A stretch of 64,000 bases of DNA from Pseudorhizobium banfieldiae (GTDB lineage: Bacteria > Pseudomonadota > Alphaproteobacteria > Rhizobiales > Rhizobiaceae). Location of the stretch: assembly GCF_000967425.1 (NCBI RefSeq), contig NZ_FO082820.1, forward strand, positions 2,480,001-2,544,000. The letters run 5' to 3'. Positions 1 to 64,000 of the stretch are shown here, in pieces; the stretch's first letter is position 1, and each line of letters starts with the position of its first letter. The translations under genes and the position numbers were made by a program. The notes under the pieces were generated by a model that saw only the letters and a program-made list of their open reading frames with translations, searched no databases and had not been told where the DNA came from.

Positions 1-363
1 AGCATGGAACCGGCGGACGGGCAGCAAACGGGCTTCACGCATTTTGGCGTCAATCGCGGCGGCCTCGAGCTATCGGGCTCGCCCCCCGGCGGCGGCAGCG
101 CAATCCTTGTCCCGGCGAGCGGAACCTACCTGGCGAGCCTGCAAGTCAGGACTGCCTCCTCCTCCGGCCATGTGACCGCCGTCGCCGCAAACGGTAGTCC
201 GAGCGCCCTCCAAGTCGCGAGCGCCACCGGGTCATCGGGAACCCTTTCCGCCAGCATGGTCATGGAACTGGAAGCCGGGGACCTTCTATCCCTTCATCAT
301 AGCGGCACCGCTACGGTCATGCTGGGGGACGACAGCACGCACCTGTCGCTGGCGATGTTGTAG
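1..363 (+). CDS. Partial protein ending in a C1q/TNF-like jelly-roll-type domain
   Basis: The reading frame is open to the left edge, so the true start may lie outside; the first ATG in the window is at base 4. The visible 119 residues are Gly/Ser/Ala-rich. They show the pattern of a C1q- or BclA-like trimeric jelly roll: a VPASGTYLASLQV strand, then an ELEAGDLLSL turn, and a hydrophobic C-terminal end. Such domains often cap surface or collagen-like proteins. The family call rests on pattern only, and no collagen repeat is visible in the window. It could also be a tail or appendage protein. Confidence 0.45.
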   Translation, partial: SMEPADGQQTGFTHFGVNRGGLELSGSPPGGGSAILVPASGTYLASLQVRTASSSGHVTAVAANGSPSALQVASATGSSGTLSASMVMELEAGDLLSLHHSGTATVMLGDDSTHLSLAML

Positions 364-495
364 GTGCTGCGAACAGCAGCATTCGTCGAGCGATCAGGTC
401 GGCGGAGAAGCCGCGCCGACAAGTTTCAACGGCGCGAAGCCCAGGCCGCCAGACCGATTTCAACTGCTGGCAGCTTCTGGAACAATTGCTTCGCC

Positions 496-511
496 ACATT
501 TAGGTAAATGT
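496..511. promoter_or_regulatory. Perfect 7+2+7 inverted repeat upstream of sciP
   Basis: ACATTTA and TAAATGT flank a GG centre, 55 bases before the sciP start and directly followed by TTAAAA. It is AT-rich in a GC-rich gap, which suits an operator or promoter element. The regulator is unknown. Nothing else clear was seen in 364-495. Confidence 0.3.
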
Positions 512-566
512 TAAAACTGCGGGTCTAGGCTCCCCTCCGTGGTCTTGTGTTTGTGTAGAGAGTCCC

Positions 567-842
567 ATGACCGAATTGATACGACCCCGAGTTAAATATG
601 TCATCGGCCCCGATGGCAGTCCGCTGACGATTGCCGACCTGCCGCCGGCCAATACCCGCCGCTGGGTCATCCGCCGCAAGGCGGAGGTGGTTGCCGCGGT
701 ACGGGGCGGTCTGCTCAGCCTCGAAGAGGCGTGCGAGCGCTATACCTTGACCGTCGAAGAGTTCCTCTCCTGGCAGTCCTCCATCAACGATCACGGGCTT
801 GCCGGTCTGCGGACGACACGGATACAGCAGTACCGGCACTAG
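567..842 (+). CDS. sciP: SciP-type DUF1153 protein, small CtrA inhibitor
   Basis: A 91-residue DUF1153 protein, the usual length of this alphaproteobacterial family. The N-terminal half has VKYVIGPDGSPLTIADLP and RRWVIRRKAEVVAAV. The C-terminal half is a helix-turn-helix-like region (LSLEEACERYTLTVEEFLSW). In Caulobacter the family member SciP is a late-cell-cycle protein that binds CtrA and blocks its recruitment of RNA polymerase at CtrA promoters. Here it lies 1.3 kb from ctrA, separated by a GNAT gene and fliJ. A GAGAG ribosome site sits just before the ATG. The family is clear; inhibitory function in this organism is inferred. Confidence 0.85.
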   Translation: MTELIRPRVKYVIGPDGSPLTIADLPPANTRRWVIRRKAEVVAAVRGGLLSLEEACERYTLTVEEFLSWQSSINDHGLAGLRTTRIQQYRH

Positions 843-868
843 GCCCGGTACGGAACGACTTGCAACTT

Positions 869-904
869 AGGCGCCGAACGGGAGACCACACCGCGGCGCC
901 TTTT
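869..904 (+). terminator. Likely intrinsic terminator after sciP
   Basis: AGGCGCCG at 869-876 pairs with CGGCGCCT at 894-901 across a 17-base loop and is followed by TTTT. The short T tract and long loop make it a moderate candidate. Confidence 0.5.
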
Positions 905-1029
905 CGCATTGCCGACCTTGTCCGATGCCTGCCATGGGGTCTTGGAGCCGTCGCCAGCCTTCCCTTCGGGGCCGGCCTCCCTATGTGCGCCCGATATGCG
1001 GTCTGTTAGCCAGCGTATAGGGGAAATCA

Positions 1030-1311
1030 GTGGACATCGAACATGAGCCGGCGAAATCCGGCGGCCGTTACGTGGCACGGATCGACGGCCACGAGGCAGA
1101 GCTCACCTACTCGCGCGCGTCAGCCTCGCTTGTCATCGTTGATCACACCGGCGTTCCGGACGCCTTGCGCGGCCGGGGCGTAGGGCAGGCGCTGGCATTG
1201 CATGCCGTAGAAGAGGCGCGCCGCGGTGGCTGGAAGATCCTGCCGCTCTGCCCGTTCATGCGTGACCAGGCTCTACGGCATTCGGATTGGAAGGACACGA
1301 TAAGCACGTAG
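1030..1311 (+). CDS. Small GNAT-family N-acetyltransferase (YjdJ-like)
   Basis: This 93-residue protein starts with GTG after a GGGGAAA sequence. It carries the acetyl-CoA-binding motif as ALRGRGVGQALA (residues 45-56), followed by VEEARRGGWKILPLCPFM. That is the compact single-domain GNAT form typical of YjdJ proteins, which are about 90-100 residues. The substrate is unknown. It lies between sciP and the convergent fliJ, and nothing links it functionally to the cell-cycle genes except position. Confidence 0.75.
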   Translation: MDIEHEPAKSGGRYVARIDGHEAELTYSRASASLVIVDHTGVPDALRGRGVGQALALHAVEEARRGGWKILPLCPFMRDQALRHSDWKDTIST

Positions 1312-1379
1312 CGACCGTCGGCAGAATGCCGGCGGACGTTCTCGAAAGGCCAGGAGTGAGATGCGCCAGAACCGCTCGT

Positions 1380-1730
1380 TCAGGCGCGGGCGCGCATTGC
1401 ACCGTCTCGCTCTTCCAGGGCTGCCGCCTTGGCGAATTCGGCCTGGGCCTCCTCCAGCGCCAGTTCCGCAGCCTCTTGCTGTACCTTCAGCTCGCGGATC
1501 GAGACCTGCAGGTTGTCTGCCCTCTGGCGAGCCGCCTTCGCAAAGGTCGGATAAGCAAAATGGGCCGGATCAGAGATACCGGACTTCTTCTCCTCCAGAC
1601 CGATCTGGTGTTCGAGTTCCTTCGCCATCCGCTCGAACTCAGACATCATCATCTGTAGCTGCTGCAACTGGCGGCGTTTCTCATTGACCTGAAATTCCTT
1701 CAGGCGAACTAGGCTGTCACGCGACTTCAT
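1380..1730 (-). CDS. fliJ: FliJ-like flagellar export chaperone
   Basis: A 116-residue, highly charged, almost entirely helical protein (MKSRDSLVRLKEFQVNEKRRQLQQL...) with the heptad pattern and length of FliJ. FliJ binds the FliI/FliH ATPase at the base of the flagellar type III export apparatus. An upstream in-frame extension to 1781 exists. The ATG at 1730 is preferred because it begins the conserved sequence and follows GGAGTATTGCGT. It is divergent from ctrA, whose product controls flagellar genes in alphaproteobacteria. Coiled-coil proteins are easily misassigned, so the FliJ call rests on size, pattern and context. Confidence 0.7.
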   Translation of the reverse strand: MKSRDSLVRLKEFQVNEKRRQLQQLQMMMSEFERMAKELEHQIGLEEKKSGISDPAHFAYPTFAKAARQRADNLQVSIRELKVQQEAAELALEEAQAEFAKAAALEERDGAMRARA

Positions 1731-2149
1731 ACGCAATACTCCGTGGGTAGCGGCACCCCGCCTGTAACCGGATCGATACACTGCCGGTCAAAAATATCCG
1801 GTTGTGTTAATCCGAACTCCTTCCGCGTTAACCTTTCGTTTACGGGCATCATTAACAATACGCGTGATCATTTAAGGGTCGGTAAATGCCGAGGCCGAAA
1901 TTGGGCGCGACAATGGAGAGTCGCATGAATCACTTAGCGGGTTTTCCTCACGCGATGGTTCAAGTCAGGCGATGACCAATCCTCATGGTAAATCAGTTGG
2001 CTGAGCTTTATGCTTAATAAGTTCGATATCTCTTGCCAGAGTGAATCAGAATTTGTTAACCATTTGGTGGCAGCTTCCAAATCAGGCGCGGCTGGATCCG
2101 TATCGCTCAGGTGGAACGGACTGCCTGAGCGGCGGTAAAGGGGAAAAAC
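1731..2149 (+). promoter_or_regulatory. ctrA promoter region with two GANTC sites and a CtrA box
   Basis: This 419-base gap between divergent fliJ and ctrA holds no gene I can support. It contains two GAATC sites (1927-1931, 2043-2047), the target of the CcrM methyltransferase. It also has a TTAACCAT box (2056-2063), the CtrA half-site known in Rhizobiales, 86 bases before the ctrA ATG. Further TTAA motifs lie at 1807, 1828, 1852 and 1872. In Caulobacter, methylation of a GANTC site at ctrA P1 times its expression and CtrA binds its own promoter. The same logic here is inferred. The ribosome site AAGGGGAAAAAC precedes the start. Confidence 0.6.
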
Positions 2150-2851
2150 ATGCGGGTTCTACTCATCGAAGATGACAGCGCGACAGCGCAGAGCATCGAA
2201 CTGATGCTGAAATCGGAAAGCTTCAACGTCTACACGACCGATCTGGGCGAAGAAGGCGTCGATCTCGGCAAGCTGTACGACTACGACATCATCCTCCTCG
2301 ACCTGAACCTGCCCGACATGTCGGGTTACGAGGTTCTCCGCACGCTGCGGCTTTCCAAGGTCAAGACACCGATTCTCATCCTCTCCGGCATGGCCGGCAT
2401 CGAGGACAAGGTGCGCGGCCTCGGCTTCGGTGCCGACGACTACATGACCAAGCCTTTCCACAAGGACGAACTGGTTGCCCGCATCCATGCCATCGTCCGT
2501 CGTTCGAAGGGCCACGCGCAGTCGATCATCATCACCGGCGAGCTCATCGTGAACCTCGACGCCAAGACGGTGGAAGTCGGCGGTCAGCGCGTTCACCTGA
2601 CCGGCAAGGAATACCAGATGCTGGAGCTGCTCTCGCTCCGCAAGGGCACGACGCTCACGAAGGAAATGTTCCTGAACCACCTCTATGGCGGCATGGACGA
2701 GCCGGAGCTGAAGATCATCGATGTCTTCATCTGCAAGCTGCGCAAGAAGCTCGCCAATGCGGCCGGCGGCGCCAATTACATCGAAACGGTCTGGGGCCGC
2801 GGCTATGTGCTGCGCGAGCCGGAAGGCAACGAATACGCCGACATCGCCTGA
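2150..2851 (+). CDS. ctrA: Cell-cycle master response regulator CtrA
   Basis: A 233-residue OmpR-family regulator. The receiver domain (about 1-115) has acidic residues D8 and D9, phosphoacceptor D51 in [15 protein letters not shown] and the conserved lysine in MTKPF. The C-terminal winged helix (about 125-225) contains [12 protein letters not shown] and [11 protein letters not shown], near-identical to known CtrA proteins. CtrA activates flagellar and division genes and binds replication origins in alphaproteobacteria; it is phosphorylated through CckA and ChpT. It sits near chpT and sciP, with GAATC and TTAACCAT elements upstream and a strong terminator downstream. The C-terminus ends in a small apolar pair (IA), which may serve as a ClpXP degron as in Caulobacter (inference). 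Confidence 0.97.
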
Positions 2852-2881
2852 ACAGGCACCCCCGCCCAATCGCCTTGACGA

Positions 2882-2907
2882 CGCCCGCGCTTGCCGCGGG
2901 CGTTTTT
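2882..2907 (+). terminator. Intrinsic terminator of ctrA
   Basis: CGCCCGCG (2882-2889) and CGCGGGCG (2895-2902) form a perfect 8-bp GC-rich stem with a CTTGC loop, followed by TTTTT. Confidence 0.9.
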
Positions 2908-2998
2908 GTATGTGGCAACAGGTTGCGGTCACGCTCCATGCAGCGCTCGTACAGTCGCAGCCGTGTAGCCGTCGATATACGCTTGTCCGGAGGGGATA

Positions 2999-3361
2999 TC
3001 AGGCGGCGACCGCCAGGCCACCGAAGACCGAGGTGAGGATCTTACGGTCGAAGGGCTTGAGCAGGAAGTCGTTCGCGCCGGCCCGCTTGCCGAGCATCAT
3101 CTTCTTCAGGTCCGCCTCGATGACGCAGTAGAAAATGCGGACATCCTTGCCGTTCGGCAGGCCCCTGACCGCCTGGATCACGTCCAGGGCGCCTTCCAGT
3201 GCGGCATCCACGATGAGGAAGGCTGGCAATTCGGCCTGGCAGCGACTGATCGCGTCGCGGGCGCTCTCGGCCTCGACGACCACGAACCCGAGCTCGGACA
3301 GGATACGCTTTCCGACCTTGCGGACGACATCCGAAGCATCGGCAATCATCAGGCGCTGCAT
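2999..3361 (-). CDS. Single-domain receiver protein with a degenerate acidic pocket
   Basis: A 120-residue CheY-like receiver without an output domain. D52 in FLIVDAAL matches the phosphoacceptor and K102 in LKPFD the conserved lysine. The N-terminal acidic pair normally read as DD appears as D8-A9 (IADASDVVRKV), and the usual Thr/Ser after beta-4 is Val or Ile (YCVIEAD). It lies 96 bases downstream of chpT on the same strand, so it may be a target or competitor in the CckA-ChpT relay. Loss of one metal-binding acid suggests weak or absent phosphorylation. A GGGAG ribosome site supports the start. The specific partner is unknown. Confidence 0.8.
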   Translation of the reverse strand: MQRLMIADASDVVRKVGKRILSELGFVVVEAESARDAISRCQAELPAFLIVDAALEGALDVIQAVRGLPNGKDVRIFYCVIEADLKKMMLGKRAGANDFLLKPFDRKILTSVFGGLAVAA

Positions 3362-3457
3362 TGACCACTCCCATCAATGGCCCTGCCTTTGGACAGGGAC
3401 AAGCTCCAGCATAGGCCTATGCCGCTAAGGAATGGTTACCGGACGTCTTAAAGTCGA

Positions 3458-4105
3458 TCAGGTCGGGCGGGCTTCGGCGATGAAGACGATCTTGTCCTCG
3501 GACACGACATGCCGGAGATCCATGCCGCATTCCTCCGCCAGAAGGACGGTATAATAGGGCTGGATGGTGTGAGCGTCGACCGGCTCTTCCAGCGTGCCTT
3601 CGGCGATCTCTACAAACTTTGCTGGCACGCGCATCATCCGCCCCTTGATGGTGATGATGAACCGCGCGTCGTATTCCGGATTCTCCAGCGTGACGTCAAT
3701 TGAGCCACCGCGCGGGATGCCGCCATAGGCCACCAGGAAGAGGTTGAGCAGGAGCTTGACCCGGTTCTTGGCCACGATGGCGCGCGGTCCGTTCCACGTC
3801 ACCTCCGTCTTCTTCTCTGCCGATGCGAAATCCTTCGCCGCCTTCTCCGCCTCGCCGGTATCGATCGACGCACCGACGGAACCGGATGCGCCGAAGGCAA
3901 GCCGTGCGAACTTGAGGCGAACGGCGGCATTGAGTGCCGAGGTGCGGATCAGGTCGAGCGCATCGCTGTCGGACGCGCCCTCGTCGAGAAGTTCAAGGCC
4001 GTTGTTGATCGCGCCGACCGGCGAGATGACGTCGTGGCAGACGCGACTGCACAGGAGCGCCGCAAGATCTGGCCCTTCGAGGGTGAGATTCGGGTTCTTG
4101 GGCAT
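3458..4105 (-). CDS. chpT: Histidine phosphotransferase ChpT
   Basis: This 215-residue protein begins MPKNPNLTLEGPDLAALL after an AGGAGAAAG ribosome site; the longer frame reaching 4585 overlaps eipA and is rejected. The phospho-accepting histidine is H24 in CSRVCHDVISPVGAINNGLEL. The rest is a degenerate HATPase-like fold (VKLLLNLFLVAYGGIPRGG). In Caulobacter and Brucella ChpT relays phosphate from CckA to CtrA and CpdR. Finding it beside ctrA puts the relay and its target in one locus. It diverges from eipA across a 168-base gap that has a TGGTAAACC...GTTAAG stretch resembling a weak CtrA site. Confidence 0.92.
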   Translation of the reverse strand: MPKNPNLTLEGPDLAALLCSRVCHDVISPVGAINNGLELLDEGASDSDALDLIRTSALNAAVRLKFARLAFGASGSVGASIDTGEAEKAAKDFASAEKKTEVTWNGPRAIVAKNRVKLLLNLFLVAYGGIPRGGSIDVTLENPEYDARFIITIKGRMMRVPAKFVEIAEGTLEEPVDAHTIQPYYTVLLAEECGMDLRHVVSEDKIVFIAEARPT

Positions 4106-4273
4106 ATCTTTCTCCTGATGCTGGTCACGCGACCGCTGATGCCTCAGCAAGGTTGCGCGAACATGGCGTGACCCCGGCCATAATGACAACATATTTGGTA
4201 AACCGATTGTTAAGACCCCTCGACACAATATGGGAAACCCGCACCCGTACCGACAAACAAGACGGACCGAACG

Positions 4274-4861
4274 ATGCGCCTTTATGACAACTCCCCCCTC
4301 GCCCGCCTTGCTGCGACCATGCTCGCCCTGCTCGTGATGAGCGCGGCAACCGTGCGGCCAGCGCTGGCGCAGGACAGCAGCCAGTACTCGGTGCAGGAAG
4401 TGATCGACGCCGGCCACAGCTTCTTCGGCAATACCAGCGGCGGCCTGGCTAAGGTCGTGGAGAGAGCCTTCGAGCAGTATGGCCTTCCGAACGGTTATAT
4501 CCTGGGCCAGGAGGGCTCGGGCGCCTTCATCGCCGGCCTGACCTATGGCGAGGGTGAACTCTACACGAAGAATGCAGGCCAGCACCCGGTCTTCTGGCAG
4601 GGCCCCTCACTGGGGATCGACTATGGCGGCCAGGGTTCACGCGCGATGATGCTGGTCTACGACCTGCCGGCGATCGAAGCCCTCTACGCCCGCTTCGGCG
4701 GCGTGTCCGGCTCCGCCTTCGTCGTCGCCGGTGTCGGCATGACCGTAATGCGCAACAATGATGTGGTCCTGGTGCCGATCCGCACGGGCGTCGGCGCCCG
4801 GCTCGGCATCAATGTCGGCTACCTCAAGCTGACGCGTTCGCCGACGTGGAACCCATTCTGA
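4274..4861 (+). CDS. eipA: EipA-type periplasmic DUF1134 protein
   Basis: A 195-residue protein with a Sec signal peptide (basic start, hydrophobic LAATMLALLVMSAA, cleavage near ALAQ-DSS at about residue 33). The DUF1134 domain follows, with SFFGNTSGGLAKVVE, YGEGELYTK and WQGPSLGIDYGGQGSR. In Brucella, EipA supports envelope integrity and is under CtrA control. The location opposite chpT and near ctrA fits that link. It probably acts in the periplasm as a small beta-barrel-like protein of unknown ligand. A hairpin terminator follows. Confidence 0.88.
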   Translation: MRLYDNSPLARLAATMLALLVMSAATVRPALAQDSSQYSVQEVIDAGHSFFGNTSGGLAKVVERAFEQYGLPNGYILGQEGSGAFIAGLTYGEGELYTKNAGQHPVFWQGPSLGIDYGGQGSRAMMLVYDLPAIEALYARFGGVSGSAFVVAGVGMTVMRNNDVVLVPIRTGVGARLGINVGYLKLTRSPTWNPF

Positions 4862-4872
4862 TCCAGCCGATT

Positions 4873-4899
4873 ATCCCTCCCGGCCACAGGGAGGGATTT
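4873..4899 (+). terminator. Probable intrinsic terminator of eipA
   Basis: ATCCCTCCC (4873-4881) pairs perfectly with GGGAGGGAT (4889-4897) across a 7-base loop, followed by only a short T tract. Confidence 0.6.
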
Positions 4900-5007
4900 C
4901 ATGCATTCCGAACCATTCGATGATGCTGCACTCGCTTGCGGGCGAACAGGGGTTATGCTTAAAGGCTTGGCAATCCCTCAAACCATCCAGGCCGGCGGTA
5001 CCGCATC

Positions 5008-6213
5008 GTGATCCAGTTCGCCCTTCTTTTCGGCTTGGGTTTCCTGACCGCCGCACTCCTTGCAATGCTGATTGCGCCTGCCATTCACGGCAGGATTGTC
5101 CGGTACACGGAGAACCGCCTCAAGGCGACCATGCCGATCAGCCCGCAGGAGGTGCGTGCCCAGCGGGATCTTGCACGCGCTGTGTATGCGGCCGAGAACG
5201 CCCGCACCAAGCAGGAGCTGGTGGACGAGCGAGACAAGTCGCTGAGCTTGAAGCTGCGCCACGAAAAACTGGCGGAAGAGGCGCGCCGACTCCAGTCCGA
5301 GAACCACGACCTGCAGATGCAGATCAACGACATGGACGTCGAGGCAGCGGACCTGCGTTCGCGCCTGCGCCAGGAAGACAGCTACATCCAGCAACTGAAA
5401 GCGGCTGTCGAGGCGGCCGAAGAGGCGGATGCGGCAAAGGGCATGGAAATCGAGACCCTCGAGCGGCAACTCGCGAAGATGACCACCGACCTGGACGGTC
5501 TGCGCATCGACATCTCGGCGCGCGATACCGAGATCGAGAACCTGAAGTTCCGCATCACGTCGCTTCGGGACGAGCGCGACGCGCTACGGGCCGACATCAA
5601 GCTGCAGACCTCGCGGGCCAAGGACGCAGAAACGCGGCTGTCTCAGGAAGAGCACCGCGCCATGCGCCTGGAGGACAAGCTTGCCCGCGAGATTGCCGCG
5701 CGCAGCGACAAGGAGAATGCACTCGAAAGACGCCTTCAGGAGATCGAGCGGCTGAAGGAGAAGCTCAGGAATTCCGGATCGGAAATGCGCGAAGTGTCCC
5801 GCGTTCCAAGAAAGTCCGGCAAGTCCAATGGCGTGTCATTGAAGGACGTCTCGACTCCCAGAAACGAAGCTGCCGAACTGCCTGAAGCGAATGGTAACGC
5901 AGACGCTACGATTTCCGATGTGATCGCGGCCTCGCCCGAACTTTCCGCCATGGCAGACGAGGTCCATAACCGCTCCAGGGCGCTTTCTGACCGGCTGCTG
6001 AAGGCGAAGTCGGATATTCATGATGAAGCCCTGCGCGACGAGCTTGCGTCGATCGCCGCGACCATGGTTGCGCTGACGGCGAAGGCGGAAGGGCCGGATT
6101 CGCCGATCTTTCCAATTCTTGCCAACAAGGCGTCTACGTCATCGTCCGACCGCGAAAGCCTGGCCGGGCGCGCGGCAGCGGCGATCGGTGCGCCCCAGGA
6201 GGCCGCAAGCTGA
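5008..6213 (+). CDS. Membrane-anchored coiled-coil protein, function unknown
   Basis: This 401-residue protein has a GTG start. One N-terminal membrane segment (residues 3-27, FALLFGLGFLTAALLAMLIAPAI) is followed by about 220 residues of almost unbroken coiled coil (residues 50-255, rich in E/R/L/A heptads). A looser Ser/Ala-rich tail with a second helical stretch (ELSAMADEVHNRSRALSDRLLKAK) completes it. The layout suggests an inner-membrane anchored cytoplasmic rod. No catalytic motif is seen. It is convergent with the TrmH-type gene, with two bases between stops. Proteins of this look are found beside rRNA or tRNA modification genes in Rhizobiaceae, but I do not recognise a named family. 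Confidence 0.8.
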   Translation: MIQFALLFGLGFLTAALLAMLIAPAIHGRIVRYTENRLKATMPISPQEVRAQRDLARAVYAAENARTKQELVDERDKSLSLKLRHEKLAEEARRLQSENHDLQMQINDMDVEAADLRSRLRQEDSYIQQLKAAVEAAEEADAAKGMEIETLERQLAKMTTDLDGLRIDISARDTEIENLKFRITSLRDERDALRADIKLQTSRAKDAETRLSQEEHRAMRLEDKLAREIAARSDKENALERRLQEIERLKEKLRNSGSEMREVSRVPRKSGKSNGVSLKDVSTPRNEAAELPEANGNADATISDVIAASPELSAMADEVHNRSRALSDRLLKAKSDIHDEALRDELASIAATMVALTAKAEGPDSPIFPILANKASTSSSDRESLAGRAAAAIGAPQEAAS

Positions 6214-6214
6214 C

Positions 6215-7042
6215 CTAGATGCGGCCCTGCCCGGCGGCGATCTGGTAGAGAGCCACGGCAGTTGCGGTTGCCGCATTGAGGCTGTCCAAGCCCGGCGCCT
6301 GGGCGATCCTCGCCGTATCGAATCTCTCCAAAACATCTTGGGGAAGGCCCGCCCCTTCCGTCCCAGTCGCAAGTGCGACACGGGGAGCCGTAGGAATATC
6401 GCGGACGTCGGTTGATCCGGAAGGCGACAGCGCCCACACATGAAAACCGGCCTCCACGAGCGCCGAGAGATTGTCCGTTATCGCGCCACCTCTCGCATAA
6501 GGCACCTTGAGCACCGTCCCGACGGACACCCGCAAGGCCTTCCGGTAGAGCGGGTCGCAGCAGGTCTCGTCCAACAGGACGGCATCGGCTCCGAAGGCCG
6601 CAGCATTGCGGAAGATTGCACCAATATTGTCGTGGTTCGAGATCCCGCAGGCGGCAACCACGAGCGAGCGCTCCGGCAGCGTCTCCAGCAGTTGTGCAGG
6701 CTCTGAGCAACTGAGGCGCCGGCCGAGGGCGAGCACGCCCCGATGCAGGTGGAAACCCGCGATCGCATCGAGAACCTCGGCCGACGCGACATAGACAGGC
6801 ACATCAGTGGGGAAGGCCGACAGTTCCTCGGAAAGTCCAGCGACCCTGTTCTCGAGAAGCAGGATCTTCTCCGCAGCGAAAGCATCTTTCCGCGAATGCG
6901 CGGCCGCAAGCATCCTCAGCACCACCGTGCCTTCGGCGATGAACCGGTGCTCACGGCCGGTCAGGTCGCGCTCACGGATGTTCCGGAACTCGGCGATGCG
7001 CACATCGTCCGGATCGCAGATGCGGATCAGGTCAGCGGCCAC
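6215..7042 (-). CDS. TrmH/SpoU-family RNA 2'-O-methyltransferase
   Basis: A 275-residue SPOUT methyltransferase with all three family motifs: motif 1 NIGAIFRNAAAFGAD (139-153), motif 2 VALATGTEGAGLP (222-234) and motif 3 LDSLNAATATAVALY (252-266). The first 110 residues form the substrate-binding L30e-like domain. It transfers a methyl group from SAM to a ribose 2'-OH in tRNA or rRNA; the target base cannot be deduced. Four bases separate it from the upstream DUF6476-like gene, so the two are probably co-transcribed. Confidence 0.9.
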   Translation of the reverse strand: MAADLIRICDPDDVRIAEFRNIRERDLTGREHRFIAEGTVVLRMLAAAHSRKDAFAAEKILLLENRVAGLSEELSAFPTDVPVYVASAEVLDAIAGFHLHRGVLALGRRLSCSEPAQLLETLPERSLVVAACGISNHDNIGAIFRNAAAFGADAVLLDETCCDPLYRKALRVSVGTVLKVPYARGGAITDNLSALVEAGFHVWALSPSGSTDVRDIPTAPRVALATGTEGAGLPQDVLERFDTARIAQAPGLDSLNAATATAVALYQIAAGQGRI

Positions 7043-7045
7043 GGC

Positions 7046-7426
7046 TCAGGGTGCAGTCCCGACCGCAACGTCGGCGACCATCCGGCCGAGCGAAAGGTCA
7101 TAGACCAGTGCCTTCTGCGCTCCCGCAACGCGCCCGTAGAACAGAAGCTGCGAACCGGAGATCGAGACCGACTGGATCTCGAACCCTGCAGGAAGATCGA
7201 CGGAAGAGGTGAGCGGCTGGTCCGACGGCACTGCAAAGCCCGACGAGGCAACAGAGGCCTCCTCCGGCCCCTGAGAGACCTTGTAGACAACCGCTGCGAG
7301 GACCGCCATAAAGCAGACGAACAGAATGCCGCCCGAGACGAGTTGCAGAAGCACCATCTTCCGGCGGATCCTTTCCATTGCCGGATCAAGTGGTTCTTCC
7401 TGTTCCTCGGGATCAGGATGGGCCAT
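7046..7426 (-). CDS. Small single-pass membrane protein (DUF6476-like)
   Basis: A 126-residue protein with an acidic N-terminus (HPDPEEQEEPLDP), one membrane helix at about 25-49 (MVLLQLVSGGILFVCFMAVLAAVVY) and a periplasmic beta-rich tail (GFEIQSVSISGSQLLFYGRVAGAQKALVYDL). It resembles the DUF6476 group of Rhizobiales, which has no known function. It is divergent from the pseudouridine synthase and immediately upstream of the methyltransferase gene. Confidence 0.65.
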   Translation of the reverse strand: MAHPDPEEQEEPLDPAMERIRRKMVLLQLVSGGILFVCFMAVLAAVVYKVSQGPEEASVASSGFAVPSDQPLTSSVDLPAGFEIQSVSISGSQLLFYGRVAGAQKALVYDLSLGRMVADVAVGTAP

Positions 7427-7461
7427 TGCTGAACGTCCTCGCTGCTTTCGGATTACCGTGA

Positions 7462-8487
7462 ATGAATGACCCCTTTAAACAAGCCGATGCGCCAAGGAAA
7501 GTGCTGGTTGCCGATGAAGACGCGCAAGGCCGGCTGGACGCCTGGCTGACGACGGCGCTGGAGGGAGAGTTTTCGCGCAGCCGTATCAAGGCCCTGATCG
7601 AGCAGGGAGCCGTCTCGCTGAAGGGGACAGTCTGCACCGAGCCGAAGCGGAAGATTGCGCCGGGCGACGCCGTGGAGATTGTCCTGCCGGAACCGGAGGA
7701 TGCCGAACCGAGAGGCGAGGACATCCCTCTCGACGTGCTCTACGAGGACGCGGATGTCATCGTCATCCTGAAGCCTCCCGGACTCGTCGTCCATCCCGGC
7801 GCCGGCAACTGGACCGGCACCTTGGTCAATGCGCTGATCCACCACTGCGGGGAGAGCCTGTCGGGAATAGGCGGCGTCCGGCGACCGGGCATCGTCCACA
7901 GGCTGGACAAGGATACCAGCGGCGTACTGGTTGCTGCCAAGAACGACATTGCCCACCGGCACCTGGCCGCGCAGTTCGCTGATCACGGACGGACAGGGCC
8001 GCTGGAAAGGGCCTATCAGGCGGTCGTCTGGGGCCGGCCGAAGCAGTTGAAGGGAACAATCGATGCACCGCTCGGCCGTGGTGGCGGTGATCGTACGAAG
8101 CGGGCGGTGAAGCGCGAGGATAGCGACGACGCGCGCGAAGCAATCACCCATTACGAAGTGGTTGAGCGCTTTCACGAGAAACCGGATGCAACCGCCCTCG
8201 CCTCGCTTGTGGAATGCCGGCTGGAAACGGGGCGTACGCATCAGATCCGGGTTCATATGGCCCATATCGGCTGCCCGCTCATCGGAGATTCGGACTACAG
8301 CGGCGGCTTTCGGACGAAGGTGAACGTCCTGCCGGAGCCGGCCAAAACGATCGCCGGCCGCTTCAATCGGCAAGCCCTTCACGCGTTCCTCCTTGCCTTT
8401 GAGCACCCCCGTTCCGGGGAGGTCATGGAGTTCGAGGCTCCGATGCCGGAAGACATGCGGGAACTGGTCGACGCACTGCGAAGTTAG
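7462..8487 (+). CDS. RluA/RluD-family 23S rRNA pseudouridine synthase
   Basis: A 341-residue protein with an N-terminal S4 RNA-binding domain (about 18-75: GRLDAWLTTALEGEFSRSRIKALIEQGAV) and a catalytic domain with the family signature IVHRLDKDTSGVLVAAKN, in which D149 is the catalytic aspartate. RTHQIRVHMAHIGCPLIGD is the second conserved block. RluD makes pseudouridines in helix 69 of 23S rRNA, and this protein has that domain order and length. It ends 210 bases before rpoH, separated by a hairpin. Confidence 0.9.
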   Translation: MNDPFKQADAPRKVLVADEDAQGRLDAWLTTALEGEFSRSRIKALIEQGAVSLKGTVCTEPKRKIAPGDAVEIVLPEPEDAEPRGEDIPLDVLYEDADVIVILKPPGLVVHPGAGNWTGTLVNALIHHCGESLSGIGGVRRPGIVHRLDKDTSGVLVAAKNDIAHRHLAAQFADHGRTGPLERAYQAVVWGRPKQLKGTIDAPLGRGGGDRTKRAVKREDSDDAREAITHYEVVERFHEKPDATALASLVECRLETGRTHQIRVHMAHIGCPLIGDSDYSGGFRTKVNVLPEPAKTIAGRFNRQALHAFLLAFEHPRSGEVMEFEAPMPEDMRELVDALRS

Positions 8488-8510
8488 GGCCCATATCGAA
8501 GGCGCAGCTT

Positions 8511-8528
8511 CATTACAGAAATGTAATG
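8511..8528. promoter_or_regulatory. CATTACA-GAAA-TGTAATG hairpin between rluD-like gene and rpoH
   Basis: A perfect 7-bp inverted repeat with a GAAA tetraloop, 23 bases after the pseudouridine synthase stop. No T run follows, so it is a poor terminator. It may be an operator for the rpoH promoter located 30 bases downstream. Confidence 0.4.
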
Positions 8529-8558
8529 GAATAACGTTCATGTGATGCCGGCCCGCCG

Positions 8559-8587
8559 CTTGCATCAATGTTCTGCCGTACTTATCT
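8559..8587 (+). promoter_or_regulatory. Candidate sigma-70-type promoter of rpoH
   Basis: CTTGCA (8559-8564) and TTATCT (8582-8587) are separated by 17 bases. This agrees with the rhizobial CTTGAC-N17-CTATAT pattern at several positions and lies 110 bases before the rpoH ATG. Confidence 0.4.
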
Positions 8588-8697
8588 GTCACTTGGGTCG
8601 GTGCGGGGTCGGAAATGATCCGTACCGTTTGGCTCGCCTCAGCGCCTGTCGCTCGTGAAGAGGGAGCCAGGAGAAATCTTTCGGAAGGGGGTGCTTT

Positions 8698-9600
8698 ATG
8701 GCCCGCAATACACTGCCGTCGATTACGGCCGGCGAAGCCGGTCTCAATCGCTATCTTGATGAAATCCGCAAATTTCCGATGCTTGAGCCGCAGCAGGAGT
8801 ACATGCTCGCCAAGCGTTACGCCGAACATGGGGATCGCGACGCCGCACATCAACTGGTTACCAGCCACCTCCGCCTCGTGGCGAAGATCGCCATGGGCTA
8901 CCGCGGCTATGGCCTCCCCATCGGCGAGGTCGTCTCCGAAGGCAATGTCGGCCTGATGCAGGCCGTCAAGAAGTTCGATCCGGAACGCGGCTTCCGTCTC
9001 GCCACCTATGCAATGTGGTGGATCAAGGCCTCGATCCAGGAATACATCCTGCGCTCATGGTCGCTCGTTAAGATGGGCACCACCGCCAACCAGAAGCGCC
9101 TGTTCTTCAACTTGCGCAGGCTGAAGGGCCGACTGCAGGCGATCGAGGAAGGCGACCTGAAGCCGGAGCAGGTAGCCGAGATCGCCACCAAGCTGAATGT
9201 CTCCGAGGAGGAAGTGGTTTCAATGAACCGCCGGCTCTCCGGTGATGCCTCCCTGAATGCGCCGATCCGCGCGACGGAAGGCGAATCCGGACAGTGGCAG
9301 GATTGGCTCGTGGATGACCAGGACAGCCAGGAAGAAGTGCTGATCGAACAGGACGAACTGGATACGCGCCGGCGCATGCTCGCCAAGGCGATGGGCGTCC
9401 TGAACGAGCGCGAGCGCCGCATTTTCCAGGCCAGGCGTCTGGCCGATGATCCGATCACGCTGGAAGAGCTCTCGTCCGAATTCGACATCAGCCGCGAGCG
9501 CGTCCGCCAGATCGAGGTTCGTGCCTTCGAGAAGGTTCAGGAAGCAGTTCTGAAGGAAGCACTGGCCCAGGCCAATGCACTGCGCGTCGTCGACGCCTGA
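8698..9600 (+). CDS. rpoH: Heat-shock sigma factor RpoH
   Basis: This 300-residue sigma-70-family protein of the sigma-32 group begins MARNTLPSITAGEAGLNRYLDEIRKFPML. The RpoH box QKRLFFNLR is at 132-140, region 2 reads SEGNVGLMQAVKKFDPERGFRLATYAMWWIKASIQEYI, and region 4 has EELSSEFDISRERVRQIEVRAFEKV. It directs RNA polymerase to heat-shock promoters. Length and sequence match the RpoH1 type of Rhizobiaceae, which often carry two or more rpoH genes. A GGAAGGGG ribosome site precedes the start, and a perfect bidirectional terminator follows. Confidence 0.95.
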   Translation: MARNTLPSITAGEAGLNRYLDEIRKFPMLEPQQEYMLAKRYAEHGDRDAAHQLVTSHLRLVAKIAMGYRGYGLPIGEVVSEGNVGLMQAVKKFDPERGFRLATYAMWWIKASIQEYILRSWSLVKMGTTANQKRLFFNLRRLKGRLQAIEEGDLKPEQVAEIATKLNVSEEEVVSMNRRLSGDASLNAPIRATEGESGQWQDWLVDDQDSQEEVLIEQDELDTRRRMLAKAMGVLNERERRIFQARRLADDPITLEELSSEFDISRERVRQIEVRAFEKVQEAVLKEALAQANALRVVDA

Positions 9601-9630
9601 TCGCGATACGATTTCGTGACATCCAATGAA

Positions 9631-9660
9631 AAAGGCCGGCGGATCGCTCCGCCGGCCTTT
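9631..9660. terminator. Bidirectional terminator between rpoH and the convergent gene
   Basis: AAAGGCCGGCGGA (9631-9643) and TCCGCCGGCCTTT (9648-9660) form a perfect 13-bp stem with a TCGC loop. A and T tracts on both sides suit both directions. Confidence 0.93.
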
Positions 9661-9664
9661 CTTG

Positions 9665-11974
9665 TCACTGCCCCGCTGGAGCCGGGGCGGGGGCCGGTGT
9701 CGTGCTTCCGCTGAGCGCACTCCACTCGCGGATCGCGTCATTAAAGGCCTGGGTTCCCGCTTCCCCCTTCTGCATGGTGAGGAGGGCCCGTCGTCCGTTG
9801 CGGTAGGCAAGCGGAATATCGATCCAGTTCCGCGTCCGCAGAAGTTCGATATTGGTCGCTCGGGCATCGGGGAAATCGTTCAACGCGATCATATGGAAAT
9901 CGTCGGTGATCTTCGCCGGCACGGCGATCAGCGCGTCGCCGCGATCCTGCTCCGTCTGCTTCATCGCAATCCGCTGGACGCTGTCGATCGCTCCGCCTTC
10001 GAAACCGGGCGGAACCGCGAAGACGATCTCCACCAGATGGCTGGCGGGGAGCGATGGATCGGTATTGCGCTTGAACGTCAGGAGCGCGGTCAAACCACGG
10101 CCAGGCACGTTGATGCGGCCCTGCACGACAGGTTCCTGTCTGCCATTCTGGCCGGCCTCCTGCTGGAGGGTCCATGACACGGCACCCTCGATTGCCGTCG
10201 GCGCCGTCTGGCCAAGACGCTCCTCGTAGAGGAACATCTTCTCGCCGGCGAGAGCCGCGGCATCCGCCGGAGTGGCGGACGGTTCGGCCGGCGCCTCGGC
10301 AGCAGCACCCGCTTCCGCAGGCGTTGCAGGTGGAGCGTTCAGCTGCGCAACGGATTGTCCTTCCCCGGTGGCACCTGCCGCTGCGGGACCTTCGTCTACC
10401 TCTGTGCCGTCGGGCAGCAGCCGCTGCGTGAACTTCGCGTCCGCGGCAACACCGTCTTCCGGCGCCACAGGAGCGGTGTCGGTTTCGGCGGCTTCACCTT
10501 CAGGGGGAGCAGCCTCCTGTGCCGTTTCCGGTGGTTCTGCAGCCGGCTCCTCTGTCGTTGCCGTCGGGGCTACAGCGGGTGTCGATGTGTCGGACAGGCC
10601 CGCGACATCGGTGATCGCGTCTCTGTTGATCCAGAGCGCATAACCACCGGCGGCAACGATCAGCAGGCCGATCAATGCCAGGATCGGCCCGGTATAGCTG
10701 CGCTTCTTGGGCGCCACGCGGTAGGTGCGCGGCGGCGGCGGAACCATGTCCTCGTCGGCCTCGGCGCCGATAGCAGCCGCACCGGCCGCAGGAAGCGCGT
10801 CCTTGTTGTAGCCGATAAGCTCCTCGAGATCGCTCCAGGGATCGCTTTCGTCTTTCCGGGGCGGCTGGTCAGTGGCAACCGGCGAGGCATAAGCGGCCTC
10901 GTCTTCCGGCCGCCCCAGGTCCACATGTTCGGCCTGTCCAAGACCCGGGAAATCGGCAACCGACGGCATCCGGACGGAGTCGGCGGAGACATGCGTCTCC
11001 TCGCCAAAATGCGCCTCGACCGGCTCGATCGGGCGCTGGTGCTCCGGCGAAGCATCCGCAGGCTCAGCGCTGGTCTCGAATGAATCGCCCTGATCCCAGG
11101 CAGGCGTGGCATCCTTCCGAGGCTCCTCCGGCGGCCAGATCCACTCGTCCGCTGCAGCGGGTGCGGCTGGCTGAACCTCCTCGGGATGCCATCCTCGGTT
11201 CTCGTCGACGGAGGGTTCCGGGGAGACAGTCTCCAGCGGCTCGTGATCAGCCTGCGGCTCTTCGTGGGCCGGATACGCTTCCTCCTCTGCCGGCCAAGCG
11301 GCGGGCTGGATCTCCGTTTCCACATGAGGCGGCTCGCCGGCCTCCGCGGGTTCGCCCCCAAAGTCCGGATACGGGTCGTCCTGGGTACCAGCCTCGGTCT
11401 CCTGCGCCCACGGCTCCTCTGGGGCTTCGGCGAATCTATCGGATTCCTCCGACGGCGCCACGTAGTCCTGTTCGTGCGCAGCAAGAGGCTCTGCCGCATA
11501 GGTATCGGCGACAGGCTGGTCGTAGTCATGAACAGGCTGGCCGTGGTCGACCTGACTTTCCACCGCCTCGCCAAAAGGCTCTCCGGTGTATCCGGGCCGC
11601 GCCGCCGGAAGCTCGTCGTCCTGCCGCCCCTCCGTCGCGGATGCCACCGGCGGAGCTTCCGGTTCAGCCTCTGCAAACGGCGGCTCGGTCACCGGCTCCT
11701 GCTCATCGACGACATCAGGCGCCAGTGGAATCGGCGCGGCGGAAGGTTCGTCCGGCGGCAGTGCCTCGGCATGCTCCGCCTCGACGGATTCGATCGCCGC
11801 CTCGAGCTTGCCCATCTGCCTGAGGATCATGTCCTCGGACGGCGTGGGCTTCATGTTTTCGAGCTGCCGCCGAACCGCACCGCGCGCCTTGTCGTACACT
11901 TTTGCACGCATGTCCGGCGTATTGTTCGCCAGACCGTCCACAGCGCGGCGGATAACCGCTACAAAATCTGCCAT
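9665..11974 (-). CDS. Very long acidic, proline-rich single-pass membrane protein
   Basis: The start is taken at ATG 11974; a GTG two codons earlier is possible. The 769 residues fall in three parts. An N-terminal helical block (1-70, MADFVAVIRRAVDGLANNTPDMRAKVYDKARGAVRRQLENMKP) is followed by about 340 residues of low-complexity Glu/Pro/Ala/Asp. After one membrane helix near 430-450 (GPILALIGLLIVAAGGYALWI) comes a second Ala/Pro linker and a folded C-terminal domain (last about 190 residues, from KMFLYEERLGQ). The arrangement implies a disordered cytoplasmic region and a periplasmic domain. The N-terminal block recurs in Rhizobiaceae hypothetical proteins; function is unknown. It faces rpoH. 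Confidence 0.8.
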   Translation of the reverse strand: MADFVAVIRRAVDGLANNTPDMRAKVYDKARGAVRRQLENMKPTPSEDMILRQMGKLEAAIESVEAEHAEALPPDEPSAAPIPLAPDVVDEQEPVTEPPFAEAEPEAPPVASATEGRQDDELPAARPGYTGEPFGEAVESQVDHGQPVHDYDQPVADTYAAEPLAAHEQDYVAPSEESDRFAEAPEEPWAQETEAGTQDDPYPDFGGEPAEAGEPPHVETEIQPAAWPAEEEAYPAHEEPQADHEPLETVSPEPSVDENRGWHPEEVQPAAPAAADEWIWPPEEPRKDATPAWDQGDSFETSAEPADASPEHQRPIEPVEAHFGEETHVSADSVRMPSVADFPGLGQAEHVDLGRPEDEAAYASPVATDQPPRKDESDPWSDLEELIGYNKDALPAAGAAAIGAEADEDMVPPPPRTYRVAPKKRSYTGPILALIGLLIVAAGGYALWINRDAITDVAGLSDTSTPAVAPTATTEEPAAEPPETAQEAAPPEGEAAETDTAPVAPEDGVAADAKFTQRLLPDGTEVDEGPAAAGATGEGQSVAQLNAPPATPAEAGAAAEAPAEPSATPADAAALAGEKMFLYEERLGQTAPTAIEGAVSWTLQQEAGQNGRQEPVVQGRINVPGRGLTALLTFKRNTDPSLPASHLVEIVFAVPPGFEGGAIDSVQRIAMKQTEQDRGDALIAVPAKITDDFHMIALNDFPDARATNIELLRTRNWIDIPLAYRNGRRALLTMQKGEAGTQAFNDAIREWSALSGSTTPAPAPAPAGQ

Positions 11975-12035
11975 CAGCACTTTCTCATGGTCACCGGTCG
12001 ATTAACCGGCTGGTAACGATAACGTGGCCGGAACT

Positions 12036-13334
12036 TTAATCCTCAAACGGATCGGTCACAAGTATGGTGTCGTCGCGTTCCGGACTGGTGGAAAGTAGGG
12101 CGACAGGGGCGCCTATCAACTCTTCCACCTGGCGGACATACTTGATCGCCTGCGCCGGCAGGTCCGCCCATTTGCGGGCGCCGACCGTCGATTCCTTCCA
12201 GCCTTCCAGCGTGATGTAGATAGGCTGGACGCGAGCCTGCGCCGCCTGGCTCGCCGGAAGGTGGTCGATTTCCTGGCCGTCGAGCTTGTAGCCGACGCAG
12301 ATCTTGAGTTCGTCGAGGCCGTCAAGGACATCGAGCTTGGTCAGGGCAATCCCCGTTATTCCATTGGTCGCCACCGACTGGCGCACCAGAGCCGCATCGA
12401 ACCAGCCGCACCGGCGCTTGCGACCGGTGACCGTACCGAATTCATGGCCCTTTTCGCCCAGGAACTGACCGATCTCGTCGTGGAGTTCGGTCGGGAACGG
12501 TCCCTCGCCGACGCGCGTCGTATAGGCCTTGGTGATACCGAGGATATAACCGAGCGTGCCGGGGCCCATGCCCGAGCCGGCCGCCGCCTGTCCGGCGACG
12601 GTGTTCGACGAGGTCACGAAGGGATAGGTACCGTGGTCGATGTCGAGCAGCGAACCCTGCGCGCCCTCGAACAGGATGCGGGCGCCCTTGCGGCGCTCCT
12701 TGTCGAGAAGCAGCCAGACAGTTTCCCGGAACGGCAGAACGCGCTCGGCAACCGAAGTCAGTTCCTCCATGATCGTCTCGTGGGAAACCTCCGGCGCACC
12801 AAGACCGCGGCGGATGGCATTGTGATGGGTCAGGATGCGGTCGACCTTGCCGCCCAGCGTATCGAGGTCGGCGAGATCCATGACCCGGATCGCACGGCGG
12901 CCCACCTTGTCCTCATAAGCCGGACCGATGCCGCGGCGGGTCGTCCCGATCTTCGTGCCGCTGTTGGAGGCCGCATCCTCGCGCATGCCGTCCAGTTCCC
13001 GGTGGAGCGAGAGGATCAGGGTCGCATTGTCGGCGATGCGAAGGTTATCCGGGGTGATCGTCACGCCCTGCTTCGCCAGCTTGTCGATCTCGGCGATCAG
13101 CGCATGCGGGTCGACCACGACGCCATTGCCGATGACCGCCATCTTGCCGGGACGCACGACGCCCGAGGGCAGCAGGGACAGCTTGTAGCTGACGCCGTCG
13201 ATCACGAGGGTATGACCGGCATTGTGCCCGCCCTGGAAACGGACGACGATGTCGGCACGCTCCGAGAGCCAGTCCACGATCTTGCCCTTGCCCTCGTCAC
13301 CCCATTGGGAGCCGACTACCACGACGTTCGTCAT
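12036..13334 (-). CDS. purA: Adenylosuccinate synthetase
   Basis: This 432-residue PurA makes adenylosuccinate from IMP, aspartate and GTP, the first committed step to AMP. It has [16 protein letters not shown] with catalytic D13, the GGHNAGHT block with H41, [10 protein letters not shown] and [17 protein letters not shown], and it ends with the GTP-site region [11 protein letters not shown]. Length is standard for bacteria. A GGAAAG ribosome site precedes the ATG, and a 16-base palindrome lies 20 bases upstream of the start. It is followed on the same strand by the long membrane protein gene. Confidence 0.97.
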
Positions 13335-13353
13335 CTTTCGCTTTCCTGTTTTC

Positions 13354-13369
13354 GCGCAAGCTCTTGCGC
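13354..13369. promoter_or_regulatory. GCGCAAG-CT-CTTGCGC palindrome before purA
   Basis: A perfect 7+2+7 inverted repeat centred about 27 bases upstream of the purA ATG. It may be an operator or a leader hairpin; no regulator is evident. Confidence 0.3.
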
Positions 13370-13515
13370 CAACTCAAACCGGCGCATCTATAAGGCCTAG
13401 TTTCGAGGATTGCGATCTGTTTGTGCCTCCAAAAGAGGTTTTTACGTGACAAAACCGCGGGCCGCGGTCTATCTGCGATCGGCCCACGCTGCATCCACCC
13501 TGCTCTCCGACGGAG

Positions 13516-14409
13516 ATGATCTTGCACAGAACCGCATATCTTTGTCTCGTGATCGCAACGCTGTCATGGGGTGGCAATGCCGTGGCCGGCAAGCTTGCGC
13601 TCGGGCATATCAGCCCGATGATGCTGACCTTCTGGCGCTGGGCCATCGCAGTCGCGATCATCTTCGCGATCTCCCTGCCGCAGTTGAGGAAGGACTGGCC
13701 TGTCGTGCGCAAGCGGCTGCCGATCCTGATCTTCTACGGCGTCATCGGCTACACGACCTTCAACGCAGTGCTCTACACTGCCCTCAAATACACCACGGCC
13801 ATCAATGTCGCGATCGAGCAGGCCGGCATTCCGATGCTGATCTTCCTCATCAACTTCGTGCTGTTCAGGACGCGGGTATCGCTCGCACAGGTATTCGGCT
13901 TCTCCCTGACGCTCGTCGGTGTCGCCCTGACGGCATCGCATGGCGACCTCGCGAGCCTCCTCGACCTCACGCTCAATTTCGGCGACGCGCTCATGCTGAT
14001 CGCCGTCGTCGCCTATGCCGTCTACACCGTATCGTTGCGGTGGAAGCCGGTCATCGACTGGCGCACGCTGATGGCCATCCCGGCGCTCTTCGCGCTCCTG
14101 ACCACGGTCCCGCTGGTCCTCTGGGAACATGCCGGCGATGCTGCGCTATGGCCCGATACACGCGGCTGGGTGATCGCCCTCTACACCGCGCTGTTCGCGT
14201 CGCTGCTCGCCCAGGTGCTCTACATCAAGGGTGTCGAAGGGATCGGCCCGAACCGCGCGAGCCTCTTCATCAATCTGATCCCCGTCTTCGGCACGCTGCT
14301 TTCTGTTGCGATCATCGGGGAGGAGCTGCAGTTCTTCCACATTGCCGCGCTCGTGCTGGCGCTGGGCGGCATCGCGATCGCCGAAAAGGGAAAGCCCGCC
14401 TCCCCCTGA
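13516..14409 (+). CDS. EamA/DMT-family inner-membrane transporter
   Basis: This 297-residue protein has ten predicted hydrophobic segments in two EamA repeats, about 5-140 and 150-290. Landmarks are LVIATLSWGGNAVAGKLALGHISPMMLTFWRWAIA in repeat one and NRASLFINLIPVFGTLLSVAIIGEEL in repeat two. Members export amino acids, metabolites or drugs; the substrate cannot be told. The ATG follows GACGGAG closely, so the start is slightly uncertain. It is divergent from purA and appears to be a single-gene unit. Confidence 0.88.
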   Translation: MILHRTAYLCLVIATLSWGGNAVAGKLALGHISPMMLTFWRWAIAVAIIFAISLPQLRKDWPVVRKRLPILIFYGVIGYTTFNAVLYTALKYTTAINVAIEQAGIPMLIFLINFVLFRTRVSLAQVFGFSLTLVGVALTASHGDLASLLDLTLNFGDALMLIAVVAYAVYTVSLRWKPVIDWRTLMAIPALFALLTTVPLVLWEHAGDAALWPDTRGWVIALYTALFASLLAQVLYIKGVEGIGPNRASLFINLIPVFGTLLSVAIIGEELQFFHIAALVLALGGIAIAEKGKPASP

Positions 14410-14448
14410 AGGAAGGCGGGTGCGGAGAAGGACCGGCTCCGCAGAAGG

Positions 14449-15003
14449 TCAGATGTCGGCGTATGCCGGTCGCATCGCGCCCCGCGCCCAGGTGCTTGCC
14501 GAAGAACGGGAACCGGCCGTGACGCGCTTGCCGATCATCGTCAGGCGCTCACCGAGGATCACTTGCCCTCGGTCGGTCGAGACGACGAGGACCCGCTCCA
14601 CACTGCCGGAGCTGGTCAGCGCGTAGGAAATCCGCATAGCACCGGCAGGCCAGCCGAGCGCAGCGAGACGTTCGCGCTTCAGATCCGCACAATCGTGGCA
14701 GCGCTCGCTGCCGATTGCGCTGGCGAGATCCGGCGCAAAGCCGTCGAGGTAGCTGTCGATGGCTCTGATGGACGTGTTGACGCTGCGGTTGATGCGCGCC
14801 AGTTCCACGGCGAGGGACTCGGTCAGGGCCGGTACTTCCGCTCCGACACTGGACCGGATCGGACCGTTCATCGCCAGGTCGTACTGGACGGCAGGCGACG
14901 AGGCAAAGGAGCGGGCAAAGCCGCCGGGGCCGCCAGCCTGCGCGGAGCCACCAGAGACGAGAGCTGCCATGAATGCCACAGCAAGGAGAGTTTTCATCGG
15001 CAT
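14449..15003 (-). CDS. Exported transglutaminase-like cysteine peptidase fold protein, probably inactive
   Basis: A 184-residue protein with a signal peptide (MKTLLAVAFMAALVSGGSAQA). Its body resembles bacterial transglutaminase-like cysteine peptidases (BTLCP/DUF920): NRSVNTSIRAIDSYLD, then CHDCADLKRERLAALGWPAGAMRI with a candidate nucleophile C105. The block that normally has the catalytic histidine and aspartate (H-A-V-L ... VLDN) reads ERVLVVSTDRGQVILGE, so both seem to be replaced. It may be a non-catalytic relative that binds a partner. Assignment is by motif resemblance and is moderate. Confidence 0.6.
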   Translation of the reverse strand: MPMKTLLAVAFMAALVSGGSAQAGGPGGFARSFASSPAVQYDLAMNGPIRSSVGAEVPALTESLAVELARINRSVNTSIRAIDSYLDGFAPDLASAIGSERCHDCADLKRERLAALGWPAGAMRISYALTSSGSVERVLVVSTDRGQVILGERLTMIGKRVTAGSRSSASTWARGAMRPAYADI

Positions 15004-15279
15004 GTTCGAAACCCTGTTTTGATGGACAGCGTTTTCCGCCGTCTCGCTTGATGTTCCGAAGTCATCTCGGATCTATGGGCTTCATGCCGCCTATGCCCTC
15101 ACCATAGACGAACGCCTTTTCGGGGCGCTTAAGTCGAAAGATGCAATTTTATGGAAATCGGATTTTTTCCTGTCTTGGCACAGGTCGCGACGGGACGCCT
15201 TTCGTGCACGCGGCCGCGGCCCTGAAACCTTTCGTTAAATTTTACGCGTCATTAATCTTCCGAAACGAGAGGTTAAGCG

Positions 15280-15852
15280 ATGCGTATTGCGTTCTCCATC
15301 GCGCTCCTGTTGCTGCTGTCTGCCTGCGCATCGGCACCGAGCCGGATCAACAATGCCTGTGCAGTGTTCGAGCAGAAGGACGGGCTATTCAACAACTGGT
15401 CGCGAGAGGCGAGGAACGTCGAGCGCGAGTTCGGCGTCCCGGTCCCGGTACTGATGGCGACGATCTACACGGAGTCAGGTTTCAAGGCGCATGCCCGCCC
15501 GCCCCGCACCAAGCTGCTCGGCTTCATCCCGTGGAAGAGGCAGTCGTCTGCCTATGGCTACGCGCAGGCGCTGGACGGCACATGGCTTGAATACCAGCGA
15601 TCCACCGGACGCTGGTCGGCCCGCCGCAGCGATTTCGGCGACGCGATCCACTTCGTCGGCTGGTATCACAACCGCAGCAGCGTCAAGAACGGCATCCCCC
15701 GCAACGACACCTACAACCTCTACCTCGCCTATTATTCCGGCCATGCGGGCTATTCCCGTGGCAACTTCACACCGACGGCGAGGAAGGCGGCCCAGCGCTC
15801 CGCCGGCATGGCGCAGAAATACGAGGCCCAGTTGCGCTCCTGCGGCTACTGA
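15280..15852 (+). CDS. Lipoprotein with SLT-type lytic transglycosylase domain
   Basis: A 190-residue lipoprotein: signal MRIAFSIALLLLLSACAS with lipobox LSAC and C16 as the lipidated cysteine. The SLT-like domain runs from about 45 to 160. It contains a likely catalytic glutamate in MATIYTESGFKAHARPP, a SAYGYAQALDGTWLEYQ block and YNLYLAYYSGHAGYSRG. It would cleave peptidoglycan glycan strands from the outer-membrane side. The preceding 276-base gap is AT-richer near the start, with two TTAA motifs, but no defined promoter was assigned. Confidence 0.85.
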   Translation: MRIAFSIALLLLLSACASAPSRINNACAVFEQKDGLFNNWSREARNVEREFGVPVPVLMATIYTESGFKAHARPPRTKLLGFIPWKRQSSAYGYAQALDGTWLEYQRSTGRWSARRSDFGDAIHFVGWYHNRSSVKNGIPRNDTYNLYLAYYSGHAGYSRGNFTPTARKAAQRSAGMAQKYEAQLRSCGY

Positions 15853-15854
15853 CG

Positions 15855-15880
15855 AAAAAGCCGCCGGACAAGCCGGCGGC
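15855..15880 (-). terminator. Terminator of the amino-acid-binding protein gene
   Basis: GCCGCCGG (15860-15867) and CCGGCGGC (15873-15880) form a stem. On the minus strand it is followed by five T residues (15859-15855). It may also slow readthrough from the plus-strand lipoprotein gene. Confidence 0.8.
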
Positions 15881-15903
15881 CGCATAAGATCGTTTCGGCC
15901 CGA

Positions 15904-16668
15904 TCAGTAGATATCGAAGGGGAAGTACTTGGCGACGATCTTGCCGTAGGTGCCGTTGGCGACGATCGCGTCGATCGCCGTGTTGAAGCGTTCCTTTAAC
16001 TCTTCCTCGCCCTTGCGGATGCCGATGCCGGCCTCTGTCTCCGTGCCCGGCACGTCGCCCACCATGGCGCAGCAATCCTTGCCGTCGCCGTTCAGCCAGT
16101 CGACAACGACGAACTTGTCGGAGATCAGCGCGTCTATACGACCGTTCTGCAGATCGGCTGCCGCTTCTTCCTGCGTCGGATAGAGCTTCACCTCTATGCC
16201 GGCCTTCTCATAGACGTCGGTTGCATAGTTGGCCTGGGTCGTGGAGGCCTGGGCACCGACGACCTTGTCCTTCAGGTCCTCGACCGACACGCCCTTCACG
16301 TCGCCGTCCTTCGGCGCGATGACGGCAAGCGGCGTCGTGTAATACTTGTTGGTGAAGTCGATCTGCTGCTTGCGCTCCTCGGTGATGCTCATCGACGCGA
16401 TGATGGCGTCGTACTTGTTGGCCATCAGTCCGGGAATGATGCCGTCCCAGTCCTGCGCCACGATGGCGCACTTCGCCTTCATCTCCTCGCAAAGGGCATT
16501 GGCGATATCGACATCGAAGCCCTTCAGCGACCCATCCGTATCCGTGAAGTTGAAGGGCGGGTATGCTCCCTCGGTCGCAATGCGAATTTCGGCGTCCTGC
16601 GCTGCGGCGAAGGACGTAAAGGCGGCGGTCATGGCGAAGACTGTCGATGTTAGCAGTGTTTTCTTCAT
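15904..16668 (-). CDS. Periplasmic amino-acid ABC-transporter binding protein (Lys/Arg/Orn/His type)
   Basis: A 254-residue solute-binding protein with signal peptide MKKTLLTSTVFAMTAAFTSFAAA. It has the family-3 pattern IRIATEGAYPPFNFTDTDGSLKGFDVDIANALCEEMKAKC, resembling HisJ/ArgT. Four cysteines could form two disulfides. The ATG at 16668 is chosen because it follows GAGGATGGAACAC and starts the signal; the frame extends further upstream. No permease or ATPase gene is adjacent, so it must share a transporter encoded elsewhere. A clear terminator follows. Confidence 0.9.
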   Translation of the reverse strand: MKKTLLTSTVFAMTAAFTSFAAAQDAEIRIATEGAYPPFNFTDTDGSLKGFDVDIANALCEEMKAKCAIVAQDWDGIIPGLMANKYDAIIASMSITEERKQQIDFTNKYYTTPLAVIAPKDGDVKGVSVEDLKDKVVGAQASTTQANYATDVYEKAGIEVKLYPTQEEAAADLQNGRIDALISDKFVVVDWLNGDGKDCCAMVGDVPGTETEAGIGIRKGEEELKERFNTAIDAIVANGTYGKIVAKYFPFDIY

Positions 16669-16805
16669 GTGTTCCATCCTCTGTGACGGCACGGGGCCGT
16701 ACGGCATCCTAGCGGCAGGAGACGCCGCTTGAGAAGCCGTTTTCGTGTCCATCGAGCGGTCATGGGACGTCCTCACCGACTGCGACACGCGCTGACAGTC
16801 GGCGC

Positions 16806-18233
16806 TCACCCGCCGTAGCCGACGATGCCCTTGATCTCGAGGAAGTCGTGGATGCCCCAGTCGGCGTACTCACGGCCGTTGCCGGACTGCTTGTAGCCGC
16901 CGAAGGGAGCTCGGGTATCCCAGTCCGGATAGTTGACGTAGACGGAACCTGCTCGCAACCGGGCCGCAACATTGCGGGCATGCTCCAGATCTCCGGATTG
17001 CACATAGGCTGCGAGACCGTAGAGGGTGTCGTTGGCGATGGCGATCGCCTGCTCCTCGTCATTGTAGGGTAGGATGGACAGGACAGGGCCGAAGATCTCT
17101 TCGCGGGCAATCGTCATGTCGTTGGAGACGTTGCCGAAGACGGTGGGCCGGACGTAATAGCCGCGATTGAGCCCCTCGGGCCGCCCGGGACCGCCTGTCA
17201 CGAGCGTCGCCCCCTCCTTGATGCCCGCTTCGATCAAGCGCTGGATCTTGTCGTATTGCTGCTCGCTGACGACCGGCCCGAGATCGGTATCGGCCGCCTG
17301 CGGGTCGCCCACCTTCATTCGCTCCGCAGCACGCCGTGCGACCCCCATCGCCTCGCCATGCCGATCGCTTGGCACCAGCATGCGGGTCGGCGCGTCGCAG
17401 GACTGTCCGGAATTGCCGAAGCAGGAGACGACGCCTTCCGAAACCGCGTGTTCAAGATCGGCATCGGGGAGAATGATGTTGGCAGACTTACCGCCGAGCT
17501 CCTGCGCCACACGCTTGACGGTATCCGCTGCGGTCTTGGCAACAATGACACCTGCGCGCGTGGAGCCGGTGAACGAGACCATGTCCACATCAGGATGACC
17601 AGCCATCACCTGCCCGACGTCCGGTCCCGTGCCGTTGACGAGGTTGAAGACGCCCGCGGGTGTTCCGGCCGCCTCCATGATCTCGGCAAAGATGATGCCG
17701 CTGACGGGCGCGATCTCGGACGGCTTCAGCACCATGGTACAGCCGGCGGCGATCGCCGGGGCAACCTTGCAGACGATCTGGTTCAGCGGCCAGTTCCACG
17801 GGGTGATCAATGCGCAGACGCCGATCGGCTCGCGCACCACCATGGTCGTGCCGCGCCGTTCGGTGAAGACGAAGTCCTCCAGCGCCTCGATCGTCGCGAT
17901 GAGGTGCGCCTTGCCGGCGGCCGTCTGACTGTCGCGCGCAAACGCGATCGGTGCGCCCATTTCACGGCTCACCGCCCGGGCAATCTCTTCGTAGCGAGCC
18001 TTGTATTCGGAAAGAATGCGGCGGAGCAGCGTCAGCCGTTCCTGCTTAGACCAGAGCGAGAATGCGGGAAAGGCCGATTTCGCGGCAGCCACAGCGCGGT
18101 CAACGTCCTCGGACGAGCCCAGCGCAATCTGCGTGAACGGTTCTTCCGTGGCAGGATTTATGACATCGAGGGCCACCGGAATGGCCGGCTCCACCCAGCG
18201 ACCGTCGATGAAGAACTTGAGGTGATTGCTCAT
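16806..18233 (-). CDS. NAD(P)-dependent aldehyde dehydrogenase family protein
   Basis: This 475-residue protein has the full ALDH fold. N147 lies in ITPWNWPLNQ, E245 in VAQELGGKSANIILPDAD and the catalytic C279 in CFGNSGQSCDAPTR; YKQSGNGREYADWGIHDFLEIKGI is the C-terminal dimer region. It oxidises an aldehyde to the acid; the substrate is unknown. The start at 18233 (MSNHLKFFIDGRWVEP) is the family-typical one, and an upstream frame extension overlaps the neighbouring hydrolase gene. It lies 77 bases downstream of the mhqD-like gene and may belong to the same detoxification unit. Confidence 0.92.
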   Translation of the reverse strand: MSNHLKFFIDGRWVEPAIPVALDVINPATEEPFTQIALGSSEDVDRAVAAAKSAFPAFSLWSKQERLTLLRRILSEYKARYEEIARAVSREMGAPIAFARDSQTAAGKAHLIATIEALEDFVFTERRGTTMVVREPIGVCALITPWNWPLNQIVCKVAPAIAAGCTMVLKPSEIAPVSGIIFAEIMEAAGTPAGVFNLVNGTGPDVGQVMAGHPDVDMVSFTGSTRAGVIVAKTAADTVKRVAQELGGKSANIILPDADLEHAVSEGVVSCFGNSGQSCDAPTRMLVPSDRHGEAMGVARRAAERMKVGDPQAADTDLGPVVSEQQYDKIQRLIEAGIKEGATLVTGGPGRPEGLNRGYYVRPTVFGNVSNDMTIAREEIFGPVLSILPYNDEEQAIAIANDTLYGLAAYVQSGDLEHARNVAARLRAGSVYVNYPDWDTRAPFGGYKQSGNGREYADWGIHDFLEIKGIVGYGG

Positions 18234-18310
18234 GGGCGAGGCTCCGCTGCGGAAGGCGGCTTCACTATCGGGCACACCCGATCCATCCGCAAGCGGAATG
18301 CCTCGCCTTT

Positions 18311-18925
18311 CTAGCTGCCGTAGCGGGCGAGAAAACGCTTGGCCGCATCGATCTCGACCGCACGGATCTCGTGCCCGCCCGGATGCCATTCGAGCTCCAC
18401 CTCGTCGCCCGACCGCCGGAAATAATCGGCGAGCGACTGGGTCAGTTCTACGGAGGCGATCGGATCGCGCTCTCCCGCGGTAATGAGGACCCTTCCACCC
18501 ACCTTCTCCGTCCTTTCTTTTGGCTCGAACGGGATGAGCGGATGCATGAGCACGGCGGCCTCGAAGAGGCCCGGCTTGTGGATCAGCATGCTCGCAAGGA
18601 TATTGGCGCCGTTGGAAAAGCCGAGCCCGATGACCGGGCCTGCCTTGTAGAACTCCCGGTTCGCGGCGACGAATTCGCTCATGCGGTTCGTCGCCCGGGC
18701 CAGATCCTCGCAGTCATAGACACCTTCCGCCTTGCGACGGAAGAAGCGTGCCGCTCCGTGTTCCGAAATGTCGCCGCGTGGCGAGATGATGGTCGCCTCC
18801 GGCAAGAGGTGGCCACCGAAATCGAAAAACTGGTTCTCGTCGCCGCCGGTCCCGTGGAACACGAAGAAGATCGGCGCACCGGCTGCACCGGGCCGCGCCC
18901 GGTGCACGTAACTGTCATGGCTCAT
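18311..18925 (-). CDS. Alpha/beta hydrolase of the phospholipase/carboxylesterase (MhqD-like) group
   Basis: A 204-residue serine hydrolase with nucleophile S104 in GLGFSNGANILASML, D154 in TAGERDPIAS and H185 in WHPGGHE. The oxyanion region is FFVFHGTGGDENQF. In Bacillus the pair MhqD (this type) and MhqO (ring-cleaving dioxygenase) detoxify methylhydroquinone. Here the dioxygenase gene is 26 bases upstream on the same strand, so the same pairing holds. The ribosome site AAGGAGG is strong. Substrate is inferred from context only. Confidence 0.85.
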   Translation of the reverse strand: MSHDSYVHRARPGAAGAPIFFVFHGTGGDENQFFDFGGHLLPEATIISPRGDISEHGAARFFRRKAEGVYDCEDLARATNRMSEFVAANREFYKAGPVIGLGFSNGANILASMLIHKPGLFEAAVLMHPLIPFEPKERTEKVGGRVLITAGERDPIASVELTQSLADYFRRSGDEVELEWHPGGHEIRAVEIDAAKRFLARYGS

Positions 18926-18951
18926 GATTGCCTCCTTGCGCGCCTAACATC

Positions 18952-19884
18952 CTAAGCGTCCAACGGTTCGAGATGTTCTTCGAGCATCGCGCGCAGATGC
19001 GCGTGCTGCGTGGGCAGTTTCAACGCTTCGCCGAGATGCGCGGTGTCTTCGTCGCGATCGAAGCCGGGTTCGTTGGTGGCGATCTCGAACAGCACGCCGC
19101 CGGGCGTGCGAAAGTAGATCGCCCAGAAATAGTCCCGGTCGATAACCGGCGTGACGTTGTAGCCGGTATCGATCAACGCCTTGCGGACCTCGAGCTGCTT
19201 CTCGCGGTTTTCGACGGCGAAGGCGATGTGGTGGACCGACCCCGCACCGAGCCGGGCGCCATTGATGTTCGGCATCGTCTCGATGTCGATGACGTCGGCA
19301 CCGTTGCCACCCGGAATACGCAGGCGCTGGACACCGTCCTTCGCATCGACCTTATCATAACCCATGAACTTCAGGAGTTCCGCCGTCGCCCCCTCGTCCC
19401 GCAGCCGCAGCGAGGCCGAGTGGAAGCCGCGGATCGCGTGATCCTCGCCGACGCCATTACCGGTCCAGGCTTCCCGCGGATCATCCTTGACTTCAACGAG
19501 GGCAAACCCGTCACCATCAGGCCCCGCGAAGTGAAGCCGGTTTTCGCCAAAGGCGCTGTCCGTCTTCAGTCCCTCGACGCCCGCCTTCGTCAGCCGTTCT
19601 CTCCAGTATCCGAACGACCCTTCCGGAACAGAGAACAGCGTGGTCCCCACCTCCCCCGAACCGGGACGGCCGCGGGCGATATGCGGGAACGGGAAGTACG
19701 TCATCACCGAGCCGGGCGTACCGACCTCGTCCCCGTAATAGAGGTGGTAGACGTCCGGCGCGTCGAAGTTGACGGTCTTCTTCACCCGGCGCAGGCCGAG
19801 CGTATCGGTGAAGAACCTGTTGTTGGTGCGGGCGCTCGCCGCCATCGACGTGACGTGATGCAGCCCCTTGATCTGGTCGAGCAT
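18952..19884 (-). CDS. Glyoxalase-fold ring-cleaving dioxygenase (MhqO-like)
   Basis: A 310-residue protein of two vicinal-oxygen-chelate repeats. Repeat one begins MLDQIKGLHHVTSMAASARTNNRFFTDTLGLRRVKKTVNFD. Repeat two begins AIRGFHSASLRLRDEGATAELLKFMGY and includes VHHIAFAVENREKQLEVR and GGVLFEIATNEPGFDRDED. Likely metal ligands are histidines at 9/10 and in VHHIAF plus Glu in LFEIA. The start at 19884 follows AGAAAGGG; the frame continues upstream without conserved sequence. It probably opens quinone or hydroquinone rings together with the downstream hydrolase. Confidence 0.88.
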   Translation of the reverse strand: MLDQIKGLHHVTSMAASARTNNRFFTDTLGLRRVKKTVNFDAPDVYHLYYGDEVGTPGSVMTYFPFPHIARGRPGSGEVGTTLFSVPEGSFGYWRERLTKAGVEGLKTDSAFGENRLHFAGPDGDGFALVEVKDDPREAWTGNGVGEDHAIRGFHSASLRLRDEGATAELLKFMGYDKVDAKDGVQRLRIPGGNGADVIDIETMPNINGARLGAGSVHHIAFAVENREKQLEVRKALIDTGYNVTPVIDRDYFWAIYFRTPGGVLFEIATNEPGFDRDEDTAHLGEALKLPTQHAHLRAMLEEHLEPLDA

Positions 19885-20018
19885 GTGAAAACCCTTTCTG
19901 GCTCCGTGAGCCTTTCTTGGGGCTATATTTGGCCATTGCGACCGCCTTCGCATAGAGAGCCGAAACGAACGCATTGTTCACATTTCATACGAAGACCCCG
20001 CTAAGGGCGTTCAAGAAA

Positions 20019-20708
20019 TCATACCCGTTCCGGCAGTTTCCAGTCGATAGGCTGTCTGCCCTTGGAAACGAGGAAGGCGTTGGCCTGCGAAAAATGCCGG
20101 CTGCCGAAGAAGCCATTATGCGCCGACAAAGGCGATGGATGCGGCGCGCGCAGGACGAGATGCCGGTCGCGGTCGACAAAGGCCGCCTTCTTCTGGGCGT
20201 AGGAGCCCCAGAGCAGGAAGACGACGCCGTCGCATCTTTCGTTGACGGCGCGGATTACGGCATCGGTGAACCGTTCCCACCCCCTGCGCTGGTGCGACGC
20301 AGCCTGCGCCTCCTCCACCGTCAGCACGCTGTTCAGGAGGAGAACACCCTGCCTCGCCCAATGCTCCAGGAAGCCATGACTGGCGGGCGGGATGCCGAGA
20401 TCGCTCTGCAGTTCCTTGTAGATGTTGACGAGCGACGGCGGGATCCGCACGCCGGGCTGCACGGAGAAGCAGAGGCCATGGGCCTGGCCAAGGCCATGGT
20501 ACGGGTCCTGCCCGAGGATCACGACCTTGACCTGGTCGAGCGGGGTCAGGTCGAGGGCCCGGAAATACTCCCCTGCCTTGGGGAATATACGCTTTCCCGC
20601 TTCCTTCTCGCTCATGAGGAAGCGGCGCAGTTCGCTCATGTACGGATTGCCGAACTCGGGCGCCAGCGCCTGTCTCCAGCTCTCCTCCAGTCTCACCCCC
20701 TCCACCAC
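20019..20708 (-). CDS. ung: Uracil-DNA glycosylase, family 1
   Basis: A 229-residue Ung with the catalytic water-activating motif [22 protein letters not shown] (D68) and the DNA-intercalation motif [50 protein letters not shown] is also conserved. It removes uracil from DNA. The start is GTG (two GTG codons in a row) after AGAGG. It lies 8 bases downstream of the glyoxalase gene and is likely in the same transcript. Confidence 0.95.
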
Positions 20709-20716
20709 GGCAGCCT

Positions 20717-21112
20717 CTACTGGAACCGGCCAGCGCGCTGCAGCACCTCGATCTTGTAGCCATCCGGATCGGTAGCGAAGAAGAAGCGCGCGAACGGCTT
20801 GCCGTCGCGCGGCATGTCGACGAGCTTGCCCACGGTGAAGCCAAGTTCACTGAAGCGCCTGTGTTCGGCCTCGACGTCCTCGACCGTCACCGCGAGATGG
20901 CCATAGCCGTCGCCCAGGTCGTAGGGTTTGTCGCGTCCGGCATTGACCGTGAGCTCCAGTTCGAAGCCGGTTTCCGGATTGGAGAGATAGTTAAGGCTAA
21001 AACCATCGAAAGGGACGCGCTCCGCAATCCGGAGGCCGAAGGCACGCTGGTAGAAATCGACCGATCGTTCCTCGTCCAGCACCCGGATCATCGAATGGAT
21101 CATCTTTGCCAC
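20717..21112 (-). CDS. gloA: Lactoylglutathione lyase (glyoxalase I)
   Basis: A 131-residue single-domain vicinal-oxygen-chelate protein. It carries the GloA-type sequence [55 protein letters not shown] and [14 protein letters not shown]. Metal-ligand candidates are H6, a Glu in ELELT, H in GYGHLAV and E in YKIEVL. It would isomerise the methylglyoxal-glutathione adduct, or act on a related substrate. Length and ligand spacing fit GloA. Confidence 0.82.
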
Positions 21113-21310
21113 GTCACAACTCCTCTAGTGCATCGGATGGCTTTATCGGAAATCCTGCGCCCGTTGCCAATCGCGCTATCGCGCAATTCACATCGAGCTT
21201 GCGGCGTCGCGGCTGATTGAAATAGGCGGGCGGGATGATCATATGGCGCTGTGCCCCGCGTCGGCGCCGCATGGCATGGATGGAAACCGGCTGGTCCGGA
21301 AAGGGACTTC

Positions 21311-21676
21311 ATGCGCATCGTCTATCTCAGCCTCGGCTGGCTTCTTCTTACGATCGGCATCCTCGGCGCCTTCATGCCGATCCTCCCGACCACGCCTTTC
21401 CTGATCATGGCGGTCGCCTGCTTCGCCCGATCCTCGCCGCGCCTGGAGGCATGGCTGCTCGATCACCCGAGGTTTGGCGGCCCCTTGCGGGATTGGCGAG
21501 AACGGGGAGCAATACCCCGACGAGCGAAGATTGCCGCCGTGGTGATGATGTCGATTAGCTACGCGTTCTTCTGGTTTGTCACCTCTCCACCGGGACTGCG
21601 CGCGGCCATCGTCGCGGCTGTCATGATCCTGCCGGCCATCTACGTCGTGACACGACCAGAGCCGCCATCCGCCTGA
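21311..21676 (+). CDS. YbaN-family (DUF454) small membrane protein
   Basis: A 121-residue protein: MRIVYLSLGWLLLTIGILGAFMPILPTTPFLIMAVACFARSSPRLEAWLLDHPRFGGPLRDWRERGAIPRRAKIAAV. This is the DUF454/YbaN signature, followed by two more membrane helices. The ATG at 21311 follows AAAGGGACTTC; a longer frame from 21251 lacks family similarity. Function is unknown. It is convergent with hmuV, and YbaN genes often lie by iron or haem genes in rhizobia. Confidence 0.88.
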   Translation: MRIVYLSLGWLLLTIGILGAFMPILPTTPFLIMAVACFARSSPRLEAWLLDHPRFGGPLRDWRERGAIPRRAKIAAVVMMSISYAFFWFVTSPPGLRAAIVAAVMILPAIYVVTRPEPPSA

Positions 21677-21691
21677 AGCCGCAGCAGGCTG

Positions 21692-22483
21692 TCAGGCGCC
21701 CGGCCTGTACCGCGCCTGCGGCAGCACGAAGGGGATGTGCTCTGCCGGAAGCCGTCCGACGGCACCGGCAATCCCGTAGACGCCGCCAATCGTGGCGTCT
21801 TTGACGGTCTCGAGGCACGCGCCCTGCGACACCACCCTCCCCTTGTCGAGTACCAGCAGGTGATCTGCGAATTCAGCCGCCAGGTTCAGGTCGTGAAGGA
21901 TGGCGAGCACGATGCCGCCGGCCTCTGCAAAATCGCGGGCGACCTCCAGCACGGAGATCTGGTGGCCGAGATCGAGGCTTGCCGTCGGCTCGTCGAGGAA
22001 GAGCGCGCGCGGCTCCCCATCGATGACAGGTTCCGGAACCTGTGCCAGCGCTCTCGCAAACTGGACGCGCTGCTGTTCGCCCCCGGAGAGCGAGGGATAG
22101 GGCTGCGCCTCAAAGCCACGCAGGCCGACCCGCGACAGCGCCTGCCTCGCCTGCTCCGTCGGATGGCGGGAGCCCTGAGCGACCGCGCCCATGCGGACAA
22201 TCTCCAGGGCTGTAAAGGGAAAGGAGAGCTGCACCGATTGCGGCAGGACGGCCCGCAGACGTGCAAGCTGGACCGGTTGGTAGCCGCCGATCTCCCGACC
22301 GTGATAGGCTATCTTGCCGACATCCGGCCGCATCTCGCCCGAAAGCGCCTTCAACAGGGTAGACTTGCCCGCGCCGTTCGGCCCGATGATGACAGTGAAG
22401 CGTCCAGGCTGCAGGTCTACAGCGACATCGTCCAGAAGCTTCCGGTCGCCTCTCGTGACACCGATGGACTGGGCGGAAATCAT
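21692..22483 (-). CDS. hmuV: Haem ABC transporter ATP-binding protein
   Basis: A 263-residue ABC ATPase with Walker A GPNGAGKSTL (34-43), signature LSGGEQQRVQFARALAQ, Walker B ALFLDEPTASLD and the switch histidine in LAILHDLNLAAEFADH. It belongs to the FepC/HmuV group and powers import of haem into the cytoplasm. Its start overlaps the end of hmuU by four bases, indicating translational coupling. It is the last gene of the hmuTUV operon. Confidence 0.93.
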   Translation of the reverse strand: MISAQSIGVTRGDRKLLDDVAVDLQPGRFTVIIGPNGAGKSTLLKALSGEMRPDVGKIAYHGREIGGYQPVQLARLRAVLPQSVQLSFPFTALEIVRMGAVAQGSRHPTEQARQALSRVGLRGFEAQPYPSLSGGEQQRVQFARALAQVPEPVIDGEPRALFLDEPTASLDLGHQISVLEVARDFAEAGGIVLAILHDLNLAAEFADHLLVLDKGRVVSQGACLETVKDATIGGVYGIAGAVGRLPAEHIPFVLPQARYRPGA

Positions 22484-23565
22484 GGCATTTCTCCCATCCG
22501 GATGCCTCCCTTGCCGAGCAGCAGGAAGAGGAAAACGGGAGCACCAAACAGCGCCGTTATCACGCCGATCGGCAGTTCCGCGGGTGCGGCGACGGTGCGC
22601 GCAACGCTGTCGGCAATCAGCAACAATGCGCCGCCGCCGAGCGCCGATGCGGGCAGCAGGAAGCGGTGCGAGGGTCCGGTGACGAGCCGCAGGAGATGCG
22701 GCACAACGATGCCGACGAAACCGATCGAACCCGCGACGGCGACGGTCGAACCGCAGGCTGCTGCCACCGCGACGATGACGATCCGCTTCAGCCGCTGCAC
22801 CGGCACGCCCATGTGGAAGGCGGCCGCGTCTCCGAGGACGATCGCATCCAGGCCGCGTGCCACGAAGGGGATCACCGCCATCACGATGGCGATGAACGGC
22901 AGGATGGAAAGTAGCCGTCCGAAGGTGGCGCCTCCAAGCGACCCCAGGCTCCAGAAGGTGATGTCGCGCAACTGCCGGTCATCGGCGAGAAAGATCAGGA
23001 GCCCCATCACCGCTGCCGCCAACGCGCCGATGGCAATGCCGGAAAGGATGAGTGCCGTGGTCGACGTGCGCCCGTCCCGCGTCGCGATGACATAGAGCAC
23101 CCACGTGTTCAGGAGGCCGCCCAGGAAGGCCATCAGCGGCAGGAACTGATTGCCCAGCAAAATCGCGATCGGGGCAAGTAGCGTCGGACCGAGCACGATC
23201 GAGACGACGGCCGCAAGTGCTGCACCCGATGTGACACCGACGATGCCCGGATCGGCCAGTGGATTGCGAAACAGGCCCTGCATCATGGCACCGGAAACGG
23301 CGAGCCCTGCCCCGACCAGCAGGCCAAGCGCCGTCCGCGGCAGACGCACCGCCTCCAGCACCACGATGTCCTGGTCCGACAATTCTCCCTTGCCAAGCAG
23401 GTAGACAAAGAAATCGCCCAGGCCCACCCCGGTCGGCCCACTCGACAGAGAGATCAGTGACGCCACGGCGACAAGCACGACCAGCGCCGCCAGTGTCAGA
23501 TAGCCATGCAACGTCCGGTCTCCCTCGACCCGCGAGGACTTCGTCGGCAATGCCATCGTGCTCAT
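22480..23565 (-). CDS. hmuU: Haem ABC transporter permease (FecCD type)
   Basis: A 361-residue polytopic protein with about nine to ten membrane helices. The FecCD signatures are RLPRTALGLLVGAGLAVSGAMMQGLFRNPLADPGIVGVTSGAALAA and GSIGFVGIVVPHLLRLVTGPSHRFLLPASALGGGALLLIAD. It forms the membrane channel that takes haem from HmuT. The start shares bases with the hmuT stop and the end overlaps hmuV. No haem outer-membrane receptor or hmuS lies in the window. Confidence 0.93.
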   Translation of the reverse strand: MSTMALPTKSSRVEGDRTLHGYLTLAALVVLVAVASLISLSSGPTGVGLGDFFVYLLGKGELSDQDIVVLEAVRLPRTALGLLVGAGLAVSGAMMQGLFRNPLADPGIVGVTSGAALAAVVSIVLGPTLLAPIAILLGNQFLPLMAFLGGLLNTWVLYVIATRDGRTSTTALILSGIAIGALAAAVMGLLIFLADDRQLRDITFWSLGSLGGATFGRLLSILPFIAIVMAVIPFVARGLDAIVLGDAAAFHMGVPVQRLKRIVIVAVAAACGSTVAVAGSIGFVGIVVPHLLRLVTGPSHRFLLPASALGGGALLLIADSVARTVAAPAELPIGVITALFGAPVFLFLLLGKGGIRMGEMP

Positions 23566-24452
23566 CAGTTCGTTCCGGCGGGATAGAGCTCCTTCATCAC
23601 CGTTCTCGCGGCTTCCGACGTGCGGGGACCAAATCCCAGCAGCAGCAGGCCATCCAGCGACACGAGCGCCTTTGCCTGGGCCGCGGGGCTGGTCTGCAGC
23701 GCCGGAAGGGTAAAGACATCCTCCGGCTTCAGTTCATGGTTTCCACGAATCATGGTGAGGACCACGTCGGGCTTGGCAGCGATCACCGCCTCGTCCGACA
23801 AGGGCTTGTAGCCCGAAATGCCGGAAGCGGCATTGATGCCGCCCGCCATTTCAATGATGGCGGCTGCCTCCGTCCCGGCCCCGCCGGCCATGACCCGCCC
23901 GTTCGCGAGCGACAGCACGAAAAGAACCCGTTTGCGCGGCTCAGCGATTTTCGCGACATCCTCCGCAAGCGCCGCGAGTTGACTTTCGGTCTTCGCAGCG
24001 AGCGCTTCTGCTTCGCTGTCCAGGCCGACCGCCTTCCCGATGTCGCGGATCTTCTGGCCGATCGCTATGCCTTCCGGAGGCGTAGGCACCGTCACCATCG
24101 GAATCTTGCTGGCATTCAGGATTTCAATGACCGGTGGCGGTCCCGAGCCTTCTTCCGCCAGCACCAGGTCCGGCTGCTGCGCCAGAATTCCCTCAGCAGA
24201 AAGTGCACGCATGTAGCCGATATCCGGCTTGGACATTGCCTCGCTCGGATAGGTGCTGGTCGAATCCACGGCGATGACCCGATCCTGCGCGCCCAGCGCG
24301 TAGAGCACCTCGGTGATCGTCCCGCCGATGGATACGATGCGTTGCGCCGAAGGGTTGCCTTCGCTCGCCGCCAGGACCGGCAAAGCCGACATCAAAACCG
24401 TGGCCGCAGCCGCAAGAAAATTCGTCCTCAACATACCGACATATCCCGTCAT
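23565..24452 (-). CDS. hmuT: Periplasmic haem-binding protein
   Basis: A 295-residue class III binding protein: signal MLRTNFLAAAATVLMSALPVLAAS, then AQRIVSIGGTITEVLYALGAQDRVIAVDSTSTYPSEAMSKPDIGYMRALSAEGILAQQPDLVLAEEGSGPP, the fold typical of HmuT/PhuT. It delivers haem to HmuUV. The outermost ATG is used; an ATG at 24434 starting MLRTNF gives a more normal signal peptide and is equally plausible. It is divergent from the haem monooxygenase gene across 146 bases. Confidence 0.92.
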   Translation of the reverse strand: MTGYVGMLRTNFLAAAATVLMSALPVLAASEGNPSAQRIVSIGGTITEVLYALGAQDRVIAVDSTSTYPSEAMSKPDIGYMRALSAEGILAQQPDLVLAEEGSGPPPVIEILNASKIPMVTVPTPPEGIAIGQKIRDIGKAVGLDSEAEALAAKTESQLAALAEDVAKIAEPRKRVLFVLSLANGRVMAGGAGTEAAAIIEMAGGINAASGISGYKPLSDEAVIAAKPDVVLTMIRGNHELKPEDVFTLPALQTSPAAQAKALVSLDGLLLLGFGPRTSEAARTVMKELYPAGTN

Positions 24453-24500
24453 GTGCCACTTTGCGCCCTGTTGTGGGGCCGGCGGCGCCCTCGCACCGAT

Positions 24501-24523
24501 AACTTGAGTTGACTACGCAAGTT
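24501..24523. promoter_or_regulatory. AACTTG-N11-CAAGTT inverted repeat in the hmuT/haem monooxygenase gap
   Basis: Perfect 6-base arms (24501-24506, 24518-24523) sit midway between divergent haem genes. A second small palindrome, AAAGT-GAA-ACTTT, lies at 24567-24579. No recognisable Irr, RirA or Fur box was found, although such control would be expected. Either repeat is an operator candidate. Confidence 0.35.
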
Positions 24524-24598
24524 TTTTCAGCTTTTCAAGCGGCCCGCCGAGAGATATCTTGAGCGCAAAGTGAAACTTTAAAAGAGGGATCTTCGAGA

Positions 24599-24946
24599 AT
24601 GTACATCGCGATGAACCGCTTCCGCGTCGTTCCAGGCTATGAAGAGGCTTTCGAGGCCATCTGGCGCGGCCGCGAAGGCCGCCTGGCCGAGATGCCGGGC
24701 TATATCGAATTCCACATGCTGAAGGGCCCGAAGGCGGAGGATCATACACTCTATGCATCCCACACCGTCTGGGAGAGCTTCGAACATTTCCAGGCCTGGA
24801 CGAAGTCCGAGCAGTTCCGTGCAGCCCATGCCAAGGCCGGCGAGAATCGCGGCAAGGTGGAATACCTCTCCGGCCCCCACTTCGAAGGCTTCGAGGTCAT
24901 CATCCACGAGGACCGCAGTGGCGCCCGCAAAGCCGATGCCGCGTGA
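24599..24946 (+). CDS. IsdG-type haem-degrading monooxygenase
   Basis: A 115-residue antibiotic-biosynthesis-monooxygenase-fold protein. Residues N6, W67 and H77 fall where the Asn-Trp-His catalytic triad of IsdG/IsdI and rhizobial HmuQ/HmuD lies: MYIAMNRFRVVPGYEEAFEAIW, HFQAWTKSEQFRAAHAKAGE. It would open the haem ring and free iron. It is divergent from hmuT and seven bases upstream of hutX, consistent with a haem-use unit. A GGGATCTTCGAGA stretch provides a weak ribosome site. Confidence 0.82.
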   Translation: MYIAMNRFRVVPGYEEAFEAIWRGREGRLAEMPGYIEFHMLKGPKAEDHTLYASHTVWESFEHFQAWTKSEQFRAAHAKAGENRGKVEYLSGPHFEGFEVIIHEDRSGARKADAA

Positions 24947-24953
24947 GGGCGGC

Positions 24954-25478
24954 ATGAGCGCACTCGCACAATCCTCTGACGATCGCCGCGAACGGGCGCT
25001 TGCAGCACTTGCGGAAAAGCCCGATGGCGTGGTGGAGGCTCTTGCCGCCAAGGCCGAGGTCACGCCCTCCGAGATTCTCGGCCTCCTGCCCGAAGGCGCG
25101 GCGGTCACCGTCGCCAAGGATGCATTCGCTGACATCTGGACCGACATGACCGGCTGGGGCAAGATTCTCCTGATCGTGCACACCGAGGATATCGTGCTGG
25201 AGGCGGAAGGCAGCCTGCCGCAGGGATCGGAGGGCCATGGCTGGTTCAACATCCACGGCGACAGCCCGATCGGCGGTCATATCCGTAAGGACAATTGCGC
25301 CGCGATCACCTTCGTCGACCGCCAGTTCCATGGACGCCGCTCCTGCTCCGTCTGGTTCATGAACGAGAAGGGCTCTGCCATGTTCAAGATCTTCGTCCGC
25401 CGCAACGAGCAGCGGGAATTGATCAGCGAGCAGTTGGCGCAGTTCGAGGCGCTGCGCGACCGATACGCCGGCGCCTGA
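24954..25478 (+). CDS. hutX: Cytoplasmic haem carrier HutX
   Basis: A 174-residue HutX/HugX family protein. The N-terminal helical part (ALAEKPDGVVEALAAKAEVTPSEILGLLPEG) is followed by the conserved beta core: WTDMTGWGKILLIVHTEDIVLEAEGSLP, GHGWFNIHGDSPIGGHIRKDNCAAITFVDRQFHGRRSCSVWFMNEKGSAMFKIFVRR. HutX binds incoming haem and hands it to a degrading enzyme; here that partner is probably the IsdG-type protein just upstream. The start at 24954 gives the family length; an upstream in-frame extension overlaps the previous gene and is rejected. Confidence 0.92.
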   Translation: MSALAQSSDDRRERALAALAEKPDGVVEALAAKAEVTPSEILGLLPEGAAVTVAKDAFADIWTDMTGWGKILLIVHTEDIVLEAEGSLPQGSEGHGWFNIHGDSPIGGHIRKDNCAAITFVDRQFHGRRSCSVWFMNEKGSAMFKIFVRRNEQRELISEQLAQFEALRDRYAGA

Positions 25479-25493
25479 TTTTTCTTACCCGTG

Positions 25494-25519
25494 GAACATC
25501 CGGCACATGCCGGATGTTC
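25494..25519. repeat. 26-base palindrome between hutX and the GFA gene
   Basis: GAACATCCGGCA and TGCCGGATGTTC are perfect 12-base arms with a CA centre. There is no T run on either side, so it is a weak terminator candidate. It lies 7 bases before the GFA start and 15 after hutX, so it could also hide the ribosome site of the next gene. Confidence 0.6.
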
Positions 25520-25526
25520 GCGCGTC

Positions 25527-25929
25527 ATGAGCGACAACGACTGGACCGGTGGATGTCTCTGCGGCAAGCGCCGCTATCGCTTCCGGCAAGCACCTTCCAA
25601 CGCTGGCTACTGCCATTGCAGCATGTGCCGCCGGGCAACCGGCGGGCCTTTCGCCTTCCTGGTGAGGGTAGATGAGGCAGCGCTTGAATGGACCGCCCCC
25701 TCCAGCCGTCTATCGCTCCTCCCCGATTGCCGAGCGCAGCTTCTGTCCGGATTGCGGCAGCCCGCTTTTCCTCCGCTACGACGATGACAACAGGATCCGC
25801 CTTACGGGCGGCTCGCTCGATCATCCCGAACGCGTCAAGCCGCAGTACCACTACGGCGTCGAAAGCCGGCGTCCATGGATGGACTGCGGGCAAGGGCTTC
25901 CGGAGCAGGAAACGGAAGAGAGCTTCTGA
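25527..25929 (+). pseudogene. GFA-family (CENP-V/GFA) zinc protein interrupted by a frameshift
   Basis: The first frame gives MSDNDWTGGCLCGKRRYRFRQAPSNAGYCHCSMCRRATGGPFAFLVRVDEAALEWTAP and then loses similarity. The next frame gives YRSSPIAERSFCPDCGSPLFLRYDD and runs to 25929. Together they make one normal GFA protein of about 134 residues with zinc cysteines in GGCLCG, HCSMC and CPDCG. Removing one C from the CCCCC run at 25696-25700 joins the frames. This is either a true inactivating insertion or a sequencing error. GFA proteins are related to glutathione-dependent formaldehyde-activating enzyme, but most have no known substrate. Confidence 0.8.
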
Positions 25930-25935
25930 GCCGCT

Positions 25936-26166
25936 TTAGATTGCGGGAACCCACTTCCAGAACACCCCCTCCTGCCTCTCGGGATAATACTTGAATTCGC
26001 ATTCGAAGCGCCGGCCATACGCCTCCGCCGCCTTCAGCGCCTCCGCACTGACCGGATTCATGCCGGTTCCCGGCGCAAACCAGTCTTCCAGCAAATCATC
26101 CGGCACATACGTCCCTACCCGAAGCGGGAGGGCGGTCAATGTCCTGTCGAGTTCCTCGGGCGGCAT
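25936..26166 (-). CDS. Conserved hypothetical 76-residue protein
   Basis: MPPEELDRTLTALPLRVGTYVPDDLLEDWFAPGTGMNPVSAEALKAAEAYGRRFECEFKYYPERQEGVFWKWVPAI is aromatic-rich at its C-terminal end, with no signal or membrane segment. A GGAGGAT ribosome site precedes the ATG. It is 23 bases downstream of the flavoprotein gene and convergent with the GFA gene. I do not recognise the family; the codon pattern and ribosome site support a real gene. Confidence 0.65.
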   Translation of the reverse strand: MPPEELDRTLTALPLRVGTYVPDDLLEDWFAPGTGMNPVSAEALKAAEAYGRRFECEFKYYPERQEGVFWKWVPAI

Positions 26167-26189
26167 GCGATCCTCCGGTGCTGATCTTG

Positions 26190-27293
26190 CTACTTCTGAC
26201 GCGGCTGCTTCAGCTTCGCGCCGGGAACGACGAGCCTGCCTTCCCTCTTTGCCAGCATTGCCTCCACGAGGGTGCGCGCGGCATTGCGCACCTCCTCCTG
26301 CAGGGCCTCGTCCGCATCAAGCGCCTCGTGGCTGGTGGCATAGGGTTCCCAATAGCCAATATAGCGGTCAAGCTCCGCGAGGCTACCCGCCGGAAGGAGT
26401 TCCATTGACTGCATCCAGTCGCTCATGCTGCGCCGGACGTTTTCGGCGCCTTCGGCATCGCCATGTACGACCACCGAAAACAGCCGGTCTGCAAGGTGGC
26501 GGGGATAGTCCCAGCCCCGCATCTCCATCTGCTTGGCCTCCTTGGGGTGTTTGCCATGCGTACTCGTTGGATCGGGATTGCCGCCATCGGCACAGACCAG
26601 CCGGTCCATCATCAGCTTCAGCGGCGAGGTCGCTTGGTACCAGTGGACCGGCGTCACGATCATGATCCCATGCGCCTCCACCCACATCGGATATATATCG
26701 TTCATCCAGTCGTGGACCTGCCCGAGCGAGTAATTGGGATAGCAGGAGCACGGCCAGTGACAGAGCGCCGCAGCCGTAGAGAAACAGGCCTTGCACGGGT
26801 GGATCTGCCGGCCGTATTCCGATGTCAGCCGGCTGAGATCGAGTAGGTTGACCTCGACGCCCGGCTGCTGATGCAGCACGTCCCTTGCCACGTCTACCAA
26901 GCGGTAGCTCTTCGACATTTCGCCAGGACAGGTGTGCTCGCTTCGCGGTGATGAGTTGATCAGGAGAACACGCAGAGGGCTCTCTGCATCCTGATAACGT
27001 TGCTCGGCCAGCCTGATCGCTTCCTGCGCCGCCAGCCAGTCGACCGACAGATCGTAATCCGGATCGGCAAAGCCCGGACCGGCCTTGCGGGTTCTTGGGC
27101 TCTTGCGCGAATTGCAATAGCCGTCCCATGCGGCGTCGGCCACCTTCCGCAACTCGCTCGACAGCGGATCGAAAGCCGGGTCGCGGAACCGGGTGAGAAA
27201 GCGGCGGATGAATTCGTCCCGCTCCATACGGGGGCTTGGGGTGCCCGTGCGAGGCTCGAGGTCGTGGAGGGGCGTCGTCGGCGTTTCCGTCAT
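26190..27293 (-). CDS. NAD(P)H-dependent FMN reductase-like flavoprotein with a cysteine cluster
   Basis: This 367-residue protein has a flavodoxin-like/FMN reductase domain from about 105 to 300 (RVLLINSSPRSEHTCPGEMSKSYRLVDVARDVL, IMIVTPVHWYQATSPLKLMMDRLVCADGG). A cysteine cluster C167-x2-C170-x7-C178-x3-C182-x-C184 (HPCKACFSTAAALCHWPCSCYPN) recalls the iron-sulfur flavoprotein family. About 100 N-terminal residues are extra (DPAFDPLSSELRKVADAAWDGYCNSRKSPRTRKAG). The ATG at 27293 is preferred by sequence, and a longer frame exists. It probably transfers electrons; substrate unknown. Confidence 0.8.
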   Translation of the reverse strand: MTETPTTPLHDLEPRTGTPSPRMERDEFIRRFLTRFRDPAFDPLSSELRKVADAAWDGYCNSRKSPRTRKAGPGFADPDYDLSVDWLAAQEAIRLAEQRYQDAESPLRVLLINSSPRSEHTCPGEMSKSYRLVDVARDVLHQQPGVEVNLLDLSRLTSEYGRQIHPCKACFSTAAALCHWPCSCYPNYSLGQVHDWMNDIYPMWVEAHGIMIVTPVHWYQATSPLKLMMDRLVCADGGNPDPTSTHGKHPKEAKQMEMRGWDYPRHLADRLFSVVVHGDAEGAENVRRSMSDWMQSMELLPAGSLAELDRYIGYWEPYATSHEALDADEALQEEVRNAARTLVEAMLAKREGRLVVPGAKLKQPRQK

Positions 27294-27374
27294 GGAGGTC
27301 CCGCGGAAAGAGAGGCGTGCTGCAGGATTGCTGAACGCCCGCTCCACCCGCGGGTTCCGTATCGGATGGACGGG

Positions 27375-27560
27375 CTACTGCGAGGCGTGCTCTGGTTTTC
27401 CCTTCCGCTTGGTCGAAGCCATGTCGTGGAGTTCCTTCTCGCTCATCGACTTCTCCATGCTCTTCGATGCGCCCTTCAGTTCGCTCTTCTTGATGTCACC
27501 GCGCTTGGCGGCGAGCGCAGCACCCGCCGCCTTCTGCTGTGCCTGGGATTTTGCCGGCAT
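27375..27560 (-). CDS. Small basic DUF3008-family protein
   Basis: A 61-residue Lys/Ala-rich protein, MPAKSQAQQKAAGAALAAKRGDIKKSELKGASKSMEKSMSEKELHDMASTKRKGKPEHASQ, matching the short DUF3008 proteins of alphaproteobacteria. The ATG at 27560 follows GGAGGCAGAC, which decides the start over an in-frame ATG seven codons earlier. Likely cytoplasmic and perhaps stress-related; function unknown. Confidence 0.82.
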   Translation of the reverse strand: MPAKSQAQQKAAGAALAAKRGDIKKSELKGASKSMEKSMSEKELHDMASTKRKGKPEHASQ

Positions 27561-27686
27561 GTCTGCCTCCTTCGGTTGCAACTGCAGGATTCAACCGGCG
27601 TCGGCGCGACTGGTTCCGCTTCCTGCAGGGAACCAAGCGGATTGGCTGCCGTTGGAAGGCGGCATAGCGATGAAAGGACCCCGGCC

Positions 27687-27947
27687 ATGGACGCCAAGGA
27701 CAAGATTGCCGACCAGAAGAATTCCTCCGCCCGCTTCGAACAGGAAGGCCGCGAGCGAGCGGAAGACGCCCTTCACGCCACGACCGACATGACCAGCCTC
27801 GACGCGGTCCGAGAGGCATCAAGGCTCGGGGGCGGTGATACCTATCTGGTCGAGAGCGATCTGGAGGAGCTCGAAGACCGTGAGGACATCGAGAACGACG
27901 ACGGCAGCATCAGCGCGCTGGCTAATGCCGACAATCCGGAACGCTGA
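27687..27947 (+). CDS. Small acidic hydrophilic protein, unknown
   Basis: An 86-residue protein rich in Asp and Glu (MDAKDKIADQKNSSARFEQEGRERAEDALHATTDMTSLDAVREASRLGGGDTYLVESDLEELEDREDIENDDGSISALANADNPER). There are no cysteines or membrane segments, so it is probably partly disordered. AAAGGA lies eight bases before the ATG. It precedes the nucleotidyltransferase gene by 36 bases and is probably in the same transcript. The much longer in-frame reading from 27000 runs antisense to the flavoprotein gene and is not accepted. Confidence 0.65.
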   Translation: MDAKDKIADQKNSSARFEQEGRERAEDALHATTDMTSLDAVREASRLGGGDTYLVESDLEELEDREDIENDDGSISALANADNPER

Positions 27948-27983
27948 GCGGCTCTTCCAGCCAGGAACCCTCTGGAGAATGCA

Positions 27984-28829
27984 ATGGACGCCGAAATCGC
28001 ACCGCCTCCGGAGCGGGCCAAGCGAGACATGATCGACACGATGCCGCATATCGAGGCGAAGGCGGCACCGACGCTGGTCGATGCTGAGGCCGAGGCGTTC
28101 GTCAGCGAAGCCCTTGAGGAACTGACGCGGGCCGATATCCCCTTCCTGCTCGCCGGCACCTATGCCGTAAGCGCCTATACGGGGATTTCGCGACCGACGA
28201 AGGACCTCGACATCTTCTGCCGCGCCGGCGACTACGCCCGCATCCTCGCCCACTTCAAGGCGAAGGGCTACGACATCGAGGTTGAGGACGACCGCTGGCT
28301 GGGCAAGGTGATCAGGGGGAAGCACTTCTTCGACGTCATATTCGCGGGCTCCAACGGCACCATGCCGATCGGCGATGCCTGGTTCGACAATGCCCGCCAG
28401 ATCGACATGAACGGCCGTCCGGTGAGGATCGTCGCCCCGACGGAACTCATCTGGTCGAAGTGTTTCGTGCAGCTTCGCCACCGGTACGATGGCGGTGACG
28501 TGGTGCATATCATCCTGCGCGCCCACGACCAGATCGACTGGCAACGGCTGCTGAACCATATGGAAGTCCACTGGGAGGTGCTCCTGATCCACCTCCTGAA
28601 CTTCAGGTGGATCTATCCGACCGAGCGCGACAAGGTGCCTGACTGGCTGCTCGACGAACTACTCGATCGTCTGCAGGCGCAGCGCCAGTTGCCCCTGCCG
28701 CAGATGAAGGTCTGCCGCGGCCGCATGTTCAGTCGGGTGGATTTCGAAATCGACGTCAAGGAATGGGGGTTTGCCGACGTCGGCGGCGAAGGCGAATGGC
28801 GCGAAGGCGTAAACGAGGAACCGGCATAA
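27984..28829 (+). CDS. Nucleotidyltransferase-fold protein
   Basis: A 281-residue protein with a minimal nucleotidyltransferase core: helix and strand LTRADIPFLLAGTYAVSAYTG, the double aspartate D74-L-D76 in SRPTKDLDIFCR, and a third acidic residue D117 in KHFFDVIFAG. The C-terminal half is helical and could bind the acceptor. The family includes aminoglycoside-type and RNA/protein nucleotidylating enzymes; the substrate is unknown. GGAG precedes the start. It sits 11 bases before a metallophosphoesterase gene, so the two may add and remove a nucleotide or phosphate group (inference). Confidence 0.78.
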   Translation: MDAEIAPPPERAKRDMIDTMPHIEAKAAPTLVDAEAEAFVSEALEELTRADIPFLLAGTYAVSAYTGISRPTKDLDIFCRAGDYARILAHFKAKGYDIEVEDDRWLGKVIRGKHFFDVIFAGSNGTMPIGDAWFDNARQIDMNGRPVRIVAPTELIWSKCFVQLRHRYDGGDVVHIILRAHDQIDWQRLLNHMEVHWEVLLIHLLNFRWIYPTERDKVPDWLLDELLDRLQAQRQLPLPQMKVCRGRMFSRVDFEIDVKEWGFADVGGEGEWREGVNEEPA

Positions 28830-28840
28830 GGAGGTCTGGG

Positions 28841-29602
28841 GTGGCAAAGACGACGATCGAGGACGCGGCGGCGAAGACGCCGCAGAGGGGCAACAGCAAG
28901 CAGAAGATCGCCGCGATGGGCGACCTGCACGTTAAGGAAAATGGCGGCACTTCCTACAAGGAATTGTTTACCGAGATCTCGCAGGCTGCCGACATCCTCG
29001 TCCTGACCGGCGACCTGACCGACCTTGGCAAGCCGAAGGAGGCCGAACTGCTGGCGGCGGACATGCGCTCCTGCTCCATCCCGATCGTCGCCGTACTCGG
29101 CAACCACGACTACGAATGCGGGCATGTCGAGGAGGTAAAATCGATCATCAAGGATGCCGGGGTACAGCTGCTCGAGGGACAGGCGGTGGAAATCAACGGT
29201 GTCGGCTTTGCCGGCGTGAAGGGTTTCGCCGGCGGCTTCGGCCGGTACATGCTGGGTTCCTTCGGCGAGCCGGCGATCAAGGCCATGGTGGCCGAAAGCG
29301 TCGAGGAGACCATGCGGCTGGAGAACGCACTGCGACAGGTCCGCTCCGAGCGCGCCATGGTGGTGCTGCACTACGCCCCCATCCCCGAGACGGTTGTCGG
29401 CGAGCCACAGGAAATCTATCCCTTCCTCGGATCTTCGCGCCTCGCGGAAACCATCGATCGCTTCCCGGTCTCCGCCGTCGTCCATGGCCATGCCCATCGC
29501 GGCACCTACGAAGGCAGGACGCCGGGCGGCGCACCCGTCTACAACGTCGCCTCCCACATCGAAAAGCCGACCGGTCGCCCCTATGCGCTGCTGGAACTCT
29601 AG
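28841..29602 (+). CDS. Calcineurin-like metallophosphoesterase
   Basis: A 253-residue protein with a GTG start and an AAGGAGG ribosome site at the end of the previous gene, which decides against a longer arginine-rich frame. All family motifs are present: MGDLH (D28, H30), LTGDLTDLG (D58), LGNHDYE (N88, H89), H177 in VVLHYAP and VVHGHAHRGTYEG (H215, H217). It would hydrolyse a phosphodiester or phosphomonoester with two metals. Close coupling to the nucleotidyltransferase gene suggests an antagonistic or sequential reaction. Confidence 0.88.
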   Translation: MAKTTIEDAAAKTPQRGNSKQKIAAMGDLHVKENGGTSYKELFTEISQAADILVLTGDLTDLGKPKEAELLAADMRSCSIPIVAVLGNHDYECGHVEEVKSIIKDAGVQLLEGQAVEINGVGFAGVKGFAGGFGRYMLGSFGEPAIKAMVAESVEETMRLENALRQVRSERAMVVLHYAPIPETVVGEPQEIYPFLGSSRLAETIDRFPVSAVVHGHAHRGTYEGRTPGGAPVYNVASHIEKPTGRPYALLEL

Positions 29603-29653
29603 GAACAAGCCGGCGTGCCGGCGGTTCGGATGGCAAGGAAGGAGACCGTCACC

Positions 29654-29815
29654 ATGACAGACCCGAAGAACCACCCGGAGCAGGACCCCGCGGAAGGATC
29701 CCGCGAGACCATCGATCGCGAACTGGCGCGTCAGGACAGCAAGGACCGGAACGCAGAACAGGAGAAGACGAGCCGCGAGTCCGGCACGAGGGGCAGCCCG
29801 GCACCGGGACCTTGA
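29654..29815 (+). CDS. Small hydrophilic protein of 53 residues
   Basis: MTDPKNHPEQDPAEGSRETIDRELARQDSKDRNAEQEKTSRESGTRGSPAPGP has no hydrophobic core and looks disordered. The ATG follows AAGGAAGGAGACCGTC, a good ribosome site, which supports a real gene at the end of the nucleotidyltransferase-phosphoesterase unit. Function unknown. It is convergent with the lpd gene ten bases away. Confidence 0.55.
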   Translation: MTDPKNHPEQDPAEGSRETIDRELARQDSKDRNAEQEKTSRESGTRGSPAPGP

Positions 29816-29824
29816 ACGCAGGCT

Positions 29825-31219
29825 CTAGATATGCAGGGCGTGCCCGAGCGCCTTTAGCGAGGCCTCCGCAAATGCCTCCGACTGGGTCGGATGGGCGTGG
29901 ATCGTTCCGGCGATATCCTCCAGTCGCGCGCCCATCTCGAGCGCCAGCGCAAAGGCGGCGGAGAGTTCTGATACCCCGGCCCCGACAGCCTGGATGCCAA
30001 GGACCAGGTGGTTGTCGGCCCGCGCGACGACCCGCACGAAGCCGTCTTCCGATGCCAGCGTCATCGCTCGGCCATTCGCCGTGAACGGAAATTGGCCGAC
30101 CTTCGTCTCGTGGCCCGCTCGCCGCGCTTCTTCCGAGGCAAGCCCCACCGAGACAATTTCGGGGTCCGTGAAGCACACCGCGGGGATCGCCACCCTCTCC
30201 CAGCTACGTCGTTTGCCGGCAACGATTTCCGCCACCATCTCGCCCTGCGCCATCGCCCGGTGCGCCAGCATGGGCTCGCCCGTGACGTCGCCGATCGCGT
30301 AGATCCCGCGCATGGAGGTCCGGCACTGGCCGTCGATCCGGATGAAGCGGCCCTCCATGTCGAGTTCAAGCTCCTCCCGACCCCAGCCTTCCGTGACCGG
30401 ACGGCGTCCGACGGTAACGAGGATCTTGTCGGCAATAATGCGCCGCTCGCCACCACTGTGCTCCACCACGAGACCGTCGCCATCCGGGGAGAGCGCCTTG
30501 ACCGACGTCGTCGTCAGCACCTCGATCCCGAGCGCCGCCATCCGCTTGGCAACCGGCTGTGTCAGCGCAGAGTCGTACAGTGGCAGTATGCGTTCCTGCG
30601 CCTCCACGATGGTGACCTTTGATCCCAGCTTGGCAAAGGCGGTGCCGAGCTCCAGACCGATATAGCCAGCACCGACGACGGCGAGGCTCTTCGGCACCTC
30701 CCTCAACGACAGCGCCTCGGTCGATGAGATCACATTGCCGCCGAAGGGCAGCGCCGGCAGTTCCACCGGCGACGATCCGGTGGCGATGACGACATTCTCG
30801 CAGCGGACGACCTGCAGGCCTGTCTCCGTTTCCACCTCTACCGTCTTGCCGTCGCGGAAGCGCGCCCGGCCGACAAGTGCCTTCACGCCCGCCTTCTTCA
30901 GGAGGTTGACGACCCCCATAGACAGGCGTCCGGTAATGCCGTCCTTCCAGGCAATCGTCTTGCCGAAATCGATGGCCGGATCGGCAGCGCCTATCCCCAT
31001 CGGGTTTCGCCCCGCCGCCATGCCGACCGCGGCGGCGAACTCGTCTGCCGCATGGATGATGGCCTTGGAGGGAATGCAGCCGACATTGAGGCAGGTGCCG
31101 CCGGCTTTCGTCATCTCGACGATCATCGTGTCGATGCCGAGCTGTCCGGCCCGGATGGCGCAGACATAGCCGCCGGGACCGGCACCGATGACGAGAAGCT
31201 TGCAGGTGATGTCCTTCAT
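29825..31219 (-). CDS. lpdV: Dihydrolipoyl dehydrogenase (E3) of the branched-chain keto-acid dehydrogenase
   Basis: A 464-residue FAD protein with [19 protein letters not shown], the redox disulfide C43/C48 in [17 protein letters not shown] site [19 protein letters not shown] and C-terminal catalytic [10 protein letters not shown]. It reoxidises the dihydrolipoyl group of E2 with NAD+. It is the last gene of the bkd operon, one base after bkdB, which identifies it as the dedicated E3. At 464 residues it has the normal length. Confidence 0.94.
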
Positions 31220-31220
31220 C

Positions 31221-32507
31221 TCATCCCTCGACGAATATCATGGCCGGCGCCTCCAGCAGCGCCTTGAGGCGTTGCACGAAAGTGGCGGCGTCCCAGCCGT
31301 CGATCACGCGGTGGTCGAAGCTGGAGGACAGGTTCATCATCTTGCGCGGCACGAACTGGGTGCCGTCCCACTGCGGGCGCATTGCGATCTTGTTGACGCC
31401 GATGACCGCCACTTCCGGATGGTTGATCACCGGCGTGGAGACGATGCCGCCCATGGCACCCAGCGAGCTGATGGTGATGGTGGAACCGGTCAGTTCCTCC
31501 CGCTGCGCCGTGCCGTTACGGGCGGCCTCGCTTAGCCGCGCAACCTCGCGGGCGCAGCCGAAGAGGTCGCGCGCTTCCGCATGCTTGACCACGGGCACGA
31601 CCAGTCCCGCCGGCGTCTGCGCCGCAATACCGATATGGACGCCGCCATGCTGGCGGATGATCCCCGCGTCGTCGTCATAGAGCGAATTGACCATGGGTTG
31701 CTCCGCCACCGCCCTGACGATCGCCCGCATCAGGAAAGGCAGGATCGTCAGCTTCGGGCGTCCAGGCTTCTGGTCGGCGTTGAGGCGGGCCCGCAGCTCT
31801 TCCAGCGCCGTCATGTCGACCTCCTCCACATAGGTAATGTGTGGGATGCGCGACTTCGACAGCGCCATGCGCTCGGCAATGCGGCGGCGCAACCCGACGA
31901 CCTTGATCTCCGTGATGGCCTTGTTTGGCTGCAGACCGCCCCTGACCGGAGCGGCACTTCCCTGCTGGAGAAAGGCATCCAGATCGTCGTGGGTGATGCG
32001 CCCCGCGGGTCCGCTGCCGGATAGCTGCCGCAGGTCGATACCTGCCTCCTTCGCCTTGAGGCGCACGGCCGGCGAGGCGAGCGGCTTTTCGCCCTGCGCC
32101 CGCGGCGGACCGCTGCTGGGTGTCGATTGAGGCGTCGGAGATTTCTGTTCCGGCTGCCGCGCAGGCTCCGAGACATCTGCCGGCACAATCGAAGCAGGCT
32201 TCTCGTCGGCAACGGCGGGTTCTTCAGGAGGAGCCGCTTCCGCTGCCTCTTCGTCGCCGCCCTCGCCTGCGACCTTGATCTTGAGGATGACGGTGCCCGT
32301 AGCGATCACGTCCCCGACTTCACCGCCCCGCCAGACGACCTCGCCCTCCACGGGCGACGGAATCTCGACGGTCGCCTTGCCGGTCATCACTGCGGCGAGC
32401 ACCATGTCCTCGCGGACCGGATCACCCACATTGACATGCCACTCCACCAGTTCGGCCTCGGCAACGCCTTCGCCGACATCCGGAAGCTTGATCGACTGAA
32501 TTCCCAT
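31221..32507 (-). CDS. bkdB: Branched-chain keto-acid dehydrogenase E2 (dihydrolipoyl acyltransferase)
   Basis: A 428-residue protein with one lipoyl domain (1-78), a charged Pro/Ala linker, a peripheral-subunit-binding domain (about 140-175, [32 protein letters not shown]) and a catalytic domain ending in [18 protein letters not shown] with the active-site histidine. The lipoyl lysine K44 lies in [14 protein letters not shown]. Related proteins usually have Asp before this Lys (DKA); here it is Gly, an unusual change. E2 transfers the acyl group to CoA and forms the core of the complex. Confidence 0.93.
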
Positions 32508-32508
32508 C

Positions 32509-33522
32509 CTACGCCTCCATCAGGTCGCGAAGCGCTTCGCCGAGCCGCGCCGGGCCCGGGAAGTAGTCCCATTCCTGAGCATGCGGATAAGGCGTATCCC
32601 AGCCGGCCACGCGCGCGATCGGCGCCTCGAGATGGTAGAAGCAGTGCTCCTGCACCAGGGCCACGAGTTCGGCGCCGTAGCCGGATGTCAGCGTCGCTTC
32701 GTGCACAACCATGCAGCGGCCGGTCTTCTTCACCGACTGCAGGATCGTCTCCAGGTCGAGCGGAACCAGCGTCCGCAGATCGATGATCTCGGCGTCGATG
32801 CCGGTCTCCTCCGCCGTCGCCTCGGCGACATGAACCATGGTGCCATAGGCGAGAATGGTGGCGGCCGAACCTTCGCGTCGCACCACCGCCTTGCCGAGCG
32901 GCACCGAGAAATAATCCTCCGGCACCTCACCGAGCCTGTGACCGGCCCAGGAGGTCACCGGCCGCTCGTGATGACCGTCGAAGGGTCCGTTGTAGAGACG
33001 CTTCGGCTCCAGGAAAATCACCGGGTCGGGGTTTTCGATCGCCGAGATCAGCAGGCCTTTCGCGTCATACGGATTGGACGGCACGACGACCTGCAGGCCG
33101 CAGACATGCGTGAACAGCGCCTCCGGGCTCTGGCTATGCGTCTGGCCGCCGAAGATGCCGCCGCCGGTCGGCATGCGCACCACCATCGGGCAGGTGAAGT
33201 CGCCGTTGGAGCGGTATCGCAGGCGCGCCGCTTCCTGGGTCAACTGGTCGTAGGCCGGGTACATGTAGTCGGCAAACTGGATCTCGATGCAGGGCTTCAG
33301 CCCATAGGCCGCCATGCCGATCGCCGTGCCAACAATGCCGGACTCCGAGATCGGCGCATCGAAGCAGCGGGTCTTGCCGTACTTCTGCTGGAGCCCCTGC
33401 GTGCAGCGGAAGACGCCGCCGAAATAGCCGACATCCTCGCCATAGACCACCACGTCCGCGTCGCGCCCCATCGCAACGTCCATGGCGCTGCGGATTGCCT
33501 CGATCATCGTCATGCGTGCCAT
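32509..33522 (-). CDS. bkdA2: Branched-chain keto-acid dehydrogenase E1 beta subunit
   Basis: This 337-residue transketolase-type beta subunit starts MARMTMIEAIRSAMDVAMGRDADVVVYGEDVGYFGGVFRCTQGL and contains PISESGIVGTAIGMAAYG and IEIQFADYMYPAYDQL. It ends with the second-domain block ATILAYGTMVHVAEATAEE. With BkdA1 it binds thiamine diphosphate and decarboxylates the keto acids derived from Val, Leu and Ile. One base separates it from bkdB and three from bkdA1, a tight operon. Confidence 0.94.
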   Translation of the reverse strand: MARMTMIEAIRSAMDVAMGRDADVVVYGEDVGYFGGVFRCTQGLQQKYGKTRCFDAPISESGIVGTAIGMAAYGLKPCIEIQFADYMYPAYDQLTQEAARLRYRSNGDFTCPMVVRMPTGGGIFGGQTHSQSPEALFTHVCGLQVVVPSNPYDAKGLLISAIENPDPVIFLEPKRLYNGPFDGHHERPVTSWAGHRLGEVPEDYFSVPLGKAVVRREGSAATILAYGTMVHVAEATAEETGIDAEIIDLRTLVPLDLETILQSVKKTGRCMVVHEATLTSGYGAELVALVQEHCFYHLEAPIARVAGWDTPYPHAQEWDYFPGPARLGEALRDLMEA

Positions 33523-33525
33523 GGC

Positions 33526-34827
<1,302 letters not shown>

Positions 34828-34849
34828 CTAGGGCCGACAGGCTGGTTGA

Positions 34850-34908
34850 GCAATTTTATTGCGTGACGCTAAACTGCGAATTGTATTGCGGACCGGCAAT
34901 TTTCTTGC
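34850..34908. promoter_or_regulatory. Three GCAAT...TTGC-type repeats in the bkdA1-treZ gap
   Basis: Copy 1 at 34850-34862 is GCAATTTTATTGC, a perfect palindrome with a TTT centre. Copy 2 at 34877-34890 is CGAATTGTATTGCG, and copy 3 at 34896-34908 is GCAATTTTCTTGC. They lie 92-150 bases from bkdA1 and 81-139 from treZ. The AT-cored inverted form resembles Lrp/AsnC-family sites, and bkd operons in other bacteria are controlled by the Lrp-type BkdR. No such gene is adjacent here. Confidence 0.5.
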
Positions 34909-34988
34909 GGCTTCCGCGACGCCTGCGACAGGAGCGGAACCCGGGGCCATTTCGCCCGTTTGGCGCACTCTCTCTCAAGGGGTAATAC

Positions 34989-36818
34989 ATGACTTCCGCC
35001 ATCCAAGCAGCTGACGAGTTCCATGCCTTTCCCCGCACATGGGGTGCCGAGTACACCGCCGTCGGTGAAGTGCGTTTCCGTTTATGGGCCCCTGGCCAGG
35101 AGCAGATCGCGCTCCGCCTCAACGGCAGCGAGACGCCGATGACGCGGGATGCCGATGGCTGGTTCGAGCTTCTGGCCGTCGGTGTCTCCGCCGGAAGCGA
35201 GTATTCCTATGTGCTGGCGGATGGCACCGCCCTGCCGGATCCTGCCTCGCGCAGCCAGAAGGATGACGTCAACGGGCCTTCGCTGGTCATCGACCCGACC
35301 TCCTACGAGTGGCGGAACGCCGAGTGGCGCGGTCGCCCATGGGAGGAGGCCGTGATCTACGAAATGCATGTCGGCACCTTCACCGAGGAAGGGACATTCC
35401 GCGCCGCGATCGAGAAGCTGCCGCACCTCGTGGAACTCGGCATTACCGCAGTCGAGGTCATGCCCGTCGCCCATTTCGGCGGCAATCGCGGCTGGGGCTA
35501 CGACGGCGTGCTGCTCTATGCCCCGCACAGTGCCTATGGCGCGCCGGAGGCCTTCAAGGCCTTCATCGATGCCGCTCACGGCCACGGCCTGATGGTGCTG
35601 CTGGATGTCGTCTACAACCACTTCGGCCCGGAAGGGAACTACCTGCCGCTCCTCGCACCCGAGTTCTTCCACCCCGACAAGCACACCCCCTGGGGTGCTG
35701 CGATCGCCTACGAACTGCAGCCGGTCCGGCGCTTCTTCGTCGAGAACGCGCTCTACTGGCTGCATGAGTTCCAGCTCGACGGGTTGCGGTTCGATGCCAT
35801 CGACCAGATCGGGGACGAGGAGTCGGACCAGCACATACTCCTGGAGATGGCCGAACGGATTCGCCGCGAGTTCCCGGACCGCCACATCCACCTGACGACC
35901 GAGGACTCCCGCAACGTCACCTTCCTGCACGAGCGAGGCGAAGACGGCAGCGTGCCCCGCTTCACCGGCGAATGGAACGACGACTTCCACAACGCTATCC
36001 ACGTCTACGCAACCGGCGAGACCGACGGTTACTACAAGGACTTCGCCGTGGAGACCGAGCGACTTGTTGCCCGCACGCTTGCGGAAGGCTTCGCCTATCA
36101 GGGCGAGGTCTCGCAGCATTCTGGCGAGGCGCGTGGCATCACGAGTACCGCCCAACCACCCGTCGCCTTCGTCGACTTCATCCAGAACCACGACCAGGTC
36201 GGCAACCGCGCCTTCGGCGAGCGGCTGCTCACCCTGGCCGGCCCGGAGAAGACGAAGGCCCTACTTTCGGCTCTCCTGCTGTCACCGCATATCCCGCTCC
36301 TCTTCATGGGCGAGGAATTCGGCGAAACCCGGCCCTTCCTGTTCTTCACCGACTTCCATGGCGATCTGGCCAAGGCAGTGCGCGAGGGACGGCGGAAGGA
36401 ATTCGAGGGTCATGCCGGGCACGGCAAGGAGGATGAGGAGATTCCCGACCCCAATGCGGAAGCAACGTTCACGGACTGCAAGATCGACTGGCGCAAGCCG
36501 GCCTCGCCGGATGGGGTCGAATGGATGAACCTGACCCGCGACCTGCTGGCGCTCCGCCGCGAGGTGATCGTGCCTATGCTGGGATCAGCGCGGGCAGCAG
36601 GCGGTCGCGTTCTGAAGGCAGAGGATGGACTGGTCGCGGTCGCGTGGGACTTCCCCAAGGGAGAGATCGGCATGGCGATCAACCTCGGCGACAAGCCAAA
36701 GCCGCTGCCGGAGCTCCCGGGCGAACACGTCCATCGCCTGCCTGCGGATGCGGGCGCGGGCGGCGAGCTTGGTCCCGCCAGCATCGTGGTCACCATCAGG
36801 GCCGGAGAGCGAGGATGA
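34989..36818 (+). CDS. treZ: Malto-oligosyltrehalose trehalohydrolase
   Basis: A 609-residue GH13 enzyme. The N-terminal beta-sandwich (1-105, TWGAEYTAVGEVRFRLWAPGQEQIALRLNG) precedes the barrel with YEMHVGTFTEEGTFRAAIEKLPHL, nucleophile D269 in DGLRFDAIDQI and acid E305 in LTTEDSRNVTF. IQNHDQVGNRAFGERL carries the transition-state Asp. It releases trehalose from malto-oligosyltrehalose made by TreY. AAGGGG precedes the ATG. The stop overlaps the treY start (ATGA), so the two are translated together. Confidence 0.95.
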   Translation: MTSAIQAADEFHAFPRTWGAEYTAVGEVRFRLWAPGQEQIALRLNGSETPMTRDADGWFELLAVGVSAGSEYSYVLADGTALPDPASRSQKDDVNGPSLVIDPTSYEWRNAEWRGRPWEEAVIYEMHVGTFTEEGTFRAAIEKLPHLVELGITAVEVMPVAHFGGNRGWGYDGVLLYAPHSAYGAPEAFKAFIDAAHGHGLMVLLDVVYNHFGPEGNYLPLLAPEFFHPDKHTPWGAAIAYELQPVRRFFVENALYWLHEFQLDGLRFDAIDQIGDEESDQHILLEMAERIRREFPDRHIHLTTEDSRNVTFLHERGEDGSVPRFTGEWNDDFHNAIHVYATGETDGYYKDFAVETERLVARTLAEGFAYQGEVSQHSGEARGITSTAQPPVAFVDFIQNHDQVGNRAFGERLLTLAGPEKTKALLSALLLSPHIPLLFMGEEFGETRPFLFFTDFHGDLAKAVREGRRKEFEGHAGHGKEDEEIPDPNAEATFTDCKIDWRKPASPDGVEWMNLTRDLLALRREVIVPMLGSARAAGGRVLKAEDGLVAVAWDFPKGEIGMAINLGDKPKPLPELPGEHVHRLPADAGAGGELGPASIVVTIRAGERG

Positions 36819-39343
36819 CGATCCCGACCTCCACCTACAGGCTTCAGTTCCGCAATGGCATGACCTTCGATCGCGCGGCTGGTCTGGTGCCTTACCTCCA
36901 GCGGCTCGGCATAAGCCATCTTTACGCCTCGCCGATCTTCTCCGCCACCAGCGGCTCCACCCATGGCTACGACGTGACCGATGCCAACGAATTTGACCCT
37001 GTGCTCGGGGGTCGCGACGGCTTCCTGAGGATGTCCGATGCCCTGCGGGAGCATGGCCTCGGGCTGATCCTCGACATCGTGCCGAACCACATGGCCGCCT
37101 CGCTCGAGAACCCATGGTGGCGCGACGTGGTGGAGCACGGGCAAGAGAGCCGCTACGCCCGCTATTTCGACATCGACTGGAGCCGCAGGCTGACCCTGCC
37201 CTTTCTCGGCGACACATTCGAGGAGGTGTTGGCGAAGGGCGACCTCTCGGTGAAGGCAGATCCGCAAACCGGCAAGCCGGCGATCGCCTATTACGAGAGC
37301 TTTTATCCCCTCACCCCCTCCTCCTATGAAGGACGGGAGCGAGAGGTCCTGGAAGCCACGAGGCCGGATCAGATCGCGGCACTTCACGACCACCAACCCT
37401 GGCGGCTGATGTCCTGGCGGGACGCTCCGCGCGACCTGAGCTATCGGCGCTTCTTCGAGATCACCGGTCTGGTCGGGCTGCGGGTGGAGGATCCCCATGT
37501 CTTCGAGGCAGCGCACCGGACGGTGCTCGATCTGGTTCGGGAGGGCCGCGTGGATGGCCTGCGAATCGACCATGTCGACGGCCTCGCCGATCCGAAGGGG
37601 TATCTCGACCGGCTGCGGGCAGCGGTCGGGCCGGACGTCTACATCGTCATCGAAAAGATCCTCGGGGAAGGCGAGCAGATTCCGCAGGACTGGCCGGTTT
37701 CCGGTACCACCGGCTACGAATTCATCACGGCGCTGGGCAACGTCCTCGTGGACGGCAGCACGCATGAAGCGCTGACGGCAGCCTACCGGAGCGTGGCCGG
37801 CGACGTTGCGACACCAGAAGATGCGTTGCGCGACGCCAAATTATCCATGGCCAACAACAACTTCGAAGGCGAAGTCGCAACGCTTCTGAAGCTTGCTCTG
37901 AAACTGCACGAAGCAGAGGACGCCACGGCCATTCCATCCGAGGCGATGCATGAGGCCCTTCGGGAACTGCTGGTCGCCTTTCCCGTCTACCGCACCTATG
38001 GGACGACGGACGGCATGCCCGCCGAAGGAAAGGCGCTTCTGGATCGCGTTGTCGGCGACGTCAGAGGCGGCAGCCACGCACCTGACGATCAGGCCCTCGC
38101 CTTCCTGCATCGCCTGCTTGCAGGAACCGAGGGCGACGACAGTGACGAGGCGCGCCTCTTCCGTACCCGCTTTCAGCAGCTTACCGGGCCGCTGATGGCA
38201 AAGTCGCTGGAGGATACGCTCTTCTTCCGCAATCACCGCCTTCTGGCGCTGAATGAAGTCGGCAGCGAAGCCGATCCGCACCCGGCATCCCTCGCCCGTT
38301 TTCACGTGGAGATGAAGACTAGGCTGCAGCATCAGCCGGATGCCCTGTCGGGCACGTCTACCCATGACACGAAGCGGGGCGAGGACGCCCGCGCCCGCCT
38401 CTATGCCATCAGCGAGGCTCCCGATCACTGGGCGGAGTCCGTGAACCGCTGGCGCGAGATGAATCGGGCTGCAATCAGGGCGCTGCCCGGTGGGCCGGCA
38501 CCCGAGCCGGCAACCGAATGGATGTTCTACCAGGCGCTCGCTGGCGTCTGGCCGACCGATCTTGCGTCGGATGACACAGACGGGTTGAAGGCACTGGAGG
38601 AGCGCTTTCTGCAATATGTCGAGAAAGCCCTGCGAGAAGCCAAGCAACGAACGACGTGGGGCGATCCGGACGAGGCTTACGAGGGAGCGGTTCGCGCCTA
38701 TGCAAGCCACCTGCTTTCGTCGAAAAATCGATCCTTCCTGGAAGACTACCGGGCAACGCTCGAACCTTTCGTCAGAGCTGGCCTCGTCAACGGCGTCACG
38801 CAGACGCTCATCAAGCTCGTGGCACCCGGAGTACCAGACATCTACCAGGGCAGCGAGCGGCTGGACCTGAGCCTGGTCGATCCCGACAACCGGCGGGAGC
38901 CGGACTTCGACACCCTCACGACCGGACTTGCGGAAGGCAGGCTTCCCACGGAAGAGGAGGATTGGCGATCAGGGCGGCTCAAGCAGCAGATCGTCCGCCG
39001 CGTCCTTCACCTGCGCCGCAACCACCCGCTCCTGTTCCGCACCGGCGACTACCTGCCGCTGGCGCCTGCGGGCAAGCGGGCAGAGCACCTTGTCTCCTTC
39101 GCCCGGCAAACCGAAGACAAGTCACTTATTCTGATCGCGCCCCGTCTTGTGCTGGGCGCATTCCGGGAAGGGGATCGACCACTGTCGGACCGGTGGCAGG
39201 AAACGCTGCTGCCACTGCCAGGCTCAGTCGGCGGTCGCGCCTATCGGGACGTCTTTACGGGTCGGCGGTTCGATCCTGCCGAAAGCCTGCCAATCGCCTG
39301 GGCATTCGTCGACCATCCGTTTGCGCTGCTTCTCTCGGCATGA
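36815..39343 (+). CDS. treY: Malto-oligosyltrehalose synthase
   Basis: An 842-residue GH13 enzyme beginning MTIPTSTYRLQFRNGMTFDRAAGLVPYLQRLGISHLYASPIFSATSGSTHGYDV. The catalytic Asp is D252 in DGLRIDHVDGLADPKGYL, with VIEKILGEGEQIP carrying the acid and STHDTKRGEDARARL the third acid. It turns the reducing-end linkage of maltodextrins into an alpha-1,1 bond. A frame extension upstream overlaps treZ and is rejected. With treZ it forms a trehalose pathway from glycogen; no debranching or glycogen gene is in the window. A strong terminator follows. Confidence 0.95.
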   Translation: MTIPTSTYRLQFRNGMTFDRAAGLVPYLQRLGISHLYASPIFSATSGSTHGYDVTDANEFDPVLGGRDGFLRMSDALREHGLGLILDIVPNHMAASLENPWWRDVVEHGQESRYARYFDIDWSRRLTLPFLGDTFEEVLAKGDLSVKADPQTGKPAIAYYESFYPLTPSSYEGREREVLEATRPDQIAALHDHQPWRLMSWRDAPRDLSYRRFFEITGLVGLRVEDPHVFEAAHRTVLDLVREGRVDGLRIDHVDGLADPKGYLDRLRAAVGPDVYIVIEKILGEGEQIPQDWPVSGTTGYEFITALGNVLVDGSTHEALTAAYRSVAGDVATPEDALRDAKLSMANNNFEGEVATLLKLALKLHEAEDATAIPSEAMHEALRELLVAFPVYRTYGTTDGMPAEGKALLDRVVGDVRGGSHAPDDQALAFLHRLLAGTEGDDSDEARLFRTRFQQLTGPLMAKSLEDTLFFRNHRLLALNEVGSEADPHPASLARFHVEMKTRLQHQPDALSGTSTHDTKRGEDARARLYAISEAPDHWAESVNRWREMNRAAIRALPGGPAPEPATEWMFYQALAGVWPTDLASDDTDGLKALEERFLQYVEKALREAKQRTTWGDPDEAYEGAVRAYASHLLSSKNRSFLEDYRATLEPFVRAGLVNGVTQTLIKLVAPGVPDIYQGSERLDLSLVDPDNRREPDFDTLTTGLAEGRLPTEEEDWRSGRLKQQIVRRVLHLRRNHPLLFRTGDYLPLAPAGKRAEHLVSFARQTEDKSLILIAPRLVLGAFREGDRPLSDRWQETLLPLPGSVGGRAYRDVFTGRRFDPAESLPIAWAFVDHPFALLLSA

Positions 39344-39355
39344 GGCATAAACCCA

Positions 39356-39395
39356 CGAAAAAGGGCGCCGATCGCGAGATCGGCGCCCTTTTTCG
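39356..39395. terminator. Strong bidirectional terminator after treY
   Basis: An 18-bp perfect stem (39356-39373 with 39378-39395) closes a GCGA tetraloop. GC-rich core GGGCGCCGATC is flanked by A5 and T5 tracts, suiting both treY and the convergent microprotein genes. Confidence 0.95.
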
Positions 39396-39416
39396 TGTTT
39401 CGGGTCTAATCCGCTC

Positions 39417-39491
39417 TCAGCCGAGGCCGATAAAGGACAGGATGGCGAGAACGATAACGACCGCTCCGACAAGCCAAACAATGCTGTTCAT
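39417..39491 (-). CDS. 24-residue single-helix membrane microprotein (copy 2)
   Basis: MNSIVWLVGAVVIVLAILSFIGLG is one hydrophobic helix with almost no flanks. AAGGAGAGAGAC directly before the ATG is a strong ribosome site. A near-identical microprotein lies 41 bases upstream on the same strand. Similar very short helix-only proteins are known as hypothetical entries in Rhizobiales. It probably sits in the inner membrane and may modulate a larger membrane protein or the lipid bilayer; this is inference. Confidence 0.75.
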   Translation of the reverse strand: MNSIVWLVGAVVIVLAILSFIGLG

Positions 39492-39532
39492 GTCTCTCTC
39501 CTTGTTGATCAGATCTCTGGGGAAGTGGGGGA

Positions 39533-39607
39533 TCAGGCGAAGCCGACGAGGTTGAGAATGGCGATGACGATCACGACGGCGCCCACCAACCACACGATGC
39601 TGTACAT
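39533..39607 (-). CDS. 24-residue single-helix membrane microprotein (copy 1)
   Basis: MYSIVWLVGAVVIVIAILNLVGFA matches copy 2 at 18 of 24 positions and has its own AAAGGAGAACGCT ribosome site. Both length and start context are conserved, so the pair arose by tandem duplication. It is divergent from the NDH-2 gene with about 140 bases between. Function unknown. Confidence 0.75.
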   Translation of the reverse strand: MYSIVWLVGAVVIVIAILNLVGFA

Positions 39608-39750
39608 AGCGTTCTCCTTTGTTTCTTGGGGAAGGGAACGGCGGCTCGTGGAAAAGGTTCCGTCTGTCCAATGACCCTGGAACATTTTGGCGACAGGCGA
39701 TGTTGACTTTCGCCAGGGCAAGGAACCAGCGTCAACGAGGGGATCAGCAC

Positions 39751-41067
39751 GTGCTTCAAGCAACGGATCAGAATACTCCGGCGGCCAGGCGTCACGTCGT
39801 GATCGTCGGTGGTGGCTTCGGCGGTCTGGCCTGCGCCCGCGAGCTCGGCAACTCCGACATCGAGGTCACCGTCATCGACCGGCGCAACCACAACCTGTTC
39901 CAGCCATTGCTCTATCAGGTGGCGACCGCCGCCCTGTCGCCCGCCGATATTTCCGAACCGATCCGCAGGACGCTGGGGCGCTACCGCAACATCCGGGTGC
40001 TGCTGGGAGAAGTCACCGGTCTGGACCTTCTGGCCAAGTGTATCCTGCTCGATGAGGGCGAGCCTGTCCACTATGACATCCTCGTCCTCGCCACCGGCTC
40101 AGAGTACAACTATTTCGGCCACGAGGACTGGCGTGCCTGGGCGCCCGGCCTGAAGACCATCCACGAGGCACGCCTGATCCGCCAGCGACTGCTTCTGGCC
40201 TTCGAGAAGGCGGAACTCTCGACCGATTCCGAGGAAAAACAGGCGCTACTGACCAGCGTCGTGATCGGCGGCGGACCCACCGGCGTAGAGATGGCGGGCG
40301 CCATCGCCGAACTCGGGCATTTCATGATTTCTCGCGATTTCCGCCGGCTGCAGCCGGAGCATTTCCGGGTCATCCTGGTCGAAGCCGGCCCCCGCATTCT
40401 CTCCGCCTTCCCCGAGGAACTGGCGGACTATGCGCGCAAGGAATTGGAGAAGGCGGGCGTCGAGGTACTCACGAACCTGCCGGTGGAGTCGATCAGCAAA
40501 GAGGTTGTCGTTGCAGGCGGCCGATCCATCAGGACCGGCAGCGTCATATGGGGTGCCGGCGTCAAGGCATCGCCTGCCGCCTTATGGCTCGGGATCGAAG
40601 GAAAGGCCGGGGGTCGGATTCCCGTCAACCCGGACCTGAGCGTCACAGGCCACCCCGACGTCTACTCTGTGGGCGACACCGCGCTCGGCCTCGCGGAAGA
40701 CGGCAAGCCCCTCCCCGCACTGGCGCAGGTCGCCAAGCAGCAGGGCGAATACCTCGGGAAGGCGCTGCGTCTGCGCCTGACGCAGGGCCGGCAGCCCGAA
40801 CCCTTCAGGTTCAACGAGCGGGGCAACACCGCCGTCATCGGCCGAAACGCCGCCATCTTCGACTTCGGGAAACGGCGCCTCAAGGGGCGGTTCGCCTGGT
40901 TCCTCTGGGCGATCGTGCACGTCTACCTGCTGGTCAACTTCGAAAAACGGCTGCTCGTCAGCATCCAGTGGATATGGCGCTACGCCACAAGGCAACGCGG
41001 TGCCCGCATCATCGACGAGAATGCCGCCGCGGCAGTTCCCGCATCGACGGAAAGGACAGAGACATGA
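39751..41067 (+). CDS. Type II NADH:quinone oxidoreductase-like flavoprotein (NDH-2)
   Basis: A 438-residue protein: FAD motif HVVIVGGGFGGLACAREL, RRNHNLFQPLLYQVATAALSPADISEPIR, NAD motif SVVIGGGPTGVEMAGAIAEL, and VYSVGDTA then PALAQVAKQQGEYLGKAL. The C-terminal region FAWFLWAIVHVYLLVNFEKRLLVSIQWIWRYATRQRGAR is the hydrophobic membrane-binding part of NDH-2. It passes electrons from NADH to quinone without pumping protons. The start is GTG after GAGGGGATC; the frame further upstream is not conserved. Its stop overlaps the next gene (ATGA). Confidence 0.9.
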   Translation: MLQATDQNTPAARRHVVIVGGGFGGLACARELGNSDIEVTVIDRRNHNLFQPLLYQVATAALSPADISEPIRRTLGRYRNIRVLLGEVTGLDLLAKCILLDEGEPVHYDILVLATGSEYNYFGHEDWRAWAPGLKTIHEARLIRQRLLLAFEKAELSTDSEEKQALLTSVVIGGGPTGVEMAGAIAELGHFMISRDFRRLQPEHFRVILVEAGPRILSAFPEELADYARKELEKAGVEVLTNLPVESISKEVVVAGGRSIRTGSVIWGAGVKASPAALWLGIEGKAGGRIPVNPDLSVTGHPDVYSVGDTALGLAEDGKPLPALAQVAKQQGEYLGKALRLRLTQGRQPEPFRFNERGNTAVIGRNAAIFDFGKRRLKGRFAWFLWAIVHVYLLVNFEKRLLVSIQWIWRYATRQRGARIIDENAAAAVPASTERTET

Positions 41068-41348
41068 ACACCGCCAATCCTCAACTCGAGGGCCTCTATC
41101 TTGCCATTGGGGCCATCAACAGTCTCTTGGTCAGCAAGGGGATCGTCAGCCATGAGGAAGTTGAGCAGGCACTGCAGGCCGCTGAGCAGACCGTGCTCGA
41201 CGACAGCAAGCCGCTAACTGTCTCGCAGTCGCATCAGAAGGCGGTGGCGTTCCCGATCCGGATCCTGCTTCTCGCCAACGAGGCCGCGCAACGGGGCGAG
41301 AGCTTCGACTTCGAGGACCTTGCACGCGAGGTCGGGCGCCGTACGTGA
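41064..41348 (+). CDS. Hypothetical 94-residue helical protein coupled to NDH-2
   Basis: MNTANPQLEGLYLAIGAINSLLVSKGIVSHEEVEQALQAAEQTVLDDSKPLTVSQSHQKAVAFPIRILLLANEAAQRGESFDFEDLAREVGRRT is soluble and mostly helical. It starts with ATG overlapping the NDH-2 stop and has AAAGGACAGAGAC before it. The coupling suggests a shared role, perhaps as an accessory or sensor of the dehydrogenase. I do not recognise the family. Confidence 0.7.
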   Translation: MNTANPQLEGLYLAIGAINSLLVSKGIVSHEEVEQALQAAEQTVLDDSKPLTVSQSHQKAVAFPIRILLLANEAAQRGESFDFEDLAREVGRRT

Positions 41349-41396
41349 ACGGAATCGGTAGGACGGCACGGCGCCTGCCGACGCCGCGCCTTGGCG

Positions 41397-42254
41397 TCAG
41401 ATGATGGGCTTGCCGCCGGTCACGGCGATGGTCGCACCCGAGACGTAGCTCGACAGCGGCTCCGCAAGCATCACATAGGCCGTGGCGAGTTCCGCCGGCT
41501 GGCCCGGGCGCTGCATCGGCACCTGCTTGCCGAAGTTCTTCACCTTGTCCCCCGTCATCGTAGATGGAATGAGTGGCGTCCAGATCGGACCGGGCGCCAC
41601 GGCATTGGCGCGGATCTCCTTCTCCGCCAGCAACTGCGCGAGGCCGGCCGTGAAGTTCTGGATCGCGCCCTTGGTGGTCGCATAGGCGAGCAGGCTCGGA
41701 TTGGGACTGTCGGAATTGATCGATGCAGTATTGATGATCGCGCTGCCGGGCTTCATGTGGGGCACCGCGGCTTTGGTGAGGTAGAACATGGCGTGGATGT
41801 TGACGCGGAAGGTAAGATCCCACTCCTCGTCGCTGATGTCGCCGATATCGGCGAAGGTTGCCTGGTGGGCAGCATTGTTGACGAGGATGTCGACGCCACC
41901 GAGTTCTTTGACCGCCGTGTCTATGATCTTCCGGCAGTGCTCGGCCGACTGGATGTCGCCCGGTACGAGAACGGCCTTGCGGCCCGCCTCCTCGACCCAT
42001 TTCTTCGTTTCCTGCGCGTCCTGATCCTCGTCGAGGTAGGAAATCAGCACATCCGCGCCTTCTCGAGCATAGGCGATCGCCACAGCCCGGCCGATGCCGC
42101 TGTCGGCGCCGGTGATGATCGCCTTCTTGCCGGCAAGTCGGCCTGATCCCTTGTAGGACTGCTCGCCGTGGTCAGGGATCGGCTGCATCCTGCTCGTGTA
42201 ACCCGGCATCGACTGCTGCTGGTCGGGAAAGGGCGGTTTAGGATAGTGGCTCAT
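41397..42254 (-). CDS. Short-chain dehydrogenase/reductase, YghA-like
   Basis: A 285-residue SDR with the extended N-terminus typical of YghA-type stress dehydrogenases (PPFPDQQQSMPGYTSRMQPIPDHGEQSYKGSGRL). It has cofactor motif AIITGADSGIGRAVAIAYAREGAD, NNAAHQATF, and the Ser/Tyr/Lys site (NTASINS, YATTKGA). It reduces or oxidises an unknown carbonyl or alcohol with NAD(P). AAAGAGGACATC precedes the ATG. Confidence 0.92.
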   Translation of the reverse strand: MSHYPKPPFPDQQQSMPGYTSRMQPIPDHGEQSYKGSGRLAGKKAIITGADSGIGRAVAIAYAREGADVLISYLDEDQDAQETKKWVEEAGRKAVLVPGDIQSAEHCRKIIDTAVKELGGVDILVNNAAHQATFADIGDISDEEWDLTFRVNIHAMFYLTKAAVPHMKPGSAIINTASINSDSPNPSLLAYATTKGAIQNFTAGLAQLLAEKEIRANAVAPGPIWTPLIPSTMTGDKVKNFGKQVPMQRPGQPAELATAYVMLAEPLSSYVSGATIAVTGGKPII

Positions 42255-42347
42255 GATGTCCTCTTTGCTGGGAGTTCAACGTCCGAACGGCAACGCTGGA
42301 GCTAAGTTCCCGGCGGTTCAAGAAGCAGCCAGCCAAGGGGCGAAACG

Positions 42348-42382
42348 AAAAATGCCGCCGCATCCATGAGATGCGGCGGCAT
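42348..42382 (-). terminator. Terminator after the 84-residue hypothetical gene
   Basis: ATGCCGCCGCAT and ATGCGGCGGCAT (42352-42363, 42371-42382) are perfect 12-base arms. On the minus strand the stem is followed by a run of five T residues. Confidence 0.85.
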
Positions 42383-42435
42383 GAAATATCGCTGGAGGGT
42401 GTCCGGGGTAGCGGCCGCAGAGCCGCAGGCACTGG

Positions 42436-42690
42436 TCAAGCGCCAGGGGTCACCTGACCGTCGCCACCGCGCAGCCGCCGCAAGTGATCGATGATGCGGA
42501 GCGAACCGGAAGCACGTGCCGCCGAAAAGTCGGAACTCTTCGAGAGTATGCGCAACATGTCTTCGGCCTCGTCGGCCGAGATCGTGCCGCGTGCCGCCAG
42601 CCCATCGATCAGCATGAGCATCGCTCCTTCGACGGCGAGAGCGCGGCGGTGGGTTTCGTCATCGGTGTTGTTCTCGACATTCAACATCAT
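42436..42690 (-). CDS. Hypothetical 84-residue protein
   Basis: MMLNVENNTDDETHRRALAVEGAMLMLIDGLAARGTISADEAEDMLRILSKSSDFSAARASGSLRIIDHLRRLRGGDGQVTPGA is a small helical soluble protein. GGAGCCTG lies before two adjacent ATG codons, so the start may be one codon later. A good terminator follows. The family is not recognised. The acidic helix and the LVSKGIVSHEEVE-like ISADEAEDML segment faintly resemble the 94-residue protein coupled to NDH-2. Confidence 0.65.
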   Translation of the reverse strand: MMLNVENNTDDETHRRALAVEGAMLMLIDGLAARGTISADEAEDMLRILSKSSDFSAARASGSLRIIDHLRRLRGGDGQVTPGA

Positions 42691-42774
42691 CAGGCTCCGT
42701 CCATATCTGTACCTGACGAATTGTTTCAGGCGGGAAAGGTTCCTTGATCTTCGTGGAGCCCGCGCCCGCGCCCG

Positions 42775-43173
42775 TCAGACAGGATGTCGCCCATGCTCCC
42801 GGTCGATCCGTCCCTGCTCCGCCTTGTAGAAATACTGGCTCGCCACCAGCCACCCCTTCAGCGGCCTCAGTGGCGGAATGCATGTCAGCAGCATGAATGG
42901 CAGCGAGGTCAGCAGGTGCACCCAGAAAGGCGGCTGGAAGGCCACCTCGATCCAGACCGCGAGCGCGACGCTCGGCACGCAGGCGAAGCACATGACGAAG
43001 AAGGCAGGGCCATCCGCAGGATCCGCGAAGGAATAGTCGAGGCCGCACACCTCGCATTTCTGCCGGAGCGTCAGAAAGCCGTTGAACAGGTGGCCTTGGC
43101 CACAGCGCGGGCAGCGTCCCCGAACACCGGTACTATAGGGAGACAATGGGGGCCACTGGGCATCAGATGACAT
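42775..43173 (-). CDS. DUF983 zinc-ribbon membrane protein
   Basis: A 132-residue protein with an N-terminal zinc ribbon (GRCPRCGQGHLFNGFLTLRQKCEVCGLDYSFADPADGPAFFVM) and two membrane helices (residues about 58-78 and 84-104). This is the DUF983 signature. Members often lie near cytochrome oxidase assembly genes, but none is adjacent here. AAAGGAAATAGC precedes the ATG at 43173; an upstream frame extension is not conserved. Confidence 0.9.
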   Translation of the reverse strand: MSSDAQWPPLSPYSTGVRGRCPRCGQGHLFNGFLTLRQKCEVCGLDYSFADPADGPAFFVMCFACVPSVALAVWIEVAFQPPFWVHLLTSLPFMLLTCIPPLRPLKGWLVASQYFYKAEQGRIDREHGRHPV

Positions 43174-43287
43174 GCTATTTCCTTTCCCGAACCGGTCCCT
43201 TAAACGCCCAACCCCGGCAGGCGGCAAGGGTTTCGTGCGGTGCGCGTCAAAGTGACCCGATGCGGGGAGGTGTCGAACGCCGGCCAA

Positions 43288-43572
43288 TCAAAGATCGTCG
43301 AAGGGCCAGCCCCGGTAGATGCGCCGCCAGACGAGCTTGAGGCTGCGATCGGGCTGGATCACGTAGCGCTCCTCGACCCGCTGGCCGAGATTGTTCGTGA
43401 ACTGATGGTTGACCGAGCTGCCGACCGGCGCCTTCGTCAACCGTGTGCGCGGCTGGCCGCCGTAGGTGATGCTGCCGGGAATCGGCTCCAGACCTGGCGC
43501 ATCGCTGAGCGAGCCGGATGTGCACCCGGAGACGGTCAGCGCCAAGGCTGCGATGATCAGGAAATGTCTCAT
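43288..43572 (-). CDS. Small outer-membrane or periplasmic lipoprotein
   Basis: A 94-residue lipoprotein: signal MRHFLIIAALALTVSGCTSG with lipobox VSGC and C17. A beta-rich body follows (ITYGGQPRTRLTKAPVGSSVNHQFTNNLGQRVEERYVIQPDRSLKLVWRRIYRGWPFDDL). The start at the second in-frame ATG (43572) fits the signal peptide and follows GGGAGAGTGGGCT. Family not recognised. Confidence 0.75.
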   Translation of the reverse strand: MRHFLIIAALALTVSGCTSGSLSDAPGLEPIPGSITYGGQPRTRLTKAPVGSSVNHQFTNNLGQRVEERYVIQPDRSLKLVWRRIYRGWPFDDL

Positions 43573-43639
43573 AGCCCACTCTCCCTGGTCGGCGTGCTTC
43601 ACCGGAAAACGATGAGCGGCCGCACCGGTTCCTCCGGCG

Positions 43640-44590
43640 TCAGACGCCCCGCAGCCGATTGTGGATGGCCACCGCAGCGATCTCGCCCTGCGCCATGGCC
43701 ACCCCCAGCTGATTGAGCCCTGTCACTACGTCACCTACCGCAAAGCAGCCGTCAACCGCCGTCTCCTGATGGGCGCCGGTACCGATCCGCCCGTCTTCCT
43801 CGAGGACGATCCCGAGGCCCGCAGCAAGGCGCGAGCGCGGACGCACCCCGAGAGCGGAATAAAGAACCACCTCTTCGAGCCGCCTACCGTCAGAGAATGT
43901 CAGCGACGTCTCACTCTCGCCTGCCCGCTCCACCGATGAAAGGGAAGCCGTGATCACGTCGATCCGCACCTCCGAAAGGGACGCTTCGGTGTCCCCGTCC
44001 CACTCCGGCCTTTCGCCCAGCGTGGCGATGCAGACGGCATCGCTGAACGTCTGCAGAAAACGGGCTTCGGCCACTGCCCGCAGGCTATTGCCGATCACGC
44101 AGACCGGCCGGCCGGCGATCTCGAACCCGTCGCAGATCGGGCATATCCGCAGATAACCGCCGGCGATCATGTCTTCCGCGTCCGCAAACGGCGGGAGGTT
44201 GTCCTTCAGCCCGGTGGCCAGGATGATGCTCTGCGCCACAAGGCCGGAACCGTTATCTAGGCGCGCTCGGAAGAAACCGTCCCTTGTCTTTTCGAGGCCT
44301 GAAGCCGCGGCTTCGACCACCGAGACCCGCAGCAGCGCCAATTGCTCGCGCATTCGCGCCAGAAGAGCCTCGCCCCTGATACCGCCGGGAAAACCTGGAT
44401 GGTTATAGGAGCGCGGAATCAGCGAGGCACGGCTTGCTCCGCCATCGACGACGAGCGTCTTCCGGTTCATTCGGGCGAGGTAGATTGCAGCCGTCATACC
44501 GCCGGGCCCACCGCCGACAACCACGCAGTCGAACGGCGTCCCCGACATATCCTGCCGCGCAGAACCTGCGCCTGTCGTACCGCTTTCCAT
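43640..44590 (-). CDS. Thioredoxin-reductase-like FAD/NAD(P) oxidoreductase
   Basis: A 316-residue protein with FAD motif [19 protein letters not shown], redox pair C150-P-I-C153 in [14 protein letters not shown](P) site [17 protein letters not shown] and C-terminal [32 protein letters not shown]. The second nucleotide motif is GNSLRA rather than GGGxxA, so cofactor use may be altered. An alternative start is ATG 44548. The partner is not a neighbouring thioredoxin. It lies next to the universal stress protein gene, consistent with a redox stress role. Confidence 0.87.
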
Positions 44591-44691
44591 ACTGTTCTCG
44601 TTACCGGGTCTTCAGGCGGCGACAACTCATCCGGAAGACGAGGGTTCCCAGAGCGGTCAGACGGGGCCCTTTCGCGACGTGGGCCTGCCGG

Positions 44692-45522
44692 TCAGCGAAC
44701 CAGAAGCGTGGGCAGTCTGACACCCTTCATCATTGAACTGGTTACGCCGCCGAAGATTCGCTGCCGCCAGCGGGCATGGCCATAGGCACCGAGAACCAGC
44801 ATATCCGCCGATACTTCGAGAGCACGCTGGTTCAACACGTCTTCGACGGGCCGCCCGCCGCTTGGTATCTGGTCCACGGTCACATTCACCCCGTGCCGCG
44901 CCAGGAACGTCGCAAGTTCGGCGCCGGGCTCGCCGTCATGATCCGCATAGGGGCTCTCCGGATCGACGACGGCCACATAAACCGCCTCGGCGGCCATCAG
45001 CGTGTCCATCGATTCCCGAACCGCCCGTATGGCCTCGATCTTGTTATTCCAGCCCAACATGATCCGTTTCGGACGCAGGCTGGCCTGACTGCCTTCGGGC
45101 AGGAGCAGCACCGGCGACATGGCGTCGAACAGCCCACCGTTGACGGCGATGCCGACCAAGGAAGCATCTGCCATGACCCGTGGACCTACCGTTATGAGGT
45201 CGGCATAGAAGGCGCGCCGGGTCAGTTCCTCGGTCAGGAACACCGGCTCGTCGTAGAAGCTGGCGAAGTCATAGGAGATTCCGCTGGCGGCGCAGGCAGC
45301 GTCATGCGCCTCGGCAGCCGCCTTGAAATCGTGCTGGTGATGGTGCCGGCGATCCAGCCAATCCGTGTCAACGGGGTAGTCACTCAGCGTCGGTGACAGC
45401 GCGACCTGCAACGCCAGGACCGAAAGATGCGCCTCACTTGCGGCGCAAAGTGATATCGCCTGCTGAAGGTCGGCGGCAGTCTCCTTGCCGCCGACTACGG
45501 CCAGAACGGTCTTGAACGGCAT
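44692..45522 (-). CDS. Universal stress protein with two Usp domains
   Basis: A 276-residue tandem UspA-type protein. Domain one (1-140) begins MPFKTVLAVVGGKETAADLQQAISLCAASEAHLSVLALQ. Domain two (about 150-276) begins PKRIMLGWNNKIEAIRAVRESMDTLM and ends with the nucleotide-binding pattern VLGAYGHARWRQRIFGGVTSSMMKGVRLPTLLVR. USPs of this type bind ATP and rise under low oxygen or starvation. A perfect FNR/FixK-type box lies 105 bases upstream, shared with the divergent ATPase gene. Confidence 0.9.
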   Translation of the reverse strand: MPFKTVLAVVGGKETAADLQQAISLCAASEAHLSVLALQVALSPTLSDYPVDTDWLDRRHHHQHDFKAAAEAHDAACAASGISYDFASFYDEPVFLTEELTRRAFYADLITVGPRVMADASLVGIAVNGGLFDAMSPVLLLPEGSQASLRPKRIMLGWNNKIEAIRAVRESMDTLMAAEAVYVAVVDPESPYADHDGEPGAELATFLARHGVNVTVDQIPSGGRPVEDVLNQRALEVSADMLVLGAYGHARWRQRIFGGVTSSMMKGVRLPTLLVR

Positions 45523-45626
45523 TACGATCTCCTCTCGTATCAGTCTCGAAGCCGTTCACCGGCATCGGCAGTCTGCGGGGAGCTACCCCAAGCATGCTGA
45601 TCCTTTCACAGGGAGCGGAACCCTTG

Positions 45627-45640
45627 TTGACATATATCAA
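45627..45640. promoter_or_regulatory. FNR/FixK-type anaerobox TTGAC-ATAT-ATCAA
   Basis: TTGACATATATCAA fits the TTGAT-N4-ATCAA consensus with one deviation (C for T) and has intact TTGA and TCAA ends. It is in the 190-base gap between the universal stress protein and P-type ATPase genes, 72 bases before the ATPase start. Control by FixK or FnrN is inferred. Confidence 0.7.
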
Positions 45641-45712
45641 CCTGGGCTTGGTTATCTCGAATAGGCTGGCGGACAACCCGCACGTCTCTCTGACAATGAC
45701 CGGAAAAGCCGA

Positions 45713-48349
45713 GTGAGCAACCCGACCTCTGCCAAGATGGGATTGACAGCGCTCGAAGCTGAGGAACGGCTGGCCCGATTCGGCGCCAACCTCCTGCCCG
45801 AGCCGAAGATCCCTTCATTCCTGACGACTTTCCTGCTGCAGTTCCGCAGCCCGCTCATCTACATCCTGCTTGTCGCAGCGGCCCTTTCGGCAGCCTTGGG
45901 AGACCTTGAGGACAGCTTCTTCATCGGGATCGTGCTCATGTTGAACGGCATCGTCGGCGGCTTGCAGGAGCACTCCGCCGGACGGGCCGCCGCGGCTCTG
46001 CGGAAGCTCGAGGAGGCGAGTGCCACGGTGCTGCGCGATCAGGCCGTGGTGACCATCCCCGCCCGGCTCGTCGTACCGGGTGATATCGTGCTGCTGGAGG
46101 CGGGTGCGCGGGTGCCTGCCGACGTCAGCGTGTTCCAGGCCAACGACCTTCAATGCGACGAGTCCCTGCTGACCGGAGAATCCGCTCCCGTCAAGAAGAT
46201 CATCCCGCCCGGCCAGGACGATGCCGTTCCCGCCTTTGCCGGCACCCTCGTCACGAGGGGACGCGGGCGGGGCGTGGTTGTCGCGACGGGCATGTCGAGC
46301 GAGATCGGCAGGATCGCGGCGGAGCTTGGAAACGAGCCTTCTGCCAAGCCGCCGCTGATGATCCGACTCGCGAGGTTCTCCAACCTCATTGCCTGGCTCG
46401 TCGGCTTTGCCATGCTCTTCCTGATCCTGGTGGGCCTGATCCGGGGGCTCGCTTGGGGGGACCTCTTCCTCATGGCGGTCGGCCTCGCCGTCAGCGCGAT
46501 ACCGGAAGGATTGCCGGTGGCCATTTCCGTCGCCCTGGCAATCAGCATGCGTCGCATGGCGAGACAGAACGTGATCGTGCGCCGCATGCCCGCCGTCGAA
46601 GCGCTCGGCTCCTGCACGATGATCGCCACCGACAAGACCGGCACACTCACCCTGAATGAACTCACGGTGACGGATATCGTGCTTCCGGGCGGCAGCCGTT
46701 TCGAGTGCGAGACGGGAAGCGAGATCGATGCCTGCCGAATCCTCGGCGTTGCAGGACACGACGTCTCGGCAAACGAACGTGTCTCCCGTCTGTTCAAGGC
46801 AGCATCAATGCCCAACGAGGGCGCGTTGATCCGGGATGAGAATGGCTGGGCGGGTGTCGGTGACACCGTCGACGTCGCCCTGCTGGCCGCCGCACGCAAG
46901 GCAGGCCTCGAGCATCAGGCACTGGCGGAGCACTATCCGCTTCTCACTCGCATCCCTTACGAGCCCGACCTGAAATACGCCGCCTCCTTCCACCAGCGCG
47001 GCGATGTCGTGCGCGTCTTCGCCAAAGGTTCCCCGGAGACGCTGATCGGCATGGCAGACCGGATGGACATGGGTACGGAATTTGTGCCGATCGACCGGAA
47101 AGCCCTTCTGCGACAGAAGGAGGAGATGGCGGCACGAGGTCTTCGCGTGCTGGCATTCGCCGACGGCGAGATTTCCTCGGGAGAGAGCAGCGACCTTGGG
47201 GCACACCATCTGGTCGATCTCGTCTTTCTCGGGATGGTCGGCATGCAGGATCCCGTTCGTCCCGAAGTGCCCCAGGCGGTTGCCGATTGCCGTTCGGCGG
47301 GCGTCGAGATTGCCATGGTTACGGGCGATGACCCGCAGACGGCCGCCACCATTGCACGGCACGCAGGACTCTCCTTCAAAGAGGACCAGGTGGTTACTGG
47401 CCACGACGTCGAACTGGCCGAGGAGACTGGAGAAGCAGGCCTCGATTCACTGACCGCGCACGCCCGCATCTATGCTCGCGTCGCGCCGGCACAGAAGCTT
47501 GCCATCGTTCGGTCGCTTGCCCGCAACGGGCACTTCGTCGCCGTCACGGGGGACGGCATCAATGATGCACCGGCGCTGAAGCATGCGCATGTCGGCGTAG
47601 CCATGGGCCGGAAGGGGACGGACGTCGCGAAGGAGAGCGCGGATATCGTCATCACCGACGACAATTTCTCCTCCATCGTCAGCGGCATCCGCGAGGGGCG
47701 TGTCGCCTACAGCAACATCCGCAAGGTCATCCTGATGCTGGTGACGACCGGGATCGCCGAGGTCCTGCTGTTCCTGCTGGCGATTCCGCTCGGGCTGCCG
47801 ATGCCGCTCCTGCCCGTCCAGTTGCTCTGGCTGAACCTCGTAACCAACGGTATCCAGGATGTGGCCCTGGCCGGCGAGAAGCGGGAAGGAGACGAACTTC
47901 AGCGCCCTCCGCGACGCCCCCGGGAGCCGATCTTCGACGCCATCATGATCCGCCGCATTCTTGTCACCGTCGCAGTAATGGGCTTCGGTGGCTTTGGCCT
48001 GTTCTACTGGCTGCTCGCGCAAGGATACGAAGTTTCCCAGGCACGCAACCTGCTTCTCCTCCTCTTCGTGATGTTTGAGAACGTCCAGACATTCACCAGC
48101 CGGTCCGAGCGCCGTTCGGTCTTTTCGATCCCGTTTTTCGGCAACCCCCTCCTCTTGGGGACCGTCATCACCGCCCAAGGGCTCCATATCGCCGCAATGT
48201 ACATACCCTGGCTGCGCGACACCCTCGACCTCGCCCCGATCAGCCTGGCGGAATGGGCCCTGATGCTGCTAGGTGCTGCATCGGTCATTGTGGTGACGGA
48301 ACTGGACAAGTGGCGCCTGCGTCGCACCGAGGCACGGCAGGTCACGTGA
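45713..48349 (+). CDS. P-type cation-transporting ATPase (P2-like)
   Basis: An 878-residue pump. An N-terminal cation-ATPase domain is followed by LTGESAPVKKI, the M4 motif AIPEGLPVAISVALAISMRRM, phosphorylation site D307 in ATDKTGTLTLNE, and the hinge VTGDGINDAPALKHAHVGVAMG. M6 reads WLNLVTNGIQDVALAGEK: N708 and T711 match calcium-pump ligands, but the aspartate of TDG is N712. Specificity for Ca2+, Mn2+, Mg2+ or Na+ is therefore uncertain. The start is GTG. An FNR/FixK-type box upstream suggests induction at low oxygen. Confidence 0.88.
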   Translation: MSNPTSAKMGLTALEAEERLARFGANLLPEPKIPSFLTTFLLQFRSPLIYILLVAAALSAALGDLEDSFFIGIVLMLNGIVGGLQEHSAGRAAAALRKLEEASATVLRDQAVVTIPARLVVPGDIVLLEAGARVPADVSVFQANDLQCDESLLTGESAPVKKIIPPGQDDAVPAFAGTLVTRGRGRGVVVATGMSSEIGRIAAELGNEPSAKPPLMIRLARFSNLIAWLVGFAMLFLILVGLIRGLAWGDLFLMAVGLAVSAIPEGLPVAISVALAISMRRMARQNVIVRRMPAVEALGSCTMIATDKTGTLTLNELTVTDIVLPGGSRFECETGSEIDACRILGVAGHDVSANERVSRLFKAASMPNEGALIRDENGWAGVGDTVDVALLAAARKAGLEHQALAEHYPLLTRIPYEPDLKYAASFHQRGDVVRVFAKGSPETLIGMADRMDMGTEFVPIDRKALLRQKEEMAARGLRVLAFADGEISSGESSDLGAHHLVDLVFLGMVGMQDPVRPEVPQAVADCRSAGVEIAMVTGDDPQTAATIARHAGLSFKEDQVVTGHDVELAEETGEAGLDSLTAHARIYARVAPAQKLAIVRSLARNGHFVAVTGDGINDAPALKHAHVGVAMGRKGTDVAKESADIVITDDNFSSIVSGIREGRVAYSNIRKVILMLVTTGIAEVLLFLLAIPLGLPMPLLPVQLLWLNLVTNGIQDVALAGEKREGDELQRPPRRPREPIFDAIMIRRILVTVAVMGFGGFGLFYWLLAQGYEVSQARNLLLLLFVMFENVQTFTSRSERRSVFSIPFFGNPLLLGTVITAQGLHIAAMYIPWLRDTLDLAPISLAEWALMLLGAASVIVVTELDKWRLRRTEARQVT

Positions 48350-48484
48350 CATCGTGGAGCCGGTTGCCGAACGCTGACCGCCACGGATTTTCTAGCAGAG
48401 AGGCCAAGTTTGGTGGAATTTGCCTCCTGCATCATCGCTCGGTCTGCTAGTCGTCTGCTCCCGCAGTCGAGTACCCCCGCCCCC

Positions 48485-49663
48485 ATGTCTCTCCTCCGAC
48501 GCCTCAACCCTTCGATCGTGCCCGTCAGTTCGGCAGAACGCATGCGAGCGTCCGTCGGTGCGCTGGTCGGCATCATGCTGACGGGTCTCCTGTCGCGGAT
48601 GGCGCTTGGCAATAGCGACGCGCTCCCCCTGCTCATCGCGCCGATGGGCGCCTCTGCCGTACTGCTGTTCGCGGCACCAAGCAGCCCGCTTGCCCAGCCA
48701 TGGTCGATCCTTGGCGGCAATCTCGTCTCGGCCGTCATCGGCGTTACCTGCGCACTCGCCATTGCGGATCCGGTGATCGCCGCCGGAAGTGCGATCGCGC
48801 TCTCGATCGCGCTCATGCTGCTCCTCAACTGCCTGCACCCACCGAGCGGCGCCGTCGCGCTCACCGCCGTCGTCGGCGGCGCCTCGATCCATGAGTTGGG
48901 CTACTGGTTCGTCCTCTTGCCGGTCGGTTTGAACACGATCCTGCTGCTGGTCAGCGCCTTTGCCTTCAACAATGCGACCGGGCGACGCTATCCACATGTC
49001 GCGCCCCCAGCCGCGCAGAATTCCCATGAAACAGTTGATGCCACCCCCTCCCACCGCATCGGCGTCCTTCCCGACGATCTCCGCGCTGTGCTGGAGCAGT
49101 ATGACGAGGTCGTCAACATCAGCCTCGAGGATCTGGACGCTCTCCTCCACCAGGCGCAGATCCGCGCCTACGAGCGTCGCTCCGGCGAGATCACCTGCGC
49201 CGAAATCATGTCCCGCGACGTCCTGACCGTCTCACCGGAAACCAGCCTGAAAGCCGCTTGGGAGGTGCTGGTCCGTGCAAGGATCAAGGCGCTACCCGTG
49301 GTCGCGCCGGACCGCCAGCTTGTGGGCATCGTGACACAGACGGATTTCATGCGCATGTCCGTGCTCAACCAGAAAGGCGGGCTGAAGCTCGCGACGCGCG
49401 CCGGGGGGCTTGTCCGCCGTCCAGGTATTCCGCGGACGGTCTCCGACATCATGACGCGGCGCGTCCAGTCTGCCCTCCCCGAAACCATGATCGCCAAGCT
49501 TGTGCCCCCGATGGCGGACATGGGCCTGCACCACATGCCGGTTGTCGACCACGACAATCATGTCGTCGGCATCATCACCCAGTCCGATCTCATCGCCGCA
49601 CTCTTCCAGAATGGTCGAGCAGGAATGGCGACGTTTGCGTCCGGCTACGCTGAAGCCGGGTGA
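48485..49663 (+). CDS. HPP-family membrane protein with two CBS domains
   Basis: This protein of 392 residues has an N-terminal HPP domain with four to five helices (AERMRASVGALVGIMLTG, LLIAPMGASAVLLFAAPSSPLAQPWSILGGN, LLNCLHPPSGAVALTAVVGG) and a C-terminal CBS pair (about 235-390: ITCAEIMSRDVLTVSPETSL, VSDIMTRRVQSALPETMIAKLVPPMADMGLHHMPVVD). HPP proteins have been linked to nitrite transport in plastids, and the CBS pair may sense nucleotides. A GTG at 48410 with a GAGAGG ribosome site could start it 25 codons earlier; ATG 48485 fits the family better. Confidence 0.87.
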   Translation: MSLLRRLNPSIVPVSSAERMRASVGALVGIMLTGLLSRMALGNSDALPLLIAPMGASAVLLFAAPSSPLAQPWSILGGNLVSAVIGVTCALAIADPVIAAGSAIALSIALMLLLNCLHPPSGAVALTAVVGGASIHELGYWFVLLPVGLNTILLLVSAFAFNNATGRRYPHVAPPAAQNSHETVDATPSHRIGVLPDDLRAVLEQYDEVVNISLEDLDALLHQAQIRAYERRSGEITCAEIMSRDVLTVSPETSLKAAWEVLVRARIKALPVVAPDRQLVGIVTQTDFMRMSVLNQKGGLKLATRAGGLVRRPGIPRTVSDIMTRRVQSALPETMIAKLVPPMADMGLHHMPVVDHDNHVVGIITQSDLIAALFQNGRAGMATFASGYAEAG

Positions 49664-49671
49664 CTGAGCGT

Positions 49672-49714
49672 AGTATTTTCGAACCTCTGAATTTAACCAA
49701 GGTACGAAAATACT
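49672..49714. repeat. Long imperfect hairpin after the HPP-CBS gene
   Basis: AGTATTTTCG (49672-49681) and CGAAAATACT (49705-49714) are perfect arms. Pairing continues for three more bases past one mismatch and leaves a 15-base AT-rich loop. It starts nine bases after the stop. There is no T tract, so it may protect the mRNA end or act as an operator for the next small gene. Confidence 0.5.
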
Positions 49715-49808
49715 TCTGGGGCGGCTTGAATGCAGCGCAACGTGAGTAGAGGATGCAATACGCACATAAACAACTACGTTGAATGCGTATCCATCCAGTG
49801 GGAGCGTC

Positions 49809-50018
49809 ATGCAGGACCCAATAGCAGTGATGGCAAGAAGACTGGCAGGCGACGATACTGTGTGCAGTAAGGAGATCGCTGAGGCGCTCGACTATGTGGA
49901 GGAGCAGATTCGCTCTGCCCGGGATGGTCAGGGGCCACTGCCGATGGCTGCCTTCCGGACAAGATCGCTCCTTTCCGCCGCGCTGAGGCTGCGGCAGGAA
50001 GCCGGACACTCACTCTAG
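49809..50018 (+). CDS. Hypothetical 69-residue protein
   Basis: MQDPIAVMARRLAGDDTVCSKEIAEALDYVEEQIRSARDGQGPLPMAAFRTRSLLSAALRLRQEAGHSL is a small helical soluble protein. The ATG follows GTGGGAGCGTC, which places the ribosome site well and decides against an upstream start at 49779. Family not recognised. Confidence 0.6.
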   Translation: MQDPIAVMARRLAGDDTVCSKEIAEALDYVEEQIRSARDGQGPLPMAAFRTRSLLSAALRLRQEAGHSL

Positions 50019-50162
50019 AGAAATGCGGTAGCGAGCGAGTTGGCCTTCCGGACGTCTAGCCGCGCCGCGTTTCAATGCACCCCGACATGTTCAAGTGTCC
50101 TGCGCGGCCCATGGAACCAAGCCCGCGCCAACCGGTTCAAGCCTCTTTAGAAGGAGGACGTT

Positions 50163-50648
50163 TTGAACTGGAGCGACATGTTCTTCCAGGAATGGGAGAA
50201 TATATTCAGGACCATCGTGGTGGGGCTGTTGGCTTACGTCTCGGTCATCCTGTTCATACGGATCTCCGGCAAGCGGACGCTTGCCAAGCTCAATGCCTTC
50301 GACCTGGTCGTGACGGTTGCGCTCGGATCGACCTTGTCATCTGTCCTCCTGCAGAAGTCGATATCCCTGGCCCAGGGTGTCACCGCACTTGGGTTGCTCA
50401 TCGCCCTTCAGTATCTGGTGACGTTCCTCTCCGTGCGCTCCACTCGGTTTGCCAAGCTGGTCAGGTCCCAGCCGAGCCTCCTCGCCCGCCACGGGACCTT
50501 CTATGGCGATGCGATGGTGAGGCAACGGCTGACCGAGGACGAGGTCTTGTCGGCCGTGCGTGCGCAGGGCCTGCAAGGGCTGGAGCACGTGGAAGCAGTG
50601 ATCCTGGAAAGCGACGGCTCGCTCAGCATCATCCCGCGGCAGGACTGA
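50163..50648 (+). CDS. DUF421 (YetF-like) membrane protein
   Basis: A 161-residue protein starting with TTG, supported by the strong AAGGAGGA site five bases upstream. Three membrane helices (about 14-34, 46-66, 70-88) carry RISGKRTLAKLNAFDLVVTVALGSTLSSVLL, the DUF421 hallmark. The cytoplasmic domain follows (LVRSQPSLLARHGTFYGDAMVRQRLTEDEVLSAVRAQGLQGLEHVEAVILESDGSLSIIPR). Function unknown; such proteins are tied to membrane stress in some bacteria. Confidence 0.9.
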   Translation: MNWSDMFFQEWENIFRTIVVGLLAYVSVILFIRISGKRTLAKLNAFDLVVTVALGSTLSSVLLQKSISLAQGVTALGLLIALQYLVTFLSVRSTRFAKLVRSQPSLLARHGTFYGDAMVRQRLTEDEVLSAVRAQGLQGLEHVEAVILESDGSLSIIPRQD

Positions 50649-50785
50649 GCAACCACGGTCTTAGCTTTAAGGGTCGCACATCTGCCGGACGCACCAGCGA
50701 CTTGCTGTCGCAGACGATGCTGCGATCTGAGAGGGCGTGAAAATAGCTGCTAGAACAGTCGGATTGCGAAGCGAGGACCGGTTCT

Positions 50786-51994
50786 ATGGCCAACGACTTC
50801 AATGCCGAACTGCATGCGCGTCCCTCCATCAAGTTTCTTGGGCCCGCGATTGTCGAGCACGTTGCACTCATGCCGGCCAAGTTCGTTGGGCAGCATAGTA
50901 CGCAGGCGGTCGTCGGTGCGTCTGTTGCTGGTGACAGGCATGTTAGCAGCCAGATCGAATATCATACGGAATTCATAACCATCACGGTCGTGACGCAACT
51001 GGACACGCAGCCGGCGGAATGGCCTGAAAGCCAGCTTTCGGTCGCAGATTTCCAAAAACTGGCGGCGACACCCGATGCAGAGCTCATCTGCCGGACGTCC
51101 ATCCTGGTCGCCGGTACGGCCCCGCGCGAGATCGCACCGGTCCTCTCGAAGCTTGGTTTCGGCGACACCGCCGTCTCCTCGGTCGGCCAAGGTTCTGCCC
51201 ATGTCTGCTCCGACTTCCGTCTCCACGGCGACGGGTCGACCCGCGTCGTTCTCTTCAATCAGGACCTGAACGCCTCCCGTTTGGGGCGGATGGTGAGGAG
51301 GATCTACGAGATCGAGACCTACCGTGCCATGGCACTACTGGGCCTGCCTGAGGCGCGACGCCTCGCTCCGCTTCTGGGAGATTATGATGCGAAGCTGGTT
51401 GAACTGAGCAATCGCAATCTGGCGACGCCGAGGTCCGAGCACAAGAGATTGCTGGACGACATTACCGCGCTTTCAGCCGAGGTGATCTCGGCGACGGCAG
51501 AGACACGCAACCGGTTCGGCGCAACGGCCGCCTATGCGGCAATCGTCGATGAACGGATCGCGGAGCTTCGCGAAGAACGCGTCGAAGGCTTCCAGCGCTT
51601 CGGCGTCTTTGTTGACCGGCGGTTCAAGCCTGCCGTGCGAACCTGCGCCGCAACAGCCGTGCGCCTCGATCAGTTGTCACGCGCGACGATGCATCTCATC
51701 GACCTGCTGCAGACTCGCATACAGGTCGAGATCGAATACCAGAACTCTCTGCAGATAAAGGCGATGGCGGAGAGGACCGCCACCCAGATCAGGATTCAAC
51801 GGGCTGTCGAGGGCTTCTCGATCATCGCCATCAGCTACTACCTCCTGAGCCTCATGAAGGTGGTGATCGAGAGCATGAAATATGCCGGCTACAGCGTAAG
51901 CCCACTCGTCATGCTGATATCCATACCTGTCGTCGTCGGCGCCGTGGCACTGACGATCCTGCGGGTAAGGCATGCGCTCACGTCCGGAAAATGA
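50786..51994 (+). CDS. DUF3422 membrane-anchored protein
   Basis: A 402-residue protein that begins MANDFNAELHARPSIKFLGPAIVEHVALM and has the DUF3422 body: QIEYHTEFITITVV, FHLHGDG-like FRLHGDGSTRVVLFNQDLNASRLGRMVRRIYEIETYRAMALLGLPEARRL. Long helices and two C-terminal membrane segments follow (FSIIAISYYLLSLMKVVIES and SPLVMLISIPVVVGAVALTIL). Function is unknown; it may be a regulatory membrane anchor. A 14-bp hairpin lies between it and the convergent pseudoazurin gene. Confidence 0.9.
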   Translation: MANDFNAELHARPSIKFLGPAIVEHVALMPAKFVGQHSTQAVVGASVAGDRHVSSQIEYHTEFITITVVTQLDTQPAEWPESQLSVADFQKLAATPDAELICRTSILVAGTAPREIAPVLSKLGFGDTAVSSVGQGSAHVCSDFRLHGDGSTRVVLFNQDLNASRLGRMVRRIYEIETYRAMALLGLPEARRLAPLLGDYDAKLVELSNRNLATPRSEHKRLLDDITALSAEVISATAETRNRFGATAAYAAIVDERIAELREERVEGFQRFGVFVDRRFKPAVRTCAATAVRLDQLSRATMHLIDLLQTRIQVEIEYQNSLQIKAMAERTATQIRIQRAVEGFSIIAISYYLLSLMKVVIESMKYAGYSVSPLVMLISIPVVVGAVALTILRVRHALTSGK

Positions 51995-52020
51995 CGCAGG
52001 GCGGAACGATCCTAATCAAT

Positions 52021-52053
52021 GGAGGGCTCTGCGATTGCCTCGCAGAGCCCTCC
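52021..52053. terminator. Hairpin between convergent DUF3422 and pseudoazurin genes
   Basis: GGAGGGCTCTGCGA (52021-52034) and TCGCAGAGCCCTCC (52040-52053) make a perfect 14-bp stem. T tracts are poor on both sides, but the position between two stops supports a terminator. Confidence 0.75.
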
Positions 52054-52064
52054 TCGGTAACCGA

Positions 52065-52505
52065 TCAGTTGCCAGCCTCGATCTCGGAAAAGATCTCTTC
52101 GGCAACCTTCTTCGCCTTCCCCGGATACTTCACCGCTTTGGCGGATTCCAGATTGGAAGGTTCACCCGCGACGATGGCACCGATCATACCCATGCCGACA
52201 TGCGGCGTGCACTGGTACATGTAGACGCCCGGCGTTTCGATGGTAACGGTGATCTCCTCGTTGACCTTGCCCTTCCAGGGGGAGGCACCATCAGGTACGC
52301 CATTCTTCATGCTGGCGGAGTTGTGGCCTTTGTCGGTTGCGATGAACGTCACGGTATCACCAACCTCGACCCTCACAAGGCGCGGCTCGAAGACCATCGC
52401 CGACCCGTTGGAGCCCTTGTTCTTCATCTCCACCCTGTAGTCAGCGGCAAGCGCGGATCCAGCAAGCATGGATGAAACGAACGCTGCAAGAATCAGTGTC
52501 TTCAC
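52065..52505 (-). CDS. Pseudoazurin, blue copper electron carrier
   Basis: A 146-residue protein starting with GTG after AGGAGAGTATTC. The signal peptide is VKTLILAAFVSSMLAGSALA. The cupredoxin body has copper ligands H61 (KGHNSA), C99, H102 and M107 (YQCTPHVGMGMIG), with pseudoazurin spacing. It carries electrons in the periplasm, and in Paracoccus pseudoazurin can serve the Sox system. It follows soxD at 173 bases on the same strand, so it may take electrons from SoxXA or SoxCD here. Confidence 0.92.
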   Translation of the reverse strand: MKTLILAAFVSSMLAGSALAADYRVEMKNKGSNGSAMVFEPRLVRVEVGDTVTFIATDKGHNSASMKNGVPDGASPWKGKVNEEITVTIETPGVYMYQCTPHVGMGMIGAIVAGEPSNLESAKAVKYPGKAKKVAEEIFSEIEAGN

Positions 52506-52678
52506 GAATACTCTCCTGTTTTCGGCAACATCATCTGCACAATGCGGAACCCGAGCCCGCAACGCGTGCCTTCTGCGTCGCCGTCCTTGTGAACTGAAGA
52601 AGATGCGACCCCGCCAAGGACTTGGCCCGTGCGTAAGCAACAGGCCATTGCCTTGGCGGCGAGTTACGCTTTAGCCGC

Positions 52679-53824
52679 TCAGTCGATACCGCCACCGGCT
52701 GGCTGGTCGTCTTCGCCGGCGTCCTCCGGAGTGACGTCGAGAATGGCAGCGTGCATGCTGATTTCTGCCTTGCCGGGACGGCAATTCTCCATGCACGGCT
52801 CTTTCTTCTCCGCATAGAATGGCTCTTCCCGGCGATCGTCGTCGATGAAATTGGGTTCATTAGGCAACTGGATCTCGGTGAAGTTCTCCTTGGACAGCTC
52901 GAATTCCTCGTCCGTCACGACATCGTTGAGGTAGAGCAGATAGGCGGTGAGCGCGTAGACGTCGTCGTCGGAAAGGGAGCGCGCATTGCCGAATGGCATG
53001 GCCCGACGCACATAGTCATAGACTGTGGACAGATAGGGCCAATAGGAGCCGATCGTCTTTTCCGGACGTTCCGCCTGAAGCGTTCCCTGGCCACCGGCGA
53101 GAACCGGCCACCGTCCGACCGCCTCGCCGAAATCGCCATGGCAGGAGGCACAGTTCTCATCATAGATTTCCATGCCATGGGCCACGGTTCCGCGACCCTC
53201 GGGCAGACCGAGGCCGTCCGGGCGCACGTCGATATCCCATGCAGCGATCTCCTCGGGCGTTGCCGCGCGGCCGAGCTTGAGGTGCTTCCCTGCACCGGGC
53301 TCTGCGCCCGCGGGCGCCTCCGCTTTGGCGGGAGCATCCTGCGGGGCCGTGGGGGGCGTCGCTTCCGCTACATCCTCTGCGGCTTTCGTCTCCGGCTCCG
53401 TTACCTTTTCTGTGGTCGGGGCGGTCGAAGCCTGCTTTTCCGAGAACGTCTCAAGATACGCAATGACATTGCTCAGATCATCTTCGGACTTGAGGCCGGC
53501 AAAGGCCATCTTCGTCCCCTTCACGACACCGCGCGGATTGGCGAGAAAGGCCGTCAGATTGTCCTCATCCCAGGCAAGCCCCCCTGCACCGGCTTCGGTC
53601 ATCGCCTTCGAGTACTTGTAGTCTTCAAGCGCCCCGGCCTTGCGACCGACCACGCCATTGAGATGCGGGCCAACCCTGTTCTTTGCCCCCTCTCCCACCG
53701 CATGACAGGCGGCGCACTTGGCGAAGACCTTCTTGCCGGCTTCCGGATCGTCCGCCAATGCACTGGTCGCGCCTGCGAATGCGGCGAGGCCCAGAGCCGC
53801 GATCGTCTTAAGAGATCTCGACAT
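52679..53824 (-). CDS. soxD: SoxD, diheme cytochrome subunit of sulfane dehydrogenase
   Basis: A 381-residue periplasmic cytochrome with signal MSRSLKTIAALGLAAFAGATSALA. Haem 1 is C37-AAC-H41 in a class I domain (25-130). An Ala/Pro/Glu linker (131-180) leads to haem 2, C225-ASC-H229, in the second domain (190-310). The C-terminal tail has PCMENCRPGKAEISMH. It receives electrons from SoxC and passes six electrons per sulfane sulfur to a carrier. The ATG lies inside the end of soxC (17-base overlap), indicating coupling. Confidence 0.94.
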   Translation of the reverse strand: MSRSLKTIAALGLAAFAGATSALADDPEAGKKVFAKCAACHAVGEGAKNRVGPHLNGVVGRKAGALEDYKYSKAMTEAGAGGLAWDEDNLTAFLANPRGVVKGTKMAFAGLKSEDDLSNVIAYLETFSEKQASTAPTTEKVTEPETKAAEDVAEATPPTAPQDAPAKAEAPAGAEPGAGKHLKLGRAATPEEIAAWDIDVRPDGLGLPEGRGTVAHGMEIYDENCASCHGDFGEAVGRWPVLAGGQGTLQAERPEKTIGSYWPYLSTVYDYVRRAMPFGNARSLSDDDVYALTAYLLYLNDVVTDEEFELSKENFTEIQLPNEPNFIDDDRREEPFYAEKKEPCMENCRPGKAEISMHAAILDVTPEDAGEDDQPAGGGID

Positions 53825-55070
53825 TTTCGATGCCTCCGTCCTTGTTGACGTACCACGTCTGGATGCCGTTGTTGTGGTAGATGGAATTCGTTCCGCGCAC
53901 CGATCGCAGCTCGTCCTTCGTCGGCTGAACAAATCCATCCTCGTCGATGGCACGCGACTGCAGAAACAGTTCAGAACCATCCCACTCGAATTCGTAGTAG
54001 AAGCGGTGAAGCGCCTTCGGCAGGCTAGGCCCGTCAATACGGGCGGTATGCCAGTTCCGGCCACCATCCGTCGTCACGTCGACACGCTTGATGCGGCCAT
54101 TGCCGGACCAGGCGAGCCCGCTGATCACCAGTGGTCCCTTGCCGTGCGTGATGGGCGCCTGGGGGCTGGGGTTGGTGATGACGGACTTCACATCCATCAC
54201 ATAGGTGAAGCGGCGAGCCTTCCCGTTGGGGAGAAGGTCCGTGTACTTTGACGTCTCCTCACGCTGATGCCAAGGCTCGTCTCCGATCTCCAGTCGACGC
54301 AGCCACTTGACCCACATATTGCCTTCCCAGCCGGGAACGACTAGGCGGATCGGGTAGCCCTGCTCGGGACGCAAAGCCTCTCCGTTCATGCCGAAGGCGA
54401 CCATGCAGTCGTCCATCGCCTTCTCCAGCGGGATGGAGCGCGTCATCGCGGAGGCGTCCGCACCCTCGGCGAGCAGCCACTTGCCCTCCGGCTTGACCCC
54501 GGCTTCCTCCAGGATGGTCCGCAGCGGCACGCCGCTATACATCACGCAATGGATCATGCCATGGGTGTACTGGCAGCCATTGAGCTGTGCGCCCCGCCAT
54601 TCCATGCCGGAATTGGCGGCGCATTCGAGGAAATAGAGCTTGTTCTCGCGCGGAAAACGCTTGAGGTCCGCCATCGTGAAGACCAGCGGCTTCTCGACCA
54701 TGCCATTGATCATGAGGCGGTGCTGGGCCGGATCGATCTCTGCAATCCCGCCATGGTGTCGCTCGAAGCAGAGCCCGCTCGGCGTGACAATGCCGTCCAG
54801 TTCATGCAGCGGCGTGAAGTTGATGGAGGAAACCGCGTCCGACGTCAGCCAGGGGACGTTCTTGCGAACGACATGCGCCTCGAACTGCGATGGCGAACCA
54901 TAGGGACGGGCATCCACTCCCTCACCGAGGTAACGGTTCCAGTCCTGGATCTCGGTGATCAGTGGATCGCCGGCTGCGAAGGCGCCGCCTGCGCCCCCCG
55001 CGATCGCAGCGCCGCCTGCAAGCCCTGCTCGCAGGAAGGATCGGCGGGTGGGATTGGTGTCAGATTTCAT
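53808..55070 (-). CDS. soxC: SoxC, molybdopterin subunit of sulfane dehydrogenase
   Basis: This 420-residue protein has a twin-arginine signal (TRRSFLRAGLAGGAAIAGGAGGAFAA). The sulfite-oxidase fold has the molybdenum cysteine C150 in LYFLECAANSGMEWRG, and a C-terminal Ig-like dimerisation domain follows (GNGRIKRVDVTTDGGRNWHTARID). It oxidises protein-bound sulfane on SoxY. The ATG at 55070 is chosen because GGGAGGAACTG precedes it; an ATG at 55094 is eight codons upstream. A copy of the shared sox element lies 27 bases upstream. Confidence 0.95.
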   Translation of the reverse strand: MKSDTNPTRRSFLRAGLAGGAAIAGGAGGAFAAGDPLITEIQDWNRYLGEGVDARPYGSPSQFEAHVVRKNVPWLTSDAVSSINFTPLHELDGIVTPSGLCFERHHGGIAEIDPAQHRLMINGMVEKPLVFTMADLKRFPRENKLYFLECAANSGMEWRGAQLNGCQYTHGMIHCVMYSGVPLRTILEEAGVKPEGKWLLAEGADASAMTRSIPLEKAMDDCMVAFGMNGEALRPEQGYPIRLVVPGWEGNMWVKWLRRLEIGDEPWHQREETSKYTDLLPNGKARRFTYVMDVKSVITNPSPQAPITHGKGPLVISGLAWSGNGRIKRVDVTTDGGRNWHTARIDGPSLPKALHRFYYEFEWDGSELFLQSRAIDEDGFVQPTKDELRSVRGTNSIYHNNGIQTWYVNKDGGIENVEIS

Positions 55071-55096
55071 CAGTTCCTCCCGAACAGATGACACAG

Positions 55097-55123
55097 ATAA
55101 ACATTCAATTTTTCCTATATATC
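55097..55123. promoter_or_regulatory. Sox-region shared element, soxB-soxC gap copy
   Basis: 27 bases with ACATTCAA on the plus strand and TATATATC at the other end, in an 86-base gap. It matches the soxX-upstream copy at 21 of 27 positions when read on the minus strand. It suggests that soxCD has its own SoxR-type control. Confidence 0.55.
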
Positions 55124-55156
55124 AGGGCGCGCTACTCCTGCCAATGCGGCATGAGC

Positions 55157-56857
55157 CTAGATTTTGCGGCTTTCCACTTTGACCGATCGATTTTCCTCGA
55201 CCGTCACGACCGGATTGCGGGCAAGAAACTCCTCGACCACGTCCCAGATTGCTGGCCCTTCAGTTGCCTCGTTGATGGACGCCCAGCCGGCCACGGTATA
55301 TTCCTTCGACGCCTCGATCGGCTCGCCGGTCTTGAGCAGCGTCATTCCCGAAATGCGCGAACCCATCTCGCCTTCCGGATTGATCGCATAGCCCATGCCG
55401 CCGACACGGACCATGTCGCCACCCTGCTGATAGTAGGGATCCTTGTTGAACAGGTTGTCGGCCACGTCCTCCAGCACATCCTTCAGCGTCTGGCCGGTCA
55501 TCGTGTTGCGGTAGGCGCTGGGATACGTCATCGAACATGCGTTGTGCACATCCTCCACCGTGATCTTCTGGCCGGGCAGCACGGACGTGCCCCACCGGAA
55601 GCCCGGCGAAAGCGAAATGTCCGCCTCCCGGACATCGAGCAGGGCCTGGCAGATGAGATCGTCAAAGGTGCCGTTGAAATTGCCGCGGCGGTAAAGCAGG
55701 CTCTCCGTGGTGGCCAGCTCGCGCGACAGCTCGGCCTCATACGGCGCCCGAATGTCAGCAATGAGCTTCGCCATATCGGCGTCCGGCTTGATGACGTCGG
55801 AGAAGACCGGGATCAGCTTGTGACGATATCCCTTGAGAGCACCATCCTGCACGTCGAGGTCCAGGCGCGTCACGAACTTGCCGTGCGATCCGGACGCGAT
55901 CAGCAGCGTCTTGCCGACGATGACAGGCTCAGGGATTGCGTCATGGGTATGGCCCGTGAGGATGACATCGATCCCTTCGACACGCGCGGCAAGCGCGCGA
56001 TCCACGTCGAAGCCGTTGTGGGAGAGCAGCACGACGATGTCGGCTCCCTCCTCGCGGGCCGCAGCCACGTTCTTCGCAACCTCTTCCTCGCGGATGCCGA
56101 ACGACCAGTTGGGGAACATCCAGCGCGGGTTTGCGATCGGCGTATAGGGAAAGGCCTGACCGATGACGGCGATCTTGGCGCCGCCCTTCTCGAACATCTT
56201 GTAGGCGTCGAAGGCGGGCTCGTCCCATTCGGCATCGAAGATGTTGCTGCCGAGGAAGGGGAACGGCAAGCCGTCGATGATTTCCTGGACTCGCTCCGTG
56301 CCGTAGGTGAATTCCCAGTGCCCGGTCATGGCGTCCGGCGAAAGGCTGTTCATGGCATCGACCATGTCCTGCCCCTTGGTCTGGAGCGACGTGTAGCTGC
56401 CCTGCCAGGTGTCTCCGCCATCGAGGAGGAGCACGTCCTCGCCACGCTCGGCGCGCACCTGCTTCACGATGGTGGCGATCCGATCAAGACCACCCATCTT
56501 GCCGTAGCTTCTCGCGAGTGACACGAAGTCTTCCGACGTGAAGGCATAGGCTTCCGGGGTGCCCGGCTCGATGCCGTAGAGCTTCAGGAAGTCCGCTCCC
56601 GAAACATGCGGCGGCAAGCCGGCGACGCTACCGACGCCGAGATTGACCGAAGGCTCCCGGAAGTAGACCGGCATGAGCTGGGCGTGAATGTCCGTGAGGT
56701 GCAGGATGGTGACATTACCGAGGGGCTCAAAGGCCAGCAGGTCCTGCTCGGACAGGGACTGTTGCGCCGCGACGCGCGACCACCGGCCGGCGAGGCCGGA
56801 CCCGAGGATCGCCGACAGGGCGGCTGCGCCCATGAGCATCTCTCGACGTGAAAACAT
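55157..56857 (-). CDS. soxB: SoxB, sulfate thiol hydrolase
   Basis: A 566-residue periplasmic enzyme of the 5'-nucleotidase/metallophosphoesterase fold. The twin-arginine signal is FSRREMLMGAAALSAILGSG. The metal site has D56 and H58 in ILHLTDIHAQLMPVYFREPSVN, then LLLDGGDTWQGSYTSL, VVLLSHNGFDVD and ILTGHTHDAIPEP. It hydrolyses the terminal sulfonate of SoxY-bound thiosulfate to sulfate using two manganese ions. It follows soxA by 71 bases on the same strand. Confidence 0.96.
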   Translation of the reverse strand: MFSRREMLMGAAALSAILGSGLAGRWSRVAAQQSLSEQDLLAFEPLGNVTILHLTDIHAQLMPVYFREPSVNLGVGSVAGLPPHVSGADFLKLYGIEPGTPEAYAFTSEDFVSLARSYGKMGGLDRIATIVKQVRAERGEDVLLLDGGDTWQGSYTSLQTKGQDMVDAMNSLSPDAMTGHWEFTYGTERVQEIIDGLPFPFLGSNIFDAEWDEPAFDAYKMFEKGGAKIAVIGQAFPYTPIANPRWMFPNWSFGIREEEVAKNVAAAREEGADIVVLLSHNGFDVDRALAARVEGIDVILTGHTHDAIPEPVIVGKTLLIASGSHGKFVTRLDLDVQDGALKGYRHKLIPVFSDVIKPDADMAKLIADIRAPYEAELSRELATTESLLYRRGNFNGTFDDLICQALLDVREADISLSPGFRWGTSVLPGQKITVEDVHNACSMTYPSAYRNTMTGQTLKDVLEDVADNLFNKDPYYQQGGDMVRVGGMGYAINPEGEMGSRISGMTLLKTGEPIEASKEYTVAGWASINEATEGPAIWDVVEEFLARNPVVTVEENRSVKVESRKI

Positions 56858-56928
56858 TCATGCACTCCTTGGCGGGTGCAGCCCATGCTGCACCCTGACA
56901 AAATCATCTGCGTTTGTATCGCCGCCGA

Positions 56929-57783
56929 CTACTGGCGAACGGCCGGCGTCTCGACGGAGAGGCCCGTCCCACGCCAGGTCACGTAGACCTCGAGCGCCAT
57001 CAACTCATCGGAGAATGCCGCAGGCATCTCGGCACGAGTGTCGCGAATGCAGCCGCGGAAGCGGTTGTGGATCGAGACCATGCCGCCGGTATTGAAGCGA
57101 TAGGTCGGGAAGCCGTTGTTCTGCCCCTGACTGAGATGGTCCGCCCGTATGTACTTGCCCATGCTCTGTTCGTGGCAGGAGGCACAGGAGAAGTCGAGCT
57201 GGCCGGTGCGCGTGTAGTAGAGCTCCTTGCCCTTGTCCCACCAGGATTGCATCTCCCCTTCCTTGAGGTCGATCGAGACTGGTGTGCCGAGAGACTGGTG
57301 CTTGATATAGGTGGTCAGCGCCACCTGCCCCTCGGCATCGAACTTGTAGGGCTCCGCACCCATCTGTTCGGTGCGACAGTGGTTTATCTGGAGCTCGAGG
57401 TTCTTCGGCTTGTTTGCGGCGGCGTCCCATTTGGGGAAATGCGCGCCAACATCCTTCATCGTTTCCGACGCGTCGTTGTGGCAAGAGGCGCAGGATTTCC
57501 CTGCGGTGCCCTCCACGGTATTCCAGATTTCCTCGCCCCGCTCGACCGACAACATGCCTGGATTGGCGAAGGAATCGGCTTCCGTCGCCCGCGTCTCAGC
57601 TTCCCGGAAAAGCCAGCCCGACAGCACTTCGTCGAAGGGATGCCCCTCGGGTGCCTTGGCCCGTGTGATGATCGGCGCGCCGTCGATCTCCAGGCTGTCG
57701 TCGACCGGGTCTGCATAAGCGACCATGGCCAAGCTCGAAATCGATGACATTCCGGCCAGCACCAGGACAGAAATTTTCCTCAT
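56929..57783 (-). CDS. soxA: SoxA, diheme c-type cytochrome subunit of SoxXA
   Basis: A 284-residue periplasmic protein with signal MRKISVLVLAGMSSISSLAMVAYA. Two haem motifs, C98-ASC-H102 and C200-ASC-H204, plus C245 in NRFRGCIRDTRAEMP, the persulfidated cysteine ligand of the active haem. It couples thiosulfate to the SoxY cysteine with SoxX. It is of the diheme type. The ribosome site TTGGGAGGGG is strong, and the frame upstream of 57783 is not conserved. Confidence 0.95.
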   Translation of the reverse strand: MRKISVLVLAGMSSISSLAMVAYADPVDDSLEIDGAPIITRAKAPEGHPFDEVLSGWLFREAETRATEADSFANPGMLSVERGEEIWNTVEGTAGKSCASCHNDASETMKDVGAHFPKWDAAANKPKNLELQINHCRTEQMGAEPYKFDAEGQVALTTYIKHQSLGTPVSIDLKEGEMQSWWDKGKELYYTRTGQLDFSCASCHEQSMGKYIRADHLSQGQNNGFPTYRFNTGGMVSIHNRFRGCIRDTRAEMPAAFSDELMALEVYVTWRGTGLSVETPAVRQ

Positions 57784-57859
57784 CGTTACCCCTCCCAAGA
57801 TAACACCGCCCTCAGGCGAACCGGATTGCGAAGCCCGCCGGATTCCGGCGGGCAATTTC

Positions 57860-58189
57860 TCAGTTGACGGTGATCTCGTGCTCATCCGTGTAGACAGAGC
57901 CGTCGTCATCGGTCCAGGTGAACTTGAACGTGCCGCTTTCGCTCACCTTGGCGGTGAACTCGAAATAGGGGTTCGCCGAAATTGCCGGGTCAATGTCACA
58001 CGAGAAGACCGGTGCGCCGTTGAACTCGCAGGCGAACTTGTTGATGATCTTCCGCGGGATCACCTTGCCTTCCTTGTCCTTCCGCTGACCGGATTCCATT
58101 TCGTGGCTGATCAGGGTCTTCAGCGAGATCACCTCGCCTGCCTTGGCTTCCTTCGGCACCTTGATCCGCGGCTTTGGTTTTGCTGCCAT
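57860..58189 (-). CDS. soxZ: SoxZ, partner of the sulfur carrier SoxY
   Basis: A 109-residue protein, MAAKPKPRIKVPKEAKAGEVISLKTLISHEMESGQRKDKEGKVIPRKIINKFACEFNGAPVFSCDIDPAISANPYFEFTAKVSESGTFKFTWTDDDGSVYTDEHEITVN, with the complete SoxZ fold and no signal peptide. It is exported bound to SoxY through SoxY's twin-arginine signal. The gene follows soxY by 26 bases. Confidence 0.95.
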   Translation of the reverse strand: MAAKPKPRIKVPKEAKAGEVISLKTLISHEMESGQRKDKEGKVIPRKIINKFACEFNGAPVFSCDIDPAISANPYFEFTAKVSESGTFKFTWTDDDGSVYTDEHEITVN

Positions 58190-58215
58190 CTCAAATTACT
58201 CCCTTGTCGATCCCG

Positions 58216-58665
58216 TCAGCCGCCGCAGCCGCCGATGGTGACCTTGACTTCCTTCTTGTCCATGAAGACCGAGCCGTCTGCCATCTTGGCGACGGCGATC
58301 ACGTTCTGCGTCTTCGCGAGGCGCATGCGAGTGGTGGCTGCCGCAGTTCCGCTCATCGCGGTAAAATGGAACGTCGCGACGTCTGGGTTGGGGTTGCCGT
58401 CTGCAACGAGCAGGACCGACTCCACCAGATCACCGTCGATCATCGCGCTTTCCACCTCGACCGACACCGGTACCGTATTGCCGTTCTCCGCAATCTCCGG
58501 GGCGGTAAGGGTGATCTTGCCGGTCTCCGGCTTCTTGCCGCCGGTAAACTCCATGATGAACTTGTCCGTAGCCTCGACATCGGCGAGGGCAATGCGCGTG
58601 CCCGCCACCGACATCAGCGCGAATCCGGCTGAAACGCCGAGCATCTGACGCCTGGTGATACTCAT
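58216..58665 (-). CDS. soxY: SoxY, sulfur-carrier protein
   Basis: A 149-residue protein with twin-arginine signal SITRRQMLGVSAGFALMSVAGTRIALA. The carrier cysteine is C147 in the C-terminal swinging arm IGGCGG, the exact SoxY hallmark. The sulfur intermediates stay attached to this cysteine throughout the cycle. It is co-transcribed with soxX upstream and soxZ downstream. Confidence 0.96.
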   Translation of the reverse strand: MSITRRQMLGVSAGFALMSVAGTRIALADVEATDKFIMEFTGGKKPETGKITLTAPEIAENGNTVPVSVEVESAMIDGDLVESVLLVADGNPNPDVATFHFTAMSGTAAATTRMRLAKTQNVIAVAKMADGSVFMDKKEVKVTIGGCGG

Positions 58666-58690
58666 AATTCTTCTCCTCTTTCCGGAAATC

Positions 58691-59155
58691 TCACTCGGGT
58701 TCCTTCAGCGTACCGAGATACGCGACCACGTCTTCCACCTGCTGCGCCGTCAGTATGGTCTTGCCCTCCAGATCCTTGCGGGGGTTGATCCCGTAGTCGA
58801 GGCTGTAGAAGGCCGGCATGACGGTTTGCTCTGTGAAGATGTGCTTGGCATTCACCACGATCGCCCGCAGTTCCTCGGCCGACCATCGATCAGCCACACC
58901 ATCGAGGGATGGCCCCACGTTGCCGTGAAATTGCTCGTTCTCGAGCGGCGTCACCGCATGACAGGCAAGACAGTTGCCGAGGCCTCGATTGGCGAGCACC
59001 TTGGCGCCTTCCTCCGGGTTGCCCGGCACGCCCGTCAGCGACTGACCGATGCTCATGTCCTCAAACTTCACATCAGTGGGCGCGATGTCGGACGCTATTG
59101 CGACCTGCGAGCCGAGAACACCGGCCATGACGGCACAGACGAAGAAGCGATGCAT
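58691..59155 (-). CDS. soxX: SoxX, monoheme c-type cytochrome subunit of SoxXA
   Basis: A 154-residue protein with signal MHRFFVCAVMAGVLGSQVAIA. Haem motif is C62-LAC-H66, with M113 in QTVMPAFY as likely distal ligand, giving electron exit from SoxA. GGGAGGACTCGACAC precedes the ATG at 59155; the upstream extension is not part of the family. It heads the soxXYZAB(CD) unit, and a shared 27-base element lies 88 bases upstream. Confidence 0.95.
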   Translation of the reverse strand: MHRFFVCAVMAGVLGSQVAIASDIAPTDVKFEDMSIGQSLTGVPGNPEEGAKVLANRGLGNCLACHAVTPLENEQFHGNVGPSLDGVADRWSAEELRAIVVNAKHIFTEQTVMPAFYSLDYGINPRKDLEGKTILTAQQVEDVVAYLGTLKEPE

Positions 59156-59242
59156 GTGTCGAGTCCTCCCAAACTCGTCGAACCTGAACGGCGGCTCGAG
59201 TCTTGACCGAGACGATAGCTTCATGCCCTGCAGCTATCAATA

Positions 59243-59269
59243 GATAAATATGAATTCTTGAATGTTTCT
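59243..59269. promoter_or_regulatory. Sox-region shared element, soxW-soxX gap copy
   Basis: 27 bases containing GATAAATATGAAT and TTGAATGTTT on the plus strand. The soxW-soxX intergenic region is a known SoxR binding site in the related Pseudaminobacter sox cluster, so this is a likely SoxR operator. Confidence 0.65.
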
Positions 59270-59277
59270 GTCGGCAG

Positions 59278-59868
59278 CTATTCCTCCGCACCCAGCCTGC
59301 CCGCTGCCCGCAATTCTTGGATGATGCGCGCGTGATAGGTCTGGAAGTGCTCGTCCCCCTCGTAGCCCTTCTCGCGTACCCACCGGAACATGTTGAGGAA
59401 CGTCCATTTCCCGAAGGCACCCGGCATGGTCGCAACGGCGGCCTCGCTGACGGGAACATCGCCGGTCACCTCCTCGGGGAAAAAGACGATGGTCGGCGTG
59501 AAGACATAGCCCCACTTCCGGGCAGCACTTTTCTCGGTCAGCGTCTCTCCGTCGAGATCCGTCACCTCCTCGTCGCCGAACATGTTGTACTGGACCACCA
59601 TGAAGTTCGCCTTGATGTAGTCGCGAACCTCCGGGTCGGAGAGGATCTTCTCGTGCATCTCCCGACAGTAGATGCAGCCGCGCTGTTCGAAGACGATTGC
59701 AAGCCGTTTTCCCGCGGCCTTCGCGTCCGCGACATCTTCCTTGATGTCGCGGAACGTCATTGAGAACCAGTCTTCCTTGTGAAGACCATCTTCGCCCACA
59801 GTCACCGCACGGGCAGGCAGGCTCGCCACCACGACCGCGAGCAGGGTCAGGCCCAGAAACTTCAACAT
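59278..59868 (-). CDS. soxW: SoxW, periplasmic thioredoxin-like protein
   Basis: A 196-residue protein with signal MLKFLGLTLLAVVVASLPARA. The thioredoxin-like domain has redox pair C65-IY-C68 in IVFEQRGCIYCREMHEKIL and the cis-proline region YVFTPTIVFFPEE. It is reduced by SoxV and keeps Sox thiols reduced. GGAGGAGAGAAG precedes the ATG. A longer frame overlapping soxV is rejected. Confidence 0.92.
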   Translation of the reverse strand: MLKFLGLTLLAVVVASLPARAVTVGEDGLHKEDWFSMTFRDIKEDVADAKAAGKRLAIVFEQRGCIYCREMHEKILSDPEVRDYIKANFMVVQYNMFGDEEVTDLDGETLTEKSAARKWGYVFTPTIVFFPEEVTGDVPVSEAAVATMPGAFGKWTFLNMFRWVREKGYEGDEHFQTYHARIIQELRAAGRLGAEE

Positions 59869-59879
59869 CTTCTCTCCTC

Positions 59880-60614
59880 CTATCCGATGGACTGGAAGAC
59901 CGGGAAGGTCTCCAGCAGCCAGAATGCTATCGCCGACATCTGGCCTGTGACGAACAGGATGCCGGTCATGATCAGGAACAGGCCGAGCGCAATCTCCACC
60001 TTGCGCATGTGCCTCCGGAACCGTGCCGCCCAGTCCAGAAAGCGGCTGGCGAAGACGGCCGATGCAATGAAGGGAAGGCCGATCCCCAGCGAGTAGGCCG
60101 CGAGTAGCAGGCTGCCCTTTGCCGCCGTCCCCTCCCCGCCTGCGACGAAGAGAATGGCGGCAAGAACCGGGCCGACACAAGGGGTCCAGCCGAAGGCGAA
60201 GGCCAGACCCATGACGAAGGCACCGGCGAACCCGGCAGGCTTCGACGCCACCTGGACGCGCGCTTCCCTGTAGAGCAGGCCGATCTGGAAGACTTTCAGG
60301 AAGTGCAGACCCATCAGGATGATCAGAACGCCCGCGACGACGGACAGCACATCGAAATACTGCGCGATCGTCTTGCCGATGACGCTGGCGGTCGCGCCAA
60401 GCGCAACGAAGACCGTTGAAAAGCCAAGGACGAAGAACACCGCCGACAGCACGATCTGGCGACGTTCGGCTGCACCCGGATTGCTGTCCTTGAGTCGATC
60501 GAAGCTCACGCCGGCAAGCCATGCGAGGTAGGGCGGCACGATGGGCAGGACGCAAGGCGACACAAAGGAGAGAAGCCCCGCCAGGAACGCCCCCCACAGA
60601 CTGACGTCAAGCAT
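59880..60614 (-). CDS. soxV: SoxV, CcdA-type thiol-electron transporter
   Basis: A 244-residue, six-helix membrane protein of the CcdA/DsbD-beta family. Redox cysteines are C21 in LSFVSPCVLPIVPPYLAWLAG and C146 in AFGWTPCVGPVLAAILF. It moves reducing equivalents from cytoplasmic thioredoxin to SoxW. GGGAGGAATTGC precedes the ATG at 60614. It is divergent from soxS across 67 bases containing a shared sox element. Confidence 0.93.
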   Translation of the reverse strand: MLDVSLWGAFLAGLLSFVSPCVLPIVPPYLAWLAGVSFDRLKDSNPGAAERRQIVLSAVFFVLGFSTVFVALGATASVIGKTIAQYFDVLSVVAGVLIILMGLHFLKVFQIGLLYREARVQVASKPAGFAGAFVMGLAFAFGWTPCVGPVLAAILFVAGGEGTAAKGSLLLAAYSLGIGLPFIASAVFASRFLDWAARFRRHMRKVEIALGLFLIMTGILFVTGQMSAIAFWLLETFPVFQSIG

Positions 60615-60650
60615 GCAATTCCTCCCGAACACGCCGCACTATTGACTGTC

Positions 60651-60677
60651 CTATGTATTCAGAAATTGCTATGTATT
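60651..60677. promoter_or_regulatory. Sox-region shared element with 9-base direct repeat, soxV-soxS gap
   Basis: CTATGTATT occurs at 60651-60659 and again at 60669-60677 (18-base period). Read on the minus strand, the whole 27 bases match the MBL-DUF302 copy at 18 of 27. It ends four bases before the soxS ATG. The soxS-soxV gap is a known SoxR target in the related Pseudaminobacter cluster. Confidence 0.65.
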
Positions 60678-60681
60678 GCAA

Positions 60682-61056
60682 ATGACGCTTTCGATCCTTC
60701 ACCGCACAATTCTCCTGCTGGGACTTCTTTCGGCTCTTGCACTGCCGGTGCGAGCGGATGCCCAGACGCAGCTCATCATGCTGGAGCAGCCGGGCTGCCC
60801 CTGGTGCGCAAAGTTCAACGCCGAGATCGCGCCAGCCTGGCCGCGCACTGCAGAAGGCGCGCGCGCACCGCTTCGCCGGGTCGACATCACGCAGCCGTGG
60901 CCGGAGGATCTTCCGAAACTTGAACCGGAGCGGTTCACGCCAACCTTCATCCTCATCGATGACGGCAAGGAACTGGGGCGCTTGCGGGGATATCCCGGCG
61001 ACGAGTTCTTCTGGTTTCAGATCGGTGAACTCATTGACAGGCTTCCCAAAGACTAG
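60682..61056 (+). CDS. soxS: SoxS, periplasmic thioredoxin-like reactivation protein
   Basis: A 124-residue protein with signal MTLSILHRTILLLGLLSALALPVRADA. Redox pair is C39-PW-C42 in IMLEQPGCPWCAKFNAEIAPAWP; FTPTFILIDDGKELGRLRGYPGDEFFWFQIGELI is the rest of the fold. In Paracoccus SoxS reactivates SoxYZ. No good ribosome site precedes the ATG, and a TTG lies two codons earlier. The start region overlaps or abuts the operator-like element, so translation may be weak or regulated. Confidence 0.88.
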   Translation: MTLSILHRTILLLGLLSALALPVRADAQTQLIMLEQPGCPWCAKFNAEIAPAWPRTAEGARAPLRRVDITQPWPEDLPKLEPERFTPTFILIDDGKELGRLRGYPGDEFFWFQIGELIDRLPKD

Positions 61057-61109
61057 CTATCCACGGAAGCAAGCCGCGGCACCGGAGACGTGACACCAGG
61101 AGCATTCGC

Positions 61110-61466
61110 ATGAGCCTCCCTCAGTTCAGCACGCTGCAGACGCAGGAGGAGCGAGAGAAGCTCTTTGCCCAGGCGCGCAAGGCCAGCGAACTGCTGAAGG
61201 CGCTATCGCACGAAGACCGACTGGTCATTCTCTGCCTTCTGACTGAGGGGGAAAGGTCCGTCTCCGAGCTTGAGGAGACTATGGGCATGACCCAGGCCGC
61301 CGTCTCCCAGCAGCTAGCACGCCTGCGATTCGATCGACTGGTGAATACGCGCCGGGATGGCCGCGTAATATACTATTCGCTCGCCAGCACGGAAGTCGCC
61401 CCGGTTATCGGCACCCTATACGACCTGTTCTGCGCACCTATCAGGAATAGCGAAACCGAAGCCTGA
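61110..61466 (+). CDS. soxR: SoxR/BigR-like ArsR-family repressor of sulfur oxidation
   Basis: A 118-residue winged-helix regulator. DNA-binding core is LKALSHEDRLVILCLLTEGERSVSELEETMGMTQAAVSQQLARLRFDRLVNTRRDGRVIYYSL. Cysteines C42 and C108 sit at the positions of the dithiol switch in BigR and SqrR, which form di- or polysulfide bonds with reactive sulfur. It should leave the operator when sulfane sulfur accumulates. It is between soxS and soxT on the same strand, as in related Rhizobiales sox clusters. Confidence 0.92.
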   Translation: MSLPQFSTLQTQEEREKLFAQARKASELLKALSHEDRLVILCLLTEGERSVSELEETMGMTQAAVSQQLARLRFDRLVNTRRDGRVIYYSLASTEVAPVIGTLYDLFCAPIRNSETEA

Positions 61467-61526
61467 CGGCCTCGACAGAGCGGCAATCGCCGAGAAAGGC
61501 AGATCTCGGTCTGCAGGAGGAGTTCG

Positions 61527-62618
61527 ATGGAGGAAATCGCCTCATCAGCCTGGTTCTTGCCTCTGGCTGGCCTGCTCGCCGGCACCCTGCTTGGTTACGT
61601 CGCCAGAAGCCAGCGCTTCTGCACGATGTCCGCACTTGAACGGTACTGGTATGTCGGCGACGGAACCGGCCTGCGCACCTGGATCCTGGCGGCAACATCG
61701 GCGCTGCTGTTCAGCCAGACGCTCCAGGTATTTCAATTCGCCGCCATCAACGAGAGCTTCTATGTCCATTCGAGCTTTGCCTGGACCGGCGCCATCCTCG
61801 GAGGGTTGATGTTCGGGATGGGCATGGCTCTCGTCGGCACTTGCGGCTTCGGTGCGCTCGTGAGGCTCGGCGGTGGAAGCCTGAGATCCCTTATCGTCCT
61901 TCTCGTGCTGGCCGTGACTGCTCTTTCGGCCCAGAAGGGACTGGTCGCACAGGGGCGGGTCTACATCATCGACAATCTCGCCATCGATTTCGGCTTTGCC
62001 GGCGGCCAGTCGCTGGGTCTGATCGCCAGCTATTTCGCGGGAGTTGATCTGAGCATCCTCGTCACACTCCTGCTGGCGGCACCTCTTCTCTTCTGGATCT
62101 TCTCCGATGGCAATTACCGACGTCGGCCAAGATCAATCGCAGCCGGTGTCGTGATTGGCGCCATCATCAGCTTCGGCTGGGTCGCCACGACCCTCGCCTC
62201 GGAGCAATCCTTCGAGATCGTCCAGATCGAGGCTGCCTCTTTCGTCGTTCCGGTTGCCGATACCCTGATGCAGTTGGTGGCGTTTACCGGCACCGTCCCC
62301 GACTACGGCGTCGGTCTCGTCGTCGGCGTGGTACTCGGCTCCACCATCCATGCCTTGGCGCATCACACCGTGCGCTGGGAGGCTTGTGACGATGCCCGGG
62401 AATTGGGCAGGCATCTGTCAGGGGCGGCCTTGATGGGCATAGGAGGCGTATTTGCGATGGGCTGCACCATCGGTCAAGGCGTCACGGCCGTGTCGGCGCT
62501 GGCACTGTCAGCGCCGCTGGTCTTCATCTCGATCGCATTCGGAGCCCGGATCGGACTAGCCTACTTGATCGAAGGCTCCGGCCTGGCCGCCTTCCGCTCC
62601 AACGCCGCCGGAGCCTGA
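61527..62618 (+). CDS. soxT: SoxT, YeeE/YedE-family sulfur-compound transporter
   Basis: A 363-residue protein with about nine membrane helices and the paired YeeE motifs. Conserved cysteines are C32 (RSQRFCTMSALERYW), C106 (GMALVGTCGFGALVRLGGGSLRSL) and C313 (AMGCTIGQGVTAVSALALSAP). In the thiosulfate transporter TsuA such cysteines guide substrate. It probably imports or exports a thiosulfate-like molecule and may provide the signal to SoxR. GGAGGAG precedes the ATG. Confidence 0.92.
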   Translation: MEEIASSAWFLPLAGLLAGTLLGYVARSQRFCTMSALERYWYVGDGTGLRTWILAATSALLFSQTLQVFQFAAINESFYVHSSFAWTGAILGGLMFGMGMALVGTCGFGALVRLGGGSLRSLIVLLVLAVTALSAQKGLVAQGRVYIIDNLAIDFGFAGGQSLGLIASYFAGVDLSILVTLLLAAPLLFWIFSDGNYRRRPRSIAAGVVIGAIISFGWVATTLASEQSFEIVQIEAASFVVPVADTLMQLVAFTGTVPDYGVGLVVGVVLGSTIHALAHHTVRWEACDDARELGRHLSGAALMGIGGVFAMGCTIGQGVTAVSALALSAPLVFISIAFGARIGLAYLIEGSGLAAFRSNAAGA

Positions 62619-62625
62619 CGACCGC

Positions 62626-63561
62626 CTATGCAAGCGGAACGAAGGAGTAGGCTCCATCCTTCGCCTCGACGGTACCTGCGCCGGAATGGTCGAAGTGATA
62701 CCCGATCAGGTGCAGCTTGTCGGCGACGAGTCGGTCAAGCAGGCGGCGGCGCGTCTCCACACCCTTGTCGGGATCCTGGTCGCTGCCGGTCCGCCATTCC
62801 GGATGCTGGAAGGAGATGGTGGCGTGACTCAGCGCATCGCCGCCGATCAGCGTACCTGCTCCATTGCCATGCACCAGGAACGAGAGATGACCCGGCGTGT
62901 GACCAGACGTGTCGATCGCCTCCACTCCGGCCAACACCTCCTGCCCCGGCTTGATCATCTCCACCTTGTCCTCGATCGCGGCGAAGCGGTTCTGCGCACC
63001 GACCACGAAGGTCTGGCGGTCCGCAGGAACGCTGTCCAGCGTATCCTTGGACGACCAATAGGCCCATTCCGCCTCACCGATCTGGTAGCGCGCCTCGGGA
63101 AAGACGAGCTCGTCGAAGTCGTCCGTTACACCCCAGAGGTGATCGGGGTGGGCATGCGTGAATAGCACGTCCGTGACCTCGGCCGGGTCGATGTCCGCAG
63201 CAGCCAGGTTTTCGAGAAGCTTCCCCGCCGTCGGCATGAAGTTCGCTCCCGACCCGACGTCGAAGATGGCGAGCCGGTCGCCCTGGCGCAGCAGGGTGAC
63301 GTTGCAGGGCGGCTGCAATGCGTCCGTGGGCAGGTCGTTTGCTTTCAGGAAGGCCTCGAGCTCCTCCTTCGGGACGTCCGGGTAAAGAAAGTTCATCGGC
63401 AACGAAAGCGCCCCGTCGCTGATGACGATCAACTCGCCGTCGCCCACCTGCTGCCGCGTGACCGCAAGACTGCGGAACGGCATGAGCGTGGAACCTGCGG
63501 CCAAGGCAGTGGCCATGAGAAAGTGGCGTCTGCCAAGAGCGCTTAATCTGTTCGGGGTCAC
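62626..63561 (-). CDS. Exported metallo-beta-lactamase-fold hydrolase of the sox region
   Basis: A 311-residue protein with twin-arginine-like signal GRRHFLMATALAAGSTLMPFRSLA. The metal site is THAHPDHLWGV, then SGHTPGHLSFLVHGNGAGTLIGGDAL. The GTG at 63561 is chosen because TGGAGGAATATGAA precedes it; ATG 63579 is six codons upstream. SoxH of Paracoccus is an MBL protein of this kind, and other members hydrolyse persulfides or thioesters. A shared sox element lies 20 bases upstream of the start. Confidence 0.82.
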   Translation of the reverse strand: MTPNRLSALGRRHFLMATALAAGSTLMPFRSLAVTRQQVGDGELIVISDGALSLPMNFLYPDVPKEELEAFLKANDLPTDALQPPCNVTLLRQGDRLAIFDVGSGANFMPTAGKLLENLAAADIDPAEVTDVLFTHAHPDHLWGVTDDFDELVFPEARYQIGEAEWAYWSSKDTLDSVPADRQTFVVGAQNRFAAIEDKVEMIKPGQEVLAGVEAIDTSGHTPGHLSFLVHGNGAGTLIGGDALSHATISFQHPEWRTGSDQDPDKGVETRRRLLDRLVADKLHLIGYHFDHSGAGTVEAKDGAYSFVPLA

Positions 63562-63580
63562 TTCATATTCCTCCACCATC

Positions 63581-63607
63581 AATACATATATATTTTTGCA
63601 TATTTCA
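63581..63607. promoter_or_regulatory. Sox-region shared element, MBL-DUF302 gap copy
   Basis: AATACATATATATTTTTGCA followed by TATTTCA, in the gap between the divergent MBL and DUF302 genes. It matches the soxV-soxS copy at 18 of 27 positions, and 12 positions are invariant in all four copies. Confidence 0.55.
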
Positions 63608-63656
63608 ACCCGTTGAGCTAGAGTGTCCTCAGCGGTCTCGCGAGCGGGAGGAACTC

Positions 63657-64000
63657 ATGACCAGGTGGATGTACGCATGTCTTGTTGCCGGTTTGGCGCT
63701 GTCGCCAATGGGAGCCAGTGCGCAGGATTCTCCTTTGACGATTCGCGAGACGGACGCGGCGTTTGAAGACGTCGTGGCTGACCTGCAGGATGCAATCGTC
63801 AATCGGGGCTATGTGGTGGACTACCATGGCCGGATCGGCGATATGCTGGCGCGGACAGCTGATGATGTCGGTGCCGCAAAAGCGCTCTATCGCAATGCCG
63901 AGTTCATGCAGTTCTGCTCCGCGACGGTCTCTCGAAAGGCGATGGAAGCTGATCTGGAGAATATCGGCTTCTGCCCCTATGTCCTCTTTGTCTACGAAGC
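63657..64000 (+). CDS. DUF302-family exported protein, cut by the right edge
   Basis: ATG at 63657 after GCGGGAGGAACTC opens a frame to the window end (114 codons visible). The signal is MTRWMYACLVAGLALSPMGASAQ. The DUF302 domain starts at ETDAAFEDVVADLQDAIVNRGYVVDYHGRIGDMLARTADDVGAAKALYRNAEFMQFCSATVSRKAMEADLENIGFCPYVLFVYE. DUF302 proteins have a TT1751-like fold and occur near sulfur genes. The function is unknown. The 3' end is outside. Confidence 0.82.
   Translation, partial: MTRWMYACLVAGLALSPMGASAQDSPLTIRETDAAFEDVVADLQDAIVNRGYVVDYHGRIGDMLARTADDVGAAKALYRNAEFMQFCSATVSRKAMEADLENIGFCPYVLFVYE

Follow-up and report, generated by a model that had tools for sequence, protein, structure and literature searches.

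Four conserved candidate SoxR operators in the sox cluster of Pseudorhizobium banfieldiae, including putative sites at soxC and at a metallohydrolase/DUF302-like gene pair

Introduction

The soxW-soxX intergenic gap is reportedly the second SoxR-binding gap of Pseudaminobacter salicylatoxidans. Excerpts of published work name soxS-soxV as a SoxR-bound gap in Pseudaminobacter (PMC5748708), and describe EMSA experiments in which four of the five intergenic probes were bound by Hyphomicrobium SoxR (PMC10451225). For SqrR the consensus ATTC-N8-GAAT is given in the part of the source cited here, which also reports a sequence similar to the SqrR operator for E. coli YgaV (PMC9774250). In the cited section of a survey of Sulfitobacter, the sox clusters contain a DUF302 gene, with no function assigned there (PMC11034169).

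The sox cluster of Pseudorhizobium banfieldiae lies in the 64,000-nucleotide stretch of DNA analyzed here, which we call the window. It contains four copies of a 27-bp element in intergenic gaps, two of them at places beyond those named above. Judging from sequence comparison, the four elements are very probably operators of SoxR, the ArsR/SmtB-family repressor of the same cluster.

Results

The features of the region are listed in Table 1. The soxR gene is encoded within the same cluster as the four sites and carries two conserved sensing cysteines, both of which align with cysteines of the best PDB match (13ct/6o8l). The MBL-fold hydrolase, which we take to be SoxH-like, shares 42% identity with the product of the MBL gene that follows soxD in Paracoccus. 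The DUF302-like protein fell into no Pfam or NCBIfam family at E≤0.001; a tblastn match with 50% identity lies inside an annotated DUF302 gene of a Ruegeria sox cluster.

Table 1. Genes, predicted promoter and candidate operators in the sox region (window positions)
Feature	Position	Strand	Remarks
ORF containing soxD	52679..54067	-	5' end extends past real start; tblastn matches in relatives
soxC ORF	53808..55094	-	TIGR04555 sulfite dehydrogenase SoxC; likely start ATG 55070 after GGAGG
Putative SoxR operator upstream of soxC (soxB-soxC gap)	55097..55123	-	edge 26 nt before likely soxC ATG 55070
soxX ORF	58691..59224	-	TIGR04485; likely start ATG 59155
Predicted soxX promoter, TTGATA-17-TATCGT	59212..59240	-	sigma-70-like match
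Overlapping one-mismatch register of motif	59236..59259	+	covers soxX -35 hexamer; possibly second weak site
Putative SoxR operator, soxW-soxX gap	59243..59269	+	directly upstream of predicted soxX -35 hexamer
soxV ORF	59880..60632	-	PF02683; likely start ATG 60614
Putative SoxR operator between divergent soxV and soxS	60651..60677	-	
soxS ORF	60676..61056	+	from TTG; first ATG 60682
soxR, ArsR/SmtB-family repressor, 118 aa	61110..61466	+	PF01022; Cys42, Cys108
soxT, YeeE/YedE-like sulfur transporter	61527..62618	+	PF04143
MBL-fold hydrolase, Tat-like signal	62626..63582	-	PF00753; likely start GTG 63561
Putative SoxR operator between divergent MBL (presumably SoxH-like) and DUF302-like genes	63581..63607	+	
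DUF302-like protein	63657..63998	+	continues beyond window; 152 aa total

The initial annotation had described the four 27-mers as aligning without gaps. The alignment is present once the minus strand is taken for the copies at 55097 and 60651, a requirement that had not been stated. As described there, twelve of the 27 columns are invariant (2-4, 6-8, 12, 17, 18, 20, 21 and 25), and a hand count reproduces the pairwise identities of 21/27 (soxB-soxC against soxW-soxX) and 18/27 (soxV-soxS against MBL-DUF302). The statement that no similar block occurs elsewhere in the 52-64 kb region was also upheld, because the only extra match with one mismatch is the overlapping register within the soxW-soxX gap. 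The element is an imperfect inverted repeat of 24-27 bp, roughly AWAYAT-N12-ATRTWT, with the dyad relating positions i and 27-i.

With up to two mismatches the 12-position pattern occurred eight times in the window: at the four exact sites and in four shifted registers, which belong to two of these sites; in 100 dinucleotide-preserving shuffles of the window it averaged 0.36 occurrences and never exceeded 3. Across the whole 4.58-Mb genome the exact pattern was found four times, each time at one of the four sites from which the pattern itself was derived (the independent tests are the relatives), and the reversed control pattern not once. Allowing two mismatches genome-wide gave 52 matches versus 14 for the reversed control. 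In leave-one-out matrices built from any three sites, the fourth ranked 4 among 127,948 window strand-positions, right behind the training sites. The four sites score 37-42 bits with the window matrix. With a model made from relatives only (R1), which was harvested using the window matrix and hence is not fully independent, they occupy genome-wide ranks 1-4 at 17.9-19.8 bits, the next match having 12.8. One more genomic match, at C1:1064181-1064207, would have been the fifth site and lies in front of a dCache chemoreceptor gene; it reached 24.4 bits with the window matrix and was rejected as chance-level because its E-value by the relatives' model was 0.9.

The motif scan of related sox loci revealed an enrichment beyond the AT-rich background. 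The window-site matrix produced 136 matches of at least 18 bits in 43 related loci (785 kb), and 128 of them lay in the same four gaps, counting sites within 300 bp of MBL; in the same loci 60 column-permuted matrices averaged 5.4 matches, with a maximum of 24. These counts ignore kinship, the loci not being phylogenetically independent. Near-duplicate loci (L154, L165, L166) and loci that have SoxR and lack sox genes (L175, L178, L183) had been dropped beforehand. The eight off-gap matches comprise four rearranged equivalents, one in L039, one in L173 and two in L174. In the rearranged loci the site is found at soxY-soxS where soxX/W/V were not found (L033), beside an inverted MBL gene (L036), at soxV-soxR where soxS was not detected (L041), or upstream of a DUF302 gene located elsewhere (L177). 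Removal of 12 matches that were identical in sequence or outside the gap classes left 124 reference sites, and the aligned set A1 holds 120 sequences, four of the 124 being left out (two from L157, one each from L161 and L173). AT-N12-AT is present in 118/120 of the relatives' sites.

Conservation was followed gap by gap in the related loci. A site of at least 18 bits occurs in the soxW-soxX gap in 35/42 loci and in the soxV-soxS gap in 30/39, where the nine misses score 10.6-17.9 bits. The soxB-soxC gap has the site in 34 of the 39 loci with both genes, and in the other five it is missing outright. Where MBL and DUF302 are both found, the site is present in 17 of 20 loci. A further 20 loci have MBL without a detected DUF302 gene, and the site is present in 11 and lacking in 9 of these. 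The MBL site can remain beside MBL when the neighboring gene changes. In other families of the same order, the site was found upstream of soxC in 18 of 29 regions and was absent from 11, these regions being the best-scoring ones of 81 other genomes with a SoxC match and chosen on SoxC alone. The extension of the SoxR regulon to soxCD and MBL/DUF302, as proposed in the initial annotation, agrees with sites upstream of soxC and MBL that are widely, though not universally, conserved. With the relatives' matrix, the two best matches in the Paracoccus pantotrophus and Paracoccus denitrificans clusters are soxW-soxX (41.0 and 38.8 bits in the two Paracoccus) and soxS-soxV, and the soxC site is absent from all six plasmid-borne clusters examined (L222-L227), two of which are from Paracoccus. 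In this set the Indioceanicola cluster (L227) contains nothing above 10.1 bits, and the Ruegeria cluster (L225) has a 19.5-bit match at soxA-soxB, a gap where no operator is expected.

The likeness of the sites might reflect mere AT-richness or core-promoter sequence common to intergenic gaps, since each of them is rich in AT and adjoins a likely promoter, and AT-rich DNA yields the strict pattern or 18-bit matches by chance. At 45% GC an 18-bit match is expected about 30 times per Mb, so single near-threshold matches mean little in such DNA. Shared AT-richness was nevertheless rejected because column-permuted matrices of equal composition find little. Among the target gaps of the first 14 loci, 40 of 45 held a match, against a mean of 1.05 and a maximum of 10 for 200 permuted matrices, and 75 of the 78 other intergenic gaps stayed below 18 bits, the remaining three being rearranged equivalents. 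As to promoters, the predicted soxX promoter is the only sigma-70-like match in 54.0-63.9 kb; shuffles give a mean of 2.0, so that the match is weak alone. Both of its elements are visible in the consensus of 36 aligned sites, where ATTGAT is explained equally well by this promoter and by the overlapping register. Promoter-like consensus occurs beside the soxX site, and the other three sites have only weak elements. A promoter-only reading was rejected because the dyad at soxX is separate from the promoter-like elements. The dyad is kept, and on visual inspection the position of the element with respect to the predicted -35/-10 is not fixed, being different at soxX from that at soxV. Altogether we regard AT-richness or core-promoter sequence as a highly improbable explanation.

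The soxC and MBL sites could also bind SoxR without separate promoters, with soxCD being read through from soxX. In the same 54.0-63.9 kb scan the soxB-soxC gap had no sigma-70-like match. Separate control of soxCD is not essential, since clusters without the soxC site exist and annotated soxB-soxC gaps measure only 15 bp in Rhodobacter and 24 bp in Ruegeria. On the other hand, retention of the site upstream of soxC in most related loci and in the majority of the other-family regions would be hard to explain without a function, and we consider this arrangement unlikely.

A different question is which protein reads the sites. The genome encodes seven further ArsR homologues (E≤0.001), the best two being 42-43% identical to SoxR. 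One homologue, at C1:2548060, passes the NCBIfam BigR cut-off and its adjoining gene the Blh cut-off; this related ArsR sensor belongs to a cluster of blh, bigR and YeeE/YedE-like genes 4 kb beyond the window end. Such a paralogous sulfur sensor, with the BigR-type regulator as the foremost candidate, might wholly or partly read the sites, which would make the genes part of a shared SoxR/BigR regulon. According to the part of the report cited (PMC12423496), identical DNA fragments are bound by SoxR and its relative, the repressor sHdrR, in Hyphomicrobium. Against this, the best match in the AT-rich stretch upstream of blh has 13.8 bits, a fraction of what the four sites reach. Ten loci (L045-L054) have a SoxR-like gene and lack a sox operon; scored with the relatives' matrix, seven of these stay at or below 8.7 bits and the others give 13.3, 13.6 and 19.1. 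The search of 26 family genomes gave 42 matches, 41 of them no further than 7 kb from soxR, though many of these sites had trained the model; in several of the genomes only 150 first-look candidates were scored, and four gave no match. A wholly or partly BigR-read set of sites thus appears quite unlikely, and BigR as the main reader is disfavored. Some observations count against the operator reading itself. In a broader survey of 199 family genomes, which proved hardly informative, the strict pattern turned up 60 times in 45 genomes; no more than 16 of these matches, including the window's four, have a SoxR-like gene within 7 kb. The weakness of single near-threshold matches shows again with the relatives' matrix, which reached 18 bits in 7 of 35 loci (L044-L078), only once (L056) at a sox gap, and also in L183, a SoxR-like locus without sox genes.

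Discussion

The four elements are best read as SoxR operators, and two of them suggest that SoxR directly controls soxCD and the metallohydrolase/DUF302 pair as well. From the sequences we infer SoxR binding, repression and an internal soxCD promoter. Without reduced sulfur, a SoxR dimer would sit on each operator, beside or over the promoter, and block soxVW and soxXYZAB. Through the soxV-soxS operator it would also repress soxSRT, which amounts to autoregulation. The internal promoter of soxCD would be blocked in the same manner, as would the divergently oriented genes for MBL and the DUF302-like protein. When sulfur from thiosulfate enters the cytoplasm, Cys42 and Cys108 would become bridged by sulfane sulfur and SoxR would leave the DNA; this trigger is borrowed from Hyphomicrobium SoxR as described in excerpts of PMC10451225.

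More speculatively, soxCD may have its own SoxR operator and promoter in most of the examined clusters of the window's order, probably Hyphomicrobiales judging by its named relatives, but not in Paracoccus, so that the sulfur dehydrogenase SoxCD could be derepressed apart from SoxXYZAB and SoxR occupancy would switch between the truncated and the complete Sox system, with the MBL and DUF302-like proteins as accessory parts of the circuit. We consider this possible but rather doubtful.

The elements provide a specific, conserved candidate operator sequence for SoxR in rhizobial-type sox clusters, together with a short list of targets. Direct SoxR control is predicted for soxCD, the point at which truncated and complete thiosulfate oxidation part ways, and the uncharacterized MBL (presumably SoxH-like) and DUF302-like proteins would be tied to sulfur sensing.

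Compared with the Rhodobacter capsulatus SqrR operator, the half-site spacing is identical in the window elements. Exact ATTC-N8-GAAT was not found in the window, because the half-sites there are ATAG or ATAT, not ATTC, on the left and GAAT or GCAT on the right. The exact form occurs in 2/120 of the relatives' sites and in 8/18 soxC sites from other families. Hyphomicrobium denitrificans SoxR and sHdrR resemble the proposed circuit as sulfane-sulfur-responsive ArsR repressors acting at several intergenic regions including sox genes, as described in parts of PMC10451225 and PMC12423496. Unlike the window, Hyphomicrobium denitrificans encodes a truncated Sox system that lacks SoxCD. The open literature searched, in the portions covered and with the primary SoxR papers of 2005 and 2007 outside its scope, names no operator at the soxC or MBL/DUF302 place. 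The SoxR operators of Pseudaminobacter salicylatoxidans and Paracoccus pantotrophus serve a repressor of the same family as here, in clusters whose genes are ordered as in the window. Of the four window sites, two fall in gaps matching the soxS-soxV and soxW-soxX operators of Pseudaminobacter. The kind of operator is already known, and what is new are the candidate operators at soxC and MBL/DUF302, which are additional to those of Pseudaminobacter and Paracoccus.

Four operator-like elements in the sox gene cluster

In order along the window, the sox cluster comprises soxD-soxC-soxB-soxA-soxZ-soxY-soxX-soxW-soxV (leftward), soxS-soxR-soxT (rightward), the gene of a SoxH-like MBL-fold hydrolase (MBL; leftward) and a DUF302-like gene (rightward). 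The initial annotation had placed four 27-bp elements between these genes, and all were found at the coordinates claimed. The gap-free alignment, the 12 invariant positions and the identities that it described were reproduced once the copies at 55097 and 60651 were taken on the minus strand, but not when all four were read on the plus strand. Gene starts are our own reading of the open reading frames.

Positions of the four elements and distances to neighboring gene starts
Element	Position in window	Strand	Distance to gene starts
Upstream of soxC	55097-55123	minus	26 nt to likely soxC start 55070
soxX-soxW gap	59243-59269		87 nt to likely soxX start 59155
soxV-soxS gap	60651-60677	minus	36 nt to likely soxV start 60614; 4 nt to first soxS ATG 60682
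MBL-DUF302 gap	63581-63607		19 nt to likely MBL start 63561; 49 nt to DUF302-like start 63657

With up to two mismatches, the pattern of invariant positions matched eight times in the window against a shuffle mean of 0.36; the four additional matches came from two of the sites, read in a shifted register. The exact pattern occurred four times in the 4.58 Mb genome, each time at a window site, and its reversed control was absent. Allowing two mismatches gave 52 matches versus 14 for the control. When a matrix was built from three sites, the omitted site ranked right after the training sites in every case (127,948 window strand-positions). A model built on 120 sites of relatives (R1) ranked the window sites 1-4 in their own genome with 17.9-19.8 bits, followed by matches of 12.8 and 12.7 bits with E about 1. 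A weaker motif copy at genome position C1:1064181-1064207 (L091 4182-4208), with a dCache chemoreceptor gene downstream, was rejected as a further site since it is at chance level under the relatives' model.

Conservation in related genomes

In named genomes, a SoxR query retrieved 49 loci; syntenic sox clusters were present in 14 of these (L030-L043). At a threshold of at least 18 bits, the matrix of the four window sites matched 40 of 45 target gaps in these clusters (200 column-permuted matrices: mean 1.05, maximum 10). The three matches in 78 non-target gaps were rearranged equivalents, namely soxY-soxS, soxV-soxR, and soxT-MBL with an inverted MBL. Family genomes added 35 loci, or 32 after removal of three duplicates, giving 46 in total and sox clusters in 43. 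Scanning these 43 loci (784,782 bases) as the initial annotation had proposed revealed enrichment, with 128 of 136 matches in the four gaps (sites within 300 bp of MBL included), whereas 60 permuted matrices gave a mean of 5.4 and at most 24 matches.

Among loci having both flanking genes, the site was present in 34 of 39 for soxC-soxB, 35 of 42 for soxX-soxW, 30 of 39 for soxV-soxS and 17 of 20 for MBL-DUF302; MBL without a detected DUF302 carried it in 11 of 20 loci. Loci below 18 bits at soxX (seven) and soxV (nine) scored 10.6-17.9, so degenerate sites may persist there. The five soxC misses scored below 0, and the site is therefore truly absent in those loci. In L177 DUF302 is located elsewhere with a site upstream. 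Three loci without DUF302 (L169, L171 and L181) keep the operator, and the divergent neighbor of MBL reads, in translations inspected by eye, as a second YeeE-like transporter. Locus L174 has two sites between its soxD and soxC matches (3466-3556) and is missing the soxC-soxB site.

The 18-bit threshold predicts about 1.1 matches in the window's own genome with an order-1 window background, and about 30 per Mb at 45% GC. With the relatives' matrix, 7 of the 35 loci L044-L078 (several of distant, AT-rich origin) reached 18 bits, only one (L056) in a sox gap; L183, with a SoxR-like gene and no sox genes, reached 24.4 bits. The case is therefore made by where the matches fall and how many there are, rather than by any one match.

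Scanning 26 relatives with R1 gave 42 matches at E≤0.1 in 22 of them, with scoring limited to 150 candidates in several genomes. For 41 of the matches soxR was no more than 7 kb away; the remaining one (G025:C104:147143) lay elsewhere. As many in-cluster matches are R1 training sites, the informative part is the scarcity outside the cluster. Neither SoxR at E≤1e-25 nor the operator pattern was present in two genus-mates in the family sample (G047 and G140), and G047 also had no SoxC at E≤1e-120, which makes the distribution of the cluster in this genus look patchy.

Regulator and proposed mechanism

Near the sox cluster, 2.7 kb past the window end, lie blh-bigR-YeeE/YedE-like genes of the persulfide detoxification type (C1:2546693-2549182; L087 6693-9182). 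The Blh and BigR-type proteins pass the respective NCBIfam cut-offs, and the regulator is encoded 4 kb past the window. That this BigR-type protein is the main reader of the four sites is unlikely because the best motif match upstream of blh has only 13.8 bits. By analogy with the cross-binding of SoxR and sHdrR described in PMC12423496, BigR may possibly bind the sites alongside SoxR.

For SoxR itself, Cys42 and Cys108 align with the cysteines of the best PDB match, 13ct/6o8l, of which 6o8l is SqrR. At soxX a promoter-like TTGATA-17-TATCGT adjoins the operator, and an alignment of 36 sites has both promoter-like hexamers in its consensus; at soxV the operator apparently covers the spacer and -10, a weak assignment by eye. 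SoxR on the operator is predicted to repress by occlusion, and sulfane sulfur would release it. The Hyphomicrobium SoxR is a sulfane-sulfur-responsive repressor whose DNA binding is controlled by a sulfur bridge joining two conserved cysteines (PMC10451225).

The operator end and the first soxS ATG (window 60651-60684) are too close for a ribosome-binding site; the soxS transcript may lack a leader, or translation may initiate at another codon. In the soxW-soxX gap of L032 and L037, TTGAT adjoining the operator extends to TTGAT-N4-ATCAA, the FNR/FixK-type box, which hints at added oxygen control of soxX in these two loci.

Comparison with known SoxR and SqrR sites

Judged by sequence, the elements are well identified as predicted SoxR operators, an ordinary kind of element. 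The 120 relatives' sites align without gaps as a dyad, and in 118 of them AT occupies both positions 6-7 and positions 20-21. The half-site spacing equals that of the SqrR operator, for which PMC9774250 quotes the consensus ATTC-N8-GAAT. Upstream of soxC in other families of the order, 18 of 29 regions contained a site, one of them at 18.0 bits; eight of the 18 had the exact SqrR consensus, and in three soxB was not found beside soxC. Ahrensia (L056) has a soxC site of 35.7 bits, and six plasmid-borne clusters (L222-L227) have none. The Ruegeria plasmid cluster L225 has a 19.5-bit match at 10239 in soxA-soxB, a gap without a site in the close relatives examined.

Besides soxS-soxV, soxW-soxX is reportedly the other SoxR binding region in Paracoccus and Pseudaminobacter salicylatoxidans. 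SoxR binding regions of these organisms are cited in PMC10451225, and PMC5748708 places promoters under SoxR control in the soxS-soxV gap. The soxC and MBL/DUF302 sites were not found named as SoxR operators in the excerpted open literature searched, a scope outside which the primary SoxR papers fall. The top two matches in Paracoccus pantotrophus and Paracoccus denitrificans are at soxW-soxX (41.0 and 38.8 bits) and soxS-soxV (16.8 and 17.5 bits), whereas Rhodobacter and Ruegeria match best at soxS-soxV (20.0 and 21.6 bits) and more weakly at soxW-soxX (13.4 and 14.1 bits), Ruegeria having a further match of 17.9 bits adjoining MBL.
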